Shown here: positions 1 to 64,000 of the stretch, in pieces
How the letters are laid out: each line of letters begins with the position of its first letter
How positions within the stretch are numbered: the first letter of the stretch is position 1
Notes under the pieces: generated by a model
Told to the model about the DNA's origin: nothing
What the model saw: only the letters and a program-made list of their open reading frames with translations
Database searches by the model: none
Translations under genes and position numbers: made by a program
NCBI GenBank assembly: GCA_017512905.1
Contig: JAFWEL010000130.1
Span: 1 to 64,000, forward strand
Source of the DNA: Clostridia bacterium
GTDB lineage: Bacteria > Bacillota > Clostridia > Christensenellales > Aristaeellaceae
Reading direction: 5' to 3'
Length of the DNA: 64,000 bases

Positions 1-37
1 GCCTCGGGTCTGTCATCCCTTCAAAGTATTCGCTCAT
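1..37 (-). CDS. Start of a leftward gene (partial)
   Basis: On the minus strand an ATG at 37-35 follows an AGAGGTG ribosome site about seven bases upstream, and the frame stays open to the window edge (MSEYFEGMTDPR). Only 12 residues are visible, so no function can be given. It would be divergent from the gene starting at 189. Confidence 0.35.
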   Translation of the reverse strand, partial: MSEYFEGMTDPR

Positions 38-188
38 CTCTTTTCACCTCTATGTCTTTCTTCGACATCAGGGGTGAAAAATCCTTTTGGTAATACTTTT
101 GTAATATATTTGATGGCCTGTTAACTCATGCGTTCGCCGTGCACCTTGCCCTGGACGAGGGGCACGACGAAGAAACGGAGGAATTGAA

Positions 189-650
189 ATGAAAGAACAC
201 CGCAAATTCATCAAGTGGGTTAAGACCCACAAAAAGGCGCTGGCCATCGCCGGCATCAGCGTCGTTGGACTGATCGCCATCATCGTCGGCATTAGAAACA
301 AGGAAGTCCTGAAAGCATTCTGGTGCTCCCTGCGGAAGAGCATCGAGCAGCCCACAAAGGCAGTGGTGAAAGTCCCCGTCGCCCACACCCCCAAACCGCA
401 GGACATTCATCCCGTGGTTGAAGCAGTAAAGCCCGTGGCTCAGGCCATCGAACCCGCCATCGAGGAAACGGTTACCATCACCCGACGCGCCAGTCTGATT
501 TCGTTTGAAGTCGATCCTCATATCCGTGACCTCCACCCTGGATGGCATGCCTCTCCAGAGAAAATCGCAACGGCGGCGGCTCACGGTTTCGACCTGAAGG
601 ACGGCCAGACCTGGGTTGAGGCCTATATCAAGGGCGGTGCTGTTGCATGA
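189..650 (+). CDS. Small single-pass membrane protein, unknown
   Basis: A 153-residue protein with a good ribosome site (GGAGG, seven bases before ATG). Residues 1-16 are basic and about 17-36 form one hydrophobic membrane segment. The rest is a Pro/Val/Ala-rich linker followed by a soluble tail. The stop overlaps the ATG of the next gene by four bases (ATGA), so the two are translationally coupled. There is no in-frame TAG. I do not recognise the family; in this setting it could be a phage envelope protein, but nothing in the sequence proves that. Confidence 0.7.
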   Translation: MKEHRKFIKWVKTHKKALAIAGISVVGLIAIIVGIRNKEVLKAFWCSLRKSIEQPTKAVVKVPVAHTPKPQDIHPVVEAVKPVAQAIEPAIEETVTITRRASLISFEVDPHIRDLHPGWHASPEKIATAAAHGFDLKDGQTWVEAYIKGGAVA

Positions 651-988
651 CGGATGAGGAACGAGCGCTGTTAGCCAAGCTCAAAAGCGGTACGCTGGAC
701 GGAATGGTCGGCGACGAGCGCGAGTATCGGGGTTACCGGAGCGTTTACTGCGGAAAGTACATAAAGGACGGCATCCCCATCTCGTATCGTCAAGGCCAAT
801 CTGAGCGGTTTTTCAATGGCCGAGAAAACGAGCGGATCCTTGGCAAGCGCGAGGAGGAGCGCTATAACACAGCTGATTGGAAGCTAGAATTCCTCCAGCG
901 ATACGGCTGGTTGATGAATGACCCTGATGCCTGTGCCTACAGCGCGAAGTACAAGCCTGCTCCCAAACAGGCCAAACGCCAGAAATGA
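647..988 (+). CDS. Hypothetical protein
   Basis: 113 residues, charged and soluble, beginning at an ATG that overlaps the previous stop. There is no membrane segment, Cys motif or recognisable domain. The middle is rich in Arg, Glu and Tyr and the C-terminus is basic. It is followed ten bases later by a small zinc-ribbon gene, so the three genes from 189 look like one operon. No TAG codons. Function unknown. Confidence 0.65.
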   Translation: MTDEERALLAKLKSGTLDGMVGDEREYRGYRSVYCGKYIKDGIPISYRQGQSERFFNGRENERILGKREEERYNTADWKLEFLQRYGWLMNDPDACAYSAKYKPAPKQAKRQK

Positions 989-998
989 GGTGTATCAA

Positions 999-1145
999 AT
1001 GGAGTGCGAGAATTGCGGACAGTCACTGGATCGCGGAGTGCTGGTTCTCCCCTGGGAGGACGGCGATAACCCCACGGCGTATGTAAGGTGCCCTTACTGT
1101 GGGCACAGGAACACGGTATACGGATACGGCGAAGACGACGACTGA
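999..1145 (+). CDS. Small zinc-ribbon protein
   Basis: 48 residues. The ATG at 999 is preceded by GAGG at 987-990. Two CxxC pairs (CENC near the start and CPYC about 28 residues later) form a four-cysteine zinc ribbon, and the C-terminus is acidic. Proteins this small with a single ribbon are common in phage genomes and usually bind nucleic acid or protein, but its role is not known. It is the last gene before a shared terminator. Confidence 0.65.
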   Translation: MECENCGQSLDRGVLVLPWEDGDNPTAYVRCPYCGHRNTVYGYGEDDD

Positions 1146-1185
1146 TTTGTATTGAAGCAAGCATGCTGTGAGCTTCATAAAGAAA

Positions 1186-1231
1186 AACGGGCTCTCCACC
1201 ACCCACAAACGGATGATGGAGAGCTCTTTGT
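1186..1231. terminator. Bidirectional terminator between convergent genes
   Basis: An 8-bp stem GCTCTCCA (1191-1198) pairs with TGGAGAGC (1217-1224). A T-rich stretch follows on the plus strand, and CCCGTTTTTC follows on the minus strand. It separates the rightward gene ending at 1145 from the leftward gene ending at 1236. Confidence 0.75.
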
Positions 1232-1235
1232 TCGA

Positions 1236-1466
1236 TTAGTGCCTGCCTCTGCCTGCGCCGCCGCCCATGGTCTGGCCACCGCCGCCAAAGGCGCCGCCGA
1301 AGCCGCCCATGTGCCCTCCGCCGAAACCACCCATCGGACGATGGTAATGCATCGGAGGACGATGCCAACCGCCGAAGCTGCCCATCGGGGGACGATGATA
1401 CCAGTAGCCATACCGCGGCCGGCAAAGAGCCCAGAGAATCCACACAATGATAATCAGCGTCAGCAT
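1236..1466 (-). CDS. Small membrane-anchored Gly/Met/His-rich protein
   Basis: 76 residues, with ATG at 1466 after a strong AAAGGAGG site. Residues 1-15 are hydrophobic (a likely membrane anchor). The rest is low-complexity sequence of Gly, Phe, Met, Arg, Pro and His with repeated GGFGG and RPPM units. No family is recognised. The composition resembles small Gly-rich surface or cargo-binding peptides, but this is only a resemblance. It is transcribed against the genes to its left and shares their terminator. No TAG codons. Confidence 0.65.
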   Translation of the reverse strand: MLTLIIIVWILWALCRPRYGYWYHRPPMGSFGGWHRPPMHYHRPMGGFGGGHMGGFGGAFGGGGQTMGGGAGRGRH

Positions 1467-1637
1467 TTTCACGGTCCTCCTTTCCGCAAAATCAGGGGGT
1501 TCACAGCGATGTTTTGCAGCCCTTCCTGGACTGTGGGAAAAGTCTATCACACCTCGTAGCCCTGCGCAATCGATAACCTCTGAATTGTCATACCGGGCTT
1601 CCAAAATGTCGTTCTGGCAGTAGATTCGCAGCTGCGA

Positions 1638-1662
1638 TCAAAAAAAGTGGTTTCCCACCACC
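1638..1662 (-). terminator. Leftward rho-independent terminator
   Basis: Read on the minus strand, GTGG-GAAA-CCAC is followed directly by seven T. The stem is short (4 bp, perhaps one more) but the tetraloop and T tract are good. It lies just downstream of the broken leftward gene at 1691-1905. Confidence 0.55.
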
Positions 1663-1690
1663 TATTTTGATAGCAGGGAGCCCTATCCTT

Positions 1691-1905
1691 TATACCTTGA
1701 CGTCCAGCCCGTAAGCCAGCGTGAACACCATCTTTCCGTAGACATGGATCATGTTTTTCGACCAGATGTCCCCGGTAGGCGGTGCAGAATCGTTTGATGC
1801 TGTTGGGCATGGCTTCGATTTCAGAAATGAAATCTTCAATCTGCTCGTTGTGCCTCTCTCTTCGATAGTTCCCAACCTGTCACCATAATAAGATGGGGCG
1901 TTTAC
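1691..1905 (-). pseudogene. Remnant of a leftward gene, frameshifted
   Basis: Two minus-strand frames join into one plausible protein segment. The first encodes a run ending in a hydrophilic helix (EDFISEIEAMPNSIKRF). After a frame change near 1757 the second continues (NMIHVYGKMVFTLAYGL) to a TAA. There is no credible start or upstream part. It looks like the 3' end of a degraded gene followed by its terminator. I do not recognise the family. The rest of 1467-2109 holds only the promoter and palindrome listed separately. Confidence 0.35.
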
Positions 1906-1932
1906 GCCGTACCATCGTTCAAAAAAGGCTCA

Positions 1933-1961
1933 TTGTCACTCAAAGGAATGTATGCTATAAT
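1933..1961 (+). promoter_or_regulatory. Strong sigma-A-type promoter of the replication operon
   Basis: TTGTCA (1933-1938), a 17-base spacer and a perfect TATAAT (1956-1961). It points right, toward the long run of genes that starts at 2110. No other comparably good promoter was noticed between here and 17.8 kb, so this may drive most of the operon, including the suppressor tRNA. Confidence 0.8.
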
Positions 1962-2053
1962 CCGCAATGCTTGTCAAAACAACAGCAGAGCGGGGATTTG
2001 GATTTAATCATTGTTTAACATCGATTTCTGCAATTTCAATCCCTCCGCTGTGA

Positions 2054-2071
2054 CCCTCTATAAATAGAGGG
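2054..2071. promoter_or_regulatory. Palindrome in the leader, possible operator
   Basis: CCCTCTAT-AA-ATAGAGGG is a perfect 8-bp inverted repeat with a 2-base centre. It sits about 90 bases downstream of the strong promoter and 40 bases before the first start codon. The tiny centre favours a protein-binding operator over an RNA hairpin. No repressor gene is visible to pair it with. Confidence 0.5.
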
Positions 2072-2109
2072 GTAAAGAAACACCTCAGAACGAAAAGGAG
2101 GACAACAGT

Positions 2110-3114
2110 ATGGCAATCCAGATTCACAAGGCAAAACGATCATAGGCGAAGCTCAAGCTGGGCATCGCGGGACCTTCCGGCAGTGGAAAGACGCTGAGCT
2201 CCCTGCTGCTGGGGTACGGGCTCATCAAAGCGGCGCATCCCGGCATGGCGGAGGCTGACATTTGGGAGAAGCTGTGCGTGATCGATACGGAGAACGAGTC
2301 CGGTTCCCTGTACGTCGGCACGGTGGTCAACGGCGTGCGCGTGGGTGAATACCTGACCATCAACCTGGAGGCGCCCTTCAGCGCGGCCCGATACCTTGAG
2401 GCCATCGATGTGGCCGAGCAGAACGGCGTGGAGTTCCTGATCATCGACTCCCTGTCCCACGCATGGTCCGGCGAGGGCGGTCTGCTGGATGTGCAGAGCA
2501 ACATCGCCAAGCGCAGCGGCAACAGCTACACCGCGTGGCGCGAGGTGACACCGCAGCACAACAAGCTGGTAGACCGCGTGCTCCAGTGCCCGATGCACGT
2601 CGCGATCACGCTGCGCACCAAGACGGAATACGTGATCGAGGACAACGGCAACGGGAAGAAGAGCCCGAAGAAGGTCGGCATGGCGCCTGTTTTCAGGGAT
2701 GGCATCGAGTATGAGGTGACGGTGTTCTTCGAATTGAGCCAGGATCATGTGGCCAGCGCCACCAAGGATCGTACCGGCGTGTTCGACGGGCAATTCTTTA
2801 CCATCAACCCGGACACCGGCGCGAAGGTCAGAGCCTGGCTGGAAGGCGCGGACGCTGAGGGTCAGGACAAGCCTGTGATCAAACCGGCAAAGCCTGCCGA
2901 AGCGCCCGGTTCCGATACGGAAGGAATTCCGCTGGCGGAACTGGTCAACCGCACCATGATGAAGCACTGCGAGGGCATGAACGCCGATCAGAAGGCCGTC
3001 GTGGCCGCGAAGCTGAAGCAGATCACAGGCGGCACCGCGAACTACCGCAACATCACCGATGAGGCGATTCTCAGGAAGATCTACGAGACATTCAAGGAGG
3101 ATAACGAGGCATGA
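2110..3114 (+). CDS. Phage AAA-type ATPase (RecA-fold, AAA_24/Sak-like), amber at codon 12
   Basis: 334 residues if TAG is read through. The ATG at 2110 follows a strong AAGGAGG site. A TAG at 2143-2145 is codon 12, just before the first strand of the ATPase core. Walker A is GPSGSGKT at about residues 21-28, and a Walker B-like FLIIDS follows near 112. The family is typical of phage recombination/replication modules, where such ATPases act with SSB on single-stranded DNA, and an SSB gene overlaps its stop (ATGA). Without read-through the only downstream start (2245) would remove Walker A. The exact subfamily is inferred, not certain. Confidence 0.8.
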
Positions 3115-3512
3115 GCATCAACAAATAGGTCGTCGTAGGGCGTTTGACGGCCGATCCCGTCCTTTCGCAGGTTGGCGAAGCCCAGTGCGCCAACTTCACG
3201 ATCGCGTCCGATTCCAATACCAAGGACGCGAACGGTGAGTACATCACCAATTTCTACCGGGCTACCGCATGGCGCAGACAGGCTGAGCTCTGTGCTCAGT
3301 ACCTCCACAAGGGCGATCTTGTGGCTGTCGCCGGAGATCTGTGCATCCGACCGTATCACGACAAGAACGGCACGGAGAGGGTCTCCATCCAGTTGACCAT
3401 CGGCAATATCGATTTCTGCAGAACCAGGAAGAATAACGAACCGGCAGAGGCTGCGCCGCAGGCCGCACCGCAGACCGCGCCGCCGGATGACGACGATGAG
3501 CTCCCCTTCTGA
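3111..3512 (+). CDS. ssb: Single-stranded DNA-binding protein, amber at codon 6
   Basis: 133 residues. The ATG overlaps the previous stop. The OB-fold starts normally (INK-x-VVVGRLTADP) except that x is a TAG at 3126-3128, where other SSBs have Val or another aliphatic residue. The C-terminus has the acidic tip DDDDELPF that recruits replication partners. It coats single-stranded DNA for the primase-helicase and polymerase encoded downstream. With a normal stop at codon 6 no SSB could be made from this start, and the first strand of the fold would be lost from any internal start. Confidence 0.9.
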
Positions 3513-3566
3513 GCCCATACGTCTGGGTAAGTGCGCCAAAAAACTAAGAACGGGAGGCCCAAGGGG

Positions 3567-4121
3567 ATGAAGCTGACTCTTGAGCAGGAAAACGATCTTC
3601 TGATCAGGTATGAACCTTTTCTGAAAAGACGGGTGTAGAACTACATCCAGGATACCCAAAGACATGCCGTTGATTTTGAGGATTACCTACAGGAAGCCCG
3701 ACTGGCGTTTCTGGAGCATATCCGAAAGATGGACAGCATGGAGGAATTGTGCCTGTGCCACTATGACATACTCCATGCCATGCACGCGCAGTTCAGAAAT
3801 ATGGCGCCGTTGCACTTTGCAGCCAATAGTTTCAGCAAAGCGCGCAAAGACTACTCCGTCATCCCTTTGGAATCGGCGGAGGATATGGAGGATCCCGTGA
3901 GCTTTGAGGAACAGGTTGAGTATCGGCTGCTGGCGGAAGATTTCATGAATTCTCTTTCACAGAAGGATCGGCAGATCCTCGATGTGAAAATGAAGGGAAT
4001 CAGGGGTAAGGACGCGGCACGCGCGGCAGGCGTTGGTTCCGAGGCCTGTGTCTCAAGGCGCTTCAGCGGCATCCGGCAAGCATACTATCGTCAGGTCAAA
4101 GGAGTAAGCGCTAATGCGTGA
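3567..4121 (+). CDS. Sigma-70-like factor, amber at codon 24
   Basis: 184 residues. ATG at 3567 follows GGGAGG. The N-terminal part resembles sigma region 2 (a helix with DFEDYLQEARLAFLEHI, like the core-binding helix). The C-terminal part (about 120-175) has a region-4-like helix-turn-helix with KDRQILDVKMKG and KDAARAAGV. TAG at 3636-3638 is codon 24, in the first helix. Phage sigma factors of this size switch host RNA polymerase to phage promoters, so this may control later genes. It overlaps the primase-helicase gene by eight bases. The sigma assignment rests on pattern only. Confidence 0.65.
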
Positions 4122-6930
4122 ATTGATGCTGAGTTTCGCGGATCGCCATCTGTCACCGTATACCCTCCGCGGGGATGAACTGATCCCGGACTTTTGCCCC
4201 ATCTGTCACGGCGGCGACAACCGGGATCGGTACACCTTCGCGCTGAACCTGACGGAGGGCATTTACGTCTGCAAGCGCGGCTCCTGTGGGGCGCGAGGTC
4301 GGTTCGAGGAGCTGGCCAGGCGCTTCGGGGAGCAGGCGGAGATCATAAGACCGCCCGGCAGGATGAAAAAGCAGTACGTCCTGCCGGAGGTGACATTGAA
4401 GCCGCTGAGCGATGAGATCACCGAGTATTTCGGAAAGCGGAAAATCAGTTTTGAGACGCTCGACGCCTTCAAAATCGGCAGCGACGAAAAGGGGAACATC
4501 GTCTTTCCCTTCTACCGGGACAATGTGCTGGTGTACGTGAAATACCGGGCGCCACGCAAACCCCAGCCGAAGGAAAAGAAGGAATGGCAGGCCCACAACA
4601 CTCAGCCGATACTGTTCGGCATGGACATGTGCGCGTTCTCCCAGCCGCTTATCATCACAGAGGGCGAAATCGACACGCTTTCCCTCTACGAGGCGGGCAT
4701 CCGCAACGTAGTCTCGGTGCCCAGCGGCTGTTCCAATCTGGACTGGATCGACACCTGCTGGGACTGGCTGGAGCGATTCCAAAGCATCATTCTTTTCGGC
4801 GACAACGACGAGCCTGGCAGGAAGATGGTGCGCGAGGTCGTGCGCAGGCTCGACGAAGCCCGCTGCATGGTCGTGGAAGAGTATCCCGACAGGCCGGACG
4901 GAACACCCTGCAAGGACGCCAACGAGATTTTGTTCTTCCACGGCGCGGAGGCGCTGAAGGCGACGCTGGACAGTGCCCAGCCCGTGCCGGTGAAGGGGAT
5001 CCTTCAATAGGCGGACGTCGTGCCCTATGATCCGACCACGGTACCGCGCATCAAGACGATGATCCCGGCGCTGGACGCGTAGATCGGTGGGTAGGCAGAA
5101 GGCGCGATGACCGTTTTCACGGGGAAGCCCGGACAAGGGAAACTTCTTAGCGACGATACACCGGTTTTAACGCGAGAGGGGTGGAAAAGACACGGCGATC
5201 TTCGAGTCGGAGATGAGGTAGTTGGCTTGGATGGGGATTTCAAGCGTGTCACAGCGGTGTTTCCCAAGGATTTCGCTGATATGAGAGTCACCTTTTCAAA
5301 TGGTGAAGTGATACACTGCCATCACAATCACGAATGGGTGATTGAGTATCATAGTGGATACACACACAAACAAAGGATAATGACCACAGGTGAGATGTTT
5401 GAGCGCTTCCAGGCTAATGATGGATACCGTGTTGAAAAGAACGGCAAGAAAGGCTATCGATTTAAACTACCACGTCGAACTCCTATGGCGGGGAGCAGAA
5501 AAGAGTTACCGGTTGCGCCTTATACATAGGGCGCATGGCTGGGTGATGGTCGGAATACGAATCCAGACATATGCTCCTCAAAATCAGATTATGCTGTTGT
5601 GGAAAGGATATTACAGGATGGATACAAGATATCATGGCAAACAACGCATAAGACCACGGGATGTATCTATACGGGTTTTCGGGAATTGAGAGCCAAACTT
5701 CACGAATTGGGAATGTGCCATAGCAGGCGTAGAACAGTAAAACATATTCCTGAAGAATACCTGACCTCAAGCTATGAGCAGAGACTTGAACTGTTGGCTG
5801 GACTGCTTGATACGGATGGGTGTTACGATCCGCAAAAGGGTACATATGTTTACTCAACCTGTGAGCCTGCGTTGCGGGACGGAATGATCCAACTGGTGTC
5901 GACCTTCGGATGGAACCATGGTATAAGCCGATATGATCCAAAGGTGTCCAGTTCGGGTGTAATTGGGCGAAGTCCCTGCTATACTGTTACTTTTGCTCCA
6001 AAAGATAATGTACCGTGTGTTCTGGAAAGGAAGAAGGTGAAAAAGATTCACAACCAGTTGAGGATTGCAATCATCAATATTGAGTATTGTGAACCTGTAC
6101 AGGGAAATTGTATCAGTGTTGAAGATGGCATCTACTGTGTTGGAAAAACCATGTTGCCAACACACAACAGTACGCTGACCGGACAATAGCTCCTTGCCGC
6201 GATAGAACAGGGATATTCGGTCTGCGCGTACAGCGGGGAGCTGACGAAGGAGAAATTCCAGGAGTGGATCAACCTCCAGGCGGCGGGTTCGGAGTACATC
6301 GGATTGAAATACGATCCCATCCGCGACGTGAAGATACCCTCCGTGCCGTACGCGGTGCAGGAGAGGCTTCTGGAATACTACCGGGATCACTTCTATCTGT
6401 TTGACAACCAGGAGATCTTCGAAGCCAATCAGTCGGAGAGCATCCTGAAGGTCTTCCAGATGGCGGCGCGCCGTTACGGCTGCAAGCTCTTCCTGGCGGA
6501 CAACCTGATGACGGCACTGTCGGATTCGGATGAAGAGACCAAGGCGCAAGGCAAATTCGCCAACGCGCTGAAGAAGTTCGCCACCCGGTATCACGTCCAT
6601 GTGCTGCTGGTGGCCCACCCGAGGAAGGTCAAGCAGGGTGAGAAACTGGGCCAGGACGACATCGGCGGCAGCAGCGCCACGATTCGGCTGGCGGACAGCG
6701 CCATCGTGGTGGAGCGCCCGAACCTGCGAGTGCTGAAGAACCGCGAGGGCGGCGTGTGCAGGCTGATCGAGTGCTGCTACTGCCCGGACAGCCGCCGCAT
6801 CTACCAGGCGGACAAGGGCGACCTGTGTCGGTTCTCGTGGAATCGCAACGGTATCACGCCGCCGAACCCGCGGGCGGACAGTCTGCCGGAATACGCCGTG
6901 CGCATGGCGGAATCCGCGCAGCCATTCTGA
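4114..6930 (+). CDS. Primase-helicase (TOPRIM plus DnaB-type), intein-containing, five ambers
   Basis: 938 codons in one frame with five TAGs (5008, 5080, 5092, 5527, 6187). The N-terminus has a zinc ribbon (CPIC..CKRGSC). A TOPRIM domain follows, with TEGEID near 185 and LFGDNDEPG near 228. Then comes a RecA-fold helicase core, as in T7 gp4. The helicase Walker A GKPGQGK-ST is split by a 342-residue intein (5143-6168). Two TAGs sit in the segment before Walker A (LDA-x-IGG-x-AEG), where DnaB-like proteins carry Leu. A further motif HVLLVAHPRK is kept after the intein. It primes and unwinds DNA for the DnaE polymerase encoded downstream. Full function needs both UAG decoding and protein splicing. 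Confidence 0.9.
5143..6168 (+). other. Class 3-like intein with LAGLIDADG endonuclease in the helicase Walker A
   Basis: The insert interrupts GKPGQGK/STLTGQ and is 342 residues long. It starts with Leu, not Cys or Ser, and ends LPTHN before the +1 Ser. Block B ends NHEW, block F has NCISVE and block G has Thr before His-Asn. That W-C-T set is the signature of class 3 inteins, which use the block F Cys as nucleophile. Two LAGLIDADG motifs are present: T-x-GAWLGDG (x = TAG at 5527) and LLAGLLDTDG. The DNA is clearly more AT-rich than the flanking gene, as expected of a mobile insert. Confidence 0.85.
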
Positions 6931-6942
6931 CGGAGGAACAAT

Positions 6943-7707
6943 ATGTGTGAGATTCCCAATGATATGAAATGGTCTTTCAGCAAGTAGCAGCTCTACGACC
7001 AGTGCCCGCTGGCGTTCAAGTAGCAGTACATCGACAAAGTACCGCAGGAGCAAAACAGCTTTGCGGAGTATGGGACGCATTGCCACAGCCTGCTGGAACG
7101 CTGGGCCAAGGGCGAGCTTATGTCCTTCGAGCTGGCCGACGCTTATGAGGCTGAGTACGATGAGGCCGTGAAGCACTACTTCCCGCCGTTCCCGAAGGGA
7201 CTGGCCGGCAGGTATTACGACGAGGGCCTTCAATACTTCCGCTCCTTTGACGGTTTCGGAGACGACATGGAGATTCTGTCGGTAGAGGACAAGTTTGAAC
7301 TGGACATCCGCGACAATCGGTTCGTAGGCATCGCGGATCTGGTGCTGAGGGACAGGAATTCCGGCGGCATCACGGTAATTGACCACAAATCGAAGTCCAT
7401 GAACTCCATGAAGAAGGCGCAGTACGAGAACACGCGCCAGCTGTACACCTACGCGGCCTACGTGAAGGAGCGCTTCGGGGCGTTTCCGACCCTGTTGCGA
7501 TTCAACATGTTCCGCTACGGCGTGAACATCGACGAGCCCTTCAGCAGGGATCGGTACGCGGAGACGATGGACTGGATCGAGCGAACCATCGCGGAGATCA
7601 AGGCTGAAAAGGAGTGGAAGGTGTCGTCCTCCGGCTACTTCTGCCGGTTCATCTGCTCCACGCGCCTGTATTGCCCGATTGCCGGGGAGATCATGAACGC
7701 GAAATAA
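6943..7707 (+). CDS. PD-(D/E)XK nuclease (RecB/Cas4-like), two ambers near the start
   Basis: 254 residues. ATG at 6943 follows CGGAGG. The N-terminus carries the usual opening of this family, a Ser/Lys helix followed by YDQCPLAFK and QYIDK. TAG at 6985 and 7021 (codons 15 and 27) occupies the two positions that are normally Leu in it. The catalytic core has Asp of GIADLV near 132 and IDHKS near 146-150 (D..DxK). Such nucleases process DNA ends in phage replication or recombination. The only sizeable in-frame product after the TAGs would start at 7120 and lack the N-terminal region. Confidence 0.8.
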
Positions 7708-7728
7708 CAGACAATGGGAGAAATGCCT

Positions 7729-7881
7729 ATGAGCATTGAGCAGCACATCCAGGTCATGGTGGCCTGGGCGGATATCCTGATCGTGACCGCAGGGTACATA
7801 CTGATCCGGGTGATCGTCGTGATCGTCTGCGTCACCGTCATCATCTTTATCGTCAGGAGGGTTTACCGTGGAATCCGATAA
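7729..7881 (+). CDS. Small membrane protein
   Basis: 50 residues. ATG at 7729 is eight bases after GGGAG; an ATG at 7714 is possible but has no ribosome site. Residues about 13-43 are almost wholly hydrophobic (Ile/Val-rich), followed by a basic tail. The gene has no TAG and overlaps the GTG start of the polymerase gene by 14 bases. No family is recognised. Confidence 0.6.
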   Translation: MSIEQHIQVMVAWADILIVTAGYILIRVIVVIVCVTVIIFIVRRVYRGIR

Positions 7882-10800
7882 GATTCTCACGCTGCCGGGC
7901 GGGACGTAGATTCGGGCGTCTCCCGAAGGGGAAACCGCGTCGGCAGCCGATATTCCCTATGTCAACTACCACCGCCACACCTGCTACAGCAACGTGATGC
8001 TGACGGACAGCGTGGTGACGAACGAGGACTACGCCAGGCGCGCCGTGGAGCTGGGTCACACCGTCCTGTCCTCCTGCGAGCACGGCACCCAGGGCAACTA
8101 CTGGCAGTGTTCCGAACTGGCGAAGCAGTACGGCCTGCGCTGGCGGTATGTGAGCGAAGCGTACTTCGTGAAGGACCGGCGCGAGAAGGACAACGCCAAC
8201 TGCCATCTGATTCTGGCGGCCAAAACCCGCAAGGGCATCGGCGATCTGAACTTCGCGCTGTCCGAGGCGAATATCAGCGGCTACTACTACCGCCCGCGGG
8301 TGGACCTGGAGCTGCTGATGGCGCTCGATCCCAGGGACGTGTTCGTCACAACGGCCTGCGTCGGCGGGGTATACAAGTACGGCTGGGAGGAGGCCGAAAA
8401 GTTGATCCTCCGAATGGCTAGCCACTTCCGGGACAGCTTCATGCTGGAGGTGCAGTATCACGACACCGACAAACAGCGGGAGGTCAACCGATTCCTGCTG
8501 GGGCTGTACCGCAAGCACGGCATCCCGCTGATCATGGGTACGGACAGCCATTTCATCTACCCGGAGGACGCCGCGCTGAGGGATCAGCGGCTGGAGGCCA
8601 ATCGCATCCGCTATGAGGACGAGGGCGGTTGGTATATGGACTACTCCTCCGGCACGGAGGCATACCGTCGCTTTCGGCAGCAGGGCGTGCTGTCCGACGC
8701 GCAGATTCGGGAGGCGATGGAGAACACCGGCATTTTCCTGACCTTTGAGGATGTGGAGTTCGACAAATCGAAGAAGCTGCCGACGATCTATCCCGATCTT
8801 ACGCAGGAGGAGCGAAACCAGAAATATCTCACGCTGGTCAACGAAGCGTTTGAAGCCCAGACTGCCGGCATGACCGCGGATGACAAGGCGATACGTGCCG
8901 AGGGTGTGGAATACGAGACCAACGTGGTGACCTCCACCAACATGAGCGACTATTTCCTTCTCGACCATGAGATTGTGCGCCGCGCCGTGGAGAAGGGCGG
9001 CATCATCACGAAGACCGGGCGTGGCAGCGCACCCAGCTACTATACCAACTCGCTGCTGGGGCTGTCGTCCATAGACCGCTTCGCCATCCCGGTGGAGATG
9101 TTCCCGGACCGCTTCATATCGGCGGACAGGATCCTGTCGGGCAGCCTGCCGGACATCGACATGAACATCGCCAACCGGGAGGCCTTCGAGGAAGCCCAGG
9201 CGGAGGTCGTCGGCGAGTGGCGCAGCGCGCCCATGGTGGCCTTCGGCACGCTGAAACGGCTGTCGGCGTGGAAGATGTTCTGCCGGGCGGCGAACCTGTC
9301 CTTCGACATCGCCAACGAGGTGGGCAATCAGCTGAAGGCTTACGAACAGGCGGTCAGGTTTGCCGAGGAGGATGAGGAAGTCGTATTGTCGGACTTTGTG
9401 CCCGCGCAGTACCGCGAGCTGGTGGAGGCCAGCGAGCAGTACATGGGCGTAATCGACTCCATATCGCCGCATCCGTGCGCCTATCTGCTGTGCCGGGATG
9501 ACATACGACGGGAGATCGGCATCATCCGCCTGAACAGCAAGGGCGGGAAGAAGAAAACGGTGTTTGCCGCTTTCATCGACGGCGCGACGGCGGAACAGTT
9601 CGGTTACCTTAAAAATGACCTGCTCCTGGTCGAGGTCGTCAAGACCAACCATGAGGCGTTCCGCCGCATCGGCATGGAGCAGCCGGATGTGAACGCGCTT
9701 CTGAGGCTCGTCGCCAACGACCGGGAGACCTGGCGCATGTATGCGGATGGCCTGACAATGGGGCTGAACCAGGTGGAGCAGCCCAAGACCCGGGAGAAGG
9801 TCATGCAGTACAAGCCGAGGAACATCACGGAGCTGGCGGCCTTCGTGGCGGCGGTGCGACCGGCCTTCAAGTCCATGCTGCCGGTATTCCTTGCCAGGAA
9901 GCACTTTGACTACGGCATTCCAGCCTTCGATAAGCTGATCCAGACCCGGGAGATGACCTCCAGCTTCATACTGTTCCAGGAGCAGCTAATGAAGACGCTC
10001 CAGCACGCGGGATTCACCGCACCGGAATCCTATGCCGCCATCAAGGCCATCGGCAAGAAGCACCCGGAGAAGGTGCTGCCGCTGAAGCAGCGCTTTCTGG
10101 AAGCCTTTGCCGCAAAAAGCGATATGGCTTCCGCTGAAAAGGTGTGGAGGATCATAGAGGACGCTACGAGCTATGGTTTCAATAGTTCGCATGCTGTCTG
10201 CGTCGCCCTGGATTCCCTCTACGGCGCGTGGCTGAAGGCGCACTATCCCCTGGAATACTACACGACGCTGCTCTCCGGCTACGCGGCGAAGGGCGACAAG
10301 GATCGCATCGCGCTGGTCAAGGAGGAGATGCAGCGGGGCTTCGGAATCCGCGTGGTGCCCTGCAAATTCCGGCAGGACAACCGCGATTTCTACATCGACC
10401 ACGCCGGGAACACGATCTCGGACGCATAGAGCTCGGTCAAGCACGTCAGTCGAAAAGTGGCGGACGCGCTGTACAGGATGCAGGACGAATTCTACGTCTG
10501 CTTCACCGACCTGCTCTACGACATGGAGGTCCATCCGGCCTTTGATTCGCAGGTGATCGAAATCTTGATACGACTGGACTACTTCAGGGAATTCGGCGGG
10601 AGCGGCAAATTGTAGAAGCTCTACCGAGAATTCCGCAACGGGGAATTCCGATTCTCCAAGACGCACATTCAGAAGACCCAGGAAGCCCGGCTGAAGATCC
10701 TCCGCAGGCTGGAGGGTGAAATGCCGGAAGAGGAGATCCCGCCGCGTGAGCTGATCCGCTTCGAGATCGAGCACTGCGGCACGCCCGTGAGCACCTTCCC

Positions 10801-11062
10801 GGAGCTGCGCGACGAATACGCCGTGCTGGAGGTGGACGACCGCTACAGCCCCAGGGTCAAGCTGTGCAGCCTGGCCACAGGACGGATGGGCGTCATGAAG
10901 CTCAAGAAAGCGCTGTTCAAGACCAAACCGTTGGAAGCTGGGGAGATACTTCGACTGCTGTCATGGGAACGCAAGCCCGCCTACACCTATGTGGATGGCA
11001 AGGCGCGTCCCCGCCACGACACCTGCGACCTCTGGATCACCGGCTACGAAGTGGTCGTGTGA
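7868..11062 (+). CDS. dnaE: DNA polymerase III alpha subunit (PHP-DnaE type), three ambers
   Basis: 1064 residues. A GTG start follows AGGAGG. The N-terminal PHP domain opens with YHRHTCYS. The polymerase core has GRGSAP near 383 and PDIDMN near 428, the latter giving two catalytic Asp. TAG codons are 7907 (codon 14), 10427 (854) and 10613 (916). The second falls in ISDA-x-SSVKHVS, where DnaE proteins have Leu before the helix-hairpin-helix. The domain order is that of bacterial DnaE, without a 3'-5' exonuclease. It would be the replicase of the element. The suppressor tRNA begins 34 bases after its stop. Confidence 0.92.
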
Positions 11063-11096
11063 TTCACGGCGGCTGGCGGCAATGCCGGCCGCATGG

Positions 11097-11181
11097 GGGA
11101 GCATGGTGGAATTGGCAGACACGGAGGTCTCTAAAACCTCTGCCGGAAGGCGTGCGAGTTCAAGTCTCGCTGCTCCTACCA
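11097..11181 (+). tRNA. Leucine-type suppressor tRNA, anticodon CUA (reads UAG)
   Basis: 85 bases with encoded CCA (11179-11181). The acceptor stem GGGAGCA/TGCTCCT has a G-U first pair. The D stem is GTG/CAC with loop GAATTGGCAGA. The anticodon stem is GAGGT/ACCTC and its loop CTCTAAA gives anticodon CTA at 11131-11133 after T33. The variable arm of 13 bases (TGCC-GGAA-GGCG) makes it class II, and the T arm is GCGAG/CTCGC. A73 and the D-loop pattern are those of bacterial tRNA-Leu; tRNA-Ser has G73 and a longer arm. Loop positions 36-38 are AAA, the MiaA recognition sequence. It lies inside the operon, between dnaE and the remA-like gene. Confidence 0.93.
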
Positions 11182-11183
11182 CA

Positions 11184-11200
11184 ATCCCCACGACGGGGAT
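11184..11200 (+). other. Small hairpin after the tRNA
   Basis: ATCCCC-ACGAC-GGGGAT forms a 6-bp stem starting two bases after the encoded CCA. There is no T tract, so it is unlikely to terminate. It may help 3' processing of the tRNA out of the operon transcript. Confidence 0.45.
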
Positions 11201-11219
11201 GAGAATGGAGGTATAGACA

Positions 11220-11546
11220 ATGGGAACCAATCAGTAGCGCTTTGTTCATGTGGGCTTCGGCAACATGCTCTGCGCGAACCGCATCGTGGTGATCCTGACA
11301 CCCGGTACGGCCTGCGCGAAGCGATAGCTGAAGAACGCCAAGGAACACAAGCTGCATTTCGACCTGTCGTTCGGCAGGACGACCAAGGCGCTGATTCTCC
11401 TGGAGGACGGCAGGGTTGTCAGCTGCGCCCTGACACCCAGGACCATCGGCGCGAGAATCGACGCGATTCCCGGCGACGGGATCGCAGAAGGAGAGAACGA
11501 ACATGAAGATCATCAGGCAGACGGCGAAGATACTGGCTCCGAATGA
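11220..11546 (+). CDS. RemA-like (DUF370) DNA-binding regulator, two ambers
   Basis: 108 residues. ATG at 11220 follows GGAGG. The body matches RemA: FVHVGFGNMLCANRI, then an R-x-LKNAKEH segment, FGRTTKALILL and VVSCALTP. TAG at 11235 (codon 6) and 11325 (codon 36); the second aligns with Ile in B. subtilis RemA (KR-I-IQEA). RemA is an arginine-rich DNA-binding activator of biofilm genes in Firmicutes. A phage-borne copy right after the suppressor tRNA is unusual. The acidic C-terminal 40 residues are not part of RemA and overlap thyX by 44 bases. Confidence 0.8.
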
Positions 11547-12117
11547 CGGCGCGGAAGCCCTTCGCCGAATCGAACAGGCCGGTCGCAACTGCTACCGATC
11601 CGAGGGGAAGATCACGGCGGACAGCGCGCCGGGCTTTGTGCGGGGATAGATCCGGCGCGGGCACCTGTCTCCGCTGGAGTTCGCGGACATGACCGTGGAG
11701 TTGGTCACCTCCCGGGACGTCATGGCTGAGATCACCCGGCACCGGCTGGCCAGCTTTGCCATAGAGAGCCAGAGATATGTATGTATGAACGGCGAGATCG
11801 CCTTTATCGAACCGGAATGCTTCATTTCCGGCGACACGGCCTCCGCAATCTGGCGCATCAGCATGGCGGAATCCGAGAGGACCTATCACAAGCTGCTGGA
11901 ATGCGGCTGGCTGCCGCAGGACGCGAGGAAGGTGCTGCCCAACTCGACGGCGACGCGCATCGTGATGAAGGCCAACCTGCGGGAGTGGCGGCATATCTTT
12001 GCGCTGCGCACCAGCCCGGCGGCCTATCCTGAGATTCGGGCATAGATGGCCGAACTGCTGGAGCAGGCGAAAAAGACCATCCCCGTGGTCTTCGACGATC
12101 TGGAGGCGGCGGAGTGA
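11503..12117 (+). CDS. thyX: Flavin-dependent thymidylate synthase ThyX, two ambers
   Basis: 204 residues. ATG at 11503 follows AGAAGGAG. The ThyX motif RHRLAS followed by ESQRYV is present, as are ARKVLPNSTATRIVMKANLRE and the terminal EIRA segment. TAG at 11647 (codon 49, in VRG-x-IRRGHLSP) and 12043 (codon 181, in EIRA-x-MAELL) both take positions that are Leu or another hydrophobic residue in ThyX. The enzyme methylates dUMP with methylene-folate and FADH2, supplying dTMP for replication. It joins NrdD/NrdG and the Nudix gene in a nucleotide-supply block. Confidence 0.92.
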
Positions 12118-12335
12118 GCGTCGTCCTCTACACGAATCACTGCCCCTGCTGCGAGGTGCTGGAGAGCAGGATGAAAGCCGCAGGCATCCGTTACAGGGCC
12201 GTGGACGACGTCCGCATGATGCTGGAGATGGGCCTGACCACGATGCCCATGCTGGAGACGGACGATCTGATGATGAACTATCCGGCTGCGCTGAAGTGGC
12301 TGGAGGAAAGGACGAAAACGACGAATGAGAATTGA
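12114..12335 (+). CDS. Glutaredoxin-like protein
   Basis: 73 residues, from a GTG that overlaps the thyX stop. A thioredoxin-fold start (VVLYTNHCPCCEVLE) carries a CPCC redox motif. The cis-Pro loop is TTMPML and the end contains a Glu-rich helix. It probably transfers electrons to an enzyme encoded nearby, perhaps the ribonucleotide reductase; its size and place resemble NrdH/glutaredoxins of phages. It has no TAG. Its stop overlaps the nrdD start by 11 bases. Confidence 0.75.
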   Translation: MSVVLYTNHCPCCEVLESRMKAAGIRYRAVDDVRMMLEMGLTTMPMLETDDLMMNYPAALKWLEERTKTTNEN

Positions 12336-15300
12336 CAAGTACCGGGATCACGCCGCGCATTAGGACTTCATCGCCCGCTACGGCAGGGCGTCCAACGCCG
12401 CCACAGGCAGCGAGGTCGATCCCAACGCCAATGTGGAGAACAAGAACATCGCCACGCTGGAGACGGAGATCTACAAGCGAGACGCCATCGCCATCAACCG
12501 GCTGGGGATGTACCGGAAGCTTCAGGAGCTGTACGGCACCGACACCGCGGAGGAATACCTGCGGCAACTGGAGGAGCACGAGATCTACAGGCACGATGAA
12601 ACGGGCATTCTGGGCAAGCCGTATACATATGGGGCGAAGGAAGCAGTCATTGTGAAAACGCCTTTCGGTGTGAAACTCGTTTCTCTTGAAGACATGTATG
12701 ACATGTGTTCTGAGCCAGCGGTAGTTGTTGACACAAAAAATCGTGTGGCGCAGAAGTACCCGATTGATTGGTATGTCCTCGATCGGAACGGCTATACCAA
12801 AGTGACCGCCATTACGAAAAAGGAACGCCATAGGGATCTGGTTAGTGTTAAGACACAGTTTGGGGAGGATGTGATCGTTACCGATAATCACCCGATGATT
12901 GTAAGCGATGATGTCAACGACACCGTCGAGGCAATCGATTCCCTGGACAAACCTCAGTATTCTTGCGACTGGGATGATGATACTGTTGGAGCCCATATCA
13001 AAGATAGCGCCTGCGTTGCTATCGGTGATAACTACAATCTCTATACCATCGTCCGTCGTGGCAACTACCATCACATTTCGGCCCCGAACATAAAGTTCGA
13101 CGAAGATTTAGGGTATTTCCTTGGATTCTTTGTCGCTGAGGGTTGGTTTGCCGCCATGCCTAACTATCATTCATATGGGATGATGATTAAGGTGAAGGGT
13201 ACCGAGGATTTGCACAAATGCTGTGATGCCCTGTTTAGATCGACAGGCATAGTCGCATTTATTCAGGAACATGAGGACTGGCGAGGATTACGGACGCTGA
13301 AGGTTTCGCATCCTGATTTTGTGGATTTTTGCATGAACAAGATGCGCTTGGGCCGGAAAGCGCCCGAGAAGAAATGCCCGATTGATATTCTGGAATACCC
13401 GAAATCCTTCAGGCAGGGCTTTATCGCGGGCCTCATTGACGGGGATGGCACTCTCGACGACAGGGGACGAGCACTTATCAGGCTCAGTTCAAGGACATGC
13501 GTCAGTCAGCTTTCTTATGTCTTGAAGAGCTTAGGAGTACCGTCTTCAATGACATATGGCGACTATTCTGGAAATGAAGACGCTTTGATCAAGTCGTCAT
13601 TCCCCTGTTTCGGGATTGCTTTCCCGATGAGCGATTTATTCTCGATGTCCCGCAAATACCAGGGGGTACTGCCAAAGTTCAATAAACATCCTTCTGGATG
13701 GGGAAAGGTGCGCAGTGTCAAGCCGATACAAAATGAGTATTTCCTTCGGGATAATGAGTTTATCTATGATATAACGACTGAGTCCCATTCGTTTATGCTC
13801 AACAACATTTGGGTACACAACTGCGCCAGCGTGACCCTTTATCCGTTCCTGTTCCACGGGAACACCTGCATCGGCGGCACTAGCGAGGCTCCGAAGAACC
13901 TGGCGTCGTTCAACGGCGCGTTCATCAACCTGGTATTCGCGCTGGCCAGCCAGTTCTGCGGCGCGATCTCCACGCCGGAGTGGTTGAGCTACATGGACTA
14001 CTTCATTCGCAGGGAGTACGGGGAGGATTACTACCTGTATCCCGAGAAGGCTGCGGACCTGTCGTTCAGGAACAGGACAATCGACAAGGTGATCACTGAC
14101 AGCTTCGAGCAGGTGGTGTACTCCCTGAACCAGCCCGCCGCGGCGCGAGGCAACCAGTCCGTGTTCTGGAACATTGCCTACTTCGACGCTCCGTACTTCA
14201 AGGGCATGTTTGAGGATTTCGTGTTCCCGGACGGCACCCCGATGAAGTGGGAATCTGTGAGCTGGCTCCAGAAACGGTTCATGAAGTGGTTCAATCAGGA
14301 ACGTCGGCGCAAGCTGCTGACCTTCCCGGTGGAGACGGTCAACCTGCTGGACGACGGTTCGGATTTCGTCGATCAGGAATGGGCGGACTTCACCGCCGAG
14401 ATGTGGGCGGAGGGACACAGCTTCTTCCTGTATCGCTCCGATTCGGTCGATTCGCTGGCATCGTGCTGTAGACTAAGGAATGAGCTTCAGGACAACGCTT
14501 TCTCCTATACGCTCGGCGCGGGCGGTGTGGCCACGGGAAGCAAGTGCGTGATGACGATCAACGTGAACCGCCTGGTCCAGAACGCTATCTGGGACGATCC
14601 CATGAACGACATCCGCGAAGCGATGGGGGTCATGGTCGGGAAGGTCCACAAGTATCTGCTGGCCTTCAATGACATTCTTACAGAGCGCCGGGAAGCCGGG
14701 CTGCTGCCGGTTTACGACGCGGGCTTCGTCACGCCGGAAAAGCAGTACCTGACGGTAGGCATCAACGGCTTCATCGAAGGCGCGGAATCACTGGGGATAG
14801 AGCCGGACGCCGACAACCTTGACTATGTGAAATATGCCGAAGCAGTTCTCCAGCCAATCTATGAGGCAAACCGCAGGGATCGTACTGAGGATATCATGTG
14901 GAATTGTGAAATGGTGCCCGCGGAAAATCTCGGCGTGAAGAACGCCGCATGGGATAAAGCGGAAAAACTGTTCGTCCCGAGAGATTGCTACAACAGCTAC
15001 TTCTTCCGCGTGGAGGACCCGAAGGTGAATGTGCTGGACAAGCTGAAGCTGCACGGCAGGGAATTCACCCGGTATCTGGACGGCGGTACCGCCTGCCACA
15101 TCAACCTGGACGAGCATCTGACGAAGGAGCAGTACGCGCTGCTGCTGAGGGCGGCGATCCGCACGGGCTGCAACTACCTGACCTTCAACGTGCCGAACAC
15201 GCTGTGCCGGCAGTGCGGGTACATCAGCAAGCACCGGCTGGACAAGTGCCCCAGGTGCGGCAGCGACGATCTGGATTACGCCACCCGGGTAATCGGGTAC

Positions 15301-15399
15301 CTGAAGCTGGTCTCCCGGTTCGCGGAGGCTCGGCAGGAAGAGGCCGGACGGCGTCATTACTCGAAGGGACTGGAGGAGGATCATGAGCCGAGTGATTAA
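12325..15399 (+). CDS. nrdD: Anaerobic ribonucleotide reductase NrdD with intein, amber at codon 13
   Basis: 1024 codons including a 399-residue intein (12625-13821), leaving a mature protein of about 625 residues. TAG at 12361 is codon 13, just before the conserved region VDPNANVENKN. After the intein come CASVTLYPFLFHG, the core barrel, a four-Cys zinc site (CRQC..CPRC) and the glycyl-radical loop RVIGY followed by RRHY. It reduces ribonucleotides to deoxyribonucleotides without oxygen, after activation by NrdG (15806). The conserved KPY/C extein junction holds the first active-domain Cys, so splicing is needed for activity. Confidence 0.93.
12625..13821 (+). other. Intein with LAGLIDADG endonuclease in NrdD, Thr at position 1
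   Basis: The insert lies between KPY and CASVTLYP. Block B has TDNH, block F has YDITTESHSFML, and the end is VHN before +1 Cys, all canonical. The two endonuclease motifs are LGFFVAEG and AGLIDGDG. The first residue is Thr (TYGAKEAVIV), not Cys, Ser or Ala. There is no Cys at block F position 4 and no block B Trp, so it is not class 3. There is no TAG inside. The insert is more AT-rich than its host gene. Confidence 0.85.
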
Positions 15400-15580
15400 G
15401 AATCCCGACGAGGTTTTCGTCCGAAATCTCAAAAAGCGGATCAAGAACAACAACGGCTACTGCCCCTGCAAGTTGGAGAAGAAGCCGGACAACAAGTGTC
15501 CCTGCAAAGATTTCCGCGAGGGCCGGGGCTGCGACTGCGGATAGTACATCGAAATGCCGGAGGATGAAGAGAAATGCTGA
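15383..15580 (+). CDS. Ferredoxin-thioredoxin reductase-like Fe-S protein, amber at codon 54
   Basis: 65 residues, overlapping the end of nrdD by 17 bases. The Cys pattern CPC..CPC..CDC is that of the catalytic subunit of ferredoxin:thioredoxin reductase, which binds a 4Fe-4S cluster and a redox disulfide. TAG at 15542 follows CDCG and precedes YIE; the family normally reads CHCGLY, so the TAG stands for Leu. A stop here would leave all the cysteines, so this is the one gene in which truncation might be tolerated. It could deliver electrons to NrdD/NrdG or the glutaredoxin. Confidence 0.75.
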
Positions 15581-15819
15581 TTTGTGTCGAGTGCGAGCGG
15601 GTTTTCGATCAGCCCAGACATATCGTTGAGCGCCACGGGCTGGATACGCCGCCCTATGAAGAATACGACGCCTGCCCGTACTGCTTCGGCACAAACATCC
15701 ATCCGGCCAGGACGTGCGATGTGTGCGGCAAGTGGCTGACAGGCGGCTACATCAAGACCATTGACGGGCAGCGTATCTGCGATGGCTGCTATACCGCGAG
15801 GGACGTTGGGGACGACTGA
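15574..15819 (+). CDS. Double zinc-ribbon protein
   Basis: 81 residues, beginning at an ATG that overlaps the previous stop. Four CxxC pairs (CVEC, CPYC, CDVC, CDGC) suggest two zinc ribbons, with a His-rich stretch after the first pair. No catalytic motif. It lies between the FTR-like gene and nrdG and has no TAG. Role unknown. Confidence 0.6.
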   Translation: MLICVECERVFDQPRHIVERHGLDTPPYEEYDACPYCFGTNIHPARTCDVCGKWLTGGYIKTIDGQRICDGCYTARDVGDD

Positions 15820-16294
15820 TCCTCCGCTGAAATATGTGGAGCATGCCGTGACCATGGCGGAGGCGCCGCTGGAAATCAGCCTGACGATCTCGATTTCCAA
15901 CTGCGCCTTCCGCTGCCACGGATGCCATTCACAGTATTTGCAGGAGGACGTGGGAAAACCGCTGCTCCCGGACCTGCAAGGGATCATTGAGCGGTACAAA
16001 GGGCTGATCTCCTGCGTTTGCCTGATGGGCGAAGGCCGAAATCCCGCGGAATAGCGCGAGGCATAGCGCATAATACATGAAAACGGTCTGAAAACCTGCC
16101 TGTACAGCGGTAACGACGATGATAAGGCGTTTCAACACGTCTACGGCCTTCTGGATTACCTCAAAACAGGGCATTACGACGAAAAACTGGGCGGTTTGGA
16201 CTGCCCAATGACCAATCAGCGATTCTACCGCCTCGAAAACGGACGGTTGATCGATAGAACATCATTATTTCGAGAGAGGAAGGTGAAAAAATGA
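15806..16294 (+). CDS. nrdG: Anaerobic RNR-activating radical-SAM protein NrdG, two ambers
   Basis: 162 residues from a TTG at 15806 (GAGGG lies just upstream; a GTG further on is possible). The radical-SAM motif is CAFRCHGC, the CxxxCxxC that binds the 4Fe-4S cluster. TAG at 16052 and 16064 lies in NPAE-x-REA-x-RIIHENGLKT, where the family has Leu at both places. The product makes the glycyl radical of NrdD using S-adenosylmethionine. The stop overlaps the ATG of the Nudix gene. Confidence 0.87.
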
Positions 16295-16938
16295 CGCCGG
16301 AACAGTACAGAGAGAAGTACGGCGACGCCAAAATCATGGTCGTGCCCATGAAGGCGCTTGACGGCTTATAGAAGGAGGGCTTCACCTGCAGGAAGGACGC
16401 CGTTTTCAAGAAAAACGGCGAATCCGTGCCCCTGGGACATATCATCTTCGACAATCTGACGCCGAAACTCCGCTGCGAGGCGGAATGCGATCCGTCCTTC
16501 AAGCAGATCATCCCGTATGTGCTGGTAGAGCACAAACCCACGGGACGATACTTCATGACAACGCGGATCGGAGGTGAAGAACGCCTCAAGGGGCAGGCCA
16601 GCATCGGCCTCGGCGGTCATCTGGAAGACGGAGAGGACGTCGTTGACGCCCTGTTCCGCGAGTTGGAGGAGGAAATCGGTCTGGAGAAGGATCAGATGTC
16701 CGAAATCCAGCTCTGCGGGTACATCTACAGCGAGCTCAACGAGGTGGACAGCGTCCATTTGGGCGTGGTATACCATGCGCTCACGGATCGGGAGGACATT
16801 GTCTGCCGGGAACACGACAAACTGGTCGGAGGCTGGTTCACAGTGCCCCAGATGAAGGAAGCCCGGCGCAACGGCTACATGGAATCCTGGAGCGCGGTCT
16901 GTTTTGACGCGCTGCTGGACGAGGAGGATGAGGATTAA
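16291..16938 (+). CDS. Nudix hydrolase, amber at codon 27
   Basis: 215 residues, with ATG overlapping the nrdG stop. The Nudix box GGHLEDGEDVV..ALFRELEEEIGL fits GX5EX7REUXEEXGU and lies around residues 110-132. TAG at 16369 is codon 27 (ALDGL-x-KEGF), before the fold begins. Nudix enzymes hydrolyse nucleoside diphosphates linked to another group; here it may clean the nucleotide pool or act on a signalling nucleotide. The substrate cannot be told from sequence. Confidence 0.8.
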
Positions 16939-17279
16939 TGGCTGTGATCCTGGGAGTACAGCCCGACGTGCCAACTGAGGTCAACGAGAACGGCGGTCGG
17001 CAGTCCGCAACGCCGTATGCGTTCCACTTCCTGCCGCCGCACGCGCTGTTCGCCGCTGCTGAGGTGGCAAAATATGGCGCTGAGAAGTACGGCGAGACGC
17101 TTCTCAATCGGAATTACAAGAAGATCCCGCCGGAGGAACACGTCAACCATGCCATCCAGCACTTGTTCGCATACCTCGCCGGGGATGAAAGCGACAACCA
17201 CCTGAGTCACGCCATCCTCCGGGCGATGTTCGCCTATGAGGTCGATCATGAGCGAGACCGGATAGACGGCGAGGCATGA
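16938..17279 (+). CDS. DUF5664-like (MazG-type fold) protein
   Basis: 113 residues, with ATG overlapping the Nudix stop by one base. The helical core has LLPP-type HFLPPHALFAAAEV, YGAEKYGE, EEHVNHAIQHLFAYLAGD and a final HAILRAMFA. The two HxxxH-like helices resemble the dATP/dGTP pyrophosphohydrolase-type proteins found in many phages. A role in shaping the dNTP pool is likely but inferred. No TAG. It overlaps the start of the ruvC-like gene by 32 bases. Confidence 0.7.
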   Translation: MAVILGVQPDVPTEVNENGGRQSATPYAFHFLPPHALFAAAEVAKYGAEKYGETLLNRNYKKIPPEEHVNHAIQHLFAYLAGDESDNHLSHAILRAMFAYEVDHERDRIDGEA

Positions 17280-17778
17280 CGCCTTCCGCATCCTTGCCGC
17301 CGATCTTTCGTAGAGATGTCCGGGGTTCGCCATTCTGCGATATGACAGCGGCAAGGTGACGGTGGAGAGGCTTTGCCACCTGAACAACCGTGGCGAGAAG
17401 AAGAGCCACGGGCAGATCCTTGCCGAGATTTATGCTATGATAACCGAACTGGCCGTGGACGTTGCCGTATTCGTGCGGGAAAAAGGCTTTTCCCGATTCC
17501 CACACGAGACCCAGGCGCTCTTCAAAGTTGTAGGGGTAGCTGATTTGGCGGCGTGGATGACATGCCGGACAGAATTCGTGGAGATAGCACCGACGACGGT
17601 GAAAAAGCTGCTTGCGGGGTCAGGGAAAGCCACAAAGGAAGAAGTGGCTACTGCTCTGGAGACATATGTTGGTAATCATAAGTACGAAGTCGATGATGAA
17701 AGTGATGCACTGGCAGTAGGTATATGCTATTTGATTCAAATAGGCATGTAGAAAATTAAACACAAAAATGAAGCATAA
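17248..17778 (+). CDS. RuvC-like Holliday-junction endonuclease, two or three ambers
   Basis: 176 codons from an ATG after GAGG. The RuvC fold opens ILAADLS-x-RCPGFAIL, where x is TAG at 17311 and the family has Leu after DxS. Another TAG is at 17263 (codon 6). Later Asp/Glu residues (REKG, DDESDALAV) fit the other metal sites. A third TAG at 17749 is followed by eight codons and TAA at 17776; it is either the true end or a last read-through. The enzyme would resolve branched replication intermediates. It is the last gene of the operon. Confidence 0.8.
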
Positions 17779-17921
17779 CAAACAAAAATGTTTTATGTTA
17801 TGTTGCCTTTTCAATCGATAAAGCAACATAATTTGTTTTTGTCAAGATTCATCGGTTCGGAGTCTCTATTGATCTCCAATACTTATGGCGATAAAATGTA
17901 ATTTGAAAGCAGGTGTGATGA
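17779..17921. other. AT-rich gap with an inverted repeat
   Basis: This 140-base stretch is much more AT-rich than its surroundings. TTATGTTGC (17798-17806) and GCAACATAA (17823-17831) form a 9-bp stem with a 16-base loop, and the flanks can pair further (ACAAAAA with TTTTTGT). It may end the replication operon transcript or hold operators for the divergent control of the integrase. I see no gene in it. Confidence 0.5.
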
Positions 17922-17981
17922 ATGAGCCGGCAAAAATCGGGAAGAATTACCATGAATAAATCCGAATAGCCGGGAGGGTGT

Positions 17982-18152
17982 ATGGACTATAAGGTCGTAC
18001 CCAAAGACAAATTGGTATGCGTATGGACGGATGAAGCTTCTGAAGAAGAACTGGACGAATACAGGAGAATGGGGTATAAGATTGCGTATTTCATGCGTGG
18101 TCATAAACCGATCAAAGATGTCCTGCGAGCCATCGTTTTACCAAGGGTATGA
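17982..18152 (+). CDS. Small protein before the integrase, possible amber-extended form
   Basis: 56 residues. ATG at 17982 follows GGGAGGG. It is charged, soluble and has no known domain. The same frame is open upstream to an ATG at 17922, apart from one TAG at 17967. If UAG is read as Leu, a 76-residue form is made; otherwise a 15-residue leader peptide is followed by this gene. Its place next to the integrase suggests an excision factor or regulator, but there is no motif to prove that. Confidence 0.55.
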   Translation: MDYKVVPKDKLVCVWTDEASEEELDEYRRMGYKIAYFMRGHKPIKDVLRAIVLPRV

Positions 18153-18165
18153 TGCTGAGAAAGGG

Positions 18166-18196
18166 GGGCGTGGTAATGTTTTCCACGCCCTTGTCT
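18166..18196 (+). terminator. Rho-independent-like terminator before the integrase
   Basis: GGGCGTGG (18166-18173) pairs with CCACGCCC (18183-18190), an 8-bp GC-rich stem with a 9-base loop, followed by TTGTCTTC. The T tract is poor, so termination may be partial. Confidence 0.6.
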
Positions 18197-18220
18197 TCAT
18201 TATATCTGGAGTGATAAAAT
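18191..18220 (+). promoter_or_regulatory. Possible integrase promoter
   Basis: TTGTCT (18191-18196), an 18-base spacer and TAAAAT (18215-18220), 25 bases before the integrase ATG. The -35 overlaps the tail of the terminator. A separate promoter here would let the integrase, which has no TAG, be made independently of the replication operon. Confidence 0.45.
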
Positions 18221-18245
18221 ATGATAGCAGTAGGAGGATAGAAAA

Positions 18246-20456
18246 ATGCCGACATTGAGCAGACCGGATTCGTTCAACGTTTCCTTTTTTGATGAAGAAA
18301 AGGCACGTCGGAATCTGAACAGGTTTGGAGAATATATTATAGGATATGCCCGCCTCTCCTTTGATGAGGACGGCGAAGGGTATTGCAGCATTATCAACCA
18401 GCAGGAAATCCTGCGAAGCTTCTATGAAAGGAAATTTGAGACACCGCACTCGCAATATGAGTTCATTGCCGATGACAACGTCAGTGGGTATAAGTTTGAT
18501 CGCAGCGGCCTGTTCAGGGTCCTTGACAAAATAGAAAACGGGCTGTGCAATATCATCATTGCCAAGGACCTGTCCCGAATCGGAAGGCACAGCGCACTGA
18601 CTCAGCTTTTCATAGAACAATGCGAAAGGGTCGGAATCAGGATCGTTGCCATGGACGACTATGATTCGCACAAACAAAGTGACGAGCTGATTCTGGGTAT
18701 ACGCGCCTGGAGCAACGAAAGACTCGTCAAGGATACCAGCGCGAAAATATTGAAGATTGTCAAGCACAAGCAGGAGAACGGAACCTGGTTTTGTGCGGCT
18801 CCGTTTGGGTACCGCGTGCTTGATTACGCGACCGGAAAGGTCGAAATAGATGAGGAAGCTGCCAAGATTGTGCGAAGAATTGCGGATATGTATGTCAATG
18901 GATACGGGATCAACAAGATCGCCCGCATCCTGACAGAAGAAGGCGTTCCAACCCCGAACATGTATCTTCGCGAGCAACGGATTGCCGAGGGCAAAACTTT
19001 CAACAAGCCGATTGGCGAGAAATGGATGGCGCCCCAGATATCCAAAATGCTGGATGACGACTTCTATATAGGCACCCTGCGAACCGGGAAGTACAGGCGT
19101 CGCGGCATCAACGGAAACGATGTTCGAAGGCCGGTTGAGGAACAGCATGTGTTCGAGAACCACCATGAGCCAATCCTGTCCCGGGAGACTCACGAGAGGA
19201 TCAAAGAGATCAAGAAGACCAAGGTTAAAACGCATGACAGGGGGTATGTGAAGAACGAGACAATGTTCCATGGAATACTCTTCTGTGGCGATTGTGGCTA
19301 CAGGCTCTATGCCTATCAGCGTAAGGATCTGGCAACGCAGTATGTATGTTCGAATTACTTCAAGTATGGAAAGACTGCATGCACCAGGCATACGATCAAG
19401 GAGAAGCTACTCGTAGACATCGCCCTTGAATACCTTGCCCATGTGCGGGATGTATGCAAGGATACGATCGCTGAGCTCGATGACGAAGTGAAGTCGACCA
19501 AAAAGCTTCAGCACAGGAATCGCGTATCAGCTGAACAGATCCAGAGGGAATTGGTGGAGAAGAGGGGAAAGCTGACCGTTATTGAAGAGCAGCGGATCAA
19601 ACAGATCATCGCTCATCCCGAGCGTGAAGAGGGACTCAATAAGATATATGATCAGATGTTCCATCAGACCCAGCAGGACATTGAAGCGCTTGAGAAGGAA
19701 TTACGGATCTTGTCTGACGTTGATGCTTCCGAAAAGAACAGCGCTCTTAACAAAGCCAAAACAGCTTTGAGCATTATTGATGGTATACTGGAGAAGAAGG
19801 AGCTTCTGAGGCGCGATGTCCTGGTATTGTTCGATCGGATCACGGTCTATGAAGATGGCCGGGTGACCATCACGCTTCAGGATGAAATGCTCGGCAGGCT
19901 GATGATGCCTGAGCGCAGGATCGTCGAAAAGTCTCACAAGCAGCCCGAGAGGGTCTACGATGTGTCCCAAACTGTAAACGTTGTAAGTGACGGGGACCCG
20001 CTGGAAATATTCACAGATCACGACGGTGAGGTTGTATTGAAAAAGTATTCCCCGATCGGTGAGATCGCGACCATCGCCAAGGATTATACCGATTCTCTAT
20101 ATCGCACATTGGGCCATGTGGCGTTGATCAGCGACAGGGACGCGGTGGTATCCAGCTCTGGCGCGGCCAAGCGGGAATATGTGGAAAAGCAGCTCAGTCA
20201 GGACGTGGACAAGATACTGCAGGGCCGGTTGTTGACGCTTTTGAACCTGTCCGCCGGCGCGAAGATGATTCCGATTACCAGCGACGACCGGCCCGAAAGC
20301 TACTCGGCCCAGATCGTGGCGCCGATACTGGCGGACGGTGAAATCGTGGGCGGCCTGATTTTGCTCAGCCGTGAGAGCGGCCTTCAGATGACCGACATCG
20401 ATCAGAAGGTGGCGGAAACCACCGCGAACATCATCGGCCGGCAGATGGAACAGTAA
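18246..20456 (+). CDS. Large serine integrase fused in frame to the end of host SpoVT
   Basis: 736 residues. ATG follows AGGAGG. The resolvase domain has YARLS (catalytic Ser38) and AKDLSRIGR near 112-120. A recombinase domain follows (PFGYRV, INKIARIL), then a zinc ribbon (CGDCG..CSNYF..C near 346-380) and a coiled coil (about 415-520). From residue 583 the sequence stops being integrase and becomes the second half of SpoVT: GDPLEIF, GEVVLKKYSPI, a GAF domain and the ending RQMEQ. The junction marks the attachment site. In the integrated state the integrase has no stop of its own before the host part. No TAG occurs in all 736 codons. Whether the fusion is active is unknown. Confidence 0.92.
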   Translation: MPTLSRPDSFNVSFFDEEKARRNLNRFGEYIIGYARLSFDEDGEGYCSIINQQEILRSFYERKFETPHSQYEFIADDNVSGYKFDRSGLFRVLDKIENGLCNIIIAKDLSRIGRHSALTQLFIEQCERVGIRIVAMDDYDSHKQSDELILGIRAWSNERLVKDTSAKILKIVKHKQENGTWFCAAPFGYRVLDYATGKVEIDEEAAKIVRRIADMYVNGYGINKIARILTEEGVPTPNMYLREQRIAEGKTFNKPIGEKWMAPQISKMLDDDFYIGTLRTGKYRRRGINGNDVRRPVEEQHVFENHHEPILSRETHERIKEIKKTKVKTHDRGYVKNETMFHGILFCGDCGYRLYAYQRKDLATQYVCSNYFKYGKTACTRHTIKEKLLVDIALEYLAHVRDVCKDTIAELDDEVKSTKKLQHRNRVSAEQIQRELVEKRGKLTVIEEQRIKQIIAHPEREEGLNKIYDQMFHQTQQDIEALEKELRILSDVDASEKNSALNKAKTALSIIDGILEKKELLRRDVLVLFDRITVYEDGRVTITLQDEMLGRLMMPERRIVEKSHKQPERVYDVSQTVNVVSDGDPLEIFTDHDGEVVLKKYSPIGEIATIAKDYTDSLYRTLGHVALISDRDAVVSSSGAAKREYVEKQLSQDVDKILQGRLLTLLNLSAGAKMIPITSDDRPESYSAQIVAPILADGEIVGGLILLSRESGLQMTDIDQKVAETTANIIGRQMEQ
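19980..20010. other. Right attachment site (attR) inside spoVT
   Basis: The change from integrase to SpoVT reading falls at about 19985-19998, just before the codons for GDPLEIF. Serine integrases cross over at a 2-base core inside a site of some 40-50 bp, so half of this site should be host attB and half phage attP. The exact core cannot be fixed without the left junction. Confidence 0.75.
19992..20456 (+). pseudogene. spoVT: spoVT 3' fragment (GAF domain), separated from its 5' half
   Basis: The segment matches SpoVT from GDPLEIF to the C-terminal RQMEQ, about 154 residues, including the GAF-like domain. The N-terminal AbrB-type DNA-binding domain (about 30 residues before this point) is missing. 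The next gene is mazG, as in other Firmicutes where spoVT precedes it, so this is the normal spoVT locus cut by insertion. SpoVT is a forespore transcription regulator. Excision would restore it. Confidence 0.88.
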
Positions 20457-20467
20457 CCGAAACCGCC

Positions 20468-20496
20468 TTGTCCGGACGCGGCCTTTGTGCTATAAT
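20468..20496 (+). promoter_or_regulatory. Sigma-A-type promoter of mazG
   Basis: TTGTCC (20468-20473), 17-base spacer, perfect TATAAT (20491-20496), 54 bases before the mazG ATG. Confidence 0.7.
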
Positions 20497-20550
20497 GCCT
20501 TCATTGGATAATAATAGGATATATTTCGATTTCCGGATGGAGGCCTTAGC

Positions 20551-21942
20551 ATGGGAAGAATCACGGTTGTCGGCGCGGGATGGACCCGGGGAGATCTGAC
20601 GCTAAATGCCATTGAGGCGCTGAAGCACAGCGAAATCGTCATGCTGCACACGGATCATTGCGGCTGTGCCGAATGGCTTGACGAGAACGGCATCTCCTAT
20701 GCGTCGCTGGACGCGATGTATGAAACCTGCGAGGATTTTGATGTCCATGCCCAGGCCGTTGCTGAGGCCGTCCTTGCGGCCAGCGAGGGTGGAGATCTGG
20801 CTTACGTCGTGGCGGATGTGCGTGACCAGAGCGTATCACGGCTCCTTGCCCTCGCGGATGGAAATGAGCGCATCATTGCCGGACCGGCCACCGAAGGCGC
20901 GCTGCTGGCTCTGGTCAGGGGCGAGGCCCGCCTGGTGGCGGCGTCGGAGTGGGCGGATTTCCATCCCGCGGCCAGGGAGAGCTGCCTGATTCGGGAGCTG
21001 GACAGCCGCGAACTGGCGGCGGAGCTCAAGCTGAGGCTGATGGAAGCCTATCCCGAGGAGTGGGACGTCTGGCTGTTGCAGGGCGATTCCCAGCCCGTTT
21101 CCATACCGCTTTACACGCTGGATCGTGGGGATCGCTTTGACCACAGAACCTGTGTGCTGGTGCCCGCGCAGCGCGAGATCACCGGGCTGGAACGCTATGA
21201 CTTCGGACACCTGAATGAGATTGTCCGCAGACTCTGCGCGCCGGACGGATGTCCATGGGATCGGGTGCAAACCCACGCATCCCTTCGGACCTGCCTGCTG
21301 GAGGAGTGCTACGAGGTCATAGATGCCATTGACGAGGGCGATACCGACCACCTTTATGACGAGCTGGGGGACCTGCTGATGCTGGTGGCGTTACACGCCG
21401 AAATCGCGCGGCGGCATGGGGAGTTTGACATCTCCGACGTCACAACCGCCGTCTGCCAGAAGCTGATCGGCCGTCATACGCACATCTACGGCGCTGACTT
21501 GGCCCGCGACGAGGGGCAGGTGCTGCAATTGTGGGACAGCAACAAGATGGCCGAACGAGGCCAGCATACCCGGACCGAGGCCATGCGCTCAATCACCAGG
21601 GCGCTCCCCGCGATGCTCAGGGCTGTCAAGGTCCTCAAGCGCAGCGCGGACGTGGGACTCGGTGACCGGGATCCGCAAGAAATCCAGGAACGCTGCGAAA
21701 CCCTGCTGCGACAGCCCTGGACGGGGGAAGGAACGGAAGGGCGACTGGGCGATCTTCTGCTGGCGATGGCCGGTCTGGCCCGATGCCTTCACATAGATCC
21801 GGAAATAGCGTTGAACGAAGCGGTGAATCGCTTCATCGATCGATTTGAAGCCGCTGAGCGTGAAATCACCAAGAATGACGGTGCTTTCGGGGATTTGACA
21901 GAGGAAACGTTGAGGAATTATTGGAATTCAGTAAAATTGTGA
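20551..21942 (+). CDS. mazG: MazG-family nucleotide pyrophosphohydrolase with N-terminal methylase-like domain (YabN type)
   Basis: 463 residues. ATG follows GGAGG. The N-terminal 200 residues form a degenerate tetrapyrrole-methylase-like domain (GRITVVGAGWTRGDLT). MazG domains follow: LCAPDGCPWDR, LLEECYEVIDAIDEGD and DELGDLLMLVALHAEIA near 230-300, with the EExxE/ExxD metal residues. A second, weaker MazG repeat ends the protein. The enzyme removes abnormal NTPs. Its place after spoVT is conserved in Firmicutes. Confidence 0.9.
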   Translation: MGRITVVGAGWTRGDLTLNAIEALKHSEIVMLHTDHCGCAEWLDENGISYASLDAMYETCEDFDVHAQAVAEAVLAASEGGDLAYVVADVRDQSVSRLLALADGNERIIAGPATEGALLALVRGEARLVAASEWADFHPAARESCLIRELDSRELAAELKLRLMEAYPEEWDVWLLQGDSQPVSIPLYTLDRGDRFDHRTCVLVPAQREITGLERYDFGHLNEIVRRLCAPDGCPWDRVQTHASLRTCLLEECYEVIDAIDEGDTDHLYDELGDLLMLVALHAEIARRHGEFDISDVTTAVCQKLIGRHTHIYGADLARDEGQVLQLWDSNKMAERGQHTRTEAMRSITRALPAMLRAVKVLKRSADVGLGDRDPQEIQERCETLLRQPWTGEGTEGRLGDLLLAMAGLARCLHIDPEIALNEAVNRFIDRFEAAEREITKNDGAFGDLTEETLRNYWNSVKL

Positions 21943-22062
21943 TGGAGTCAGGAAAACAGGCAGGAAACCAGCCCTGATGGCGCGAATATGAAGCTTATTG
22001 CGCTCAATGATAGTAGTTTATTGTGCTCAATTTGCTTATCATATCTGGAGGTGTATTCTTTT

Positions 22063-22332
22063 ATGAACAAGGCAACCCTGATTGCCAGGATGGCAGAGAA
22101 ATCCGAGCTGAGCAAGAAGCAGGCCGAGGCTGCGCTGAATGCTTTTACCGACACCATCACCGAAGCGCTGAAAGCCGGCGATAAGGTTCAGATGATGGGT
22201 TTCGGCACCTTTGAAATCAAGGAGCGCGCTGCCCGTACCGGCCGCAAGCCCTCCACCGGCGAGACCATTGAGATTCCCGCCAAGAAGTCGCCCTCTTTCA
22301 AAGCGGGCAAGGGCTTTAAGGATCAGTTCTGA
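22063..22332 (+). CDS. hup: DNA-binding protein HU
   Basis: 89 residues. ATG at 22063 follows CTGGAGG; an upstream in-frame ATG lacks a ribosome site and would add a non-HU tail. The HU fold is complete: MNKATLIARMAEK, GFGTFEIKERAARTGRKP with the DNA-bending arm, and IPAKKSPSFKAGKGFK. It compacts and bends chromosomal DNA. It lies between mazG and rqcP, as in other Firmicutes. Confidence 0.95.
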   Translation: MNKATLIARMAEKSELSKKQAEAALNAFTDTITEALKAGDKVQMMGFGTFEIKERAARTGRKPSTGETIEIPAKKSPSFKAGKGFKDQF

Positions 22333-22423
22333 TTCAAAGGGCATTCACAGGGCGCTTCCGCAAGGGAGTGCCCTGTTGCATTGGAATTGCACATCAGTAC
22401 GCATCCCCATGGGAGGTATCGAC

Positions 22424-22723
22424 ATGAGTAGGAAAGCCATGGAAGCCAAAAAGCCTGTGGAACGCACGGCCCCGACCTCCATTCGACTGGATAAGTTTTT
22501 AAAGATCTCCAGGATCATCAAGCGCAGGAGCGTTGCCAACGACGCCTGTTCCACCGGTCATGTCACCGTCAACGGCAAGGAAGGCAAGCCCGGCACAGAC
22601 GTCAAGGTGGGGGACACCCTGGGCATACGCTTCGGTGAGAAGTACAGCGAGTACGAAATACTGTCCATCGCCGAACACGCTGCCAAGCAGGACGCGGCAT
22701 CCATGTACCGCGCAAAGGCATGA
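22424..22723 (+). CDS. rqcP: S4-domain ribosome quality-control protein RqcP
   Basis: 99 residues. ATG at 22424 follows GGGAGG. The S4 RNA-binding domain ([37 protein letters not shown]) matches RqcP/YabO, with about 20 extra basic residues in front. RqcP binds stalled large ribosomal subunits and helps add Ala tails. The stop overlaps the next ATG (ATGA). Confidence 0.88.
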
Positions 22724-23877
22724 GCTGCTGGGCGGTCATTGTGGCCGCGGGACGGGGCTCCCGGGCCGGCCTTGGCGTGAACAAGGTGTTTCATCCCGTG
22801 AACGGTCGCTCGGTGCTGGGGCGCTGCCTGGATGCGATTGAGCGTTCCGGGCGCTTCAATGGCGCGGTGGTCGTCCTCTCGCCGGAGGATGAGGGGCGGT
22901 TCGGCGAGCTGCGCGTGGCGGAAGGACCCTTCGCCATCGTCAAAAAGACGGTTGCCGGCGGCACGACCCGCCGGGATTCCGTCTGTAACGGATTGCTGGC
23001 GCTGCCGGAGGATACAAGGATCGTGGCGATTCACGATGCCGCGCGGCCCTTTGTCACCACCGCGATGATTGACGCCACCCTCGATTCAGCCCGCGCATGT
23101 GGCAGCGGCGTGATATCGACGCCGGTGGTGGACACCATCAAGCAGATTGGCCCCGACGGCCGCGTTTCCTCGCTGGACAGGGCTGTCCTGCGCGCCGTAC
23201 AGACGCCCCAGAGCTTTGATTACCAGAGGATATTGATGGCCCATCTTCAGGCCAGGGCGGATCGGCTGGACGTGACCGACGACGCCATGCTCTTTGAACA
23301 CTACTACGGCGATGTCAGGCTGGTGACGACTGATGACGCGACGGATAACATCAAGTTGACGATGAAAAAGGATTTTGAAGCGCAGGAGACAAACCGCGTC
23401 CCGGATATCCGCGTCGGCCAGGGCTATGATGCCCACAGGCTGGTCGAGGGACGGCGCCTGGTGCTCTGCGGCATTGAGATCCCCCACGACCGGGGTCTGG
23501 ACGGACATTCCGATGCCGACGTGGCGGTCCATGCCCTGATGGACGCGCTGCTGGGCGCTTTGGCCCTGGGGGATATCGGCCGCCATTTTCCGGACAGCGA
23601 TCCCCGGTACAAGGACGCCGATTCCATGAAGCTGCTTGAAACGGTGATGGCGATGGTCAAGACGCGTGGTTATCGCGTGGGCAATGCCGACATAACCATC
23701 GTCGCCCAAAGGCCCAAGCTGGCAGCCTGCATGGCCAGAATGCGCGCCAATATCGCGGCCGGGCTGGAGATCGACGAGGATCGGGTCAACGTCAAGGCTA
23801 CGACCACGGAGCACATGGGCTTTGAGGGCCAGGAGCAGGGTATCTCCGCCCAGGCTACGGTATTACTGATTAAATGA
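22720..23877 (+). CDS. ispDF: Bifunctional IspD/IspF isoprenoid enzyme
   Basis: 385 residues. IspD half (1-225): [17 protein letters not shown] and TDDAMLFE motifs; makes CDP-methylerythritol. IspF half (227-385): [29 protein letters not shown] and [16 protein letters not shown]; makes the cyclodiphosphate. Fusion of the two is known in some bacteria although they are separate in many Firmicutes. Both steps belong to the non-mevalonate pathway. Confidence 0.93.
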
Positions 23878-23893
23878 ACAGGTGGAAGAGCGT

Positions 23894-24583
23894 ATGATTG
23901 GAATTATATGCGCCCTCGATAAAGAGGCGGAAAAGCTCAGGGAGAATATGACATCTCCCTCAACGGAGCATGTGGGGCAGCTGGAGTTTACCTCGGGCGA
24001 GCTGAAGGGACAGAGCGTGGTCATCGGCATGGCGGGCGTGGGCAAGGTTAATGCGGCGATGTGCGTCCAGGCCATGATTCTGCGCTACGCGCCGACCCTG
24101 ATTGTCAATTCGGGCGTGGCAGGCAGCCTGTCCGCCAAACTGGACATCGGCGATATCGCCGTTGGCACCGGTGTGGTGGAGCACGATTTTGATACCACCG
24201 CCATGGGCGACCCGCCGGCGTTCTTCAATGAGCTGAACGGCGACACCTTCCCCTGTGATCCCGACGCCGTACAGGCGATTCTTCGCGCCGCCGCGGCGGA
24301 AGGGGTGCGCGCAATGCCCGCGAAGATCGCCTCCGGGGACCGGTTTATCAGCGAAGCGATGGAAAAGGAACGCCTTGTGTCCATGTTTGGAGCCGAAGCC
24401 TGCGAGATGGAGTCCGGGGCAATCGCCCATGTCTGCTTCAAAAACGACGTCAAATGCGCCATTATACGCGCCATCTCCGACAGCACCGATGGCGAGCACC
24501 ATGTGGAGTTTTATAAGTTCCTGCCGGTCGCGGCCGACAATTCCGCCCGGGTACTTATGCGGTTTTTGCAAAACCTGCAATGA
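23894..24583 (+). CDS. mtnN: 5'-methylthioadenosine/S-adenosylhomocysteine nucleosidase
   Basis: 229 residues. ATG at 23894 matches the family start (MIGIICALDKEAEKL); a GTG twelve bases earlier is less likely. Motifs: VIGMAGVGKVNAA, NSGVAGSL, IASGDRF, CEMESGAIAHVC (catalytic Glu region) and IRAISDSTDGE with the catalytic Asp. It hydrolyses MTA and SAH, so it recycles the by-products of SAM enzymes such as the several radical-SAM proteins in this window. A terminator follows. Confidence 0.93.
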   Translation: MIGIICALDKEAEKLRENMTSPSTEHVGQLEFTSGELKGQSVVIGMAGVGKVNAAMCVQAMILRYAPTLIVNSGVAGSLSAKLDIGDIAVGTGVVEHDFDTTAMGDPPAFFNELNGDTFPCDPDAVQAILRAAAAEGVRAMPAKIASGDRFISEAMEKERLVSMFGAEACEMESGAIAHVCFKNDVKCAIIRAISDSTDGEHHVEFYKFLPVAADNSARVLMRFLQNLQ

Positions 24584-24590
24584 ACCGCAT

Positions 24591-24614
24591 AAGCGCTTTC
24601 GGGCGCTTTTTTCT
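24591..24614 (+). terminator. Terminator after mtnN
   Basis: AAGCGC-TTTCGG-GCGCTT followed by TTTTCTTT. Confidence 0.75.
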
Positions 24615-24634
24615 TTGATACTTGTTTTTTCCTC

Positions 24635-24663
24635 TTGCATTCTTCGCTGGGTTGGTATATAAT
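24635..24663 (+). promoter_or_regulatory. Promoter of the ctsR-clpC operon
   Basis: TTGCAT (24635-24640), 17-base spacer, perfect TATAAT (24658-24663). The CtsR operator begins at the next base. Confidence 0.8.
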
Positions 24664-24680
24664 AGTCAAAGATGGTCAAT
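24664..24680 (+). promoter_or_regulatory. CtsR operator
   Basis: AGTCAAA-GAT-GGTCAAT is a direct heptad repeat that fits the CtsR consensus RGTCAAANNNRGTCAAA with one mismatch. It covers the expected transcription start of ctsR itself, so the operon should be self-repressed and released by heat. Confidence 0.85.
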
Positions 24681-24693
24681 GGAGGTTGATAAC

Positions 24694-25176
24694 ATGGCTC
24701 AGCTCAGTGATAATATAGAACAGTTTATCAAGGAACTGATGCGCGAGGACGCCCATATCGAGCTGCGGCGCAACGAATTGGCCCATCACTTCGGCTGCGC
24801 GCCGTCGCAGATCAACTATGTGCTGGCCACCCGCTTTTCCGTGGATCACGGTTATATCATCGAATCCCGGCGGGGTGGCGGCGGATATGTGCGGATCGTG
24901 CGGATGACCACCCGGGACGAGCCGAATTTTCTCGACACGCTGCTCAATCGCGTGGGCAATTCCGTGGACGAGGAGACGGCCAACGCGATCATTTCCAACC
25001 TGAACGAGCGCAAGATGCTCACGGGCCGCGAGGCGGCGCTGATGCGCTCGGCGGTCTCCCGAAACGCCTTGGCGCTGCCCATCAGCGCGAAGGATGTGCT
25101 CAGGGCCGCGGTATTCAAAAACATGCTGATACAGGTATTCAAGAATCTCGAGGAGGATGAGCACAATGATGTGTGA
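24694..25176 (+). CDS. ctsR: Heat-shock repressor CtsR
   Basis: 160 residues. ATG follows GGAGG. The N-terminal winged helix (LRRNELAHHFGCAPSQINYVLATRF) and the glycine-rich wing RRGGGGYVRI, the heat-sensing tip, are intact. The C-terminal dimer domain contains LNERKMLTGREAALMRSA. First gene of ctsR-mcsA-mcsB-clpC. It represses its own operon through the operator upstream and is inactivated by heat or by McsB. Confidence 0.95.
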   Translation: MAQLSDNIEQFIKELMREDAHIELRRNELAHHFGCAPSQINYVLATRFSVDHGYIIESRRGGGGYVRIVRMTTRDEPNFLDTLLNRVGNSVDEETANAIISNLNERKMLTGREAALMRSAVSRNALALPISAKDVLRAAVFKNMLIQVFKNLEEDEHNDV

Positions 25177-25756
25177 GGATTGCGGCATCAGGCCCGCCAA
25201 GTTCCACCTGATGACGATTATCAACGGGGATCGCGTCGAGCGCAACCTGTGCCCGACCTGCATGGCCAAACACCAGAAGCAGATCCCCGGCATCGACTTT
25301 TCCAATCTGGCCGGGATACTCAACAGCATCCTGGAGAACAGGAGCTCCCGCGAAAACGAGCGGGAGGACACTGAATACGCATCCCTCGTCTGTGAGCAGT
25401 GCGGCATGACCTATGCGGAATTCCAGAAGTGCGGCATGCTGGGCTGCGCCAACTGCTACCAGGCATTCAAGACGCCGATGAGCGCGCTGCTGCAGCGGGT
25501 GCACGGCAACACCCAGCACGCCGGCCGCGTGCCCGGCGGCGTCCACAGCGGCACCTCCATCCGCATGAACATCGACCGGCTGAAGGAAAAGCTGCAAAAG
25601 GCCGTGGCGGATGAGGAGTACGAACAGGCGGCCAAGCTGCGGGACACCATTCGCGCCCTGAACATACAGCTGGAGCGAAAGGAATCAGACATCAAGGTCA
25701 GGCCCCACGAGCGGCTTGAAACCAACGGGGGAGAGGGGGAAAACGGTGATGTATGA
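25166..25756 (+). CDS. mcsA: McsA, zinc-binding activator of McsB
   Basis: 196 residues. ATG at 25166 is chosen because AGGAGG lies about ten bases upstream. Four Cys pairs (CEDC, CPTC, CEQC, CANC) bind zinc. A UVR motif near the end (IDRLKEKLQKAVADEEYEQAA) contacts ClpC. It activates the arginine kinase McsB. The gene overlaps ctsR and mcsB. Confidence 0.92.
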   Translation: MMCEDCGIRPAKFHLMTIINGDRVERNLCPTCMAKHQKQIPGIDFSNLAGILNSILENRSSRENEREDTEYASLVCEQCGMTYAEFQKCGMLGCANCYQAFKTPMSALLQRVHGNTQHAGRVPGGVHSGTSIRMNIDRLKEKLQKAVADEEYEQAAKLRDTIRALNIQLERKESDIKVRPHERLETNGGEGENGDV

Positions 25757-26774
25757 GTATGTTCTGGCGCCTGAACAGGACGTGGTCATCTCCAGCCGGG
25801 TGAGGCTGTCGAGAAATTACGAGGACCTGCCCTTCTCGCCCAAGCTGACCCCGGAATATTCCGAGGAGGTCATCGAGCGCACGGTGGACGCCGTGTTCAA
25901 GACCGAAAACGGCTCCGCCTTCACGCTGCTGCGCATGAGCGAGCTGGAAGAGGACGCCCGTTCCCGCCTGGTGGAACACCATCTAATCAGCTACGATCTG
26001 TTGAAATTCGTCAACCGCTCCGCGGCGATGGTGTCCTCGGCGGGCACCGTCACAGTGATGCTGAACGAGGAGGACCACGTGCGCTTCCAGGGACTGCTGC
26101 CCGGCCTGCAGCTGGAGCGCTCCGCCGAGATGGCCCTGAAGTTGGACGAGGCGCTGGAGACGCGCTATCCCTTCGCCTTCGACCACCAGTGGGGCTTTTT
26201 GACGGCCTGTCCCGCCAATACCGGCACCGGCATGCGCGCCAGCGTGATATTGCACCTGCCGGCGCTGTCGGCCAACGGCCAGATGGGCGCGGTGATGCAG
26301 ACCATCGCCAAGCTGGGCCTGACCATACGCGGACTCTACGGCGAGGGCAGCGAGGCCCAGGGCCATCTTTACCAGCTGTCCAACCAGGCCACCCTGGGCC
26401 GCAGTGAGGAAGATGTGATCCGCGCCCTCTCCGCGGCAACGAGCCAGATCGTGGAGCACGAGCGGAGTATGCGCGAGAGCGCCGAAAAGAAGGACATGCT
26501 TCAGCTTCAGGATAGGCTCATGCGATCCTGGGGAGAATTGATGTATGCGCGGCTGATGACCGCCAAGGAGTTTATGACCCGCTATTCCGACATCCGCTAC
26601 GCCGCCAGCATGGGCTATCTGCATGCGCCGCTGCCCGGACTGGACATGTTGATGATGGACGTTCAGCCTGGGTCGCTGGGGGTGCGGGCCGGCAAGCTGA
26701 TCAGCCCGAGGGAATCCGAGATCCTGCGGGCGAAGATCCTGCGGGAGGAGCTGCAGGCGCTGGTGGCAGAATAA
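25749..26774 (+). CDS. mcsB: Protein arginine kinase McsB
   Basis: 341 residues. ATG at 25749 overlaps the mcsA stop. The phosphagen-kinase fold is clear: VVISSRVRLSRN, HQWGFLTACPANTGTGMRAS (with the ATP-site Cys) and RGLYGEGSEAQGHLYQLSNQ. It phosphorylates arginines on damaged proteins, which marks them for ClpCP, and it inactivates CtsR. Confidence 0.95.
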   Translation: MYEYVLAPEQDVVISSRVRLSRNYEDLPFSPKLTPEYSEEVIERTVDAVFKTENGSAFTLLRMSELEEDARSRLVEHHLISYDLLKFVNRSAAMVSSAGTVTVMLNEEDHVRFQGLLPGLQLERSAEMALKLDEALETRYPFAFDHQWGFLTACPANTGTGMRASVILHLPALSANGQMGAVMQTIAKLGLTIRGLYGEGSEAQGHLYQLSNQATLGRSEEDVIRALSAATSQIVEHERSMRESAEKKDMLQLQDRLMRSWGELMYARLMTAKEFMTRYSDIRYAASMGYLHAPLPGLDMLMMDVQPGSLGVRAGKLISPRESEILRAKILREELQALVAE

Positions 26775-26811
26775 AAGCTATCGGAGATTTGACTGGCATT
26801 GGAGGCAATAA

Positions 26812-29283
26812 ATGGCATATTACGCGAAATTCACTGAAAGGGGACAGCGGGCGCTGCTGGCCGCCCAGCGGGAGGCCGCGGAGCTCGGCCGCACCTATGT
26901 GGGCACCGAGCACCTGCTGTTGGGGGTGCTGACCGAGCCCGGCGGGGCCACGCCCGTGCTGAAGGGCATCACCCTTGACGCGGTGCGCACCGAGGTTTTG
27001 CAAATCCTGGGGCGCGGCGAGGAGAGCGTCGAGGGCAAGCAGATGGTCTATACCCCCAGGACCAAGAAGGTGCTGGAGCAGAGCGTCCGCGAGGCGCGGG
27101 AGCTGAAGCAGAACTATGTCAGCACCGAGCATATCCTGCTGGCGCTGATGCGTGAGCGGGAGGGGGTCGCGGCCCACGTGTTGATCAAGCTGGGCCTGGA
27201 CCTGTCCAAGGCCCGGGACGAGCTGTTGCGCATACTGACCGGGGCGGAGGACGAGGCTGTCGGAACCGGCGGTAACCAGGCCGCGGACACGCCGACCCTG
27301 AATCAGTATTCTCACGACCTGACCGCCCTGGCCCGGGGCGGCGAGCTGGACCCCGTGGTTGGCCGCGGCAATGAAATCGAGCGCATCGTGCAGATACTGT
27401 CCCGGCGACGCAAGAACAATCCGGTGCTCATCGGCGAACCGGGTGTAGGCAAATCGGCCATCGTCGAGGGTCTGGCCCAATTGATCGTCGAGGACATGGC
27501 CCCCGAGATCCTCCGCGGCAAGCGGGTGGTTTCCCTGGACCTGGCCAGCATGCTGGCCGGGGCAAAGTACCGGGGCGAATTCGAAGAGCGCCTGAAGAAG
27601 GTCATGGGGGAGATCAAAAGCTCCGGAAACGTGATCCTGTTCATCGACGAGCTGCACACCATCTGCGGCGCCGGCGCGTCGGAGGGAGCGATCGACGCCG
27701 CCAACATCCTCAAGCCGGCCCTGGCCCGGGGCGAGATGCAGTGCATTGGCGCAACGACCCTGAACGAGTATCACAAGCACATCGAAAAGGACGCCGCCCT
27801 GGAACGCCGCTTCCAGCCGGTCAGGGTGCCCGAGCCCTCCCGGGAGGAATCCGTCGCGATCCTCAAGGGCCTGCGGGACCGCTACGAGGCCCATCACCGC
27901 GTGCGCATCACCGACGAGGCCATCACGGCGGCGGTTTTCCTGTCGGATCGCTATATCTCCGACCGCTTCCTGCCGGACAAGGCCATCGACCTGATCGACG
28001 AGGCCGCCTCCCGGGTGCGCATCAAGGCCTTTACCGCGCCGCCGGACATGAAGCAGCAGCAGGAGCGCCTGGACGCGCTGAACAAGGAGACCGAGGAGGC
28101 CGTGGCCCACGAGGACTTCGAGAAGGCCGCCCATCTGCGTGACCGCAAGAAGGCCCTTCAGAATGAGATGGCCCTGCGTCGCAGCGAGTGGGAGCAGCGC
28201 CGCAACAGCCAGGTGGAGACCGTGGGCGAGGAGGAGGTGGCCCAGATCGTGTGCGCCTGGACGGGCATACCGGTGTCGAAGATCACCGAGGACGAATCCC
28301 GGCGGCTGGTCAACCTGGAGGCGGTGCTGCACGAGCGGGTCATCGGCCAGGAGGAGGCTGTCGCCTCCGTCGCCCGGGCCATACGCCGCGCGAGGGCCGG
28401 TTTGAAGGACCCGAAGCGCCCCATCGGCTCCTTCATCTTCCTGGGGCCCACGGGCGTGGGCAAGACGGAGCTGTGCAAGGCCCTCGCGGAAGCGCTGTTC
28501 GGGGACGAGGACAGCATGATCCGCATCGACATGTCCGAATATATGGAGAAGCACTCCGTGTCCCGCATGATCGGCTCGCCCCCGGGCTACGTGGGCCACG
28601 AGGAGGGCGGCCAGCTGACCGAGAAGGTGCGGCGAAAGCCCTATGCGGTCATCCTGCTGGATGAGGTGGAAAAGGCCCACCCGGACGTGTTCAACATCCT
28701 CCTGCAGATCCTGGAGGACGGCCGGCTGACCGACGGCCAGGGCCGGGTGGTGGATTTCAAGAACACCGTCATCGTCATGACCAGCAACGCCGGCGCTCAC
28801 GCGCTCAAGAAGCAGCGCAGCCTCGGCTTCGGCGGCTCCATCGACAGCGCCCGCACCTACGAGACCATGAAGGAAAACATCATGGGCGAGGTGAAGAACA
28901 TCTTCCGGCCGGAGTTTTTAAACCGCGTGGACGAGATCATCGTGTTCCATGCCCTGGAGCAGCGGGAGATCGACGAGATCGCGCGGCTGCTGCTCCGGCA
29001 GGTCTGCGCAAGGCTCGCCGAGCACGGCATTGAGCTGGACGTGGATGAATCCGCCCTCAGCGTCATCAGCGGCGCGGGCTACGACATGCAGTATGGCGCA
29101 AGGCCGCTGCGTCGCGCAATCCAGCGGATGGTGGAGGACGCCCTCAGCGAGGAAATCCTGCTGGGAAACATCCGCCTGGGGGATCGCGTGCGCGTGACGG
29201 CAGATGGCGACCGTCTGGCATTCAAACCGATCGAGAAGGAGGAGATGGAGCTGCTCGTCGCCGGTCAGCCAAACAGCGACTGA
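26812..29283 (+). CDS. clpC: ClpC, AAA+ unfoldase of the Clp protease
   Basis: 823 residues. Two Clp_N repeats (1-145). AAA1 has Walker [10 protein letters not shown] and FIDELHT. The middle domain has the UVR-like [17 protein letters not shown]2 has GPTGVGKTE and LLDEVEKAH, followed by a D2-small domain. It unfolds arginine-phosphorylated or adaptor-delivered proteins for ClpP. Its last 19 bases overlap the end of the convergent penicillin-binding protein gene, with no terminator between. Confidence 0.96.
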
Positions 29284-31649
29284 CGATCGGCCTCCTCTAT
29301 ATCAGCGGGCGTCGGTGGGGCTTCGGCCTCTCCGACGCCCATTATCGTGTTCAGCAGCCCGCCCGGGACATAGGCCACGGTTTGGCTGACCGGACCGGCG
29401 AGCAGCTCTCCCCGTTCATACAGCAGGCGGTTTCGGGGCAGCAGCGCGTAGCTGGCACACCTGGACAGGTCGCACCCGTCGTCGGCAAAGCGAATCTCCT
29501 GGCCGGCCTCGCCCTGCAGCACAGCCACCTCGACGCTCTCACCGTCCACCGAGCGGGTGAGCACGTATTGGATGTCTGCGTCCTGGGGCGTAAACGCCAG
29601 CACCGGAACCTCGCCCGCGCCCGAGAGCAACCGGAAATCCTGGGGCGCGGCGGGGGAGGTCCAGTGGGTGGAGAACTGTTTGGGCATATCGTTCGCGTGG
29701 AAGAGTTCGAGGCGGGTATACTCCGGAGGGGTGCGCTCGGTGCTGAGCAGCGGGATCCCGTCGCCCTCCAGGGCAACGCCGTCCACCAGGGCCGCCCTGA
29801 CGCCACTGGGGCGCTTGAAATCCCTGTTGACCGTGGATTTCGACACTTCTCCCAGAAAGGCCGCGCAAAGGCGGGCGGGATAGCCGCTGCCACCCTCCGA
29901 GGCGGGCAGGCTGTTTCCCGAGCCGGGATCGTCAAAGCCCATCCAGACGCAGACGGCGGTTTCGGGGGTATAGGCGACGGTCCAGATGTCCCGGGTACCG
30001 TCGTTTCCCTCCGCCACGGTCCCCGTCTTGCCCGCCACGGGCACGCCACAGGCGGCAAGCGCTTTCGCGCTGCCCTTCGTAGCGGCGGTCTTCAGCATAT
30101 CCGTAATCATATAGGCGGCCTCCGGGGTGACGGCGCGACGCTCGCTCACCGGCGCGTGGTAGAGCACGTGACCGTCGCCATCCTCGATCCTCCGAACGGC
30201 ATGAGGCGTCACCCGGGCGCCGCCATTGGCCAGCGCGCAATAAGCGCCGCCGAGCTGCGCGGGGGAAACGCCGTGGGTCATCGCGCCAAGGGCGAGGGAC
30301 AGATTGGCGTCCGAATCGTCCAGCGGCAGGCCGAAGCGATTGGCATAGGTGCGCAGAGCGGGCACACCGATGGTGTCCGCGAGATCGACGGTGGCCACGT
30401 TCAGGGAACGGGACAGGGCCTCCCGCAGGGTTACGGGTCCGTAGCTGGCTCCGCCGGCGTTTCCGGGGACGTAGCCCCCCGGGAAGGCCCTGGGCGTATC
30501 GTCGATGATCGACGAGGGCAGGTAGCCGTAGGCGTCTATGGCGGCGGCATAGGTGGAAACGGGCTTAATGGCCGACCCGGGCTGCCTTCGCATGTTCGTG
30601 GCCCGATTCAGCCCGCGCATGACATCATAGCGCCTGCCGCCGATCACGGCCCGTAATTCGCCGGTTTCGGTATCCAGCGCGACGAGCGCCGCCTGCGCCG
30701 GCGCGCCATCCTGTCCATCCGCCGGAAAGCGGGCGGCGTCTTCGAACAGCGCCTCCGCTGTGGCCTGCATACCCGGATTGAGCGCGGTATGGATGGCGTA
30801 TCTCCCCGTCATCAGCTCATCCGCGGAAATATTCAGGATTTTCGAGGCCTCGTCCAGCACGGTGTCCATGTACCAGGCGAACTGGGCCTCGCCGCCTTCA
30901 TCGTCGGCCAGGCGAACCGCCTCGGCCTGGGCCTCCCGTCGCTGGTCGTCGGTGATCATGCCGCTGTTTTCCATCGTTTGCAGGATAGCATTGCGCCGCG
31001 AGGCCGCCTTGTCCGGGTTCATATGAGGCGCGTAGGTCGATGGCGATTTGATGACCCCCGCCAGCAGCGCGCCCTCAGACAGGGTCAGCTCTGAGGCGGA
31101 CTTGTCGAAATAGACATTTGCGGCCGCCTCAATGCCGTAGGCCCCGTGGCCGAAGTACACGGCGTTCAGGTAGGCTTCCAAAATATGGCGCTTGTCCATG
31201 ACCCGCTCGAGCTGCAACGCCAGCACGATCTCCTGCGCCTTCCGGGAGAGGGTCTTTACCTGGCTCAGGTGGGTCAGCTTGATCAGCTGCTGGGTGATCG
31301 TTGAACCGCCCTGGGCATAGCTCAATGTGCGGATATCCTGCCACAGCGCGCCCGCCAGCCTGTGGAAATCCACGCCATGATGCCTGTAGAAGCGCAGGTC
31401 CTCCGCGGCAATGAACGCCTGCTGCACATGCTCCGGTACGGCGGACAGCTCCACCCAGATCCGGTGCTCGCTGCCCCGCAAAGCGCCCACGACGGCGTCG
31501 TTTTCATCGTAGACGGTCGTTGACGAGGACATCTGTTCGATCCTGCTCAGATCCAGCTTTTTCCAATGGGGCAGGTCGAGCCGCCACACCAACGCGCCAA
31601 AGGCGACCAGTGCGGCGATGCCCAGTCCGGCCAGCAGCTTCTTTTTCAT
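29265..31649 (-). CDS. Class A penicillin-binding protein (PBP1A type)
   Basis: 794 residues. ATG at 31649 after a GGTGGATGG site, giving a basic start and a membrane anchor (about 5-23). Glycosyltransferase domain: EDLRFYRHHGVD with the catalytic Glu, then GGSTITQQL. Transpeptidase domain: SxxK as GSAIKP, SxN as SRSLN, KTG as GKTGT. It polymerises and cross-links peptidoglycan outside the membrane. The C-terminal 150 residues are an extra domain of unknown fold. Confidence 0.93.
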   Translation of the reverse strand: MKKKLLAGLGIAALVAFGALVWRLDLPHWKKLDLSRIEQMSSSTTVYDENDAVVGALRGSEHRIWVELSAVPEHVQQAFIAAEDLRFYRHHGVDFHRLAGALWQDIRTLSYAQGGSTITQQLIKLTHLSQVKTLSRKAQEIVLALQLERVMDKRHILEAYLNAVYFGHGAYGIEAAANVYFDKSASELTLSEGALLAGVIKSPSTYAPHMNPDKAASRRNAILQTMENSGMITDDQRREAQAEAVRLADDEGGEAQFAWYMDTVLDEASKILNISADELMTGRYAIHTALNPGMQATAEALFEDAARFPADGQDGAPAQAALVALDTETGELRAVIGGRRYDVMRGLNRATNMRRQPGSAIKPVSTYAAAIDAYGYLPSSIIDDTPRAFPGGYVPGNAGGASYGPVTLREALSRSLNVATVDLADTIGVPALRTYANRFGLPLDDSDANLSLALGAMTHGVSPAQLGGAYCALANGGARVTPHAVRRIEDGDGHVLYHAPVSERRAVTPEAAYMITDMLKTAATKGSAKALAACGVPVAGKTGTVAEGNDGTRDIWTVAYTPETAVCVWMGFDDPGSGNSLPASEGGSGYPARLCAAFLGEVSKSTVNRDFKRPSGVRAALVDGVALEGDGIPLLSTERTPPEYTRLELFHANDMPKQFSTHWTSPAAPQDFRLLSGAGEVPVLAFTPQDADIQYVLTRSVDGESVEVAVLQGEAGQEIRFADDGCDLSRCASYALLPRNRLLYERGELLAGPVSQTVAYVPGGLLNTIMGVGEAEAPPTPADIEEADRQSLFG

Positions 31650-31732
31650 ATTCCATCCACCCTTCGGCGAAACATCCTCTCTAAGCATTCCCATTTTCGG
31701 TGCAAATAGACATGTGTGCCAGAAGTTGTTCG

Positions 31733-31761
31733 TGGACAACGCGCGGCCATCGTTATACAAT
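31733..31761 (+). promoter_or_regulatory. Promoter of the ftsH-like gene
   Basis: TGGACA (31733-31738), 17-base spacer, TACAAT (31756-31761), about 46 bases before the TTG start. It lies in the 158-base gap between the divergent PBP and ftsH-like genes. Confidence 0.6.
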
Positions 31762-31807
31762 AATACAGGCATATTTACGGGACCCATAATCAGAAGAGGT
31801 GGTTTTA

Positions 31808-33358
31808 TTGAAGCGCTTGACGACGGTGTTGATGACGCTGACGCTGGTGACGGCCCTGGCCGCGGTGCTGCTCTCGCTGACGCTGCAGAGCACACCCCAG
31901 CTGCGCACAACCCTTACCCAGGTATTGATCGTCCTGTCCATGGCGGGACTGGTGCTGCTGGCGTCCTTCAATGGGCGGCGCGGGCGAATGGAGACGGTCG
32001 GCGCCCACCGGGACACATCGAAAAGGGATGAGCACGCCACATGCACCTTTTCCGATATCGCCGCGAATGAGCAGGCCCTTCAGAGCGTTACAGAGCTTCG
32101 GGATTACCTGAAGGACCCCGGGAAATACGTGCGCTACGGGGCGCGCATGCCCAGGGGGGTGCTGCTCTATGGACCCCCGGGAACCGGTAAGACCCTTCTG
32201 GCCCGGGCGCTGGCAGGGGAGGCGGGCGTTCCGTTCTTCGCCCTCTCCGGCTCGGATTTCGTGGAAAAATATGTTGGGGTCGGCGCCAGCAGGGTGCGGG
32301 CGCTGTTCAAAAGGGCGCGCAAGGTCGGCCGCTGTGTGATTTTCATCGATGAGATCGACGCCATGGGCAAGCGGCGCGATGACAGCGCCTCCGATGAACG
32401 GGACCAGACGCTGAACGCGCTGCTGAGCGAAATGTCCGGCTTTTATACCGGCGACGGCGTCATCGTCATGGCGGCCACCAATCGCATCGAAGCCCTGGAC
32501 CCGGCGCTGCTGCGTCCGGGACGGTTTGACCGGCAGATCGAGGTGGGGTTGCCCGGAAGGGACCAGCGGCTGAAAATACTGAAGCTGCACAGCCGGGGAA
32601 AGCCGCTGAACGACGACGTCAGCCTCGAGGAGCTGGCCGCGCAGACCGTCAGCTTTTCCGGCGCGTCCCTGGAAAACCTGCTGAACGAGGCGGCCCTCGC
32701 GGCGGCGGAGAGGGACGACGGCGGCATTGACAGACAGGACCTGCAGCGGGCCTTCTACAAAACTGTCGCCGGGGCGGACCGCGAAATGCTGGCCTCTCCA
32801 CGTGAAAAGCGAATCATCGCCGTTCATGAAGCCGGTCATGCGCTGGCGAGCCGTCTGCTGTCGCCGGAGAACCGCCTGACCCGGGTGAGCATACTTCCCA
32901 CGGGTCATGGCGCGGCGGGCTACAACCTCTGCATCCCCCAGGAGCGGGTGATGGTCGAAAAGCGTCACCTTGAAAACCAGATCCGGGTGCTGCTGGCGGG
33001 ACGGGCGGCCGAGCAGCTGGTGTTCGGCGATGACGCGCTGACCGCGGGCGCTTCCAGCGACCTGGCGCGCGCCACGGAGCTGGCCAGCGCAATGGTAACG
33101 GAGCTGGGTATGTGGGACGAACCCGCGGTCTCGCTGAAGGCGCTGAACCGCGCCTGCGGCGCGGGCACGGGCGCTACTGAGGCGTGCAAGGCGCTGCTGC
33201 GCAGCCAGTACGCCTGCGTCAAGGCACTTCTGGCATCGCAGGTAGGGGCGGTCAACGCCCTTGCGAATGCGCTTCTGGAGGCAGAATCGCTGGACGGAGA
33301 CGCGGCCACCGGGATCATTGACGCCCATCTGTCGAGCGAAAGACCCGAATCGGCATAA
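31808..33358 (+). CDS. FtsH-family membrane AAA+ metalloprotease with very short ectodomain
   Basis: 516 residues from TTG at 31808 (GAGGTGG upstream; GTG at 31799 is the alternative). Two membrane segments (about 5-24 and 34-52) are separated by only some ten residues, in place of the usual extracytoplasmic domain. AAA core: Walker A GPPGTGKT, Walker B CVIFIDEIDAMGK, and RPGRFDRQIEV. The protease site is HEAGH near 340. FtsH usually has 600 or more residues, so this is a reduced paralogue. It lies upstream of spoIIAA with a 28-base gap, so a link to sporulation is possible. Confidence 0.87.
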   Translation: MKRLTTVLMTLTLVTALAAVLLSLTLQSTPQLRTTLTQVLIVLSMAGLVLLASFNGRRGRMETVGAHRDTSKRDEHATCTFSDIAANEQALQSVTELRDYLKDPGKYVRYGARMPRGVLLYGPPGTGKTLLARALAGEAGVPFFALSGSDFVEKYVGVGASRVRALFKRARKVGRCVIFIDEIDAMGKRRDDSASDERDQTLNALLSEMSGFYTGDGVIVMAATNRIEALDPALLRPGRFDRQIEVGLPGRDQRLKILKLHSRGKPLNDDVSLEELAAQTVSFSGASLENLLNEAALAAAERDDGGIDRQDLQRAFYKTVAGADREMLASPREKRIIAVHEAGHALASRLLSPENRLTRVSILPTGHGAAGYNLCIPQERVMVEKRHLENQIRVLLAGRAAEQLVFGDDALTAGASSDLARATELASAMVTELGMWDEPAVSLKALNRACGAGTGATEACKALLRSQYACVKALLASQVGAVNALANALLEAESLDGDAATGIIDAHLSSERPESA

Positions 33359-33386
33359 ACAGATCCTTTCAGACAGAGGAAACGAC

Positions 33387-33731
33387 ATGGCGAGCATGGA
33401 ATTACCCGGAGGAAAGGGTGATTCCATGCTTTGCTATGAAAAGAAGAAGAATGCGCTGACGGTGCGCCTGTCGGGTGAGCTGGATCACAGCGCGGCGACG
33501 GGAATCCGCCGGGAACTGGATGCGCTGATCGATCAAACCGGCGTCAAAAGGTTGGTATTTGATCTAAAGGGGCTGGAATTCATGGACAGCAGCGGCATCG
33601 GGCTGATCATCGGTCGGTACAAGCTGATGAACCGAAGGGGCGGAAGCGTCGCGGTATGCGGCACCGACGAGCGCATTGACCGCATCTTCAAAATGGCCGG
33701 CCTTTATCAGCTGGTGGAGAAACTCGCCTGA
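33387..33731 (+). CDS. spoIIAA: Anti-sigma-F factor antagonist SpoIIAA
   Basis: 114 residues. ATG at 33387 after GAGGA; a second start at 33426 is possible. STAS fold with VRLSGELDHSAA and the phosphorylatable Ser in FMDSSGIGLIIGRY. When dephosphorylated in the forespore it binds SpoIIAB and frees sigma-F. First of spoIIAA-spoIIAB-sigF. Confidence 0.94.
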   Translation: MASMELPGGKGDSMLCYEKKKNALTVRLSGELDHSAATGIRRELDALIDQTGVKRLVFDLKGLEFMDSSGIGLIIGRYKLMNRRGGSVAVCGTDERIDRIFKMAGLYQLVEKLA

Positions 33732-33748
33732 GGGAAAGGAGCGGGATT

Positions 33749-34204
33749 ATGCGTATAATCAATGAAATGCGCCTGGATTTCAAGGCGACGCCGGAAAACG
33801 AGGCCTTTGCGCGGCTGGCCATCAGCGGCTTCATGCTGCCTCTGGACCCCACCATGGAGGAGCTGGCCGATGTCAAGACAGCCGTGTCAGAGGCGGTGAC
33901 CAACGCCATTGTCCACGGCTATGCCGGTGGGGAGGGCATGGTGTGCATAAAAGCGGCCTATGATGAAAGCGGCGAGCTGCAAATCCAGATCATCGACCGG
34001 GGAAGAGGCATCGAGGATGTTCAGCAGGCGCGCCAGCCCTTCTATACCACTTCGATCGACGAGGAGCGTTCCGGCATGGGCTTCACCGTCATGGAGAGCT
34101 TCATGGACGATGTGGATGTGCAGAGCGCGCCGGGGGCGGGTACGGCCGTACGCATGAACAAGCGAATCCGGTTGCGGGACGACGCCGTCCCGCAGCGCGC
34201 TTGA
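33749..34204 (+). CDS. spoIIAB: Anti-sigma-F factor and kinase SpoIIAB
   Basis: 151 residues. GHKL kinase fold: EAVTNAIVHGY (N box), IDRGRGIED (G1) and RSGMGFTVMESF (G2). It holds sigma-F and phosphorylates SpoIIAA. ATG follows GGAGCGGG. Its stop overlaps the sigF start. Confidence 0.95.
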   Translation: MRIINEMRLDFKATPENEAFARLAISGFMLPLDPTMEELADVKTAVSEAVTNAIVHGYAGGEGMVCIKAAYDESGELQIQIIDRGRGIEDVQQARQPFYTTSIDEERSGMGFTVMESFMDDVDVQSAPGAGTAVRMNKRIRLRDDAVPQRA

Positions 34205-34926
34205 ACGCGGAAGGACACCAAAGCACCGAAGCGCTGCTGTCCCGGGCCAGGGCGGGCGATCAACAGGCCCGGGAGGCGCTCGTCTCACAGAACACCGCGC
34301 TGGTGAAATTCATCGTCAGGCGCTTTCTGGGGCGGGGTGTGGAATACGACGATCTGTTTCAATATGGATGCCTGGGACTGCTGAAGGCCATAGACCGCTT
34401 TGATCCGTCCTTTCAGGTGCAGTTTTCAACCTACGCGGTGCCCGTTATCATGGGTGAAATACGCCGCACCCTGAGGGATGACGGGCCCATCCATGTCTCC
34501 CGCACCCTGCGGGAGCTGTCGAAAAAGGTGGAGGATTATATTAAACAGTCCGGGCACGCGGAAGGCCATTCGGCACAGGAAATCGCCGATGCGCTGGGCG
34601 CGGACAGGGGCGATGTGCTGCTTGCGCTGAACTGCAGGCGGCCGATGCGTTCGCTGGATGAAACGGTCGGCGGCGACGATGGCCTGCGGTTGATGGACGT
34701 GATCGGGACGGAGTCAATGGCGGTTGTGGATCGGCGGCTGATGCTGTCCAGGCTCCTGGAGGATCTGCCGGAGTCCGAGAGAACGCTGATATACAGGCGC
34801 TATTTCAAGCGCCATACACAGTCCCGGATTGCCCGGGATCTGGGCACCTCCCAGGTCCAGGTTTCCCGGATGGAAAGCCGCATCCTCAAAAAGCTGCGAG
34901 CGATGGCCGGGGATGAGCCACCATAA
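34201..34926 (+). CDS. sigF: Forespore sigma factor F
   Basis: 241 residues from a TTG that overlaps the spoIIAB stop. Region 2: YDDLFQYGCLGLLKAIDRFD and FSTYAVPVIMGEIRR. Region 4: TLIYRRYFKRHTQSRIARDLGTSQVQVSRME, a complete helix-turn-helix. It is the first compartment-specific sigma factor of sporulation, which shows that the host lineage makes spores. A strong terminator follows. Confidence 0.95.
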   Translation: MNAEGHQSTEALLSRARAGDQQAREALVSQNTALVKFIVRRFLGRGVEYDDLFQYGCLGLLKAIDRFDPSFQVQFSTYAVPVIMGEIRRTLRDDGPIHVSRTLRELSKKVEDYIKQSGHAEGHSAQEIADALGADRGDVLLALNCRRPMRSLDETVGGDDGLRLMDVIGTESMAVVDRRLMLSRLLEDLPESERTLIYRRYFKRHTQSRIARDLGTSQVQVSRMESRILKKLRAMAGDEPP

Positions 34927-34936
34927 CCGGTCGAGC

Positions 34937-34977
34937 AAAAACAGACCGCGTTTCATTATGAAACGCGGTCTGTTTTT
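34937..34977. terminator. Bidirectional terminator between sigF and lysA
   Basis: An 18-bp perfect stem, AAAAACAGACCGCGTTTC paired with its complement around a 5-base loop ATTAT, with T tracts on both strands. Confidence 0.92.
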
Positions 34978-34995
34978 GTGGCAAGCGACCGAATT

Positions 34996-36267
34996 CTATT
35001 CATCGGACACGCCGTCCAGGATGTCACAGAAGTCGAAGGTGGCAAAGTAATCCTTGACGGTCTCCGCCCGACGGATCATCGAGAAGCTGCCATCGGGATG
35101 CAGCATGATCTCGGCGCTCTTCAGCTTGCCGTTGTAGTTGTAGCCCATGGAATAGCCGTGGGCGCCGGTGTCATGGATGACCACCAGGTCACCGTCGTCA
35201 ATCTGGGGCAGGGCGCGGTCCACCGCGAACTTGTCGTTGTTCTCGCAAAGGGAGCCTACGACGTCGTAGACGTGGTCGCAGAGGGCGTCCTCCTTGCCGG
35301 ATACGGTGATATGGTGGTAGGCGTCATACATGGCCGGACGCATCAGGTTTACCGCGCAGGCATCCACGCCGATGTATTCCTTGTAGATGTGCTTTTTGTG
35401 GATGGCGCGGGTCACCAGGCACCCATGGGGACCGGTCATGAAACGGCCCAGCTCGGTGGCGAGGTTGACGTTGCCCAGTCCCGCCGCGCCCAGCGTCTTG
35501 GCAAAGCCCTCCTGAATGGAGGCTCCGATGGCGCCGATGTCGGGCATGGTCTGCTCGGGCAGGTAGGGAATGCCGATGCCACCGGAGAGGTTCACCATGA
35601 AGATCTCCGCGCCCAGCTTCTTCTTCAGATCGATGGCCAGGTCAAACAGGATCATCGCGTTGGCGGGATAGTAATTGTTGTCGGCGGCGTTGCTGGCCAG
35701 CAGGGCATGCAGGCCAAAGCGTTTTACGCCCAGCTGCATCAGGCGCTGCACCGCTGAGAAGATCTGCTGCTTGGTCATGCCAAACTTGGAGGAATCGGGC
35801 TGGCCCATGTACACCGTGCCCACCAGAAGCTCTCCGCCGGGGTTGTAGCGCAGGCAAATGCGCTCAGGCAGCCCGCCATGGGCGGCGAGAAAGTCGATAT
35901 GGGTGATGTCGTCCAGGTTGATAATGGCGTCCAGCTTGCGGGCGTATTCGTATTCCACGGCGGGCGTCTCGTTGGACGAGAACATGATATCATCGCCGGA
36001 AAAGCCCAGGGCCTCGGCCATCTTCAGCTCGGTCAGGGAGGCGCAATCGACGCCGCAGCCCTCTTCCTTCAGCAGCTTCAGTATAAAGGGATTCGGGCAC
36101 GCCTTGACCGCGTAATACTCACGGAAGCCCTTGTTCCACGAGAAGGCCTCATGGACGCTGCGGACGGTGTGCCGGATGCCTGCTTCGTCATAGAGGTGAA
36201 ACGGGGTGGGGTACTGCGCAGTGATTTCCTTTAGCTTTTCATGATTGACAAAGGGTAACTTTTGCAT
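34996..36267 (-). CDS. lysA: Diaminopimelate decarboxylase-family enzyme
   Basis: 423 residues. The PLP-binding site is YAVKACPNP near 52. Other conserved parts are VDCASLTELKMA, GLHALLASN, NLSGGIGIPY and GVDACAVNLMRP..AYHH. The family decarboxylates meso-diaminopimelate to lysine. It diverges enough from standard LysA (DACAVNLMRPA where many have DAGMNDLIRPA) that a related substrate is possible. It ends in TAG, one of at least five host genes in the window to do so. Confidence 0.85.
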   Translation of the reverse strand: MQKLPFVNHEKLKEITAQYPTPFHLYDEAGIRHTVRSVHEAFSWNKGFREYYAVKACPNPFILKLLKEEGCGVDCASLTELKMAEALGFSGDDIMFSSNETPAVEYEYARKLDAIINLDDITHIDFLAAHGGLPERICLRYNPGGELLVGTVYMGQPDSSKFGMTKQQIFSAVQRLMQLGVKRFGLHALLASNAADNNYYPANAMILFDLAIDLKKKLGAEIFMVNLSGGIGIPYLPEQTMPDIGAIGASIQEGFAKTLGAAGLGNVNLATELGRFMTGPHGCLVTRAIHKKHIYKEYIGVDACAVNLMRPAMYDAYHHITVSGKEDALCDHVYDVVGSLCENNDKFAVDRALPQIDDGDLVVIHDTGAHGYSMGYNYNGKLKSAEIMLHPDGSFSMIRRAETVKDYFATFDFCDILDGVSDE

Positions 36268-36469
36268 AAGTATTCAACTCCATTTCTGCTTGTCATAATA
36301 GGCGGTTTATGCCCGCCCGTCAAGGCTGTGAGGCGTTCTTTTGTGTTAAGATGTTTGCATAAACACTTCTGAAAACCACAGCACAATTGTTAACACAGGG
36401 AAGTTGAAGAAAAAATGAATTCGTGATAGAGTAATCATGAATGCATGTATCTACAGGAGGTATGGCCCA
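36268..36469. promoter_or_regulatory. Divergent intergenic region with a weak rightward promoter
   Basis: About 200 bases between lysA and the radical-SAM gene. The best rightward promoter is TTGAAG (36404-36409), 17 bases, TAGAGT (36427-36432). GGCGG/CCGCC at 36301-36317 makes a small hairpin on the lysA side. No riboswitch is recognised. Confidence 0.4.
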
Positions 36470-38314
36470 TTGTCCCTTTCAGAGCGCATAGAGAACCTTA
36501 TGATGTCCGTACAGAAGCCCGTTCGCTACATGGGAGGCGAATTCAACGCCGTCATGAAGGACCCGGAGCGGGTGGACGTGCGCTATGCCTTTCTCTTCCC
36601 GGACACCTATGAGGTCGGCATGTCCCACCTGGGCATGAAGATCCTGTACAGCGCCATCAACGCCCGGGAGGACGCCTGGTGCGAACGCGTGTTTTCGCCC
36701 TGGGTGGACATGGCGGAGCTGATGCGCCGGGACGGCATCCCCCTGTTTTCACTGGAATCGCGCACGCCGGTGAAGTACTTTGACATGCTGGGCATCACGC
36801 TGCAATACGAGATGAGCTTTACCAACATCCTCGAGGCGCTGGACCTGGCGGGCATCCCCCTGCGCAGTGCGGACCGCAGGGAAGGCCCTTTCATCATCGT
36901 CGGCGGTCCCTGCGCCTTCAACCCGGAGCCCCTGGCCCCCTTTGTAGACCTGGTGGCCCTCGGCGACGGCGAGGAGGAGACCCAGCAGACCATCGACCTG
37001 TACAGGCAGTGGAAGGCCGCCGGCCTGCCCCGGGAGGAATACCTGCGCATGGCCGCCCGGATTCCCGGCATCTACGTGCCCTCGCTTTACGAAGTCAGCT
37101 ATAACGACGACGGCACCATCCGGGCTGTGACCCCCAGGCCAGGCAGCGGCGCACCGGAGATCGTAAAAAAGGCGCTGGTCAATGATCTGGACAGCGCGAC
37201 CTATCCCGAAAAGCTGATCGTGCCCTACGGGGAGATCATCCACAATCGCATCATGCTGGAGATCTTCCGGGGCTGCACCCGGGGCTGTCGCTTCTGTCAG
37301 GCGGGCATGATCTACCGCCCTATTCGCGAGCGCAGTATCGAACACTTGATGCAGCTGGCGGACAACCTGGTTTCCTCCACTGGCTATGACGAGATTTCGC
37401 TGATGAGCCTCTCAAGCGGCGATTACAGCTGCCTGCCGGAGCTGGCCCACCAGATGGTGGAGCGCTTCGCGGCAAAGCGCGTGCGCATATCGCTGCCTTC
37501 CCAGCGCATCGACACGGTGCTCACCGATACCCTGAAGGAGACCCAGAAGGTCAAGAAGACCGCCCTGACCCTCGCGCCGGAAGCGGGCACCCAGCGCCTT
37601 CGGGACGTGATCAACAAGGGCGTGACCGAGGCCGACCTGATCCGCTCGGTGACCGACGCCTTCGAGCAGGGCTGGTCGGCGGTGAAGCTGTATTTCATGC
37701 TGGGGCTGCCCACCGAGACGGACGAGGACGTCCTGGGCATCGCCGATCTGGCCCAGAAGGTGCGCGCTTGCTATTTCTCCGTGCCGAAGGAACGCCGCGC
37801 GCCGGGACTGCGCATCACGGTCAGCGCGTCGGTTTTCGTGCCGAAGAACGACACGCCCTTCCAGTGGGCCCCCCAATTGGATTACGATACCGTGGTTCAC
37901 CGGCAGCAGCTGCTCAGGCAGGCGCTGTCCAGGGTCAAGGGCGTGGATTTCAAATACCACGCGCCGGACCTGAGCTACATCGAAGCGGTGTTTGCCCGGG
38001 GGGACCGGCGTTTGGCAGAGGCCATGGAGCGGGCCTGGCGCATGGGCTGTCGCTTCGACGGATGGAGCGACCAGTTCCGCTATGATCTCTGGCTCAAAGC
38101 CTTTGAGGAAGAGGGCCTCGATCCTGATTTCTATGCGCTGAGACCCCGTCCGACGGACGAGATGTTTCCCTGGGATCACCTGGATTGCGGCGTGACGAAG
38201 GCTTATCTGCTCCGGGAGTGGGAGAAGGCCCAGAGGGCCGAGTGCACACCGGATTGCCGCAAGGGCTGCACGGGCTGCGGCATGAAGCGCTATGGCGCGT
38301 GTCAAGGACGTTGA
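36470..38314 (+). CDS. TIGR03960-type B12-binding radical SAM protein
   Basis: 614 residues from TTG at 36470, nine bases after ACAGGAGG; an ATG at 36437 lacks a ribosome site. It opens VRYMGGEFN and DVRYAFLFPDTYEVGMSHLG, the cobalamin-binding-like N-domain. The radical-SAM motif is CTRGCRFCQAG near 270. The C-terminus is Cys-rich (CTPDCRKGCTGCG). It is always found beside a DUF2344 protein, as here, and the pair precedes RNase G in many Clostridia. The substrate is unknown; an RNA or tRNA base is a guess. Confidence 0.85.
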   Translation: MSLSERIENLMMSVQKPVRYMGGEFNAVMKDPERVDVRYAFLFPDTYEVGMSHLGMKILYSAINAREDAWCERVFSPWVDMAELMRRDGIPLFSLESRTPVKYFDMLGITLQYEMSFTNILEALDLAGIPLRSADRREGPFIIVGGPCAFNPEPLAPFVDLVALGDGEEETQQTIDLYRQWKAAGLPREEYLRMAARIPGIYVPSLYEVSYNDDGTIRAVTPRPGSGAPEIVKKALVNDLDSATYPEKLIVPYGEIIHNRIMLEIFRGCTRGCRFCQAGMIYRPIRERSIEHLMQLADNLVSSTGYDEISLMSLSSGDYSCLPELAHQMVERFAAKRVRISLPSQRIDTVLTDTLKETQKVKKTALTLAPEAGTQRLRDVINKGVTEADLIRSVTDAFEQGWSAVKLYFMLGLPTETDEDVLGIADLAQKVRACYFSVPKERRAPGLRITVSASVFVPKNDTPFQWAPQLDYDTVVHRQQLLRQALSRVKGVDFKYHAPDLSYIEAVFARGDRRLAEAMERAWRMGCRFDGWSDQFRYDLWLKAFEEEGLDPDFYALRPRPTDEMFPWDHLDCGVTKAYLLREWEKAQRAECTPDCRKGCTGCGMKRYGACQGR

Positions 38315-38333
38315 CGAGGCAAAGGAGACAGAT

Positions 38334-39005
38334 ATGAGGGCACTGATTCGCTTTGGCAAGCAGCCCAGGCTGCGCTTCATTTCCCATCTTGACCTTCAGC
38401 GCTTCTTCCAGCGCGCCGTCAATCGCACGGGGCTGCCCATCGCCTGGAGCCAGGGATTCAATCCCCATCCGGTGATGTCTTTTGGCTCCGCGCTGGCCCT
38501 TGGGTGGACCAGCGAATATGAGGTGATCGACATCAAGCTGAGCGCGCCGATGGGGCGCAAGCGCACCGAGGACGCCGTTCGCGCCGCGCTGCCGGAGGAC
38601 CTGCCGGTGCTGGAGGTGCGCATGGTGGACGATCGCCACACCGCCCCGATGGCCCTGGTCCGGATGTCGGACTATACCGTGCGGCTCGAGGGAGAGAGCG
38701 CCTCCGCCATCCTCGGACAGATACCATCGTTCATGGAAACCGAAGTCGTCCCCGCGGTCAAGAAGACCAAGTCCGGTGAAAGGACGATCAACGCCAGGCC
38801 CCTGGTCCTGTCCATGGAACCCACCGGCCCGGACAGCTTCAACGCCCGGCTGATGCTCACGGAGAGCCAGTCCATCAAGCCCGAGCTGCTGGTGGACCTG
38901 CTGGCCGGGATGGCCGGGGTGGAAGCGCCGCGGGTGCGCGTACACCGGCGGATGCTGCTGGGGCTGGACGCCCAGGGCAATCCCACGCCGCTGATGGCGC
39001 TTTAG
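38334..39005 (+). CDS. TIGR03936/DUF2344 partner of the radical SAM protein
   Basis: 223 residues. ATG at 38334 follows AAAGGAG. The start RALIRFGKQPRLRFISHLDL and SQGFNPHPVMSFG are the family marks. It may deliver or bind the RNA substrate of the radical SAM protein encoded upstream. The gene ends in TAG at 39003-39005. Confidence 0.85.
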   Translation: MRALIRFGKQPRLRFISHLDLQRFFQRAVNRTGLPIAWSQGFNPHPVMSFGSALALGWTSEYEVIDIKLSAPMGRKRTEDAVRAALPEDLPVLEVRMVDDRHTAPMALVRMSDYTVRLEGESASAILGQIPSFMETEVVPAVKKTKSGERTINARPLVLSMEPTGPDSFNARLMLTESQSIKPELLVDLLAGMAGVEAPRVRVHRRMLLGLDAQGNPTPLMAL

Positions 39006-39018
39006 GAGTGGCAGGCCG

Positions 39019-40476
39019 ATGAAACAGGTACTGCTGATTGAGCGGGTGATGGATCAGACCCGCATGGCCGTGATCGAGGAGGGGCTGCTCTGCGAGCTGG
39101 TTTATCAGCGGCCGGACGACGAAAACCAATCCGGCAATATCTACCTCGGCCGCGTTGAGAATGTGCTTCCCGGCATGAACGCGGCATTTGTGAATATCGG
39201 CATGGAGAAGAACGGCTTCCTCGCTGCCGGTGACATAGGGCTCTTCGCCCAGTCAGACAGGGACCTGGCGACCCTGCTGGGCAAGGCGCGCATCGAAAAA
39301 CTTGTGCGTCCGGGCCGGGAGCTGCTGGTACAGGTCATCCGCGCCCAGCCCGGCGCGAAGGGTCCCCGGCTCTCCTGCCACATCACGCTGCCCGGCCGGG
39401 CCATGGTGCTGCTGTCGGGGGTGAAGTATGTCGGGGTTTCCCGGAAGATCAATAGCGCCGGCGAGCGCGCCCGCCTTCGTGAAATCGGGCTGTCACTGAC
39501 CGCGGATCGAACGGACGGGATCATACTGCGCACGGCGGCCCAGGACATGAGCGAAGAGAGCCTGCGGGAGGAGTTTGCGCGGCTTTCCTCCCAATGGGAC
39601 GGTATGCGGCGGCATTCAGCCCACATGAAAGCGCCCATGCGGGTTTACGACGACAACGACCTGGCCCTGCAGGCCATCCGCGACAGGCTCACCGGGGACG
39701 TCGAGGCGATCTGGACCGACGACGACCGGTGCTACGAGCGCCTGAAGGCACTGGCGGAGCTGTTTTCGCCGGCGCTGGCTGACCGGATTCAGAAGCACAC
39801 GGGCGAAACGCCGCTGTTCGACCTCTACCGGGTGGACAGTCAGGCCGACAAGGCCCTGCAGCGCTATGTCTGGCTCAAGAGCGGCGGCTCCCTGGTGATC
39901 GATGAGACCGAAGCCCTCACCGTCGTGGATGTCAACACCGGCAAGAATACGGGCAGGCGCGACGCGGACGACACCATCCTGGCGACCAACTGCGAAGCCG
40001 CCCGGGAGCTGATGCGGCAGCTGCGCCTGAGGGATATCGGCGGCATGGTCGTCGTTGACTTCATCGATATGCGCCGCGAAAGCGATCGTGAAGCGCTGCT
40101 GTCCGTGCTCCGGGAGTGCGCCGCCAATGACCGCAACCGCACGCGGGTGGTGGATTACACGGCCCTGGGGCTGGTAGAACTGACCCGAAAGCGGGTGCGG
40201 CAGAGCCTGTCAAAGCAACTGACTCATACCTGTTCCCGCTGTGACGGCAACGGCATCGTCCCTTCCCACGAGACGACAGCGCGCCGGGCCCTGCGCGACC
40301 TGTGGCGGCGCAGGCGGGCCGGGGATGAGACCGCGCTGGCGCTCGAGGCAGCCCCCGCCGTCTGCGGCTGGATCCGCAAGATCGGCATGCCCGAGGGCGG
40401 CTTACTGCGGCTGACGCCCGTCGAGACCCTGGGGGCGGGGGAATACAGATTTGCGCCGATTGACATGAAACGCTGA
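39019..40476 (+). CDS. rng: Ribonuclease E/G family protein
   Basis: 485 residues. An S1-like domain (about 35-120) begins NIYLGRVENVLPGMNAAFVNIG. The catalytic DNase I-like fold has VVDVNTGKN and GGMVVVDFIDM with the two metal-binding Asp. A zinc-link motif CSRCDGNG follows. It lacks the long tail of RNase E, so it is RNase G-like. It cuts single-stranded RNA in rRNA and mRNA processing. Confidence 0.93.
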   Translation: MKQVLLIERVMDQTRMAVIEEGLLCELVYQRPDDENQSGNIYLGRVENVLPGMNAAFVNIGMEKNGFLAAGDIGLFAQSDRDLATLLGKARIEKLVRPGRELLVQVIRAQPGAKGPRLSCHITLPGRAMVLLSGVKYVGVSRKINSAGERARLREIGLSLTADRTDGIILRTAAQDMSEESLREEFARLSSQWDGMRRHSAHMKAPMRVYDDNDLALQAIRDRLTGDVEAIWTDDDRCYERLKALAELFSPALADRIQKHTGETPLFDLYRVDSQADKALQRYVWLKSGGSLVIDETEALTVVDVNTGKNTGRRDADDTILATNCEAARELMRQLRLRDIGGMVVVDFIDMRRESDREALLSVLRECAANDRNRTRVVDYTALGLVELTRKRVRQSLSKQLTHTCSRCDGNGIVPSHETTARRALRDLWRRRRAGDETALALEAAPAVCGWIRKIGMPEGGLLRLTPVETLGAGEYRFAPIDMKR

Positions 40477-40490
40477 AACGAGGTTCTCAA

Positions 40491-41891
40491 ATGAAGGAAA
40501 GACCGGTTGTGCCCCAGGAGGAGATGCAGCGCCAGCAGGAGTTCATGAAGCTGGTGAACAGCCTGGAGAAGCGTCCCCAAAGCTATCATATCGTCTCCAT
40601 GGGCTGCCAGATGAACGAGCGGGATTCCGAATCCATCGCCGGAATGCTGGAGCAGATGGGGATGACCCATGCTCCCGTTCGCGAGGCGGCGGACCTGATC
40701 CTGTACAACACCTGCTGTGTGCGGGAAAACGCCGAGAACAAAGCCCTGGGCAACGTGATCTGGCTCAAGGAGCTGAAAAAGGTCAAGCCCGACCTGATGA
40801 TCTGCGTGGGCGGCTGCATGACCCAGGAAAAGGGCATGGCGGCGATGATGAAGGCCCGTTATCCCTTTATCGACCTGGTGTACGGCACCCACAACCTCTA
40901 CCGTCTGCCGGAGTATATCTACCGCGTACTGACGGAAAAGCATCCCGTGGTGGAGGTGATCGACACCGACGGCGAGGTGGTGGAGGGCATGCCCGAGAAG
41001 CGCAGGAACCGCTTCAACGCCTTCGTCAACATCATGTACGGCTGCAACAATTTCTGCACCTATTGTATCGTGCCCTATGTGCGGGGCCGTGAGCGCTCCC
41101 GCACGCCGGAGGCCGTCATCGCCGAGTGCGTGCGATTGCAGGACGAGGGCGCCCAGGAGATCATGCTGCTGGGGCAGAATGTCAACTCCTACCGGGGCGG
41201 CGGCGCGGAATTTGCCGAGCTGCTCTACCGGATCGACCGGCTGGGCATTCCCCGGATCAGGTTCATGACTTCCCACCCCAAGGACCTTTCCGACGAGCTG
41301 ATTCACGCCTTCGGGGAGCTTAAGCACCTGATGCCCCAGCTGCACCTGCCGGTACAGGCGGGCAGCGACGAGATTCTGCGGCGCATGAACCGGAGCTACA
41401 CCCGGGAACACTATCTGGACCTGGTGCGTAGGCTGCGGGCCGTCTGTCCGGACATTGGCCTGACCAGCGACATCATCGTCGGCTTCCCCGGCGAGACGCT
41501 GGAACAGTTTGAAGAGACGATGTCCCTGGTCCGCGAGGTCCGCTTCGACGCCTCCTACACCTTCATCTATTCGCCACGCAAGGGCACCAGGGCCGCGACC
41601 TATCCGGACGACACGCCCTATGAGGTCAAGAGCGAACGGATACAGCGCCTGATCGACCTGCAGCAGGCCATTGCCCTCCAGGTGCTGGAGGCCCAGGTAG
41701 GGAAGCGGGAGCGCGTGCTGGTGGAGGCCGTCTCCACCCGCGACAGCGCCTCTGTGGGCGGCAAGACCCCCAGGGGGCACATGGTCAACTTCGCCGGGGA
41801 CAGCACATTGATCGGACAGTTTGCCGACGTGGAAATCACCTCTGCCGGGCGCAATACGCTGCGCGGCAGGATCATCAATCCGGAGGGATAA
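40491..41891 (+). CDS. miaB: tRNA methylthiotransferase MiaB
   Basis: 466 residues. N-terminal UPF0004 domain (MGCQMNERDSE, NTCCVRENAENK). Radical-SAM motif CNNFCTYC near 187. C-terminal TRAM domain. It adds methylthio to i6A37 of tRNAs that read UNN codons. Those include, by its AAA at 36-38, the amber suppressor tRNA of the element at the left. The i6A base comes from MiaA, encoded downstream in the same operon. Confidence 0.95.
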   Translation: MKERPVVPQEEMQRQQEFMKLVNSLEKRPQSYHIVSMGCQMNERDSESIAGMLEQMGMTHAPVREAADLILYNTCCVRENAENKALGNVIWLKELKKVKPDLMICVGGCMTQEKGMAAMMKARYPFIDLVYGTHNLYRLPEYIYRVLTEKHPVVEVIDTDGEVVEGMPEKRRNRFNAFVNIMYGCNNFCTYCIVPYVRGRERSRTPEAVIAECVRLQDEGAQEIMLLGQNVNSYRGGGAEFAELLYRIDRLGIPRIRFMTSHPKDLSDELIHAFGELKHLMPQLHLPVQAGSDEILRRMNRSYTREHYLDLVRRLRAVCPDIGLTSDIIVGFPGETLEQFEETMSLVREVRFDASYTFIYSPRKGTRAATYPDDTPYEVKSERIQRLIDLQQAIALQVLEAQVGKRERVLVEAVSTRDSASVGGKTPRGHMVNFAGDSTLIGQFADVEITSAGRNTLRGRIINPEG

Positions 41892-41895
41892 GCAT

Positions 41896-42291
41896 ATGGA
41901 TGCAGTATTTCAAAAGACCCGCGAGCTGGGCCAGGCGCTGATGGAGAGCGAGGCCTACCTGAAGATGAAGGCCGCGGAGGACAAGGCCATGCAGAACGAG
42001 GAAGCCGCGAGGGCGATGGGCGAGTACCTGGAAAAGCGCCAGGAGCTCCAGGGCATGATGCAGTCTGAAAACCCCGATCCCGGCGCGTTGAAGCGCATTT
42101 CCGACGAGATGGACGCGGCCCAGGAGCGGCTCCAGATGATGGATGATATCGTGGCGCTGACTGAAGCGCGCAACGCTTTCAACGCCCTGATCGGACAGAT
42201 CAACCAGGTGCTGCAGTTCATCGTCACCGGCGAAATGCAGCAGCCCGAGGGCTGCTCCGGCAGCTGCGCGTCCTGTTCCGGATGCCATTGA
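41896..42291 (+). CDS. YlbF/RicF-like protein with cysteine-rich tail
   Basis: 131 residues. ATG follows GGAGG. Helical YlbF domain (VFQKTRELGQALMES..YLKMKAAEDKA). The tail CSGSCASCSGCH could bind an Fe-S cluster, as in the Ric complex of Firmicutes that affects RNase Y and sporulation. It lies between miaB and mutS. Confidence 0.83.
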   Translation: MDAVFQKTRELGQALMESEAYLKMKAAEDKAMQNEEAARAMGEYLEKRQELQGMMQSENPDPGALKRISDEMDAAQERLQMMDDIVALTEARNAFNALIGQINQVLQFIVTGEMQQPEGCSGSCASCSGCH

Positions 42292-42358
42292 TGCTGTGCT
42301 GTGACGGCACATGCGCTGTCGCTACAAGCGTACCACTTAACAAAGCGAGGTGACCCCC

Positions 42359-44950
42359 ATGCCTGTGACGCCGATGATGCAGCAGTACCTGAACATCAAG
42401 GAGCAATATCCCGGAACGATACTGTTCTATCGCCTGGGAGACTTCTACGAGATGTTCTTCGAGGACGCGAAGCTGGTCTCCCGGGAGCTGGAGCTGACGC
42501 TGACGGGCAAGGACTGCGGCCTGTCCGAGCGGGCTCCCATGTGCGGGGTGCCCTACCACGCGGTGGATACCTATCTGCAAAAGCTGATCGAAAAGGGCTA
42601 CAAGGTAGCCATTTGCGAGCAGATGACCGACCCGGCCACCACCAAGGGATTGGTGGAGCGGGAGGTCATTCGCGTGGTGACGCCGGGCACGGTGATCGAG
42701 AGCAACATGCTCGAGGACCGCAAGGCCAACTACATCGCGGCCCTGTGTCTCCAGAAAAACCGGGCCGGTTTCGCCTTCTGCGATGTCTCCACGGGCGAGT
42801 TTTCCCTCTGCCAGATCCAGGATATCCGTTCGAATCTTTCCGACGAGCTGGCGCGCCTTGCGCCCAGCGAGGTGATCGTCAACGATCTGCAGGCCTTCGC
42901 CGAGCTGGAGCCGGAGCGTGCCCAGAAGGCGGAATGCCTCGACGCGGAGCAATTCACCTATGGCATCGCCGCGAAGGTGATGACTGCCCACTTCGGCAAG
43001 TCGATCTCCGAGCTGGGCTTTGACGGCCAGCGGCTGGCGGTTTGCGCCGGCGGCGCGCTGCTGGGCTACCTGACCCGGACCCAGAAGAACGCACTGAGCC
43101 ACATACTGACCGCGAAGCCCTATGAAAGCGCGGACTACATGGCGCTGGACCGGGTGGCCCTGCGCAACCTGGAGCTGGTGGAGACCGCCCGGGGCAAGAG
43201 CCGCAAGGGCTCCCTGCTGTGGATACTGGACAAGACCGGCACCGCCATGGGCAGCCGCCTGCTGCGTGCCTGGATCGAACGCCCATTGAAGGACAAAGCG
43301 CAGATCGAGGCCCGTCTGGACGCCGTCGGGGAGCTGATCGAGAACCCCATGACCGCCGACAGCCTGCGACAGACCTTCGACAGCGTCTACGACATCGAAC
43401 GGCTGCTCAGCAGGATCGCCTACGACACCGTCAACGCCAGGGATTGCCTGGCCCTGGTGACCACGCTGGACTGTGTGCCGCTGATACGGGAATACTGCGG
43501 CGAATTGAAATCGACGCTGATCCGGGAAACCATGGCGCTCCTCGACCCGCTGAAGGCCCTGACGGACACGCTGCGCCGGGCCATATCGCCGGACGCGCCC
43601 ATATCCGTCCGGGACGGCGGCATGATCCGAGAGGGTTACAGTGCCGAACTGGATGAGCTGCGGCAGATCGGCAGCCACGGCAAGGAGTACCTGGCCGGCC
43701 TTGAGGCCCGGGAGCGGGAGCGCACCGGCATCAAGAATCTGAAGGTAGGCTACAATCGGGTGTTCGGGTATTACATCGAGGTCACCAAGTCCTTCTATGA
43801 CCAGGTGCCCTACGACTACGTGCGCAAGCAGACCCTGGCCAACGCCGAGCGCTTCATCACCGAAGAGCTCAAGACGCTGGAGAGCAAGATCCTTGGCGCG
43901 GAGGAAAACGCCATACGGCTGGAATATTCCCTGTTCTGCGAGATCAGGGAGCAGCTCAAGCAAAACCTCGCCCAGCTCCAGGGGACTGTGACGGGGCTCA
44001 AGACGCTGGATGTGCTGCTGTCGCTGGCCCGGGTGGCCTCGGAATACAACTACGTGCGCCCCGCCATCAACGACGAGGGCCGCTACAGCATCGAAAACGG
44101 CCGCCATCCCGTGGTGGAAGCGTCCATCGGCCGGGAGCGCTTCGTGCCCAATGACACCACCCTGACCCGGGAGGAGCGGGTGATGATCATCACCGGCCCG
44201 AACATGGCGGGCAAATCCACCTACATGCGCCAGGTGGCGCTGATTGTGCTGATGGCCCACATGGGCTCCTTCGTGCCGGCTACCGCCGCGGACATCGCCA
44301 TCACCGACCGGATCTTCACCCGCATCGGCGCGTCGGACGACCTGTACGGCGGCCAGTCCACCTTCATGGTGGAGATGAGTGAGATGGCCACGATCCTGAA
44401 GTTCGCCACCCCCAGGAGCCTGCTCATCCTGGATGAGGTGGGGCGGGGGACCTCCACCTTCGACGGGCTATCCATCGCCTGGGCGGCGGTGGAGTACATC
44501 GCCGGTGAAAAGTGCGGGGCACGCACGCTTTTCGCCACCCACTACCACGAGCTTTCCGAGCTGGAGGGCCAGCTTGACGGCGTGGTCAACTTCCGCATCA
44601 CCGCCAAGGAGCAGGGCGAGGACGTGATCTTCCTGCGCAAGATCGTCCGGGGCGGGGCGGACCGCAGCTATGGCGTATCCGTGGCGCGGTTGGCCGGCCT
44701 GCCGAAATCGCTGATCGCCAGGGCCCGGCAGATCATGGCGCGGCTGGAGGTGGAGGGGCAGACCCGGGGCACCATCGGCCAGAACATACTGGACGACCGC
44801 AGGAAGCCCCAGGACCGCCAGCTGGGCCTGCTGGATTTCCAGCCCATGGAGCTGGTGCAGGAGATCGCTGCGCTGGACGTGGTCAGCATGACGCCCATCG
44901 ACGCGCTGAACAAGCTGTTTGAAATCAACGAAAAGGCCAAGCGGATATAA
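42359..44950 (+). CDS. mutS: DNA mismatch-recognition ATPase MutS
   Basis: 863 residues. ATG at 42359 after GCGAGG. The mismatch-binding residues are FYEMFF near 30 (F-x-E motif). Walker A is GPNMAGKST near 616, followed by DDLYGGQSTFMVEM, the Walker B LLILDEVGRGTSTFDG and ATHYHEL. It finds mispairs and recruits MutL, encoded next. Confidence 0.96.
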   Translation: MPVTPMMQQYLNIKEQYPGTILFYRLGDFYEMFFEDAKLVSRELELTLTGKDCGLSERAPMCGVPYHAVDTYLQKLIEKGYKVAICEQMTDPATTKGLVEREVIRVVTPGTVIESNMLEDRKANYIAALCLQKNRAGFAFCDVSTGEFSLCQIQDIRSNLSDELARLAPSEVIVNDLQAFAELEPERAQKAECLDAEQFTYGIAAKVMTAHFGKSISELGFDGQRLAVCAGGALLGYLTRTQKNALSHILTAKPYESADYMALDRVALRNLELVETARGKSRKGSLLWILDKTGTAMGSRLLRAWIERPLKDKAQIEARLDAVGELIENPMTADSLRQTFDSVYDIERLLSRIAYDTVNARDCLALVTTLDCVPLIREYCGELKSTLIRETMALLDPLKALTDTLRRAISPDAPISVRDGGMIREGYSAELDELRQIGSHGKEYLAGLEARERERTGIKNLKVGYNRVFGYYIEVTKSFYDQVPYDYVRKQTLANAERFITEELKTLESKILGAEENAIRLEYSLFCEIREQLKQNLAQLQGTVTGLKTLDVLLSLARVASEYNYVRPAINDEGRYSIENGRHPVVEASIGRERFVPNDTTLTREERVMIITGPNMAGKSTYMRQVALIVLMAHMGSFVPATAADIAITDRIFTRIGASDDLYGGQSTFMVEMSEMATILKFATPRSLLILDEVGRGTSTFDGLSIAWAAVEYIAGEKCGARTLFATHYHELSELEGQLDGVVNFRITAKEQGEDVIFLRKIVRGGADRSYGVSVARLAGLPKSLIARARQIMARLEVEGQTRGTIGQNILDDRRKPQDRQLGLLDFQPMELVQEIAALDVVSMTPIDALNKLFEINEKAKRI

Positions 44951-44965
44951 ACGGAGGATACGATA

Positions 44966-46978
44966 ATGCCGATTCGCGTACTGGACGCCGCGACGGTGGG
45001 ACGGATCGCCGCCGGCGAGGTGGTGGAGCGCCCCAGCTCGGTGGTCAAAGAGCTGATGGAAAACGCTATCGACGCCGGGTCGACCGCCATCACCGTGGAA
45101 ATCAAGGGTGGCGGCATCGATTACCTGCGGGTGACGGACAACGGCTGTGGCATCGAGCCCAATCAGGTGCGCCTGGCCTTTGAAAACCACGCCACGTCGA
45201 AGCTTCAGAGCGCCGAGCAGCTGGATGACATCCGCACACTGGGCTTTCGCGGAGAGGCGCTGCCCTCCATCGCCTCGGTATCCCACGTGGAGATGACGAC
45301 CCGGGCCAGAGGCCAGGACACCGGTGTCAGGCTGAACATCGACGGCGGGGCGAATCTTCGCGTGAAGGAGACGGGCTGCCCCGAGGGCACGACCTTCGTG
45401 ATGAAGGACCTTTTCTACAACCTGCCCGTGCGGCGCGCCTTTCTGAAAAAGCCCAATTATGAGGGCGGACTGGTGGGCGACGTGGTGGCCCGGATGATCA
45501 TGGGCAACCCGGATATCGCCGTGCGCTACATCAACAACGGCAACAACGTCTACCACAGCTTTGGCGACGGCAAGCTGCGCCACGCGGTGTTCGCCATCTA
45601 CGGCAAACAGACGGCGGAGCAGATGGTGGCGGTGGACGCCTGCGAGGGCGGCACCCGCATCCATGGTCTGATCGGTGTCGGCGAGCAGGCCAAGGCCACC
45701 CGCGCCCATCAGGCGTTCTTTATCAATGGGCGCGCCGTGCGCTGTGCGCTGCTGTCCCGGGCGCTGGAGGAGGTCTGCCGCAGCCGCGTGACCATCGGCA
45801 TGTATCCGATGTGCGCGCTTAACCTGGTCGTGCCACCGACGAGTGTGAACGTCAACGTGCATCCGAACAAGCTGGAGGTCCGCTTTAAGGACGAGGCCGC
45901 CATGCGCGGCGTCGCCGAACGCCTGCTGAGCAGCGCCTTTGAGGGTGAGCGGGTGTTGCGGCTGGGACCGGACCGCCCCTCAAACGTGTCCGTGGAGCGC
46001 GTTGCCACCGTGCGCGAGATCACGCCTGTGGCTCTGGCCGAGGAAAAGGCTGCCGCCGCGCCTGCGACCGCACCTGAGCCGCGTCCGGCTGCACCAGTAG
46101 CTCCACCCACGATTCAACCCGGGGTGCCTTCGGTTGCTGAATACGCGCCCGCGCCAAACCCCCGGGCCAGCTTTGAAGGCAGGCCGGTCCAGAAGCGGGA
46201 AAAGCCCATCCAAATGGATGTATTCCAGCGCGTGGTGCGTGAAGAGCTCCAGAAGCTCGGGGAATCCCGGGGAAGCGCCCTGCGGGAAGACCGCCTTTCA
46301 GACATGGTTCCGTCTGCTAAGGCCGCGCCGGTGGATCAGGGTCCGTTGGAAGCGCCGCCCGCGAACGACAGCTTTGTTCTGCCCGCGCCGGAACCCCGGC
46401 AGCCGAAGCCCGTCTACCGGATCATCGGCGTGGTACTGAACACCTACATACTGATCGAAGCCGACGATTCACTGGTGCTGATCGACCAGCATGCCGCCCA
46501 TGAGCGCCTCCAGTATGAAAAGTTTATGGCCCAGCTGGAGGCGGGCAGGGGCTCCCAGCAGCTGTTGACGCCGATGATCCTGCGGCTCTCCGCCCGGGAA
46601 ATCGCGCTGATCATGGACAACATCGAGGTGCTGAAGGACGCCGGTTACGACGTGGAGCCCTTCGGAGAGACGGATATACAGGTTCGGGCCGTGCCGTTTA
46701 TACTGGGCAAGGCCGATCTGAAGCCCGCCTTTATGGACACCGTCAACGCCTTGAACCGTATACGCAACGCGACCGTCGATCTACGGCGCGCCGAGGTCAT
46801 GCAGATGGCCTGCAAGAGCGCGGTCAAGGGCGGCGATCCCCTGAGCCGGGATGAAATTGAGGCGTTGATACGTCAAATGCTGGAAACCGGCGCGCCGCCG
46901 ACCTGCCCCCACGGTCGTCCTGTGATGAAGTCGCTCAGCCGTCGGGAGCTTGAAAAGATGTTCAAGCGCATACAGTGA
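44966..46978 (+). CDS. mutL: DNA mismatch-repair endonuclease MutL
   Basis: 670 residues. N-terminal GHKL ATPase (GRIAAGEVVERPSSVVKEL, DNGCGIE, TLGFRGEALPSI). A Pro/Ala-rich linker runs at about 350-460. The C-terminal endonuclease site DQHAAHERLQYE and the zinc-site CPHGRP are both intact, so it nicks DNA itself, as in bacteria without MutH. Confidence 0.96.
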   Translation: MPIRVLDAATVGRIAAGEVVERPSSVVKELMENAIDAGSTAITVEIKGGGIDYLRVTDNGCGIEPNQVRLAFENHATSKLQSAEQLDDIRTLGFRGEALPSIASVSHVEMTTRARGQDTGVRLNIDGGANLRVKETGCPEGTTFVMKDLFYNLPVRRAFLKKPNYEGGLVGDVVARMIMGNPDIAVRYINNGNNVYHSFGDGKLRHAVFAIYGKQTAEQMVAVDACEGGTRIHGLIGVGEQAKATRAHQAFFINGRAVRCALLSRALEEVCRSRVTIGMYPMCALNLVVPPTSVNVNVHPNKLEVRFKDEAAMRGVAERLLSSAFEGERVLRLGPDRPSNVSVERVATVREITPVALAEEKAAAAPATAPEPRPAAPVAPPTIQPGVPSVAEYAPAPNPRASFEGRPVQKREKPIQMDVFQRVVREELQKLGESRGSALREDRLSDMVPSAKAAPVDQGPLEAPPANDSFVLPAPEPRQPKPVYRIIGVVLNTYILIEADDSLVLIDQHAAHERLQYEKFMAQLEAGRGSQQLLTPMILRLSAREIALIMDNIEVLKDAGYDVEPFGETDIQVRAVPFILGKADLKPAFMDTVNALNRIRNATVDLRRAEVMQMACKSAVKGGDPLSRDEIEALIRQMLETGAPPTCPHGRPVMKSLSRRELEKMFKRIQ

Positions 46979-46986
46979 GGCACGGC

Positions 46987-47949
46987 ATGGAAAAGATGAT
47001 TCTTCCGGTGATCGCGGGACCAACGGCCTCCGGCAAGACCGCCTGCGCGGTGGCCCTGTGCCGGCGAATCGGCGGCGAAGTGGTTTCCGCTGATTCCATG
47101 CAGATCTATTCCGGCATGAAAATCCTCACCGCCGCGCCCACTGAAGCTGAAATGGGCGGTGTGCGCCATCACATGATCCACTGTGTAGACCCCGCCAGCG
47201 CCTATTCCGCCGACGCCTACAGGGAGGACGCCAAGGCGTGTATTGCCGCAATCGCCGCCAGGGGCAGGGTTCCTGTGCTGTGCGGCGGAACCGGGCTGTA
47301 TATCGACGCGGTCACCAGGCCCATGAGTTTTTCCAGCCAGCGCAGCGACGAAGCCATGCACATCCAGCTGATGGCCCTGGGCCAAACGCCGGAGGGAAAA
47401 CGACAGCTGCACGACATGCTCCGCCAGGTGGACCCCGAGTCCGCCGAACGACTGCATGAGAACGACGTTCGACGGGTGAGCCGCGCCATTGAGATCTACC
47501 GGCTCACAGGCAAGACCCTGTCGGAGCATACCCGAATGGACAGGCAGCGCCAGGGAGACTATCGGGAGATCCTGTTCGCCCTGGATTGGCCCCGGGAGCT
47601 GCTGTACCGGCGCATAGACGCGCGGGTGGACGACATGCTGAAGGCGGGTCTGGTGGAAGAGGTCCAGGCGCTGATGGCCAGCGAGGAGCGCCATCCCACG
47701 GCCCTGCAGGCCATTGGCTACAAGGAGATCGCCGCCGCATTGCGGGGTGAGATCACCACGGCGCATGCCGTCTACCTGACCAAGCGGGCCTCGCGCTATC
47801 TGGCCAAGCGCCAGCTGACCTGGTTTCGACGGGATTCGAGGGTAATCTGGCTGAAGGCGGAGGGGGAAACCGCCGCGTCGCTGGCGTCACAGATGGAGCG
47901 GGCCATCCTTGAGCGCTTTGGAGACGATGCTTTGAAGAACACGGTGTAG
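46987..47949 (+). CDS. miaA: tRNA dimethylallyltransferase MiaA, ends in TAG
   Basis: 320 residues. ATG at 46987 after GAGG. Walker-type GPTASGKTACA, SADSMQIYSGM, GGTGLYIDA and ALQAIGYKE motifs. It puts isopentenyl on A37 of tRNAs with A36-A37-A38. The stop is TAG (47947-47949). The frame beyond it stays open for 20 codons and runs straight into the start of the next gene in the same frame, so amber suppression would make a fusion. Confidence 0.95.
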   Translation: MEKMILPVIAGPTASGKTACAVALCRRIGGEVVSADSMQIYSGMKILTAAPTEAEMGGVRHHMIHCVDPASAYSADAYREDAKACIAAIAARGRVPVLCGGTGLYIDAVTRPMSFSSQRSDEAMHIQLMALGQTPEGKRQLHDMLRQVDPESAERLHENDVRRVSRAIEIYRLTGKTLSEHTRMDRQRQGDYREILFALDWPRELLYRRIDARVDDMLKAGLVEEVQALMASEERHPTALQAIGYKEIAAALRGEITTAHAVYLTKRASRYLAKRQLTWFRRDSRVIWLKAEGETAASLASQMERAILERFGDDALKNTV

Positions 47950-48009
47950 CGGCGGCGCCTTCGCCTTCCCGCGGCCAAAGCAAATCCATCTAAAAAAGGA
48001 GTGACCCTG

Positions 48010-48963
48010 TTGCGTCGCGCTTTCGCCATGGCGCTGGCAATGATATTTTTCGCGTCGGCCCTTTCCGGATGTCGACCGCTGGTGGCGGATGCGGACGGGC
48101 CCATATCGGTCTATGCCACCTTCTATCCCATCTACGCGCTGGCGGACGCCGTCATGCGGGATGTGCCCGATGCCACGCTGCATTGCCTCGCGCAGCCCCA
48201 GGACGATTGCCTGCGGTCCTACCAGCTCTCGGACTGGGACGCGGCCCTTCTGACCCGGGGCGCGGATGCCGTCATCGCCGGTGGACGCGGGCTGGAGAGC
48301 TTTGAGAGCACACTGTTCGGCTGGGGAGAGGATGGCCCCGCCATCTCCGCGGTGCTCTACAACCTGGAGCTCTACAGTCCCCAACAAAGCGCGGTGGATG
48401 GCGAGGCACAGTCCCACTTTCAGGGGCCGAATCCACACCTCTATATGTCATTGGAAGGCGCGAAGCAGATCGTGGAGAGCATCTCCGCCACGATGGTGTC
48501 GCTGGACCCCGCCTATGCGGAGCAATACATCGACAATGCCCAGGCGTCTATAAAGGCGTTGGACGGGGCGCTGGTATCGGCGCGAAGCCTGCTCGCCGGG
48601 TATTCGGACAGGCGCGTGGCACTGATGAGCGAAGCGCTCGTCTATGTCGCCCGGGATTACAGCCTCGATGTGGCGGAATGGATCGAGCGGGAGACCGGCG
48701 CTGCCTGCGGTGACAACGAGCTGGCCGCCTGGCTTGACCGGCTGGACAAGGCGGAGGCGGAAGTGGTGCTGATCGAGAGACAGGCGCCCCAGGGTCTGAG
48801 GGAGGCGCTGGAAGGCGCCGGCTATGCCGTCGCGCCCATCGACGTACTATCGACCCACGTGGAGGGCGAGGGCTTCGACCGGTATCTTGAAATCCAGGGC
48901 GAAAACGCGCAGGCGATACTTGACGCTTTCGAGCGCGCGGACGCCAGGAAGGAACAGCATTGA
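48010..48963 (+). CDS. Metal ABC transporter substrate-binding lipoprotein (ZnuA-like)
   Basis: 317 residues from TTG at 48010, eight bases after AAAGGAG. Signal peptide with lipobox LSGC near 18-21. VYATFYPIYALADAVMRDV and PNPHLYMSLEGAK match the zinc/manganese-binding family. No permease or ATPase gene lies nearby, so its partners are elsewhere or it acts alone. Several metal ligands are not obvious, so metal binding is inferred. Confidence 0.78.
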   Translation: MRRAFAMALAMIFFASALSGCRPLVADADGPISVYATFYPIYALADAVMRDVPDATLHCLAQPQDDCLRSYQLSDWDAALLTRGADAVIAGGRGLESFESTLFGWGEDGPAISAVLYNLELYSPQQSAVDGEAQSHFQGPNPHLYMSLEGAKQIVESISATMVSLDPAYAEQYIDNAQASIKALDGALVSARSLLAGYSDRRVALMSEALVYVARDYSLDVAEWIERETGAACGDNELAAWLDRLDKAEAEVVLIERQAPQGLREALEGAGYAVAPIDVLSTHVEGEGFDRYLEIQGENAQAILDAFERADARKEQH

Positions 48964-49406
48964 AAAAAGTGACCATTTATACCGACGGCGCGTGCTCCGG
49001 CAATCCCGGTCCGGGCGGCTGGGGCGCCATATTGATGTACAAGGATAAAAAGCTGGAAATCTCCGGATACGAGGCCCACACCACCAACAACCGCATGGAA
49101 TTGACAGCGCCCATACAGGCGCTCTCCAGGCTGAAGGAGCCCTGCGAGGTCAGCGTCTATTCGGACAGCGCCTACCTGGTCAATGCCTTTCAGAAGGGCT
49201 GGCTGACCAGCTGGCAACGGCGAAACTGGATCAAGAGTGATAAAAAGCCTGTTGAAAACCAGGACCTCTGGCAGATATTGTTGAAGTATGCCGCCATCCA
49301 CAGGATCGGGTGGATCAAGGTCAAGGGCCATGCCGACAACCCCTACAACAACCGCTGCGACGCGCTGGCCACCGGTGAAATCAAGCAGCACAATCTCAAT
49401 CTGTAA
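48960..49406 (+). CDS. rnhA: Ribonuclease HI
   Basis: 148 residues from a TTG overlapping the previous stop. The catalytic carboxylates are in YTDGACSGNPGPGGWG, NNRMEL, YSDSAYL and GHADNPYNNRCD. It removes RNA from RNA-DNA hybrids. Last gene of the long operon starting at 36470. Confidence 0.95.
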   Translation: MKKVTIYTDGACSGNPGPGGWGAILMYKDKKLEISGYEAHTTNNRMELTAPIQALSRLKEPCEVSVYSDSAYLVNAFQKGWLTSWQRRNWIKSDKKPVENQDLWQILLKYAAIHRIGWIKVKGHADNPYNNRCDALATGEIKQHNLNL

Positions 49407-49409
49407 TAG

Positions 49410-49456
49410 AACAGTCACCTGAAAAAAGGAGTTTCGTTATTCAGGTGACTGTTTTA
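49410..49456. terminator. Bidirectional terminator between rnhA and the recombinase gene
   Basis: AACAGTCACCTGAA (49410-49423) pairs with TTCAGGTGACTGTT (49440-49453), a 14-bp stem, with a T run on the plus side. Confidence 0.82.
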
Positions 49457-50524
49457 TTGCTCGTTTGAATCGTCAGCGTCCTCCGCGCGCAAGCGCACCT
49501 TGCGGGCGGCCAACCGCCGTCGATCGTCCGTCATGGCGGCGTAGTGCCTGCGGGTGGTGTTCACGTCGCTGTGGCCCAGGACATCGGCAACCAGGTAGAT
49601 ATCCCCGGTCTCGTGGTACAGGTTCGTGCCGAAGGTGCTCCTCAGCTTGTGGGGACTCAGCTTTTTCTTTAGGGGCGCGGCCAGCGAGGCGTATTTTTTC
49701 ACCATGTTCTGAACCGCCCGAACCGAGATGCGCCGGTTTTGCAGCGAGAGGAACAGTGCCTCCTCATGGCCCGGAATGGGCGTCATCTCCAGGCGGACCT
49801 TCAGATAGTCCTTCAATACCTGCGCGACCTCGTCCGGAAAGTACAATATGGCCTGGTTGCCGCCCTTGCGGGTGACCAGGAAGCCGTTGATGGAAAAATC
49901 GATGTCGTCGATGTTGATGCCCACCAGCTCGCTGACGCGAATGCCGGTGCCCAGAAACAGCGTCAGTATCGCCAGGTCCCGGGCGCGGGTATGGTCGTTG
50001 TATTTTTTCTGATGTTCAGTCTGGAGGTCGCCGTTCTCTACCAGGTCCAGCATCCGGGCGACCTCGTCGATCTCCAGTCGGATGATGGGCTTCTGGTGGC
50101 GCTTGGGCATGTCCACCAGGGCGGCGGGATCGGATTCGATGTAACCGTTCTTATACAGGAATTTGTAAAAACTACGTAAAGACGAAATCTTTCGGAGCTT
50201 TCCAAGCTCCTGATTGGTGATTTCAACGTCGTCGCGCATGTAGAGGGTCAGATAGTCCAGATACATATAGATATCCCTGGAGGTGACCTTGGCGAGATCG
50301 GCGGCTTCAAGGGCGTTGGGCGCTTTGCCGGCAAACTTCGGAAGCTCCTGGGTCAGGAACCCGAAGAACAGCTTCAGGTCGGATACATAGGCATAGCGCG
50401 TCAGCGGTTGGGTTGTCGAATCGATAGCGTTGATAAAGTCGAAGCAGACGTCCGGAAGCTCCCGGAGCATCTGCCGGATATGCAGCTGCAGCGCCTTGGC
50501 GCGCTGCTCGGAATAACTGGACAT
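49454..50524 (-). CDS. Xer-like tyrosine recombinase
   Basis: 356 residues. ATG at 50524 follows AGGAGG. N-terminal SAM-like DNA-binding domain (about 10-170). Catalytic domain: GTGIRVSELVG (Arg), SPHKLRSTFGT (His-x-x-Arg) and LGHSDVNTTRRHYA (His and Tyr). The size and form fit XerC/XerD or a tyrosine integrase resident in the chromosome. No att-like repeats or cargo are seen, so a Xer role is more likely. Three further leftward genes lie upstream. Confidence 0.87.
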   Translation of the reverse strand: MSSYSEQRAKALQLHIRQMLRELPDVCFDFINAIDSTTQPLTRYAYVSDLKLFFGFLTQELPKFAGKAPNALEAADLAKVTSRDIYMYLDYLTLYMRDDVEITNQELGKLRKISSLRSFYKFLYKNGYIESDPAALVDMPKRHQKPIIRLEIDEVARMLDLVENGDLQTEHQKKYNDHTRARDLAILTLFLGTGIRVSELVGINIDDIDFSINGFLVTRKGGNQAILYFPDEVAQVLKDYLKVRLEMTPIPGHEEALFLSLQNRRISVRAVQNMVKKYASLAAPLKKKLSPHKLRSTFGTNLYHETGDIYLVADVLGHSDVNTTRRHYAAMTDDRRRLAARKVRLRAEDADDSNEQ

Positions 50525-50605
50525 AAAAGGAAGGTCCTCCTGTAAGATGCTCTCAAATGGAGCCGGTTGCCGCGAAATCCGCCCCGGAAGGCTGAAACGG
50601 CCTAT

Positions 50606-50639
50606 ATCTATTCGTAAAAGCTGCCTTTTACGAATAGAT
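50606..50639. repeat. 15-bp perfect inverted repeat with 4-base loop
   Basis: ATCTATTCGTAAAAG, CTGC, then the exact complement. It lies 82 bases upstream of the recombinase start and 12 bases past the end of the Cys-rich gene. There is no T tract on either side. Confidence 0.75.
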
Positions 50640-50651
50640 GCATGGGACGCC

Positions 50652-50900
50652 CTACTGCTTTTTAAAGCAGTCAAAAGGCTCTTCCCCGTTGCCGATATCC
50701 ATCAGATCCTGGCGCAGCTGGTCGTAGGTCCCGGCACCATCGTCGATGATCTCGTCGATTTCAATGGCGGCGTAATCCGCGCCGGTCTTGAGGCACTGCA
50801 TGCAATTGTCGCAGATCTTGTTGGGATCCAGATCGCACACATTGCATTCGCCGCAATCGTCGCACAGCTTGTTCTCATCGAGCACACATACCTTGCCCAT
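50652..50900 (-). CDS. Small cysteine-rich protein
   Basis: 82 residues. Eight Cys in a ladder (CDDCGECNVC..CDNCMQC) fill the first half, followed by an acidic tail. It could bind zinc or an Fe-S cluster. No family name can be given. It ends in TAG and lies just downstream of the DUF6062-like gene, probably in one operon with it. Confidence 0.65.
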   Translation of the reverse strand: MGKVCVLDENKLCDDCGECNVCDLDPNKICDNCMQCLKTGADYAAIEIDEIIDDGAGTYDQLRQDLMDIGNGEEPFDCFKKQ

Positions 50901-50928
50901 TGACGAATTCCCCCGTGTTTACAGAATA

Positions 50929-51681
50929 TCAATCTTCGATCACCTGACGGCACAGCTTGTTGACGGATCGCTTCACCGCGTCGCGGCTGTTGCCCCAGGG
51001 CTTGTCCTGGTTTCGATAATCGAATTTGCTGGTGAACCACTCGATCTCGCCCTCAAGCCGCTCAAAGCTCTTCGTTTCCAGCTCGGTCAAAGTATCCACG
51101 AAGCGCTTCAAAACGTCGCCGGACAGGTGCTTGGGCGCCATTTCCAGCGCCTGGGCATAATGGGACAGGCACATCCCCTTGGACTTTGCGAAGAGCTCCG
51201 GGAATTCCGGCTCATGCCTGTACATATACAGCAAGGTATACATGTAGCGCTCCATATTTTCGCGGATGCGCTCGCAGACCAGGCAGCTGTCCTCAATGCC
51301 CTTCAACGCGCCCACAGGCTCCTGGAAGCCCGCTCCCTTCGAGCCGCCGAACCGCTTGAATATGGGCTTGCCGGCTTCGCTGGCGGCGGCGTCCCTGGCC
51401 TGAACGGCGATATCCCCCAGCTTCTTCATGGTTTCCTTCATATAGGTGTGGGTGATCAGCGCGAGCCCAAGGCGGTTGCCAGCGTCATACATCTGCTTGA
51501 AATGTCCGGCGCAAAAGCCCTTCTGGTTGACCTCGATGCGCTGGCTGGGTTCCATCACCGATTCGCCCAGGAAATAACCCACGTTGGCTGCTTCGGATTT
51601 GCCGTACAGCAGACACATCGGGCATTCGCAATCCTGCCGATAGACCTCCCAGACCGGCGCGGTATCGATATGCTGTTTCAT
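50929..51681 (-). CDS. DUF6062-like protein
   Basis: 250 residues, helical. It has Cys pairs CECPMCLLYG near 19-24 and CLVCERI near 130, and FCAGHFKQMYDA/CLSHYAQAL repeats (CxxH). The two halves look like a duplicated Cys-His module, perhaps metal-binding. The family is widespread in Clostridia but has no known function. Confidence 0.7.
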   Translation of the reverse strand: MKQHIDTAPVWEVYRQDCECPMCLLYGKSEAANVGYFLGESVMEPSQRIEVNQKGFCAGHFKQMYDAGNRLGLALITHTYMKETMKKLGDIAVQARDAAASEAGKPIFKRFGGSKGAGFQEPVGALKGIEDSCLVCERIRENMERYMYTLLYMYRHEPEFPELFAKSKGMCLSHYAQALEMAPKHLSGDVLKRFVDTLTELETKSFERLEGEIEWFTSKFDYRNQDKPWGNSRDAVKRSVNKLCRQVIED

Positions 51682-51884
51682 GAATAAATCACATCCTCAA
51701 TCAAGGCGTGTTTCCAAAATCGCCACGCCGCATTTGGCTGGAAACTCCGTTGCAGTTACGGCGTCTCTGCCTACATTTCTGTGTTGATTTCCCTTGATTT
51801 ACCGCCAGTAAACCTGCGGAAAATCGCCTTGAAATGCAGGAAAATCCACTCGAAACTGCACCACTTCGACTTTAGAAACGCGCC
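51682..51884. other. Intergenic stretch, nothing recognised
   Basis: 203 bases between two leftward genes. I see no promoter of good quality, terminator, tRNA or open frame. Confidence 0.5.
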
Positions 51885-52298
51885 CTAAGCCTTCTGCTTG
51901 AACGCGTGATGGCACTTGCCGCAGGTTACCGTAACCTCGCCGACCCCCCTGGGCAGGCGCAGCCGGGATTTGCATTCGGGGCACTTGAAATACTTGTACT
52001 TCTTCATGTTCTTCAGCCGGTTGAAGAACTGACGTATGCCGGAGGTCATCCCGTTCCAGAACTTCAGGAAGGCGGCGTTTTCCGCATGGCGCTTTTCAAG
52101 ATTGCGCGAGAACATGCGAAACAGCGTATAGATGTAGACGGCCATGCTCAGCAGGGACAGTACCGGCGTATGTAAGATGGTGCTGAGCAGCGAAAGCAGC
52201 GCTCCCGCAATCAACAGGGCCAACGACAATTCGTCCGCGCCGCGACGGCCGGCCATGAATTTGACAAGCCCCGCCTTGATCTTTTCCAGAATGGACAT
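51885..52298 (-). CDS. Membrane protein with C-terminal zinc ribbon
   Basis: 137 residues. Two hydrophobic segments at about 25-42 and 45-62. A basic linker, then a ribbon (CPEC..CGKC) near 108-131 of the kind that resembles DnaJ/zf fingers. It ends in TAG. It is upstream of nothing obvious and follows the J-domain gene in the leftward run, so it may work with that protein. Confidence 0.65.
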   Translation of the reverse strand: MSILEKIKAGLVKFMAGRRGADELSLALLIAGALLSLLSTILHTPVLSLLSMAVYIYTLFRMFSRNLEKRHAENAAFLKFWNGMTSGIRQFFNRLKNMKKYKYFKCPECKSRLRLPRGVGEVTVTCGKCHHAFKQKA

Positions 52299-52325
52299 CT
52301 ATGCAGCCCTCCAGTTTATATAACG

Positions 52326-52979
52326 TCAGCGGTATCTGCCGTAATAGCCGCTTCCACCGCCGCCACAACAGTTGCAAAGGCAATTGCAAAGCAGGTTCAA
52401 CGCGCAGCAGCCCAGCAACGGACTGCCGCAAAGCACCGTCGGCATCGAAAAGCCGCGGCCCTCCGTGCCCGTCTGGTAATACTGAGCGCCGCCCTCGAGG
52501 CGGCTGAGAAGCGCCCGGTATTCGAAGTTGTTGGGGTTCATGCTGACGGCCTGCCTGGCATAGTTCAGGGCCGCCACACGATTGCCCAGGCCCAGGCTGG
52601 CCTCGCCGCACAGGTAGTACCATTCGGCATTGCGCTCCATGATGCTCTCCAGCACGCGCATGGCCTCCTGGAAATGCCCGGCGCGGATATAGTTACGCGC
52701 CGCCTGCATGTGGGGGTTGGCGCTACCATAGGTTCCACCGGCGTAGCCCTGTCGGCCGCCGCCATGGTTCCCCTCATAGCCTGAAGCGCCGGTGCCCTCC
52801 CTGCGCCACTTCATGACTGTGGAATAGGCCTCGTTGACCTCTTTCATCCTGGCCTCGGCGTCCGCCGAGCCGTTGTTTACATCCGGATGATATTTCTTGG
52901 CCAGCGCGCGATAGGCCTTCTTGACCTCGTCATCGGTAGCCTGGGGCGAGACGCCCAATACGCGATAGGGATCCTGCAT
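52326..52979 (-). CDS. J-domain protein with repeat region and Cys/Gly-rich tail
   Basis: 217 residues. ATG at 52979 follows AAAGGAG. J domain (DPYRVLGVSPQATDDEVKKAYR) with the HPD motif in KKYHPDVN, so it can stimulate an Hsp70. A Gly-rich linker is followed by a TPR-like helical region (about 95-165) and a Cys-rich hydrophobic tail that may sit in the membrane. Not DnaJ itself: there is no zinc-finger domain of that type. Confidence 0.85.
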   Translation of the reverse strand: MQDPYRVLGVSPQATDDEVKKAYRALAKKYHPDVNNGSADAEARMKEVNEAYSTVMKWRREGTGASGYEGNHGGGRQGYAGGTYGSANPHMQAARNYIRAGHFQEAMRVLESIMERNAEWYYLCGEASLGLGNRVAALNYARQAVSMNPNNFEYRALLSRLEGGAQYYQTGTEGRGFSMPTVLCGSPLLGCCALNLLCNCLCNCCGGGGSGYYGRYR

Positions 52980-52981
52980 CG

Positions 52982-53824
52982 TCAAGCTCCTTTATTTTGC
53001 GCGTTCCGCTTGCTCTGCAGAACCGCATACTTGCTCCACACGCCGGAATAGAGTACGTTGCGGATGATATCCGCGTCCAACAGGACGGGCAGGCGCTCAA
53101 AGGCATCGGCGGCATCGGCGAGCATCGCCATCATGGCCGTCTTGCACAGCTGTTCATAGTCCGCCCTGTCCCACAGGGGCTTCAGAGGGTTGTAGCCGCC
53201 CCGGCGGGCGTCCCTCGGCAGGTCGTCATAGGCGTCCATAAAGTAGACAAACCGCCCCATGCCGTCGCCGATGGAACGCAGCTCGCCGGAAAACACATCC
53301 TGCTCCGGCCAGACAAAGAGCTCGGAGAGCATGCGTCCGGTGGCGTTGACCGGCAGGTCGATCTCCAGCACGTTGTCCCGTTCCCATTCGTGGATCTGCT
53401 TCAGCCACGCTTCTATGGCGGCGCAGCGCCCGGGATAGGCCTTCGCGACGTTCCGGTAAGCCCTGCGCAGCAGCGCGGCCTCGCCGGCAGAGAGCGGATT
53501 TTTATCGTCCCGCCAGTCATCCAGGCACTTGTGATAGGCCAGCGCGATGTTCATGTCCGCCACATAGTCCATCACCGGTGTGATCACATAGTCGTGTTGC
53601 TTCGCAGGGTTCGCGATACAGCGTTCGCGACCCGTGACCTCCCCGGGCTCATAGAGGGCGTTCAGCAGTACCGCAAGGAAGGTCAGGTCATAGCTGAGGG
53701 TTGTACTGGTCAGCAGGCCGTGCCGCTTTCTCAGTGTCCTGCAAAGGCCGCAATACATCGCCTTGAAGCGCTGCTGTCGCCCTTCGGAAAGCGCCTCCGG
53801 ATTGGTAACGATGTATCCAAACAT
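52982..53824 (-). CDS. DUF5685-like protein
   Basis: 280 residues. ATG at 53824 after AAAGGAGG. FGYIVTNPEAL, YCGLCRTLRKRHG and a series of helices with DYVADMNIALAYHKCLDDWRDD and FVYFMDAYDDL. The Asp-rich helices recall all-alpha prenyltransferase or ferritin-like folds, but this is a resemblance only. Its J-domain neighbour is a common partner in Clostridia. Function unknown. Confidence 0.7.
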   Translation of the reverse strand: MFGYIVTNPEALSEGRQQRFKAMYCGLCRTLRKRHGLLTSTTLSYDLTFLAVLLNALYEPGEVTGRERCIANPAKQHDYVITPVMDYVADMNIALAYHKCLDDWRDDKNPLSAGEAALLRRAYRNVAKAYPGRCAAIEAWLKQIHEWERDNVLEIDLPVNATGRMLSELFVWPEQDVFSGELRSIGDGMGRFVYFMDAYDDLPRDARRGGYNPLKPLWDRADYEQLCKTAMMAMLADAADAFERLPVLLDADIIRNVLYSGVWSKYAVLQSKRNAQNKGA

Positions 53825-53891
53825 GCTCGCGCCTCCTTTGCTCTTCCCCATTATAGCGTTTCTTTGTTAACCCATCATAAAGTCTGAATAA

Positions 53892-55280
53892 TCATCGTTC
53901 ACCGCGGTGAAGTCCCAGTTCGACCATGGCCTGTGCCACCGTCTCTACCCCGACCACCTGGATGCCCTCGGGGATGCGCACGTTGCGCAGATTGAATTTG
54001 GGCAAAACGACGTGGTCAAAGCCCAGTCGGGCGCACTCCGCGATGCGCCTTTCCGCCTGGCCGATGGCGCGGACCTCGCCGGCCAGCCCCACTTCCCCCA
54101 TCACGGCCCAGTTTCCGGGTATGCTGCGATTGCGGTGGGAGGAGGCGACGGCGGCGCACAGCGCCAGGTCCGCCGCGGGCTCGGTCAGCGACATGCCGCC
54201 CGCGATGTTGATATAGACGTCCTGATCGTACATACGAAGGCCCACCCGCTTTTCCAGCACCGCAAGCAGCAGGGCCAGCCGGCCCTGATCGACGCCGCTG
54301 GCCATACGGCGGGGATTGCCGAAGGCGGTGGTGGAGACCAGCGCCTGCACGTCGGTGAGCAGCGGCCGCGAGCCCTCCATCGCGCACATCACCACACAGC
54401 CGCTGGCGTCGTGGGCGCGCTCTGAGAGCAGGGCCTCGCTGGCGTTTTCCACCTCGCGCATGCCCCGGTCGGTCATCTCAAACATACCCAGCTCGTTGAC
54501 CGAGCCAAAGCGATTCTTCACCGCCCGCAACAGCCGGTATTGATGCTGTCGGTCGCCCTCGAAATACAGCACCGCGTCCACCATGTGCTCCAGTATCCTC
54601 GGGCCGGCAATGGCCCCTTCCTTGGTGACGTGGCCCACCAGGAAGATGCTGCAGCCGCTCTGCTTGGCCAGATGCATCAGCATCGACGCGCATTCCCGCA
54701 CCTGGGAAACGCTGCCGGGGGCGCTGGCCATCTCCGGCCGGTACATCGTCTGTATGGAATCGACGATCATCACGCTCGGCGAAAGCTCCTGCATGCGCTT
54801 TTCGACGGTGTTCATGTCGTTTTCCGGCAGGACATAGAACCCCGTCCCCGACACGTTCAGGCGTCGCGCCCGCATTTTGATCTGGCGGCTGGATTCCTCG
54901 CCCGACACATACAGCACACACGCTCCTTCGCCGGCCATATTGGCGCATAGCTGGGTCAGCAGCGTGGACTTGCCGATGCCGGGATCGCCGCCCACCAGCA
55001 CAAGGGACCCGTCGACGACGCCCCCGCCCAGCACCCGGTCCAGCTCGGCGATACCGGTGGTACGTCGGGCCATGGCCTCGTCGGGGATGTCGTCCACCCG
55101 AACGGCCTGCGCCCCGCTGCCGGGGGCGCGCTTCAGCTTCTTTTCCTCTGCCCTGGCCGCGGGAGCGGCTTCCTGCTCCACGAGCGTGTTCCAGCTGCCG
55201 CAATCCGGACACTTGCCCATCCACTTCGGCGTCTCATAACCGCATTCACTGCATACAAATATCGTCTTGATCCTTGCCAA
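53892..55280 (-). CDS. radA: DNA repair ATPase RadA
   Basis: 462 residues from TTG at 55280 after GGGGAGG. Zinc finger CSECGYETPKWMGKCPDC, Walker A GGDPGIGKST near 95, and the RadA motif KNRFGS. A C-terminal Lon-like domain ends with GEVGLAGEVRAI. It promotes branch migration in recombination. Confidence 0.95.
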   Translation of the reverse strand: MARIKTIFVCSECGYETPKWMGKCPDCGSWNTLVEQEAAPAARAEEKKLKRAPGSGAQAVRVDDIPDEAMARRTTGIAELDRVLGGGVVDGSLVLVGGDPGIGKSTLLTQLCANMAGEGACVLYVSGEESSRQIKMRARRLNVSGTGFYVLPENDMNTVEKRMQELSPSVMIVDSIQTMYRPEMASAPGSVSQVRECASMLMHLAKQSGCSIFLVGHVTKEGAIAGPRILEHMVDAVLYFEGDRQHQYRLLRAVKNRFGSVNELGMFEMTDRGMREVENASEALLSERAHDASGCVVMCAMEGSRPLLTDVQALVSTTAFGNPRRMASGVDQGRLALLLAVLEKRVGLRMYDQDVYINIAGGMSLTEPAADLALCAAVASSHRNRSIPGNWAVMGEVGLAGEVRAIGQAERRIAECARLGFDHVVLPKFNLRNVRIPEGIQVVGVETVAQAMVELGLHRGER

Positions 55281-55429
55281 ATTCAGAACCTCCCCACGGC
55301 ATCGCGGGCATTCATGAGAGCCCTCAATCTGCCCGCGACACCGACCATGATTATACCACATCCCGGCGACAATGTGAATTATTCGCGCTTTTGTTTACCT
55401 GTTCTTATTATAATCCCCATGAACTCAAC

Positions 55430-55458
55430 TTGTCAGTCTCCCCAAAAATAACTATAAT
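55430..55458 (+). promoter_or_regulatory. Promoter upstream of the phosphoesterase-like gene
   Basis: TTGTCA (55430-55435), 17-base spacer, perfect TATAAT (55453-55458). Confidence 0.75.
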
Positions 55459-55572
55459 ATAGTGAGGCAAAATACGAGTGGACGATGATGACCCCCGGAA
55501 AGCGGATTGGCGGACAGAGTACCGCCGAAGCAGACGCCGGGACGCATCAGCGGCTGCCTGAGGAGCTGCGTC

Positions 55573-57018
55573 ATGCCGGATTCAGAGCAGAAAAAGAGAA
55601 AGGCCAGGACCATCATACCGATACCGAAGCCCGACGACCGGGGTTCGGAGGATGTCCTGCGCGATGAATCCACCCAGTACGGCGACGACGCGGAAATACG
55701 GCTTCCCAGGAGAAAGCGCACGGACGCACGGGTTCCCATCGTCAGAAAAACAGAAGAGGATACGAAGCCCGAAAGCGGGGAAAAGCCGAAAAAGGCAAAG
55801 AAGTCGCCGAAAAAGGCCGCCGCCTTCCCGGAGGTCGCTCCGAAGCGCAAAAAGAAAAAGGGCCGCAAGAAGCGCAAGACCCGCCGCACGCTGTTTGAAC
55901 TGATGAGCGCCACGGGCACCGAGGGCCTGTTCCGCCCCATCCGCGTATTCGGACGGGATATCCGCTTCTGGCCGCTGATCCTGCTGGCGGCGCTGGCCTT
56001 CATGGCCGTGGGCGTCATGCTCAACAACAGCAATCTCTCTATCACCGATCAGACCGTCACCGTGGTCGGCCTTCCCGAGGATATGGAGGGCTATCGCATC
56101 GTCGTGCTGTCGGACCTGAACGGCAGGCGCTTCGGCGACAGCCAAAGCCTGCTGCTGAGGACCCTGAACGGCATCAAGTACGACGCCATATTCTGCCTGG
56201 GTGACATGGTGGGCAAGAGCGGCAACGCACAGCCCTTCTGGGAGTTTATCGAGGGGCTGAAGAATCCGGAAAAGGTCTACTTCATCTGCGGCGATTCCGA
56301 CCCCGGTCCGTATCTGAGCAGCGCCCGGGGCACGGAGGGTGTGCTCTCCAAGCTGATCCTTGAGGACTGGATACTCGGGGCGATCGAGCGGGGCGCCAAT
56401 TACGTCGATGCGCCGATCAGCATCCCGGTGAAAAAATCGACGCTGTGGATCTCCCCTGCGACGATGCTGAACCTGGAAACCGTCAGTACGCTGGCCACCT
56501 GGGCGGACCAGACCGAGCAGGAGGAGGACGGTGTGCGCTCCGGCATCGTGGACGATTACACCCACCTGCCCATCACCACCTACAGGTACAGGCTGGCCCA
56601 AAAGCTCTACGAAGCCCAGCGCACCATGAGCGCCTCGGATATTCACATCTCCCTGGCCCATGAGATTCCATCGGAGGACTTCATCTACACCTCCGAGGAT
56701 CACAACTCTGACACCGAGCGCTTCCTGGCTTCACCGGAGCTGATTCTCGCCGGGCATTACTGCGGCGGTGTATGGCGGATCCCCATCCTGGGGGCATTCT
56801 ATGTGCCCGACAGGACGATGCCCCGGGGCGGATGGTTCCCGGAACAGACGAGCGTCAACGGGCTCTCCTCGGTCGGCGAGGCCCAGACCTACATCACCCG
56901 GGGGCTCTCCACCAACGGCTCCGTGCCGTTAATGCCCTTCCGGCTGTTCAACGCGCCGGAGATCTCGGTGATCACGCTGACCTCCACGCTGCCGGAGAAC
57001 ATGCTGAACGCCGGATAA
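55573..57018 (+). CDS. Membrane-anchored metallophosphoesterase-like protein with altered active site
   Basis: 481 residues; ATG at 55573 after GAGGAGC. The first 120 residues are highly charged with Lys-rich runs. One membrane segment follows (about 134-155). The rest is a calcineurin-like fold whose metal sites are altered: DLN where DxH is usual, GDMVG, then GDSD in place of GNHD, with AHEIP and AGHY. Activity is doubtful. No family member is known to me with this N-terminus. Confidence 0.72.
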   Translation: MPDSEQKKRKARTIIPIPKPDDRGSEDVLRDESTQYGDDAEIRLPRRKRTDARVPIVRKTEEDTKPESGEKPKKAKKSPKKAAAFPEVAPKRKKKKGRKKRKTRRTLFELMSATGTEGLFRPIRVFGRDIRFWPLILLAALAFMAVGVMLNNSNLSITDQTVTVVGLPEDMEGYRIVVLSDLNGRRFGDSQSLLLRTLNGIKYDAIFCLGDMVGKSGNAQPFWEFIEGLKNPEKVYFICGDSDPGPYLSSARGTEGVLSKLILEDWILGAIERGANYVDAPISIPVKKSTLWISPATMLNLETVSTLATWADQTEQEEDGVRSGIVDDYTHLPITTYRYRLAQKLYEAQRTMSASDIHISLAHEIPSEDFIYTSEDHNSDTERFLASPELILAGHYCGGVWRIPILGAFYVPDRTMPRGGWFPEQTSVNGLSSVGEAQTYITRGLSTNGSVPLMPFRLFNAPEISVITLTSTLPENMLNAG

Positions 57019-57043
57019 CGATCTACCATTGCAAACCTTTCAT

Positions 57044-57076
57044 AACGCGAATCCAATAACGGATTCGCGTTTTTTT
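57044..57076 (+). terminator. Rho-independent terminator
   Basis: AACGCGAATCC/GGATTCGCGTT, 11-bp stem with a 6-base loop, then TTTTT. Confidence 0.9.
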
Positions 57077-57148
57077 GATGGGTTCGGTTTTGTATGTTTT
57101 TCACGCCGCCTGTCCATGCTATGATGATGTGTGGGGAGGTGCGTTTAT

Positions 57149-58639
57149 TTGGAAATCGATCGCGTTGAGATGCTGAGGGCAGCGCTGACCCCGTCGCTGG
57201 ATGAAAACGTGTCGCGCTTCAAGACACTGCTGTCCAGTGACACCAATGTCGATGCCCAGTTCCGGTTTATCAATTGTGCCGAAACGCGACTGTGCGTAAT
57301 CTACATCGAGGGCATGGCGGATGACCGGAAAATCAGCGATTTCATACTGCGCGCCTGCGTGAACCTGCCTCCCGCGCCCGGAAGGCGGGTCGACGCCGCC
57401 TATTTGATGGAGGATGTGCTGGAGATCGCCCAGTGCGAGGCGGAGCATCGCGTTTCCGAGCTGTTGAACTCGGTGGTCACCGGTATGACGGCGGTTCTGA
57501 TCGATGGCTGTGACGAGGCGGTGCTGCTGGAGACCCGGGGCTACCCGGCCCGGCCGGTGAACAGGACAACCAACGAATCGGTGGTGATCGGCGCTCAGGA
57601 GGGATTTGTGGAGAGTCTGCGCACCAACATGACGCTGATGCGCCGCTATGTTCCCGCCGCCGGCCTGATTACCGAATGCATCACGGTGGGCACGGTCGTG
57701 CCGACACACGTCACCCTGGTCTACCTCAGAGGCGTCGCGGATGAAGGGGTGGTCGAAGCTGTGCGCAAGCGCCTGAAGGGCATCGACGCGAAGACGGTAC
57801 AGGGGTTGGGCGCCATACAGCAGCACATCGAGGATCAGCCGTGGGCGCTGCTGCCACAGATGCTTCAGACTGAGCGCCCCGACCGGGCGGCCTCCTGCGT
57901 GATGGACGGACAGGTGGTCGTGCTGGCGGATAACTCGCCCTACGCGCTGATCGGGCCCATCACATTGTTTCACCAGCTGCATGCCTCGGACGATTCCTTC
58001 TCCCGATGGCAATATGGCACCTTCCTTCGGCTGATTCGCATCATCGGCATGCTGGTGTCGGTATTCCTCCCCGGTCTGTACATCGCGCTGACGGACTATC
58101 ACATGCACCTGCTGCCCCTGAGCCTGCTGGGTTCCATCGCCGAGGCCCGGGCCAACGTCCCCTTCCCCATACTGGTTGAAATAATGATCATGGAGTTTTC
58201 CTTCTACCTCATCAACGAGGCCGGCACCCGGATACCACAGCAGATCGGGTCGGCCCTCGGCATCGTCGGGGCGCTGATCCTGGGCCAGGCAGCGGTCTCG
58301 GCTTCGATCATCAGCCCCATACTCATCATCATCGTCGCCCTCACCGGCCTGGGCAACTATGCCATACCGGATTATGGCTTCGGCATCGGCCTGGTGATCT
58401 GCCGGCTCTTCGTCATCGCCTGTAGCGCCGCGTTTGGCCTGTACGGGTTCTGCATGGCTGCCTTCGTATTGTCGGTAAGCGTCTGTGGCATGAAATCCTT
58501 TGGCTTCGCCTACGTAGCGCCGATTGCGCCCCGGCGACCCCACAACCCCGATCTGCTCCTGCGGCTGCCAATCTGGCTGCAGCGCCGACCGATGTATTTT
58601 GCCGCCCGCGCGCATCGCGCCCGCGGACAGGGAGGATGA
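57149..58639 (+). CDS. gerA: Spore germinant receptor subunit A (GerA family)
   Basis: 496 residues from TTG at 57149, nine bases after GGGGAGG. A soluble N-domain (1-245) has ETRGYPARPVNRTTNESVVIGAQEGFVESLRTN. Then come membrane segments with HEAD-like LINEAGTRIPQQIGSALGIVGALILGQAAV, the family signature. It sits in the spore inner membrane and senses nutrients with the B and C subunits encoded next. Confidence 0.93.
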   Translation: MEIDRVEMLRAALTPSLDENVSRFKTLLSSDTNVDAQFRFINCAETRLCVIYIEGMADDRKISDFILRACVNLPPAPGRRVDAAYLMEDVLEIAQCEAEHRVSELLNSVVTGMTAVLIDGCDEAVLLETRGYPARPVNRTTNESVVIGAQEGFVESLRTNMTLMRRYVPAAGLITECITVGTVVPTHVTLVYLRGVADEGVVEAVRKRLKGIDAKTVQGLGAIQQHIEDQPWALLPQMLQTERPDRAASCVMDGQVVVLADNSPYALIGPITLFHQLHASDDSFSRWQYGTFLRLIRIIGMLVSVFLPGLYIALTDYHMHLLPLSLLGSIAEARANVPFPILVEIMIMEFSFYLINEAGTRIPQQIGSALGIVGALILGQAAVSASIISPILIIIVALTGLGNYAIPDYGFGIGLVICRLFVIACSAAFGLYGFCMAAFVLSVSVCGMKSFGFAYVAPIAPRRPHNPDLLLRLPIWLQRRPMYFAARAHRARGQGG

Positions 58640-58646
58640 TCGCCCG

Positions 58647-59681
58647 TTGAAGCTGAGCATATCCCGTGACGCCGCCCTGCCGGCGGCCTTTGTCGCCGCA
58701 GTTACACGCATCTTCATCGACCTGGCGTTGGACGGAGGTCCGGTACACAATGGCGTCTGGATCGCCGCGCTGCTTGGCGCGCTGCCCGTGCTTCCCTACC
58801 TGGTCTGCCTCGACATGGTCGGCGTGGGAAAATGCAGATACGCGACGGTGGGACGTCTACTTGCAGGGCTGCTGCTGGCGGCCACCGCATTGGATGGGGC
58901 GAGGATCGTTTCCGTTGTGCTGCGAGCCTCCGGTTTCCTCGTACTGGATCCGGTGAGCCCCTTTATGCTCGTCCTTCCGGTGGTCCTCGCAGCGCTCTGG
59001 TGCACCTGCCGGAACGGCGATGCCATCGGCTATGCCGCCATGCTTTGGAGAAGGGCCTTCCCCGCTCTCATGCTGGTGGTCATGATTCTGCAATGGCGTC
59101 ACTATCGGCCACAGTGGCTTCGGCCATGGCTCGGCAACGGATGGGGCGAAATTGCCGGTGAGGCGATCCGAACGGCAGGCTGCTACGTGCCGGCTACGTC
59201 CGTACTGCTCATTTGCAGGCACGACGACGAGACGGGTAAACGGCCCTTCACGGTTGCCTGGATCGCCCTCGCGTCCGCGGTTGCGTCGCTGTTGCTGGTC
59301 TTTCGATTGATGATGACGCCCTCCGGCACGAACGATATGGCCTGGATTACCCGGCTGGACGCCCTGTTGACCAACGGTCGCGCGCCGCTCTACCTGCAAT
59401 TGCCGATGATCGTCGCCTTCTTTGTGGGCCTCATGCACCTGCTGGCCTGCGAATGCTTTGCGGCTGCCGCATTGCTGCAACGGCTGATCCCACGCCTTAA
59501 TGGGCGCGTTTGCGCGGGTATCGTCATTTTGATTTGCGCGGTTCTGCCTTTCGTGAGGTCCTTCCGTTCGATGCTGGATCGCGCCATGCCCTGGCTGTTT
59601 ATCGCCGCGGCGCTGCCGGTGGCTCTGGCCGCGTTATCCCAATTTCATTTCAATGGAGGAAAGCGTTCGTGCGAAAGCTGA
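58647..59681 (+). CDS. gerB: Spore germinant receptor subunit B (GerB family permease)
   Basis: 344 residues from TTG at 58647, eleven bases after AGGGAGG. It is nearly all hydrophobic with about ten membrane segments, as in the amino-acid permease-like GerB proteins. Identity comes from this and from its place between gerA and gerC. The sequence is divergent. Confidence 0.82.
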   Translation: MKLSISRDAALPAAFVAAVTRIFIDLALDGGPVHNGVWIAALLGALPVLPYLVCLDMVGVGKCRYATVGRLLAGLLLAATALDGARIVSVVLRASGFLVLDPVSPFMLVLPVVLAALWCTCRNGDAIGYAAMLWRRAFPALMLVVMILQWRHYRPQWLRPWLGNGWGEIAGEAIRTAGCYVPATSVLLICRHDDETGKRPFTVAWIALASAVASLLLVFRLMMTPSGTNDMAWITRLDALLTNGRAPLYLQLPMIVAFFVGLMHLLACECFAAAALLQRLIPRLNGRVCAGIVILICAVLPFVRSFRSMLDRAMPWLFIAAALPVALAALSQFHFNGGKRSCES

Positions 59682-60781
59682 TGGCTGCGGCGCTCATCGC
59701 CATGCTCTGTCCGCTGCTGTGCGGCTGCCAGGACACCGGCGAGGTGGAAAACCAGGCCTATGTGCTGGTTTTGGCCCTGGACCGGTCAGGTGACGGCGCT
59801 CTGGCGCTGACCGCGCGGGTACCCCGCATCGGCAAGGGCGGCGAAAAGGACGGCAAGGGCGATTCCGGCGGCAGTTCTTATCTGACCTTTTCCGTCTCGG
59901 CGGCATCCTGGTCCGGAGCGCTGGACGAGCTGCAGTGGGCCACGCCCAGGCGGATCAACCTCAGCCACATCGAGATGATCGTCGTCTCCCGGGACCTGGC
60001 GGCGGAGCCATCCTTCCCTGCCCTGATGAACGCCATCGCGCAGACGCCGCATCTGTACGCGAACGCCCGATTTGTGGTCTGTCGGGATAGCGCAAGGGCG
60101 TTCCTGGAGGCGGGCGACACGGTCATCGGTACGCGCCTGTCCGCGGAGATCCAGGCCATGCTGTCCCAATATGCCAGCCAGGGGTTTATCCCGGACGCCT
60201 GTCTGGCAGATGCCTGCTATTGCGCCAACGGCATCTATGGCGATCCCGTCGCGATATGGGGCTACGTGGAGGAGGAAGTCACGGAAAGCGGGCCTTCCCA
60301 GAGGGTGATGGAATCCCCCATGGGCCAGCGCTTTCGCGGCGCGGCGCTGTTTCAGGATGGACGCTTTGTCAAAGCCCTGGATGTCGACGAAACGCGGCTG
60401 CTGAACCTCATTTGCGGCCAAACCGCAACACTGTCCTGGGCCTGGCGCGGCGATACCATCGAGCTCATGCCTGTAACACCGGCGCGTAAAAAGGTGGATA
60501 TAGATGCAGACAGCGTAACGCTTAACCTCTCTGTGGCGCTGCGCCTGACGGCAAGCGCCTTCCGAGGCGATACGGTGGCGCTGGTCGCATCCGTCAAAAA
60601 CAGCATTGCGGAATTGACCGCGTCCTGCCAGCGGTCAGGCTGTGATCCCTTTGGCTTTGCCGAATCCGCGGCGGGACATTTTGCCACCGTTCCCGGCTGG
60701 CTGGCCTTCGGTTGGCACGAGCGCTACCGGCGTGCCCGGATCAACGTGGATGTCACCCTCTCTGCCGCAACAAACCCGTAA
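59669..60781 (+). CDS. gerC: Spore germinant receptor lipoprotein subunit C (GerC family)
   Basis: 370 residues from GTG at 59669 after GGAGG, overlapping gerB by 13 bases. Signal peptide with lipobox LLCGC. ENQAYVLVLALDRS, RINLSHIEMIVVSRDLA and a C-terminal domain typical of Ger(x)C proteins. Completes the receptor operon. Confidence 0.88.
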   Translation: MRKLMAAALIAMLCPLLCGCQDTGEVENQAYVLVLALDRSGDGALALTARVPRIGKGGEKDGKGDSGGSSYLTFSVSAASWSGALDELQWATPRRINLSHIEMIVVSRDLAAEPSFPALMNAIAQTPHLYANARFVVCRDSARAFLEAGDTVIGTRLSAEIQAMLSQYASQGFIPDACLADACYCANGIYGDPVAIWGYVEEEVTESGPSQRVMESPMGQRFRGAALFQDGRFVKALDVDETRLLNLICGQTATLSWAWRGDTIELMPVTPARKKVDIDADSVTLNLSVALRLTASAFRGDTVALVASVKNSIAELTASCQRSGCDPFGFAESAAGHFATVPGWLAFGWHERYRRARINVDVTLSAATNP

Positions 60782-60808
60782 CGGTCCGTATTGCCAACCG
60801 GGTTTTTG
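60772..60808 (+). terminator. Terminator at the end of gerC
   Basis: ACAAACCCG pairs with CGGGTTTTTGT across a longer loop; it covers the gerC stop. The -35 element of the next promoter lies inside it. Confidence 0.5.
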
Positions 60809-60819
60809 TATGCTATAAT
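60791..60819 (+). promoter_or_regulatory. Promoter of the flavodiiron gene
   Basis: TTGCCA (60791-60796), 17-base spacer, perfect TATAAT (60814-60819). Confidence 0.78.
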
Positions 60820-60888
60820 CATAGCATCAATAATGTCCCGTCGATGCGATTGAAGGACCGTGTCGCCGGGAAAAGGAGGAACAACCAC

Positions 60889-62733
60889 GTGCATTGCGTA
60901 AAGCAGATTACACAGGATATGTATTGGGTGGGCGGCAGTGACCGCCGCCTGGCGCTGTTTGAGAATGTCTATCCCATCCCGAACGGCGTCTCCTACAACG
61001 CCTATCTGGTGCTGGACGAGCAGACCGTGCTGTTTGACACGGTGGACCGCAGCGTCAGCGAGGTATTCTTTGAGAACATCGAACATCTGTTGGCCGGACG
61101 CCCGCTGGATATCCTGGTCGTCAACCACATGGAGCCGGACCACTGCGCCACGATGAGCGAGCTGGTACTGCGCTACCCCAACGTGAAGATCTATACCAAC
61201 GCCAAGGCCCTGGCGATGATCAGGAATTACTTCACTTTCGACATCGACAGCCATATCACCGTGGTCAAGGAGATGGATACCCTCTGCACCGGCAGGCACA
61301 CCTATGCCTTTGTGATGGCGCCGATGGTGCACTGGCCCGAGGCCATGGTCTCCTATGACACCACCGAAAAGATCCTTTTCTCCGCCGACGCCTTCGGCAC
61401 CTTCGGCGCGTTGAACGGCAACATCTTCGCCGACGAGGTCAATTTTGAGACGGAGTACCTGGATGACGCCCGCCGGTATTATACCAACATCGTCGGCAAG
61501 TACGGCACCCAGGTCCAGGCCCTGCTGAAGAAGGCCGCCAAGCTGGAGATCGCCATGATCTGCCCGCTCCACGGCCCCGTCTGGCGCAAGCACATCGACT
61601 GGTTCATCGACAAGTACCAGAAGTGGAGCACCTATACGCCTGAGGAGAACGCCGTGATGGTAGCCTATGCCTCCGTCTACGGGCACACCGGGAATGTGGC
61701 GGACATCATCGCCTCGAGGCTGGCCGACGCCGGCGTGCGGAATGTGAAGGTGTACGACGTCTCCGTGACCCATCCTTCGGTGATCGTCTCCGAAGCCTTT
61801 CGGGTCAGCCACATCGTGTTCGCCTCGACGACCTACAACGCGGGCATCTTCGTGAACATGGAAAACGCCCTGCACGACATCGTGGCCCACAACCTGCAGA
61901 ACCGCACCATCGCCATCGTCGAAAACGGCAGCTGGGCCCCCACCGCCGGCGGCCTGATGCGCGAGCTGCTGGGCCGGCTCAAGAACACCACGATCCTGGA
62001 GCACGGCGTGACCATCAAGTCCTCCCTGAAGGAAAGCCAGCTTTCCGAGGTGGACGAGCTGGTGAGCGCGATTCTGGAAACCATGCCCAAGCCGGAGGTC
62101 ATCGAGCACAAGCCCACCGAGGCCATCGAGCCCAACGCCATGTTCAAGCTGTCCTACGGCCTGTTCGTGCTGACCGCCCGGGATGGCGACAAGGACAACG
62201 GCTGCATCATCAACACCGCGGCCCAGCTGACCAGCAATCCCAACCGCATCAGTATCGCCGTGAACAAGGGCAACTATACCCACGACATGATCCTGAAGAC
62301 AGGCGTGTTCAACGTGTCCATACTGTCCACGGACGCCCCCTTTGACATCTTCAAGTATTACGGCTTCCAGAGCGGCCGGGACGTGAACAAGTTCCCGGGC
62401 AGCGGCTTCCCCCGCAGCAAGAACAACCTGATCTTCATCACCGGCTGCACCAACGCCTTCATCTCGGGCAAGGTAGTTGAAGCCCATGATTACGGCACCC
62501 ATACGCTGTTTGTGGCGGATGTCACCGAGGCCCAGGTGCTCTCCAACGTTCCCTCGGTCACCTATGCCTATTACTTTGCCAACATCAAGCCCAAGCCCCA
62601 GCCGGCCGCCGAGAAGAAGGTGGGCTGGGTTTGCAAGATCTGCGGCTATGTCTACGAGGGCGAAACGCTTCCCGAGGATTTCATCTGCCCCTTGTGCAAG
62701 CACGGCGCGGCGGATTTTGAAAAGCTGCAATAA
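60889..62733 (+). CDS. Flavodiiron protein fused to flavin reductase and rubredoxin
   Basis: 614 residues from GTG at 60889 after AAAGGAGG. Metallo-beta-lactamase-like diiron domain (1-245) with HMEPDH and later His/Asp ligands. Flavodoxin domain (about 250-390) with VYGHTGN. Flavin-reductase-like domain (about 415-560). C-terminal rubredoxin with CKICGYVYEGE..CPLCKHG. It reduces oxygen or NO to protect an anaerobe; the extra modules bring the electron chain into one chain. Confidence 0.93.
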   Translation: MHCVKQITQDMYWVGGSDRRLALFENVYPIPNGVSYNAYLVLDEQTVLFDTVDRSVSEVFFENIEHLLAGRPLDILVVNHMEPDHCATMSELVLRYPNVKIYTNAKALAMIRNYFTFDIDSHITVVKEMDTLCTGRHTYAFVMAPMVHWPEAMVSYDTTEKILFSADAFGTFGALNGNIFADEVNFETEYLDDARRYYTNIVGKYGTQVQALLKKAAKLEIAMICPLHGPVWRKHIDWFIDKYQKWSTYTPEENAVMVAYASVYGHTGNVADIIASRLADAGVRNVKVYDVSVTHPSVIVSEAFRVSHIVFASTTYNAGIFVNMENALHDIVAHNLQNRTIAIVENGSWAPTAGGLMRELLGRLKNTTILEHGVTIKSSLKESQLSEVDELVSAILETMPKPEVIEHKPTEAIEPNAMFKLSYGLFVLTARDGDKDNGCIINTAAQLTSNPNRISIAVNKGNYTHDMILKTGVFNVSILSTDAPFDIFKYYGFQSGRDVNKFPGSGFPRSKNNLIFITGCTNAFISGKVVEAHDYGTHTLFVADVTEAQVLSNVPSVTYAYYFANIKPKPQPAAEKKVGWVCKICGYVYEGETLPEDFICPLCKHGAADFEKLQ

Positions 62734-62749
62734 AGTACAATCAATGCAT

Positions 62750-62787
62750 GTCAAAACCGACCTTCACGGACGAAGGTCGGTTTTGAC
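62750..62787. terminator. Bidirectional terminator
   Basis: GTCAAAACCGACCTTC (62750-62765) pairs exactly with GAAGGTCGGTTTTGAC (62772-62787), a 16-bp stem between convergent genes. Confidence 0.88.
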
Positions 62788-62797
62788 TGTAGTCGGT

Positions 62798-64000
62798 TTA
62801 TTCTGCCGACATCGTCGCCGCGCTCCAGCCTGCCAGCGCACCGGTGGAGAAGGCAATCTGCAGGTTGAAGCCCCCTGTGGCCGCGTCAACGTCCATCAGC
62901 TCGCCGCAGAAGTACAGATTGCGAACACACTTACTCTGCATGGTGGACGGGTTGATCAGCTTCACATTGACACCGCCGCGGGTGATGATCGCTTCGTTGA
63001 AGCCGCCGAGCGCTTTCGGGTGCAGCTCAATGCCCTTGATGGTCTTCAGGAGCGTGGCGCGCTGTTGGGCCGTGATGCCATTGACGGGCATCGTCGGCGA
63101 CAGACCGGCCAGCCGGATCAGCTGCTCCGCCAGGCTGCGCGGCGCGAGGCCGTCCACGACGCTGCCCAGCTGCTTGCGAGACATCTCCTTGAAATCCCGG
63201 AGCAATCGGCTGTCCAGCGTCTGCGCGTCCAGGGCGGGTTTCAGGTCGATGGCCATGCGCACCGCGGACAGGTCCTCCGGCAGCAGGCTCGAAAGCGTCA
63301 GCGCCAGCGGGCCGGATATGCCCGTATGGGTAAACAACATCTCCCCCATCTGGCTGTACAGTCGCTTTTCCTTCTTACCGCCGGTCGTGAAGGCCGACAG
63401 CGTGACGTTTTTCAGGGTCAGTCCCGCTAGGGTGCCGGGCCAGCTCTCCACCGTGTCGATGGACACCAGCGCGGGCAGTGTCGCGGTGACGTCATGCCCG
63501 GTTTCCCTGGCCATGGCATGGCCGTCGCCGGTGGAACCCGTGGAGGGATAGCTCATGCCGCCGGTGGCCAGTATGACGGCATCCGCGAACAAGCTGTCTC
63601 CATCCTCCAGCGCGACGCCCACAGCGCATCCGTCTTCGATGAGCACCCGTGCCACGCGGGTATTCAGACGAACGTTCACGCCCGCGCGATCAAGCCCCCG
63701 CTTCAGGGCGGCGATGATGTCGCTGGACTTGTCGGAGACCGGGAAAACGCGGTTGCCCCGTTCCACCTTGAGCGGCACACCCAGCTCCTCCACCAGCGCC
63801 ATCAGCCCGTTGTTGTCCAGTCGGGCGAAGGCGGCGTAAAGAAAGCGGGGATTGCGGAAGATGTTGCGCTGGTACTGCTCCATATCCGAGGCGTTGGTGA
63901 CATTGCAGCGCCCCTTCCCGGTGATGTACAGCTTTTTCCCCAGCTTTTCGTTGCGCTCCAGCAATGTCACCCGGGCGCCGTTTCGCGCCGCGTACATCGC
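62798..64000 (-). CDS. HI0933/YhiN-type FAD-binding oxidoreductase (partial)
   Basis: About 400 residues are visible; the start and the first part of the dinucleotide fold lie right of the window. LLERNEKLGKKLYITGKGRCNVTN, ATGGMSYPSTGSTGDG and the C-terminal GELMDVDAATGGFNLQIAFSTG mark the family. These flavoproteins are widespread but mostly uncharacterised; one relative (BaiN) acts on bile acids. Confidence 0.88.
   Translation of the reverse strand, partial: AMYAARNGARVTLLERNEKLGKKLYITGKGRCNVTNASDMEQYQRNIFRNPRFLYAAFARLDNNGLMALVEELGVPLKVERGNRVFPVSDKSSDIIAALKRGLDRAGVNVRLNTRVARVLIEDGCAVGVALEDGDSLFADAVILATGGMSYPSTGSTGDGHAMARETGHDVTATLPALVSIDTVESWPGTLAGLTLKNVTLSAFTTGGKKEKRLYSQMGEMLFTHTGISGPLALTLSSLLPEDLSAVRMAIDLKPALDAQTLDSRLLRDFKEMSRKQLGSVVDGLAPRSLAEQLIRLAGLSPTMPVNGITAQQRATLLKTIKGIELHPKALGGFNEAIITRGGVNVKLINPSTMQSKCVRNLYFCGELMDVDAATGGFNLQIAFSTGALAGWSAATMSAE

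What the first reader, a model, noticed from the sequence alone, without database searches (positions are those of the whole stretch)
2110..17778. Whole replication operon uses TAG as a sense codon
Thirteen genes in this run carry in-frame TAG (first bases 2143, 3126, 3636, 5008, 5080, 5092, 5527, 6187, 6985, 7021, 7907, 10427, 10613, 11235, 11325, 11647, 12043, 12361, 15542, 16052, 16064, 16369, 17263, 17311, 17749). Known protein families continue across each one in the same frame. No in-frame TAA, TGA or frameshift interrupts any of them, so decay is not the explanation. The genes end in TGA or TAA. The host genes to the right have no internal TAG, and at least five end in it (34996, 39003, 47947, 50652, 51885). 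So a recoded element sits in a chromosome that uses the standard code.
Basis: partly seen in the sequence, partly recalled or inferred. Interest (0 to 1): 0.95.

Follow-up and report, generated by a model that had tools for sequence, protein, structure and literature searches.

The report
Prophage operon reads TAG as leucine
A virus lodged in a bacterial chromosome has DNA-copying genes studded with the stop signal TAG and carries its own matching transfer RNA, which likely makes TAG mean leucine, so that these genes would be made in full only once that tRNA is switched on.

Summary
Confirmed. All 25 listed triplets are in-frame TAG, in 13 of 17 CDS (5,162 codons), with no in-frame TAA or TGA. 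The stretch 2110-17778 is phage DNA: like operons lie beside integrases in other Clostridia MAGs and in IMG/VR phages whose terminase, portal and endolysin genes also carry TAG. Opposite TAG stands leucine: 70.5% of weighted residues in 137 columns, Gln 4.5%; in outside homologues up to 113 of 113. So UAG is likely read as Leu, not Gln. Nine recoded polymerases form one clade (100/100). TAG crowds into the first 30 codons (37 of 136, against 154 of 2,114 Leu codons), which suggests a translational gate (inferred). Recoded prophages in standard-code hosts are known; UAG=Leu in phages did not appear in my searches. Open: no expression data; virion genes not found in this MAG; an ICE may share the insertion.

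The parts
1..141 (.). edge of a multicopy sequence (probably an IS; its - strand looks like a transposase start, by eye) at which contig C175 breaks off
   Evidence: 100% and 99% copies at the starts of contigs C73 and C48; homology to relative G172 begins at 142
189..1145 (+). three small phage accessory genes (189-650, 647-988, 999-1145), no TAG
   Evidence: 92-98% identical to a block of G172:C43
1933..1961 (+). promoter-like site TTGTCA-17-TATAAT upstream of the operon (predicted only)
   Evidence: 11 of 12 consensus matches (4 such sites in the region, 0.9 expected)
2110..3114 (+). AAA_24 ATPase; TAG at 2143
   Evidence: Pfam PF13479
3111..3512 (+). SSB; TAG at 3126
   Evidence: Pfam PF00436
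3567..4121 (+). sigma-factor-like protein; TAG at 3636 (codon 24 of 184)
   Evidence: phrog_1740, E 5e-8; no Pfam hit
4114..6930 (+). primase-helicase with intein; TAG at 5008, 5080, 5092, 5527 (in the intein), 6187
   Evidence: Toprim, AAA_25, weak LAGLIDADG_3; residues at TAG in homologues
6943..7707 (+). PD-(D/E)XK nuclease; TAG at 6985, 7021
   Evidence: PF12705
7868..11062 (+). DNA polymerase III alpha; TAG at 7907, 10427, 10613
   Evidence: PHP, DNA_pol3_alpha, DNA_pol3_finger
11097..11181 (+). tRNA with anticodon CUA, class II, Leu-type D-arm: the presumed suppressor tRNA-Leu(CUA), CCA encoded
   Evidence: ARAGORN, Rfam tRNA 52.4 bits, compensatory pairs, D-arm and discriminator
11220..11546 (+). 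small protein of unknown function; TAG at 11235, 11325
   Evidence: no PHROG
11503..12117 (+). ThyX thymidylate synthase; TAG at 11647, 12043
   Evidence: PF02511
12325..15399 (+). anaerobic ribonucleotide reductase NrdD with intein; TAG at 12361
   Evidence: PF13597, Intein_splicing
15383..15580 (+). small protein; TAG at 15542
   Evidence: phrog_38239, unknown function
15854..16294 (+). unknown protein, perhaps an NrdD activase (by eye and position only); TAG at 16052, 16064
   Evidence: no Pfam or PHROG hit
16291..16938 (+). NUDIX hydrolase; TAG at 16369
   Evidence: PF00293
16938..17279 (+). dATP/dGTP diphosphohydrolase-like protein, no TAG
   Evidence: PF18909
17248..17778 (+). RuvC-like nuclease; TAG at 17263, 17311, 17749; phage homology ends near its 3' end
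   Evidence: PF02075
18246..20456 (+). large serine recombinase, no TAG, fused in frame to the C-terminal part of host SpoVT (about residues 583-736)
   Evidence: Resolvase, Recombinase, Zn_ribbon_recom, SpoVT_C; SpoVT-sized frames without it in most other genomes of the genus
19992..20000 (+). GGGGACCCG shared with the other half of spoVT on contig C176: presumed att core
   Evidence: two other 9-base matches occur in the same comparison, away from the break; split SpoVT

Best explanation
The operon at 2110-17778 is the replication operon of an integrated phage in which UAG is a sense codon, most likely read as leucine by the phage's own tRNA-Leu(CUA) encoded inside the same run of genes (11097-11181). 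Shown: 25 in-frame TAG and no other in-frame stop; leucine opposite TAG in relatives and in outside homologues; a tRNA gene with a CUA anticodon, a leucine-type D-arm and compensatory base pairs; one recoded clade among phages without in-frame TAG in the same gene; TAG in replication and virion genes of that clade but few in the block between them. Inferred: the tRNA is processed out of the operon transcript, charged by host LeuRS, and competes with host RF1 at UAG. Inferred further: because TAGs sit early in many genes (SSB codon 6, ATPase codon 12, sigma-like factor codon 24), leaky transcription in the lysogen would yield short peptides, and full replication proteins and the sigma-like factor would appear only after the operon is transcribed strongly enough to build up the tRNA, which then would also open the late genes.
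For: In-frame counts. tRNA. Residue: 160 TAG columns in 42 families, 137 informative, Leu 70.5% weighted (8.5-fold over background), Gln 4.5%; Leu share 0.63-0.91 in each of 11 contigs (G302 duplicates part of G303). Outside homologues, found with TAG entered as Gln so that the query could not favour Leu: window helicase codon 299 Leu 110 of 113, codon 327 Leu 113 of 113, codon 692 Leu 74 of 113; window ThyX codon 49 Leu 108 of 110, codon 181 Leu 92 of 110. TAG-against-sense sites that are Leu codons, ten pairs of contigs: 1 of 1, 7 of 12, 17 of 20, 17 of 20, 5 of 6, 17 of 20, 21 of 25, 43 of 51, 16 of 25, 14 of 19. Leu-type D-arm, discriminator A while the four host Ser tRNAs have G. RF1 present, no PylS over cut-off. 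Tree: 9 recoded rows one clade, 100/100. 22 of 22 readable non-recoded polymerase loci have no in-frame stop, and in none of 28 such loci (L112-L139) did ARAGORN type a CTA tRNA. Compartments in G300: TAG/(TAG+Leu) 0.099 in the virion block, 0.077 in the replication operon, 0.0045 in the block between; Fisher p 9e-19 and 6e-13. Early placement: the first 30 codons hold 37 of 136 TAG and 154 of 2,114 Leu codons; against TTA/TTG 24 of 239, p 3e-5; columns counted once 18 of 73 against 59 of 551, p 0.002.
Against: No expression, charging or peptide data. Not every site is Leu-like in outside homologues: helicase codon 323 is Ala 39, Thr 17, Leu 7 of 113; in relatives, G300 helicase codon 403 is Gln in 109 of 113, codon 168 Asn 50 and Leu 46, codon 439 Ile 66 and Leu 36; G303 ThyX codon 18 shows no Leu among its eight commonest residues, codon 67 Leu 54 and Ile 53. 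Window against G060 gives Leu codons at only 7 of 12 swaps. The rest of the prophage is not in hand: the portal was found in none of G000, G060, G172, G186, G045 or G301 and only as a piece in G031, so this copy may be defective. How RF1 is outcompeted is unexplained: no RF2 and no LeuRS in the four phage records (0 of 4 each, possibly fragments). The early placement may come from mis-set starts (partly controlled) or from the lower cost of aborting early; taken singly it is clear in five of seven phages (p below 0.05), not in G301 (p 0.057) or G031 (1 of 12, p 0.43). Overall identity of the tRNA to host tRNAs does not single out Leu. One TAG-poor block of G301 (1 TAG in 25 genes) could not be assigned to virion or accessory genes.
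Confidence: 0.87

Rival explanations
1. UAG is read as glutamine (code 15), as in most recoded gut phages.
For: Code 15 is the common TAG recoding (PMC11210395, part 1 of 3 read). A few sites align with Gln (4.5% weighted; 109 of 113 at one G300 site).
Against: Leu at 70.5%, Gln at 1.25 times background; Leu 113 of 113, 110 of 113 and 108 of 110 at conserved window sites; the tRNA has a long variable arm and a Leu-type D-arm; that tRNA-Gln lacks a long variable arm is general knowledge.
Confidence: 0.03
2. UAG is read as pyrrolysine, as ARAGORN's label tRNA-Pyl suggests.
For: ARAGORN printed Pyl for each CTA anticodon it met here.
Against: PylS search of the genome: best 23 bits against a cut-off of 178; 13 of 14 control genomes also ring, one over the cut-off. 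Leu at conserved sites.
Confidence: 0.01
3. The genes are decaying; the TAGs are nonsense mutations in a dead prophage.
For: The contig breaks at a repeat and the portal is not found in this MAG.
Against: No TAA or TGA in 5,162 codons; third-position excess after the first TAG; TAG sites shared across MAGs and phages and exchanged with Leu codons; conserved tRNA.
Confidence: 0.02
4. TAG is sense Leu, but its placement has no regulatory role: recoding was fixed after a tRNA-Leu(CUA) arose, and TAGs persist near gene starts only because losing a ribosome to RF1 there costs least.
For: Early placement is also expected from cost alone. A single clade is recoded.
Against: The scarcity of TAG in the middle block and integrase frames that are complete without reading TAG are not explained by this alone, unless those genes are newly acquired.
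Confidence: 0.35
5. The operon is a phage module inside an integrative conjugative element in spoVT, and not a prophage with that attachment site.
For: The other half of spoVT on C176 is next to RepA_N, ParB, TraG and DUF3801 genes; the serine recombinase stands where G060, G172 and G186 carry a tyrosine integrase, and the best other recombinase match in 27 genomes of the genus is 35% identical.
Against: The bases left of the operon (142 onward) are collinear with G172 at 93%, as in a larger phage element; C175 and C176 are not joined by sequence.
Confidence: 0.3

Closest known systems
Code-15 (TAG=Gln) recoded gut phages, e.g. crAss-like phages and phAss-1
   Same: TAG sense codon in phage genes, often a CTA suppressor tRNA, standard-code host; TAG in late or structural genes (passages of PMC7886860 and PMC10607447)
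   Different: residue is most likely Leu and the tRNA Leu-type; the replication operon with its polymerase is recoded nearly as heavily as the virion genes
Recoded prophages in standard-code hosts (Borges et al. 2022; recalled, and seen only as cited in PMC10746230; the paper itself is not held)
   Same: alternative code in an integrated phage, host code standard
   Different: I could not check whether UAG=Leu or this clade is among them
Theta-ribozyme-linked suppressor tRNAs (PMC10879173, passages and section 9 read)
   Same: phage CTA tRNA thought to take part in a code switch
   Different: 180 of their tRNAs were typed Gln 69.4%, Trp 19.4%, Ile 10.0%, Tyr 1.1%, none Leu; beside this tRNA Rfam gave no ribozyme (whether Rfam holds the theta type was not checked)
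skin and SP-beta type insertions in sporulation genes (PMC5595907, PMC4191935; listing and start of abstract only)
   Same: element inserted in a sporulation gene (here spoVT)
   Different: excision during sporulation not testable here; the recombinase frame is fused to the gene's 3' part

Membership tests
Recoded (stop-codon reassigned) prophage in a standard-code host | one stop codon in frame throughout phage genes, used as stop by host genes | tested here: met
   25 TAG, 0 TAA/TGA in 17 CDS; 5 of 38 host-side genes end in TAG
Recoded (stop-codon reassigned) prophage in a standard-code host | phage-encoded suppressor tRNA for that codon (common, not universal) | tested here: met
   11097-11181, CTA
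Recoded (stop-codon reassigned) prophage in a standard-code host | integrated in the chromosome together with virion genes | tested here: inconclusive
   integrated; virion genes seen in relatives G300 and G303, portal not found in this MAG
Code 15 (TAG=Gln) phage | TAG aligns with Gln | tested here: not met
   Leu 70.5%, Gln 4.5%
Pyrrolysine decoding | PylS in the genome | tested here: not met
   best 23 bits, cut-off 178
skin-like sporulation element | inserted in a sporulation gene with a shared core at both ends | tested here: met
   split SpoVT with shared GGGGACCCG
skin-like sporulation element | regulated excision restores the gene in the mother cell | not testable with these tools
   needs sporulating cultures

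The most novel reading that the evidence does not exclude
A lineage of temperate phages has reassigned UAG to leucine with its own tRNA-Leu(CUA) and uses it as a translational safety catch on replication: TAGs are packed into the first 30 codons of replisome and sigma-like genes, the tRNA lies nine kilobases down the same operon, and integrase and accessory genes are kept in the host's code, so that lysogeny is enforced by the genetic code itself as well as by repressors.
Probability: 0.45. Interest if true: 0.87.

Novelty: new variant of a known kind. Interest (0 to 1): 0.74.

Why it matters
It would add leucine to the meanings that phages appear to give UAG, shows recoding that covers the polymerase and replication genes and not only late genes, and offers a single recoded clade next to relatives without in-frame TAG, so that the order of events (tRNA first, TAG later) can be studied. 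The 5' placement of TAG gives the open question of why phages recode a direct test. If TAG is Leu here, annotation under code 15 prints the wrong residue at the TAGs of these phages.

Tried and rejected
Rejected: Gln, Pyl, decay, assembly error (see rivals). Tried without result: Rfam scan of 10700-11700 for a ribozyme near the tRNA (only the tRNA); plasmid search with the operon, no match; INPHARED tblastn with the polymerase, 1,303 records, all under 60% identity; literature on spoVT, prophage and serine recombinase together, 0 papers; RF2 and LeuRS in the four phage records, 0 of 4 each. Overall tRNA identity does not separate isotypes: for the window's tRNA a Ser tRNA scores highest over a short aligned part (59 of 69), so the isotype claim rests on the D-arm, the discriminator and the aligned residues. 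An exact pattern of the tRNA was found in 5 of 308 genomes of the family (G045, whose tRNA differs, is missed) and in 3 viral records (L070 is new and was only scanned for tRNAs). I first read TAGs in two relatives' integrase frames (G300 three, G303 one) as evidence against standard-code integrases; one search shows them at codons 526, 529 and 532 of 533 and at codon 5, the latter probably a start extension, so the frames are nearly complete without reading TAG. Dropped from the tree: L127, L128, L129, L138 (frame unreadable) and L011 (frameshift in that assembly, the same contig as G172:C43); L135, L137, L140 not used (partial). Its seven P rows count as non-recoded only because they are full-length predicted proteins. 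The residue counts use automatic gene calls without cleaning, and G302 and G303 are copies over at least the first 5,000 bases tested. The 5' test used 7 of 11 recoded contigs, leaving out G060C20, G060C59, G172C43 and G302 (near copies or a remnant).
Full report
Observation. One search reads TAG at all 25 listed positions. Under TAG=sense the stretch 2110-17778 holds 17 CDS with 5,162 codons, of which 13 CDS carry the 25 TAGs; there is no in-frame TAA or TGA, and the CDS end in TGA (12) or TAA (5). In all six frames of the stretch TAG makes up 175 of 827 stop triplets, so that 25 of 25 being TAG has a chance of about 1e-17. On the host side 38 genes called with code 11 end in TGA 22, TAA 11 and TAG 5. 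Pfam families found in the operon: AAA_24, SSB, Toprim with AAA_25, PDDEXK_1, Pol III alpha, Thy1, NRDD, NUDIX, dGTP_diPhyd_N, RuvC; a sigma-like factor by PHROGs.

What it is. The window is the first 64 kb of contig C175 of a 209-contig MAG. It starts in 141 bases that also start two other contigs, the edge of a repeated element. Relatives of the Pol III alpha gene at 72-97% identity and with 3-4 TAG over the matched part were found in five other genomes of the host family, G060, G172 (in two pieces, 2 and 1 TAG), G186, G045 and G031, among 300 drawn, and in four IMG/VR records, one of which (G302) repeats part of another (G303). In G060, G172 and G186 the operon is followed by a tyrosine integrase (Pfam), in G045 and G303 by a frame of similar sequence (not scanned). 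tRNA genes follow directly in G060, G186 and G045, and about 2 kb on in G172. In G300 and G303 the same phages also have a virion block: terminase with 8 TAG and portal with 6 TAG in G300, portal, a head protein and an endolysin in G303. So the operon is phage DNA.

The insertion. In the window the phage homology ends near 17,676-17,724 and is followed by a serine recombinase whose frame runs into the C-terminal part of SpoVT; SpoVT residues 1-33 lie on contig C176. Both halves share GGGGACCCG at the break. In the genus, SpoVT C-terminal matches without a recombinase in front were listed for 25 of the other 27 genomes, in open frames of about 147-258 codons; in G245 and G282 they are in pieces, and G270 and G278 show only weak recombinase matches. 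Next to the C176 half are RepA_N, ParB, TraG and DUF3801 genes, so the insertion may be an ICE with a phage in it. The two contigs are not joined, and the order of events is open.

The tRNA. ARAGORN finds a CTA-anticodon tRNA at 11097-11181, 34 bases after Pol III alpha and 38 before the next gene; its Pyl label follows from the anticodon. Rfam scores it 52.4 bits. It occurs in 9 of the 11 related contigs that carry a TAG-bearing Pol III alpha; the two without it are G302, whose contig ends before the place where its copy G303 has the tRNA, and G060:C59, a remnant with most of the polymerase missing. In 8 of the 9 it follows the polymerase within 34-62 bases; in G303 about 14 kb lie between. 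On 9 sequences (8 distinct) 99.0% of 192 cells pair in the cloverleaf with variable arm, and 15 of 24 pairs have changes on both sides, a number that no shuffle of 500 reaches (of the five measures only the number of pair types was reached, by 6 of 500). The D-arm GGTGGAATTGGCAGACAC is that of host tRNA-Leu(CAA) and (CAG) save for one compensated pair, unlike the four Ser and one Tyr tRNAs fetched; the discriminator base is A, while those Ser tRNAs have G. Its anticodon differs from that of tRNA-Leu(CAA) by one base, a possible origin (inference).

The residue. Across 42 protein families of the 14 sequences, 160 alignment columns hold a TAG; in 137 some other sequence has a sense codon, and weighted per column these are Leu 70.5%, Val 4.7%, Gln 4.5%, Ile 4.4% (automatic gene calls, not cleaned). 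By contig the Leu share is 0.63 to 0.91 (11 contigs). For homologues from a general protein collection I entered TAG as Gln in the query, which cannot favour Leu: of 113 helicases kept of 120 listed, Leu stands at window codon 299 in 110, at 327 in 113 and at 692 in 74, while codon 323 is variable (Ala 39, Leu 7); of 110 ThyX kept of 120, Leu stands at codon 49 in 108 and at 181 in 92. The intein's TAG site has Leu in the 4 homologues that reach it. In the relatives some sites do not fit: G300 helicase codon 403 is Gln in 109 of 113, codon 168 Asn 50 and Leu 46, codon 439 Ile 66 and Leu 36; G303 ThyX codon 18 shows no Leu among the eight commonest residues. A homologue search for Pol III was also run; seven of its proteins went into the tree, none into residue counts.

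Function is kept. Between the window and G172, after the first TAG of each gene, differences fall at codon positions 1/2/3 as 90/62/421 over 3,040 codons. TAG and Leu codons replace each other: over ten pairs of contigs the TAG-against-sense sites are Leu codons in 1 of 1 (window/G172), 7 of 12 (window/G060), 17 of 20 (window/G186), 17 of 20 (window/G300), 5 of 6 (G186/G300), 17 of 20 (window/G045), 21 of 25 (window/G303), 43 of 51 (G300/G302), 16 of 25 (G301/G300) and 14 of 19 (window/G301).

One clade. A tree of 38 Pol III rows puts the 9 recoded rows on one side of one branch (100/100), among phages without in-frame TAG (midpoint root).

Compartments. TAG as a share of TAG plus Leu codons in G300 is 0.099 in the virion block, 0.077 in the replication operon and 0.0045 in the 62 called genes between (5 TAG); in G303 0.057, 0.049 and 0.048 (two parts of the operon), and 0.0038; in G186 0.070 in the operon and 0.0022 in the middle block. 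A block of 25 genes in G301 with 1 TAG could not be assigned. The middle block of G186 has ArdC, a reverse transcriptase, GP88 and a second integrase; that of G303 a reverse transcriptase and a methyltransferase-like protein. Integrase frames next to the operon have no TAG in G060, G172, G186 and G045 nor in the window; in G300 the TAGs lie at codons 526, 529 and 532 of 533 and in G303 at codon 5, so all can be read nearly whole in the standard code.

Early placement. In 66 proteins of 7 phages, counting only columns filled in at least four contigs, 37 of 136 TAG but 154 of 2,114 Leu codons lie in the first 30 codons; within-gene permutation never reached this in 5,000. It holds against AT-rich Leu codons TTA and TTG (24 of 239, p 3e-5) and with each column counted once (18 of 73 against 59 of 551, p 0.002). 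The direction is the same in all seven phages; singly, p is below 0.05 in five, 0.057 in G301 and 0.43 in G031. For the window 10 of 22. Start errors may remain, and the phages are related.

Mechanism. Shown by sequence: TAG as sense, Leu opposite TAG, tRNA gene, one clade, compartments, early placement. Inferred: host LeuRS charges the tRNA (no LeuRS in 4 of 4 phage records), it competes with host RF1 (present at 510 bits; no phage RF2 in 4 of 4 records), and the operon opens itself as the tRNA builds up. The sigma-like gene with TAG at codon 24 would pass the gate on to late genes (speculative). A cost-only reading of the early TAGs stands as the main rival. That 2110-17778 is one transcript rests on gene order only.

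Known and new. Recoded phages and recoded prophages in standard-code hosts are known (passages in PMC10746230, PMC7886860, PMC10607447 and PMC13037316; part 1 of 3 of PMC11210395). Borges et al. 2022 is not held and is cited from recall and second hand. In the section of PMC10879173 that I read, 180 phage suppressor tRNAs are typed as Gln, Trp, Ile and Tyr, none Leu. Searches with leucine terms brought no phage with UAG=Leu in titles or in the passages I read; subscription papers were not searchable. I did not search for reports of early placement of recoded codons.

Noticed in passing
window 18246-20456 and L005:7355-7561 (C176): Serine recombinase frame fused to the 3' part of spoVT; the 5' part lies on another contig beside RepA_N, ParB and TraG genes: an insertion in a sporulation regulator, possibly skin-like.
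   Followed up: partly
window 4114-6930 and 12325-15399: Inteins with LAGLIDADG-type domains in the primase-helicase and in NrdD; the helicase intein itself carries a TAG (5527). The G172 genes are shorter and seem to lack them.
   Followed up: partly
L040:12253-13491 (G186) and L066:5663-6940 (G303): Reverse transcriptase in the TAG-poor middle block of relatives; whether it is a diversity-generating retroelement was not checked.
   Followed up: no
L052:238-4155 (G060:C59): Remnant of a second recoded prophage with most of the polymerase and the tRNA missing.
   Followed up: no
L046:3807-6921 (G172:C43): Pol III alpha is split in two frames in this assembly, apparently by a frameshift.
   Followed up: no
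L057:18032-19633 (G300): Integrase frame has three TAGs in its last eight codons, so this phage gene may keep TAG as its stop.
   Followed up: partly
L050:10443-11360 (G017:C135): Pol III alpha fragment, 73% identical, with one in-frame TGA, next to a tRNA array: looks like a decayed relative.
   Followed up: no
G282:C56:1-462 and G282:C107:1-126: spoVT of another genome of the genus lies in two pieces at the starts of two contigs, possibly another insertion there or a plain assembly break.
   Followed up: no
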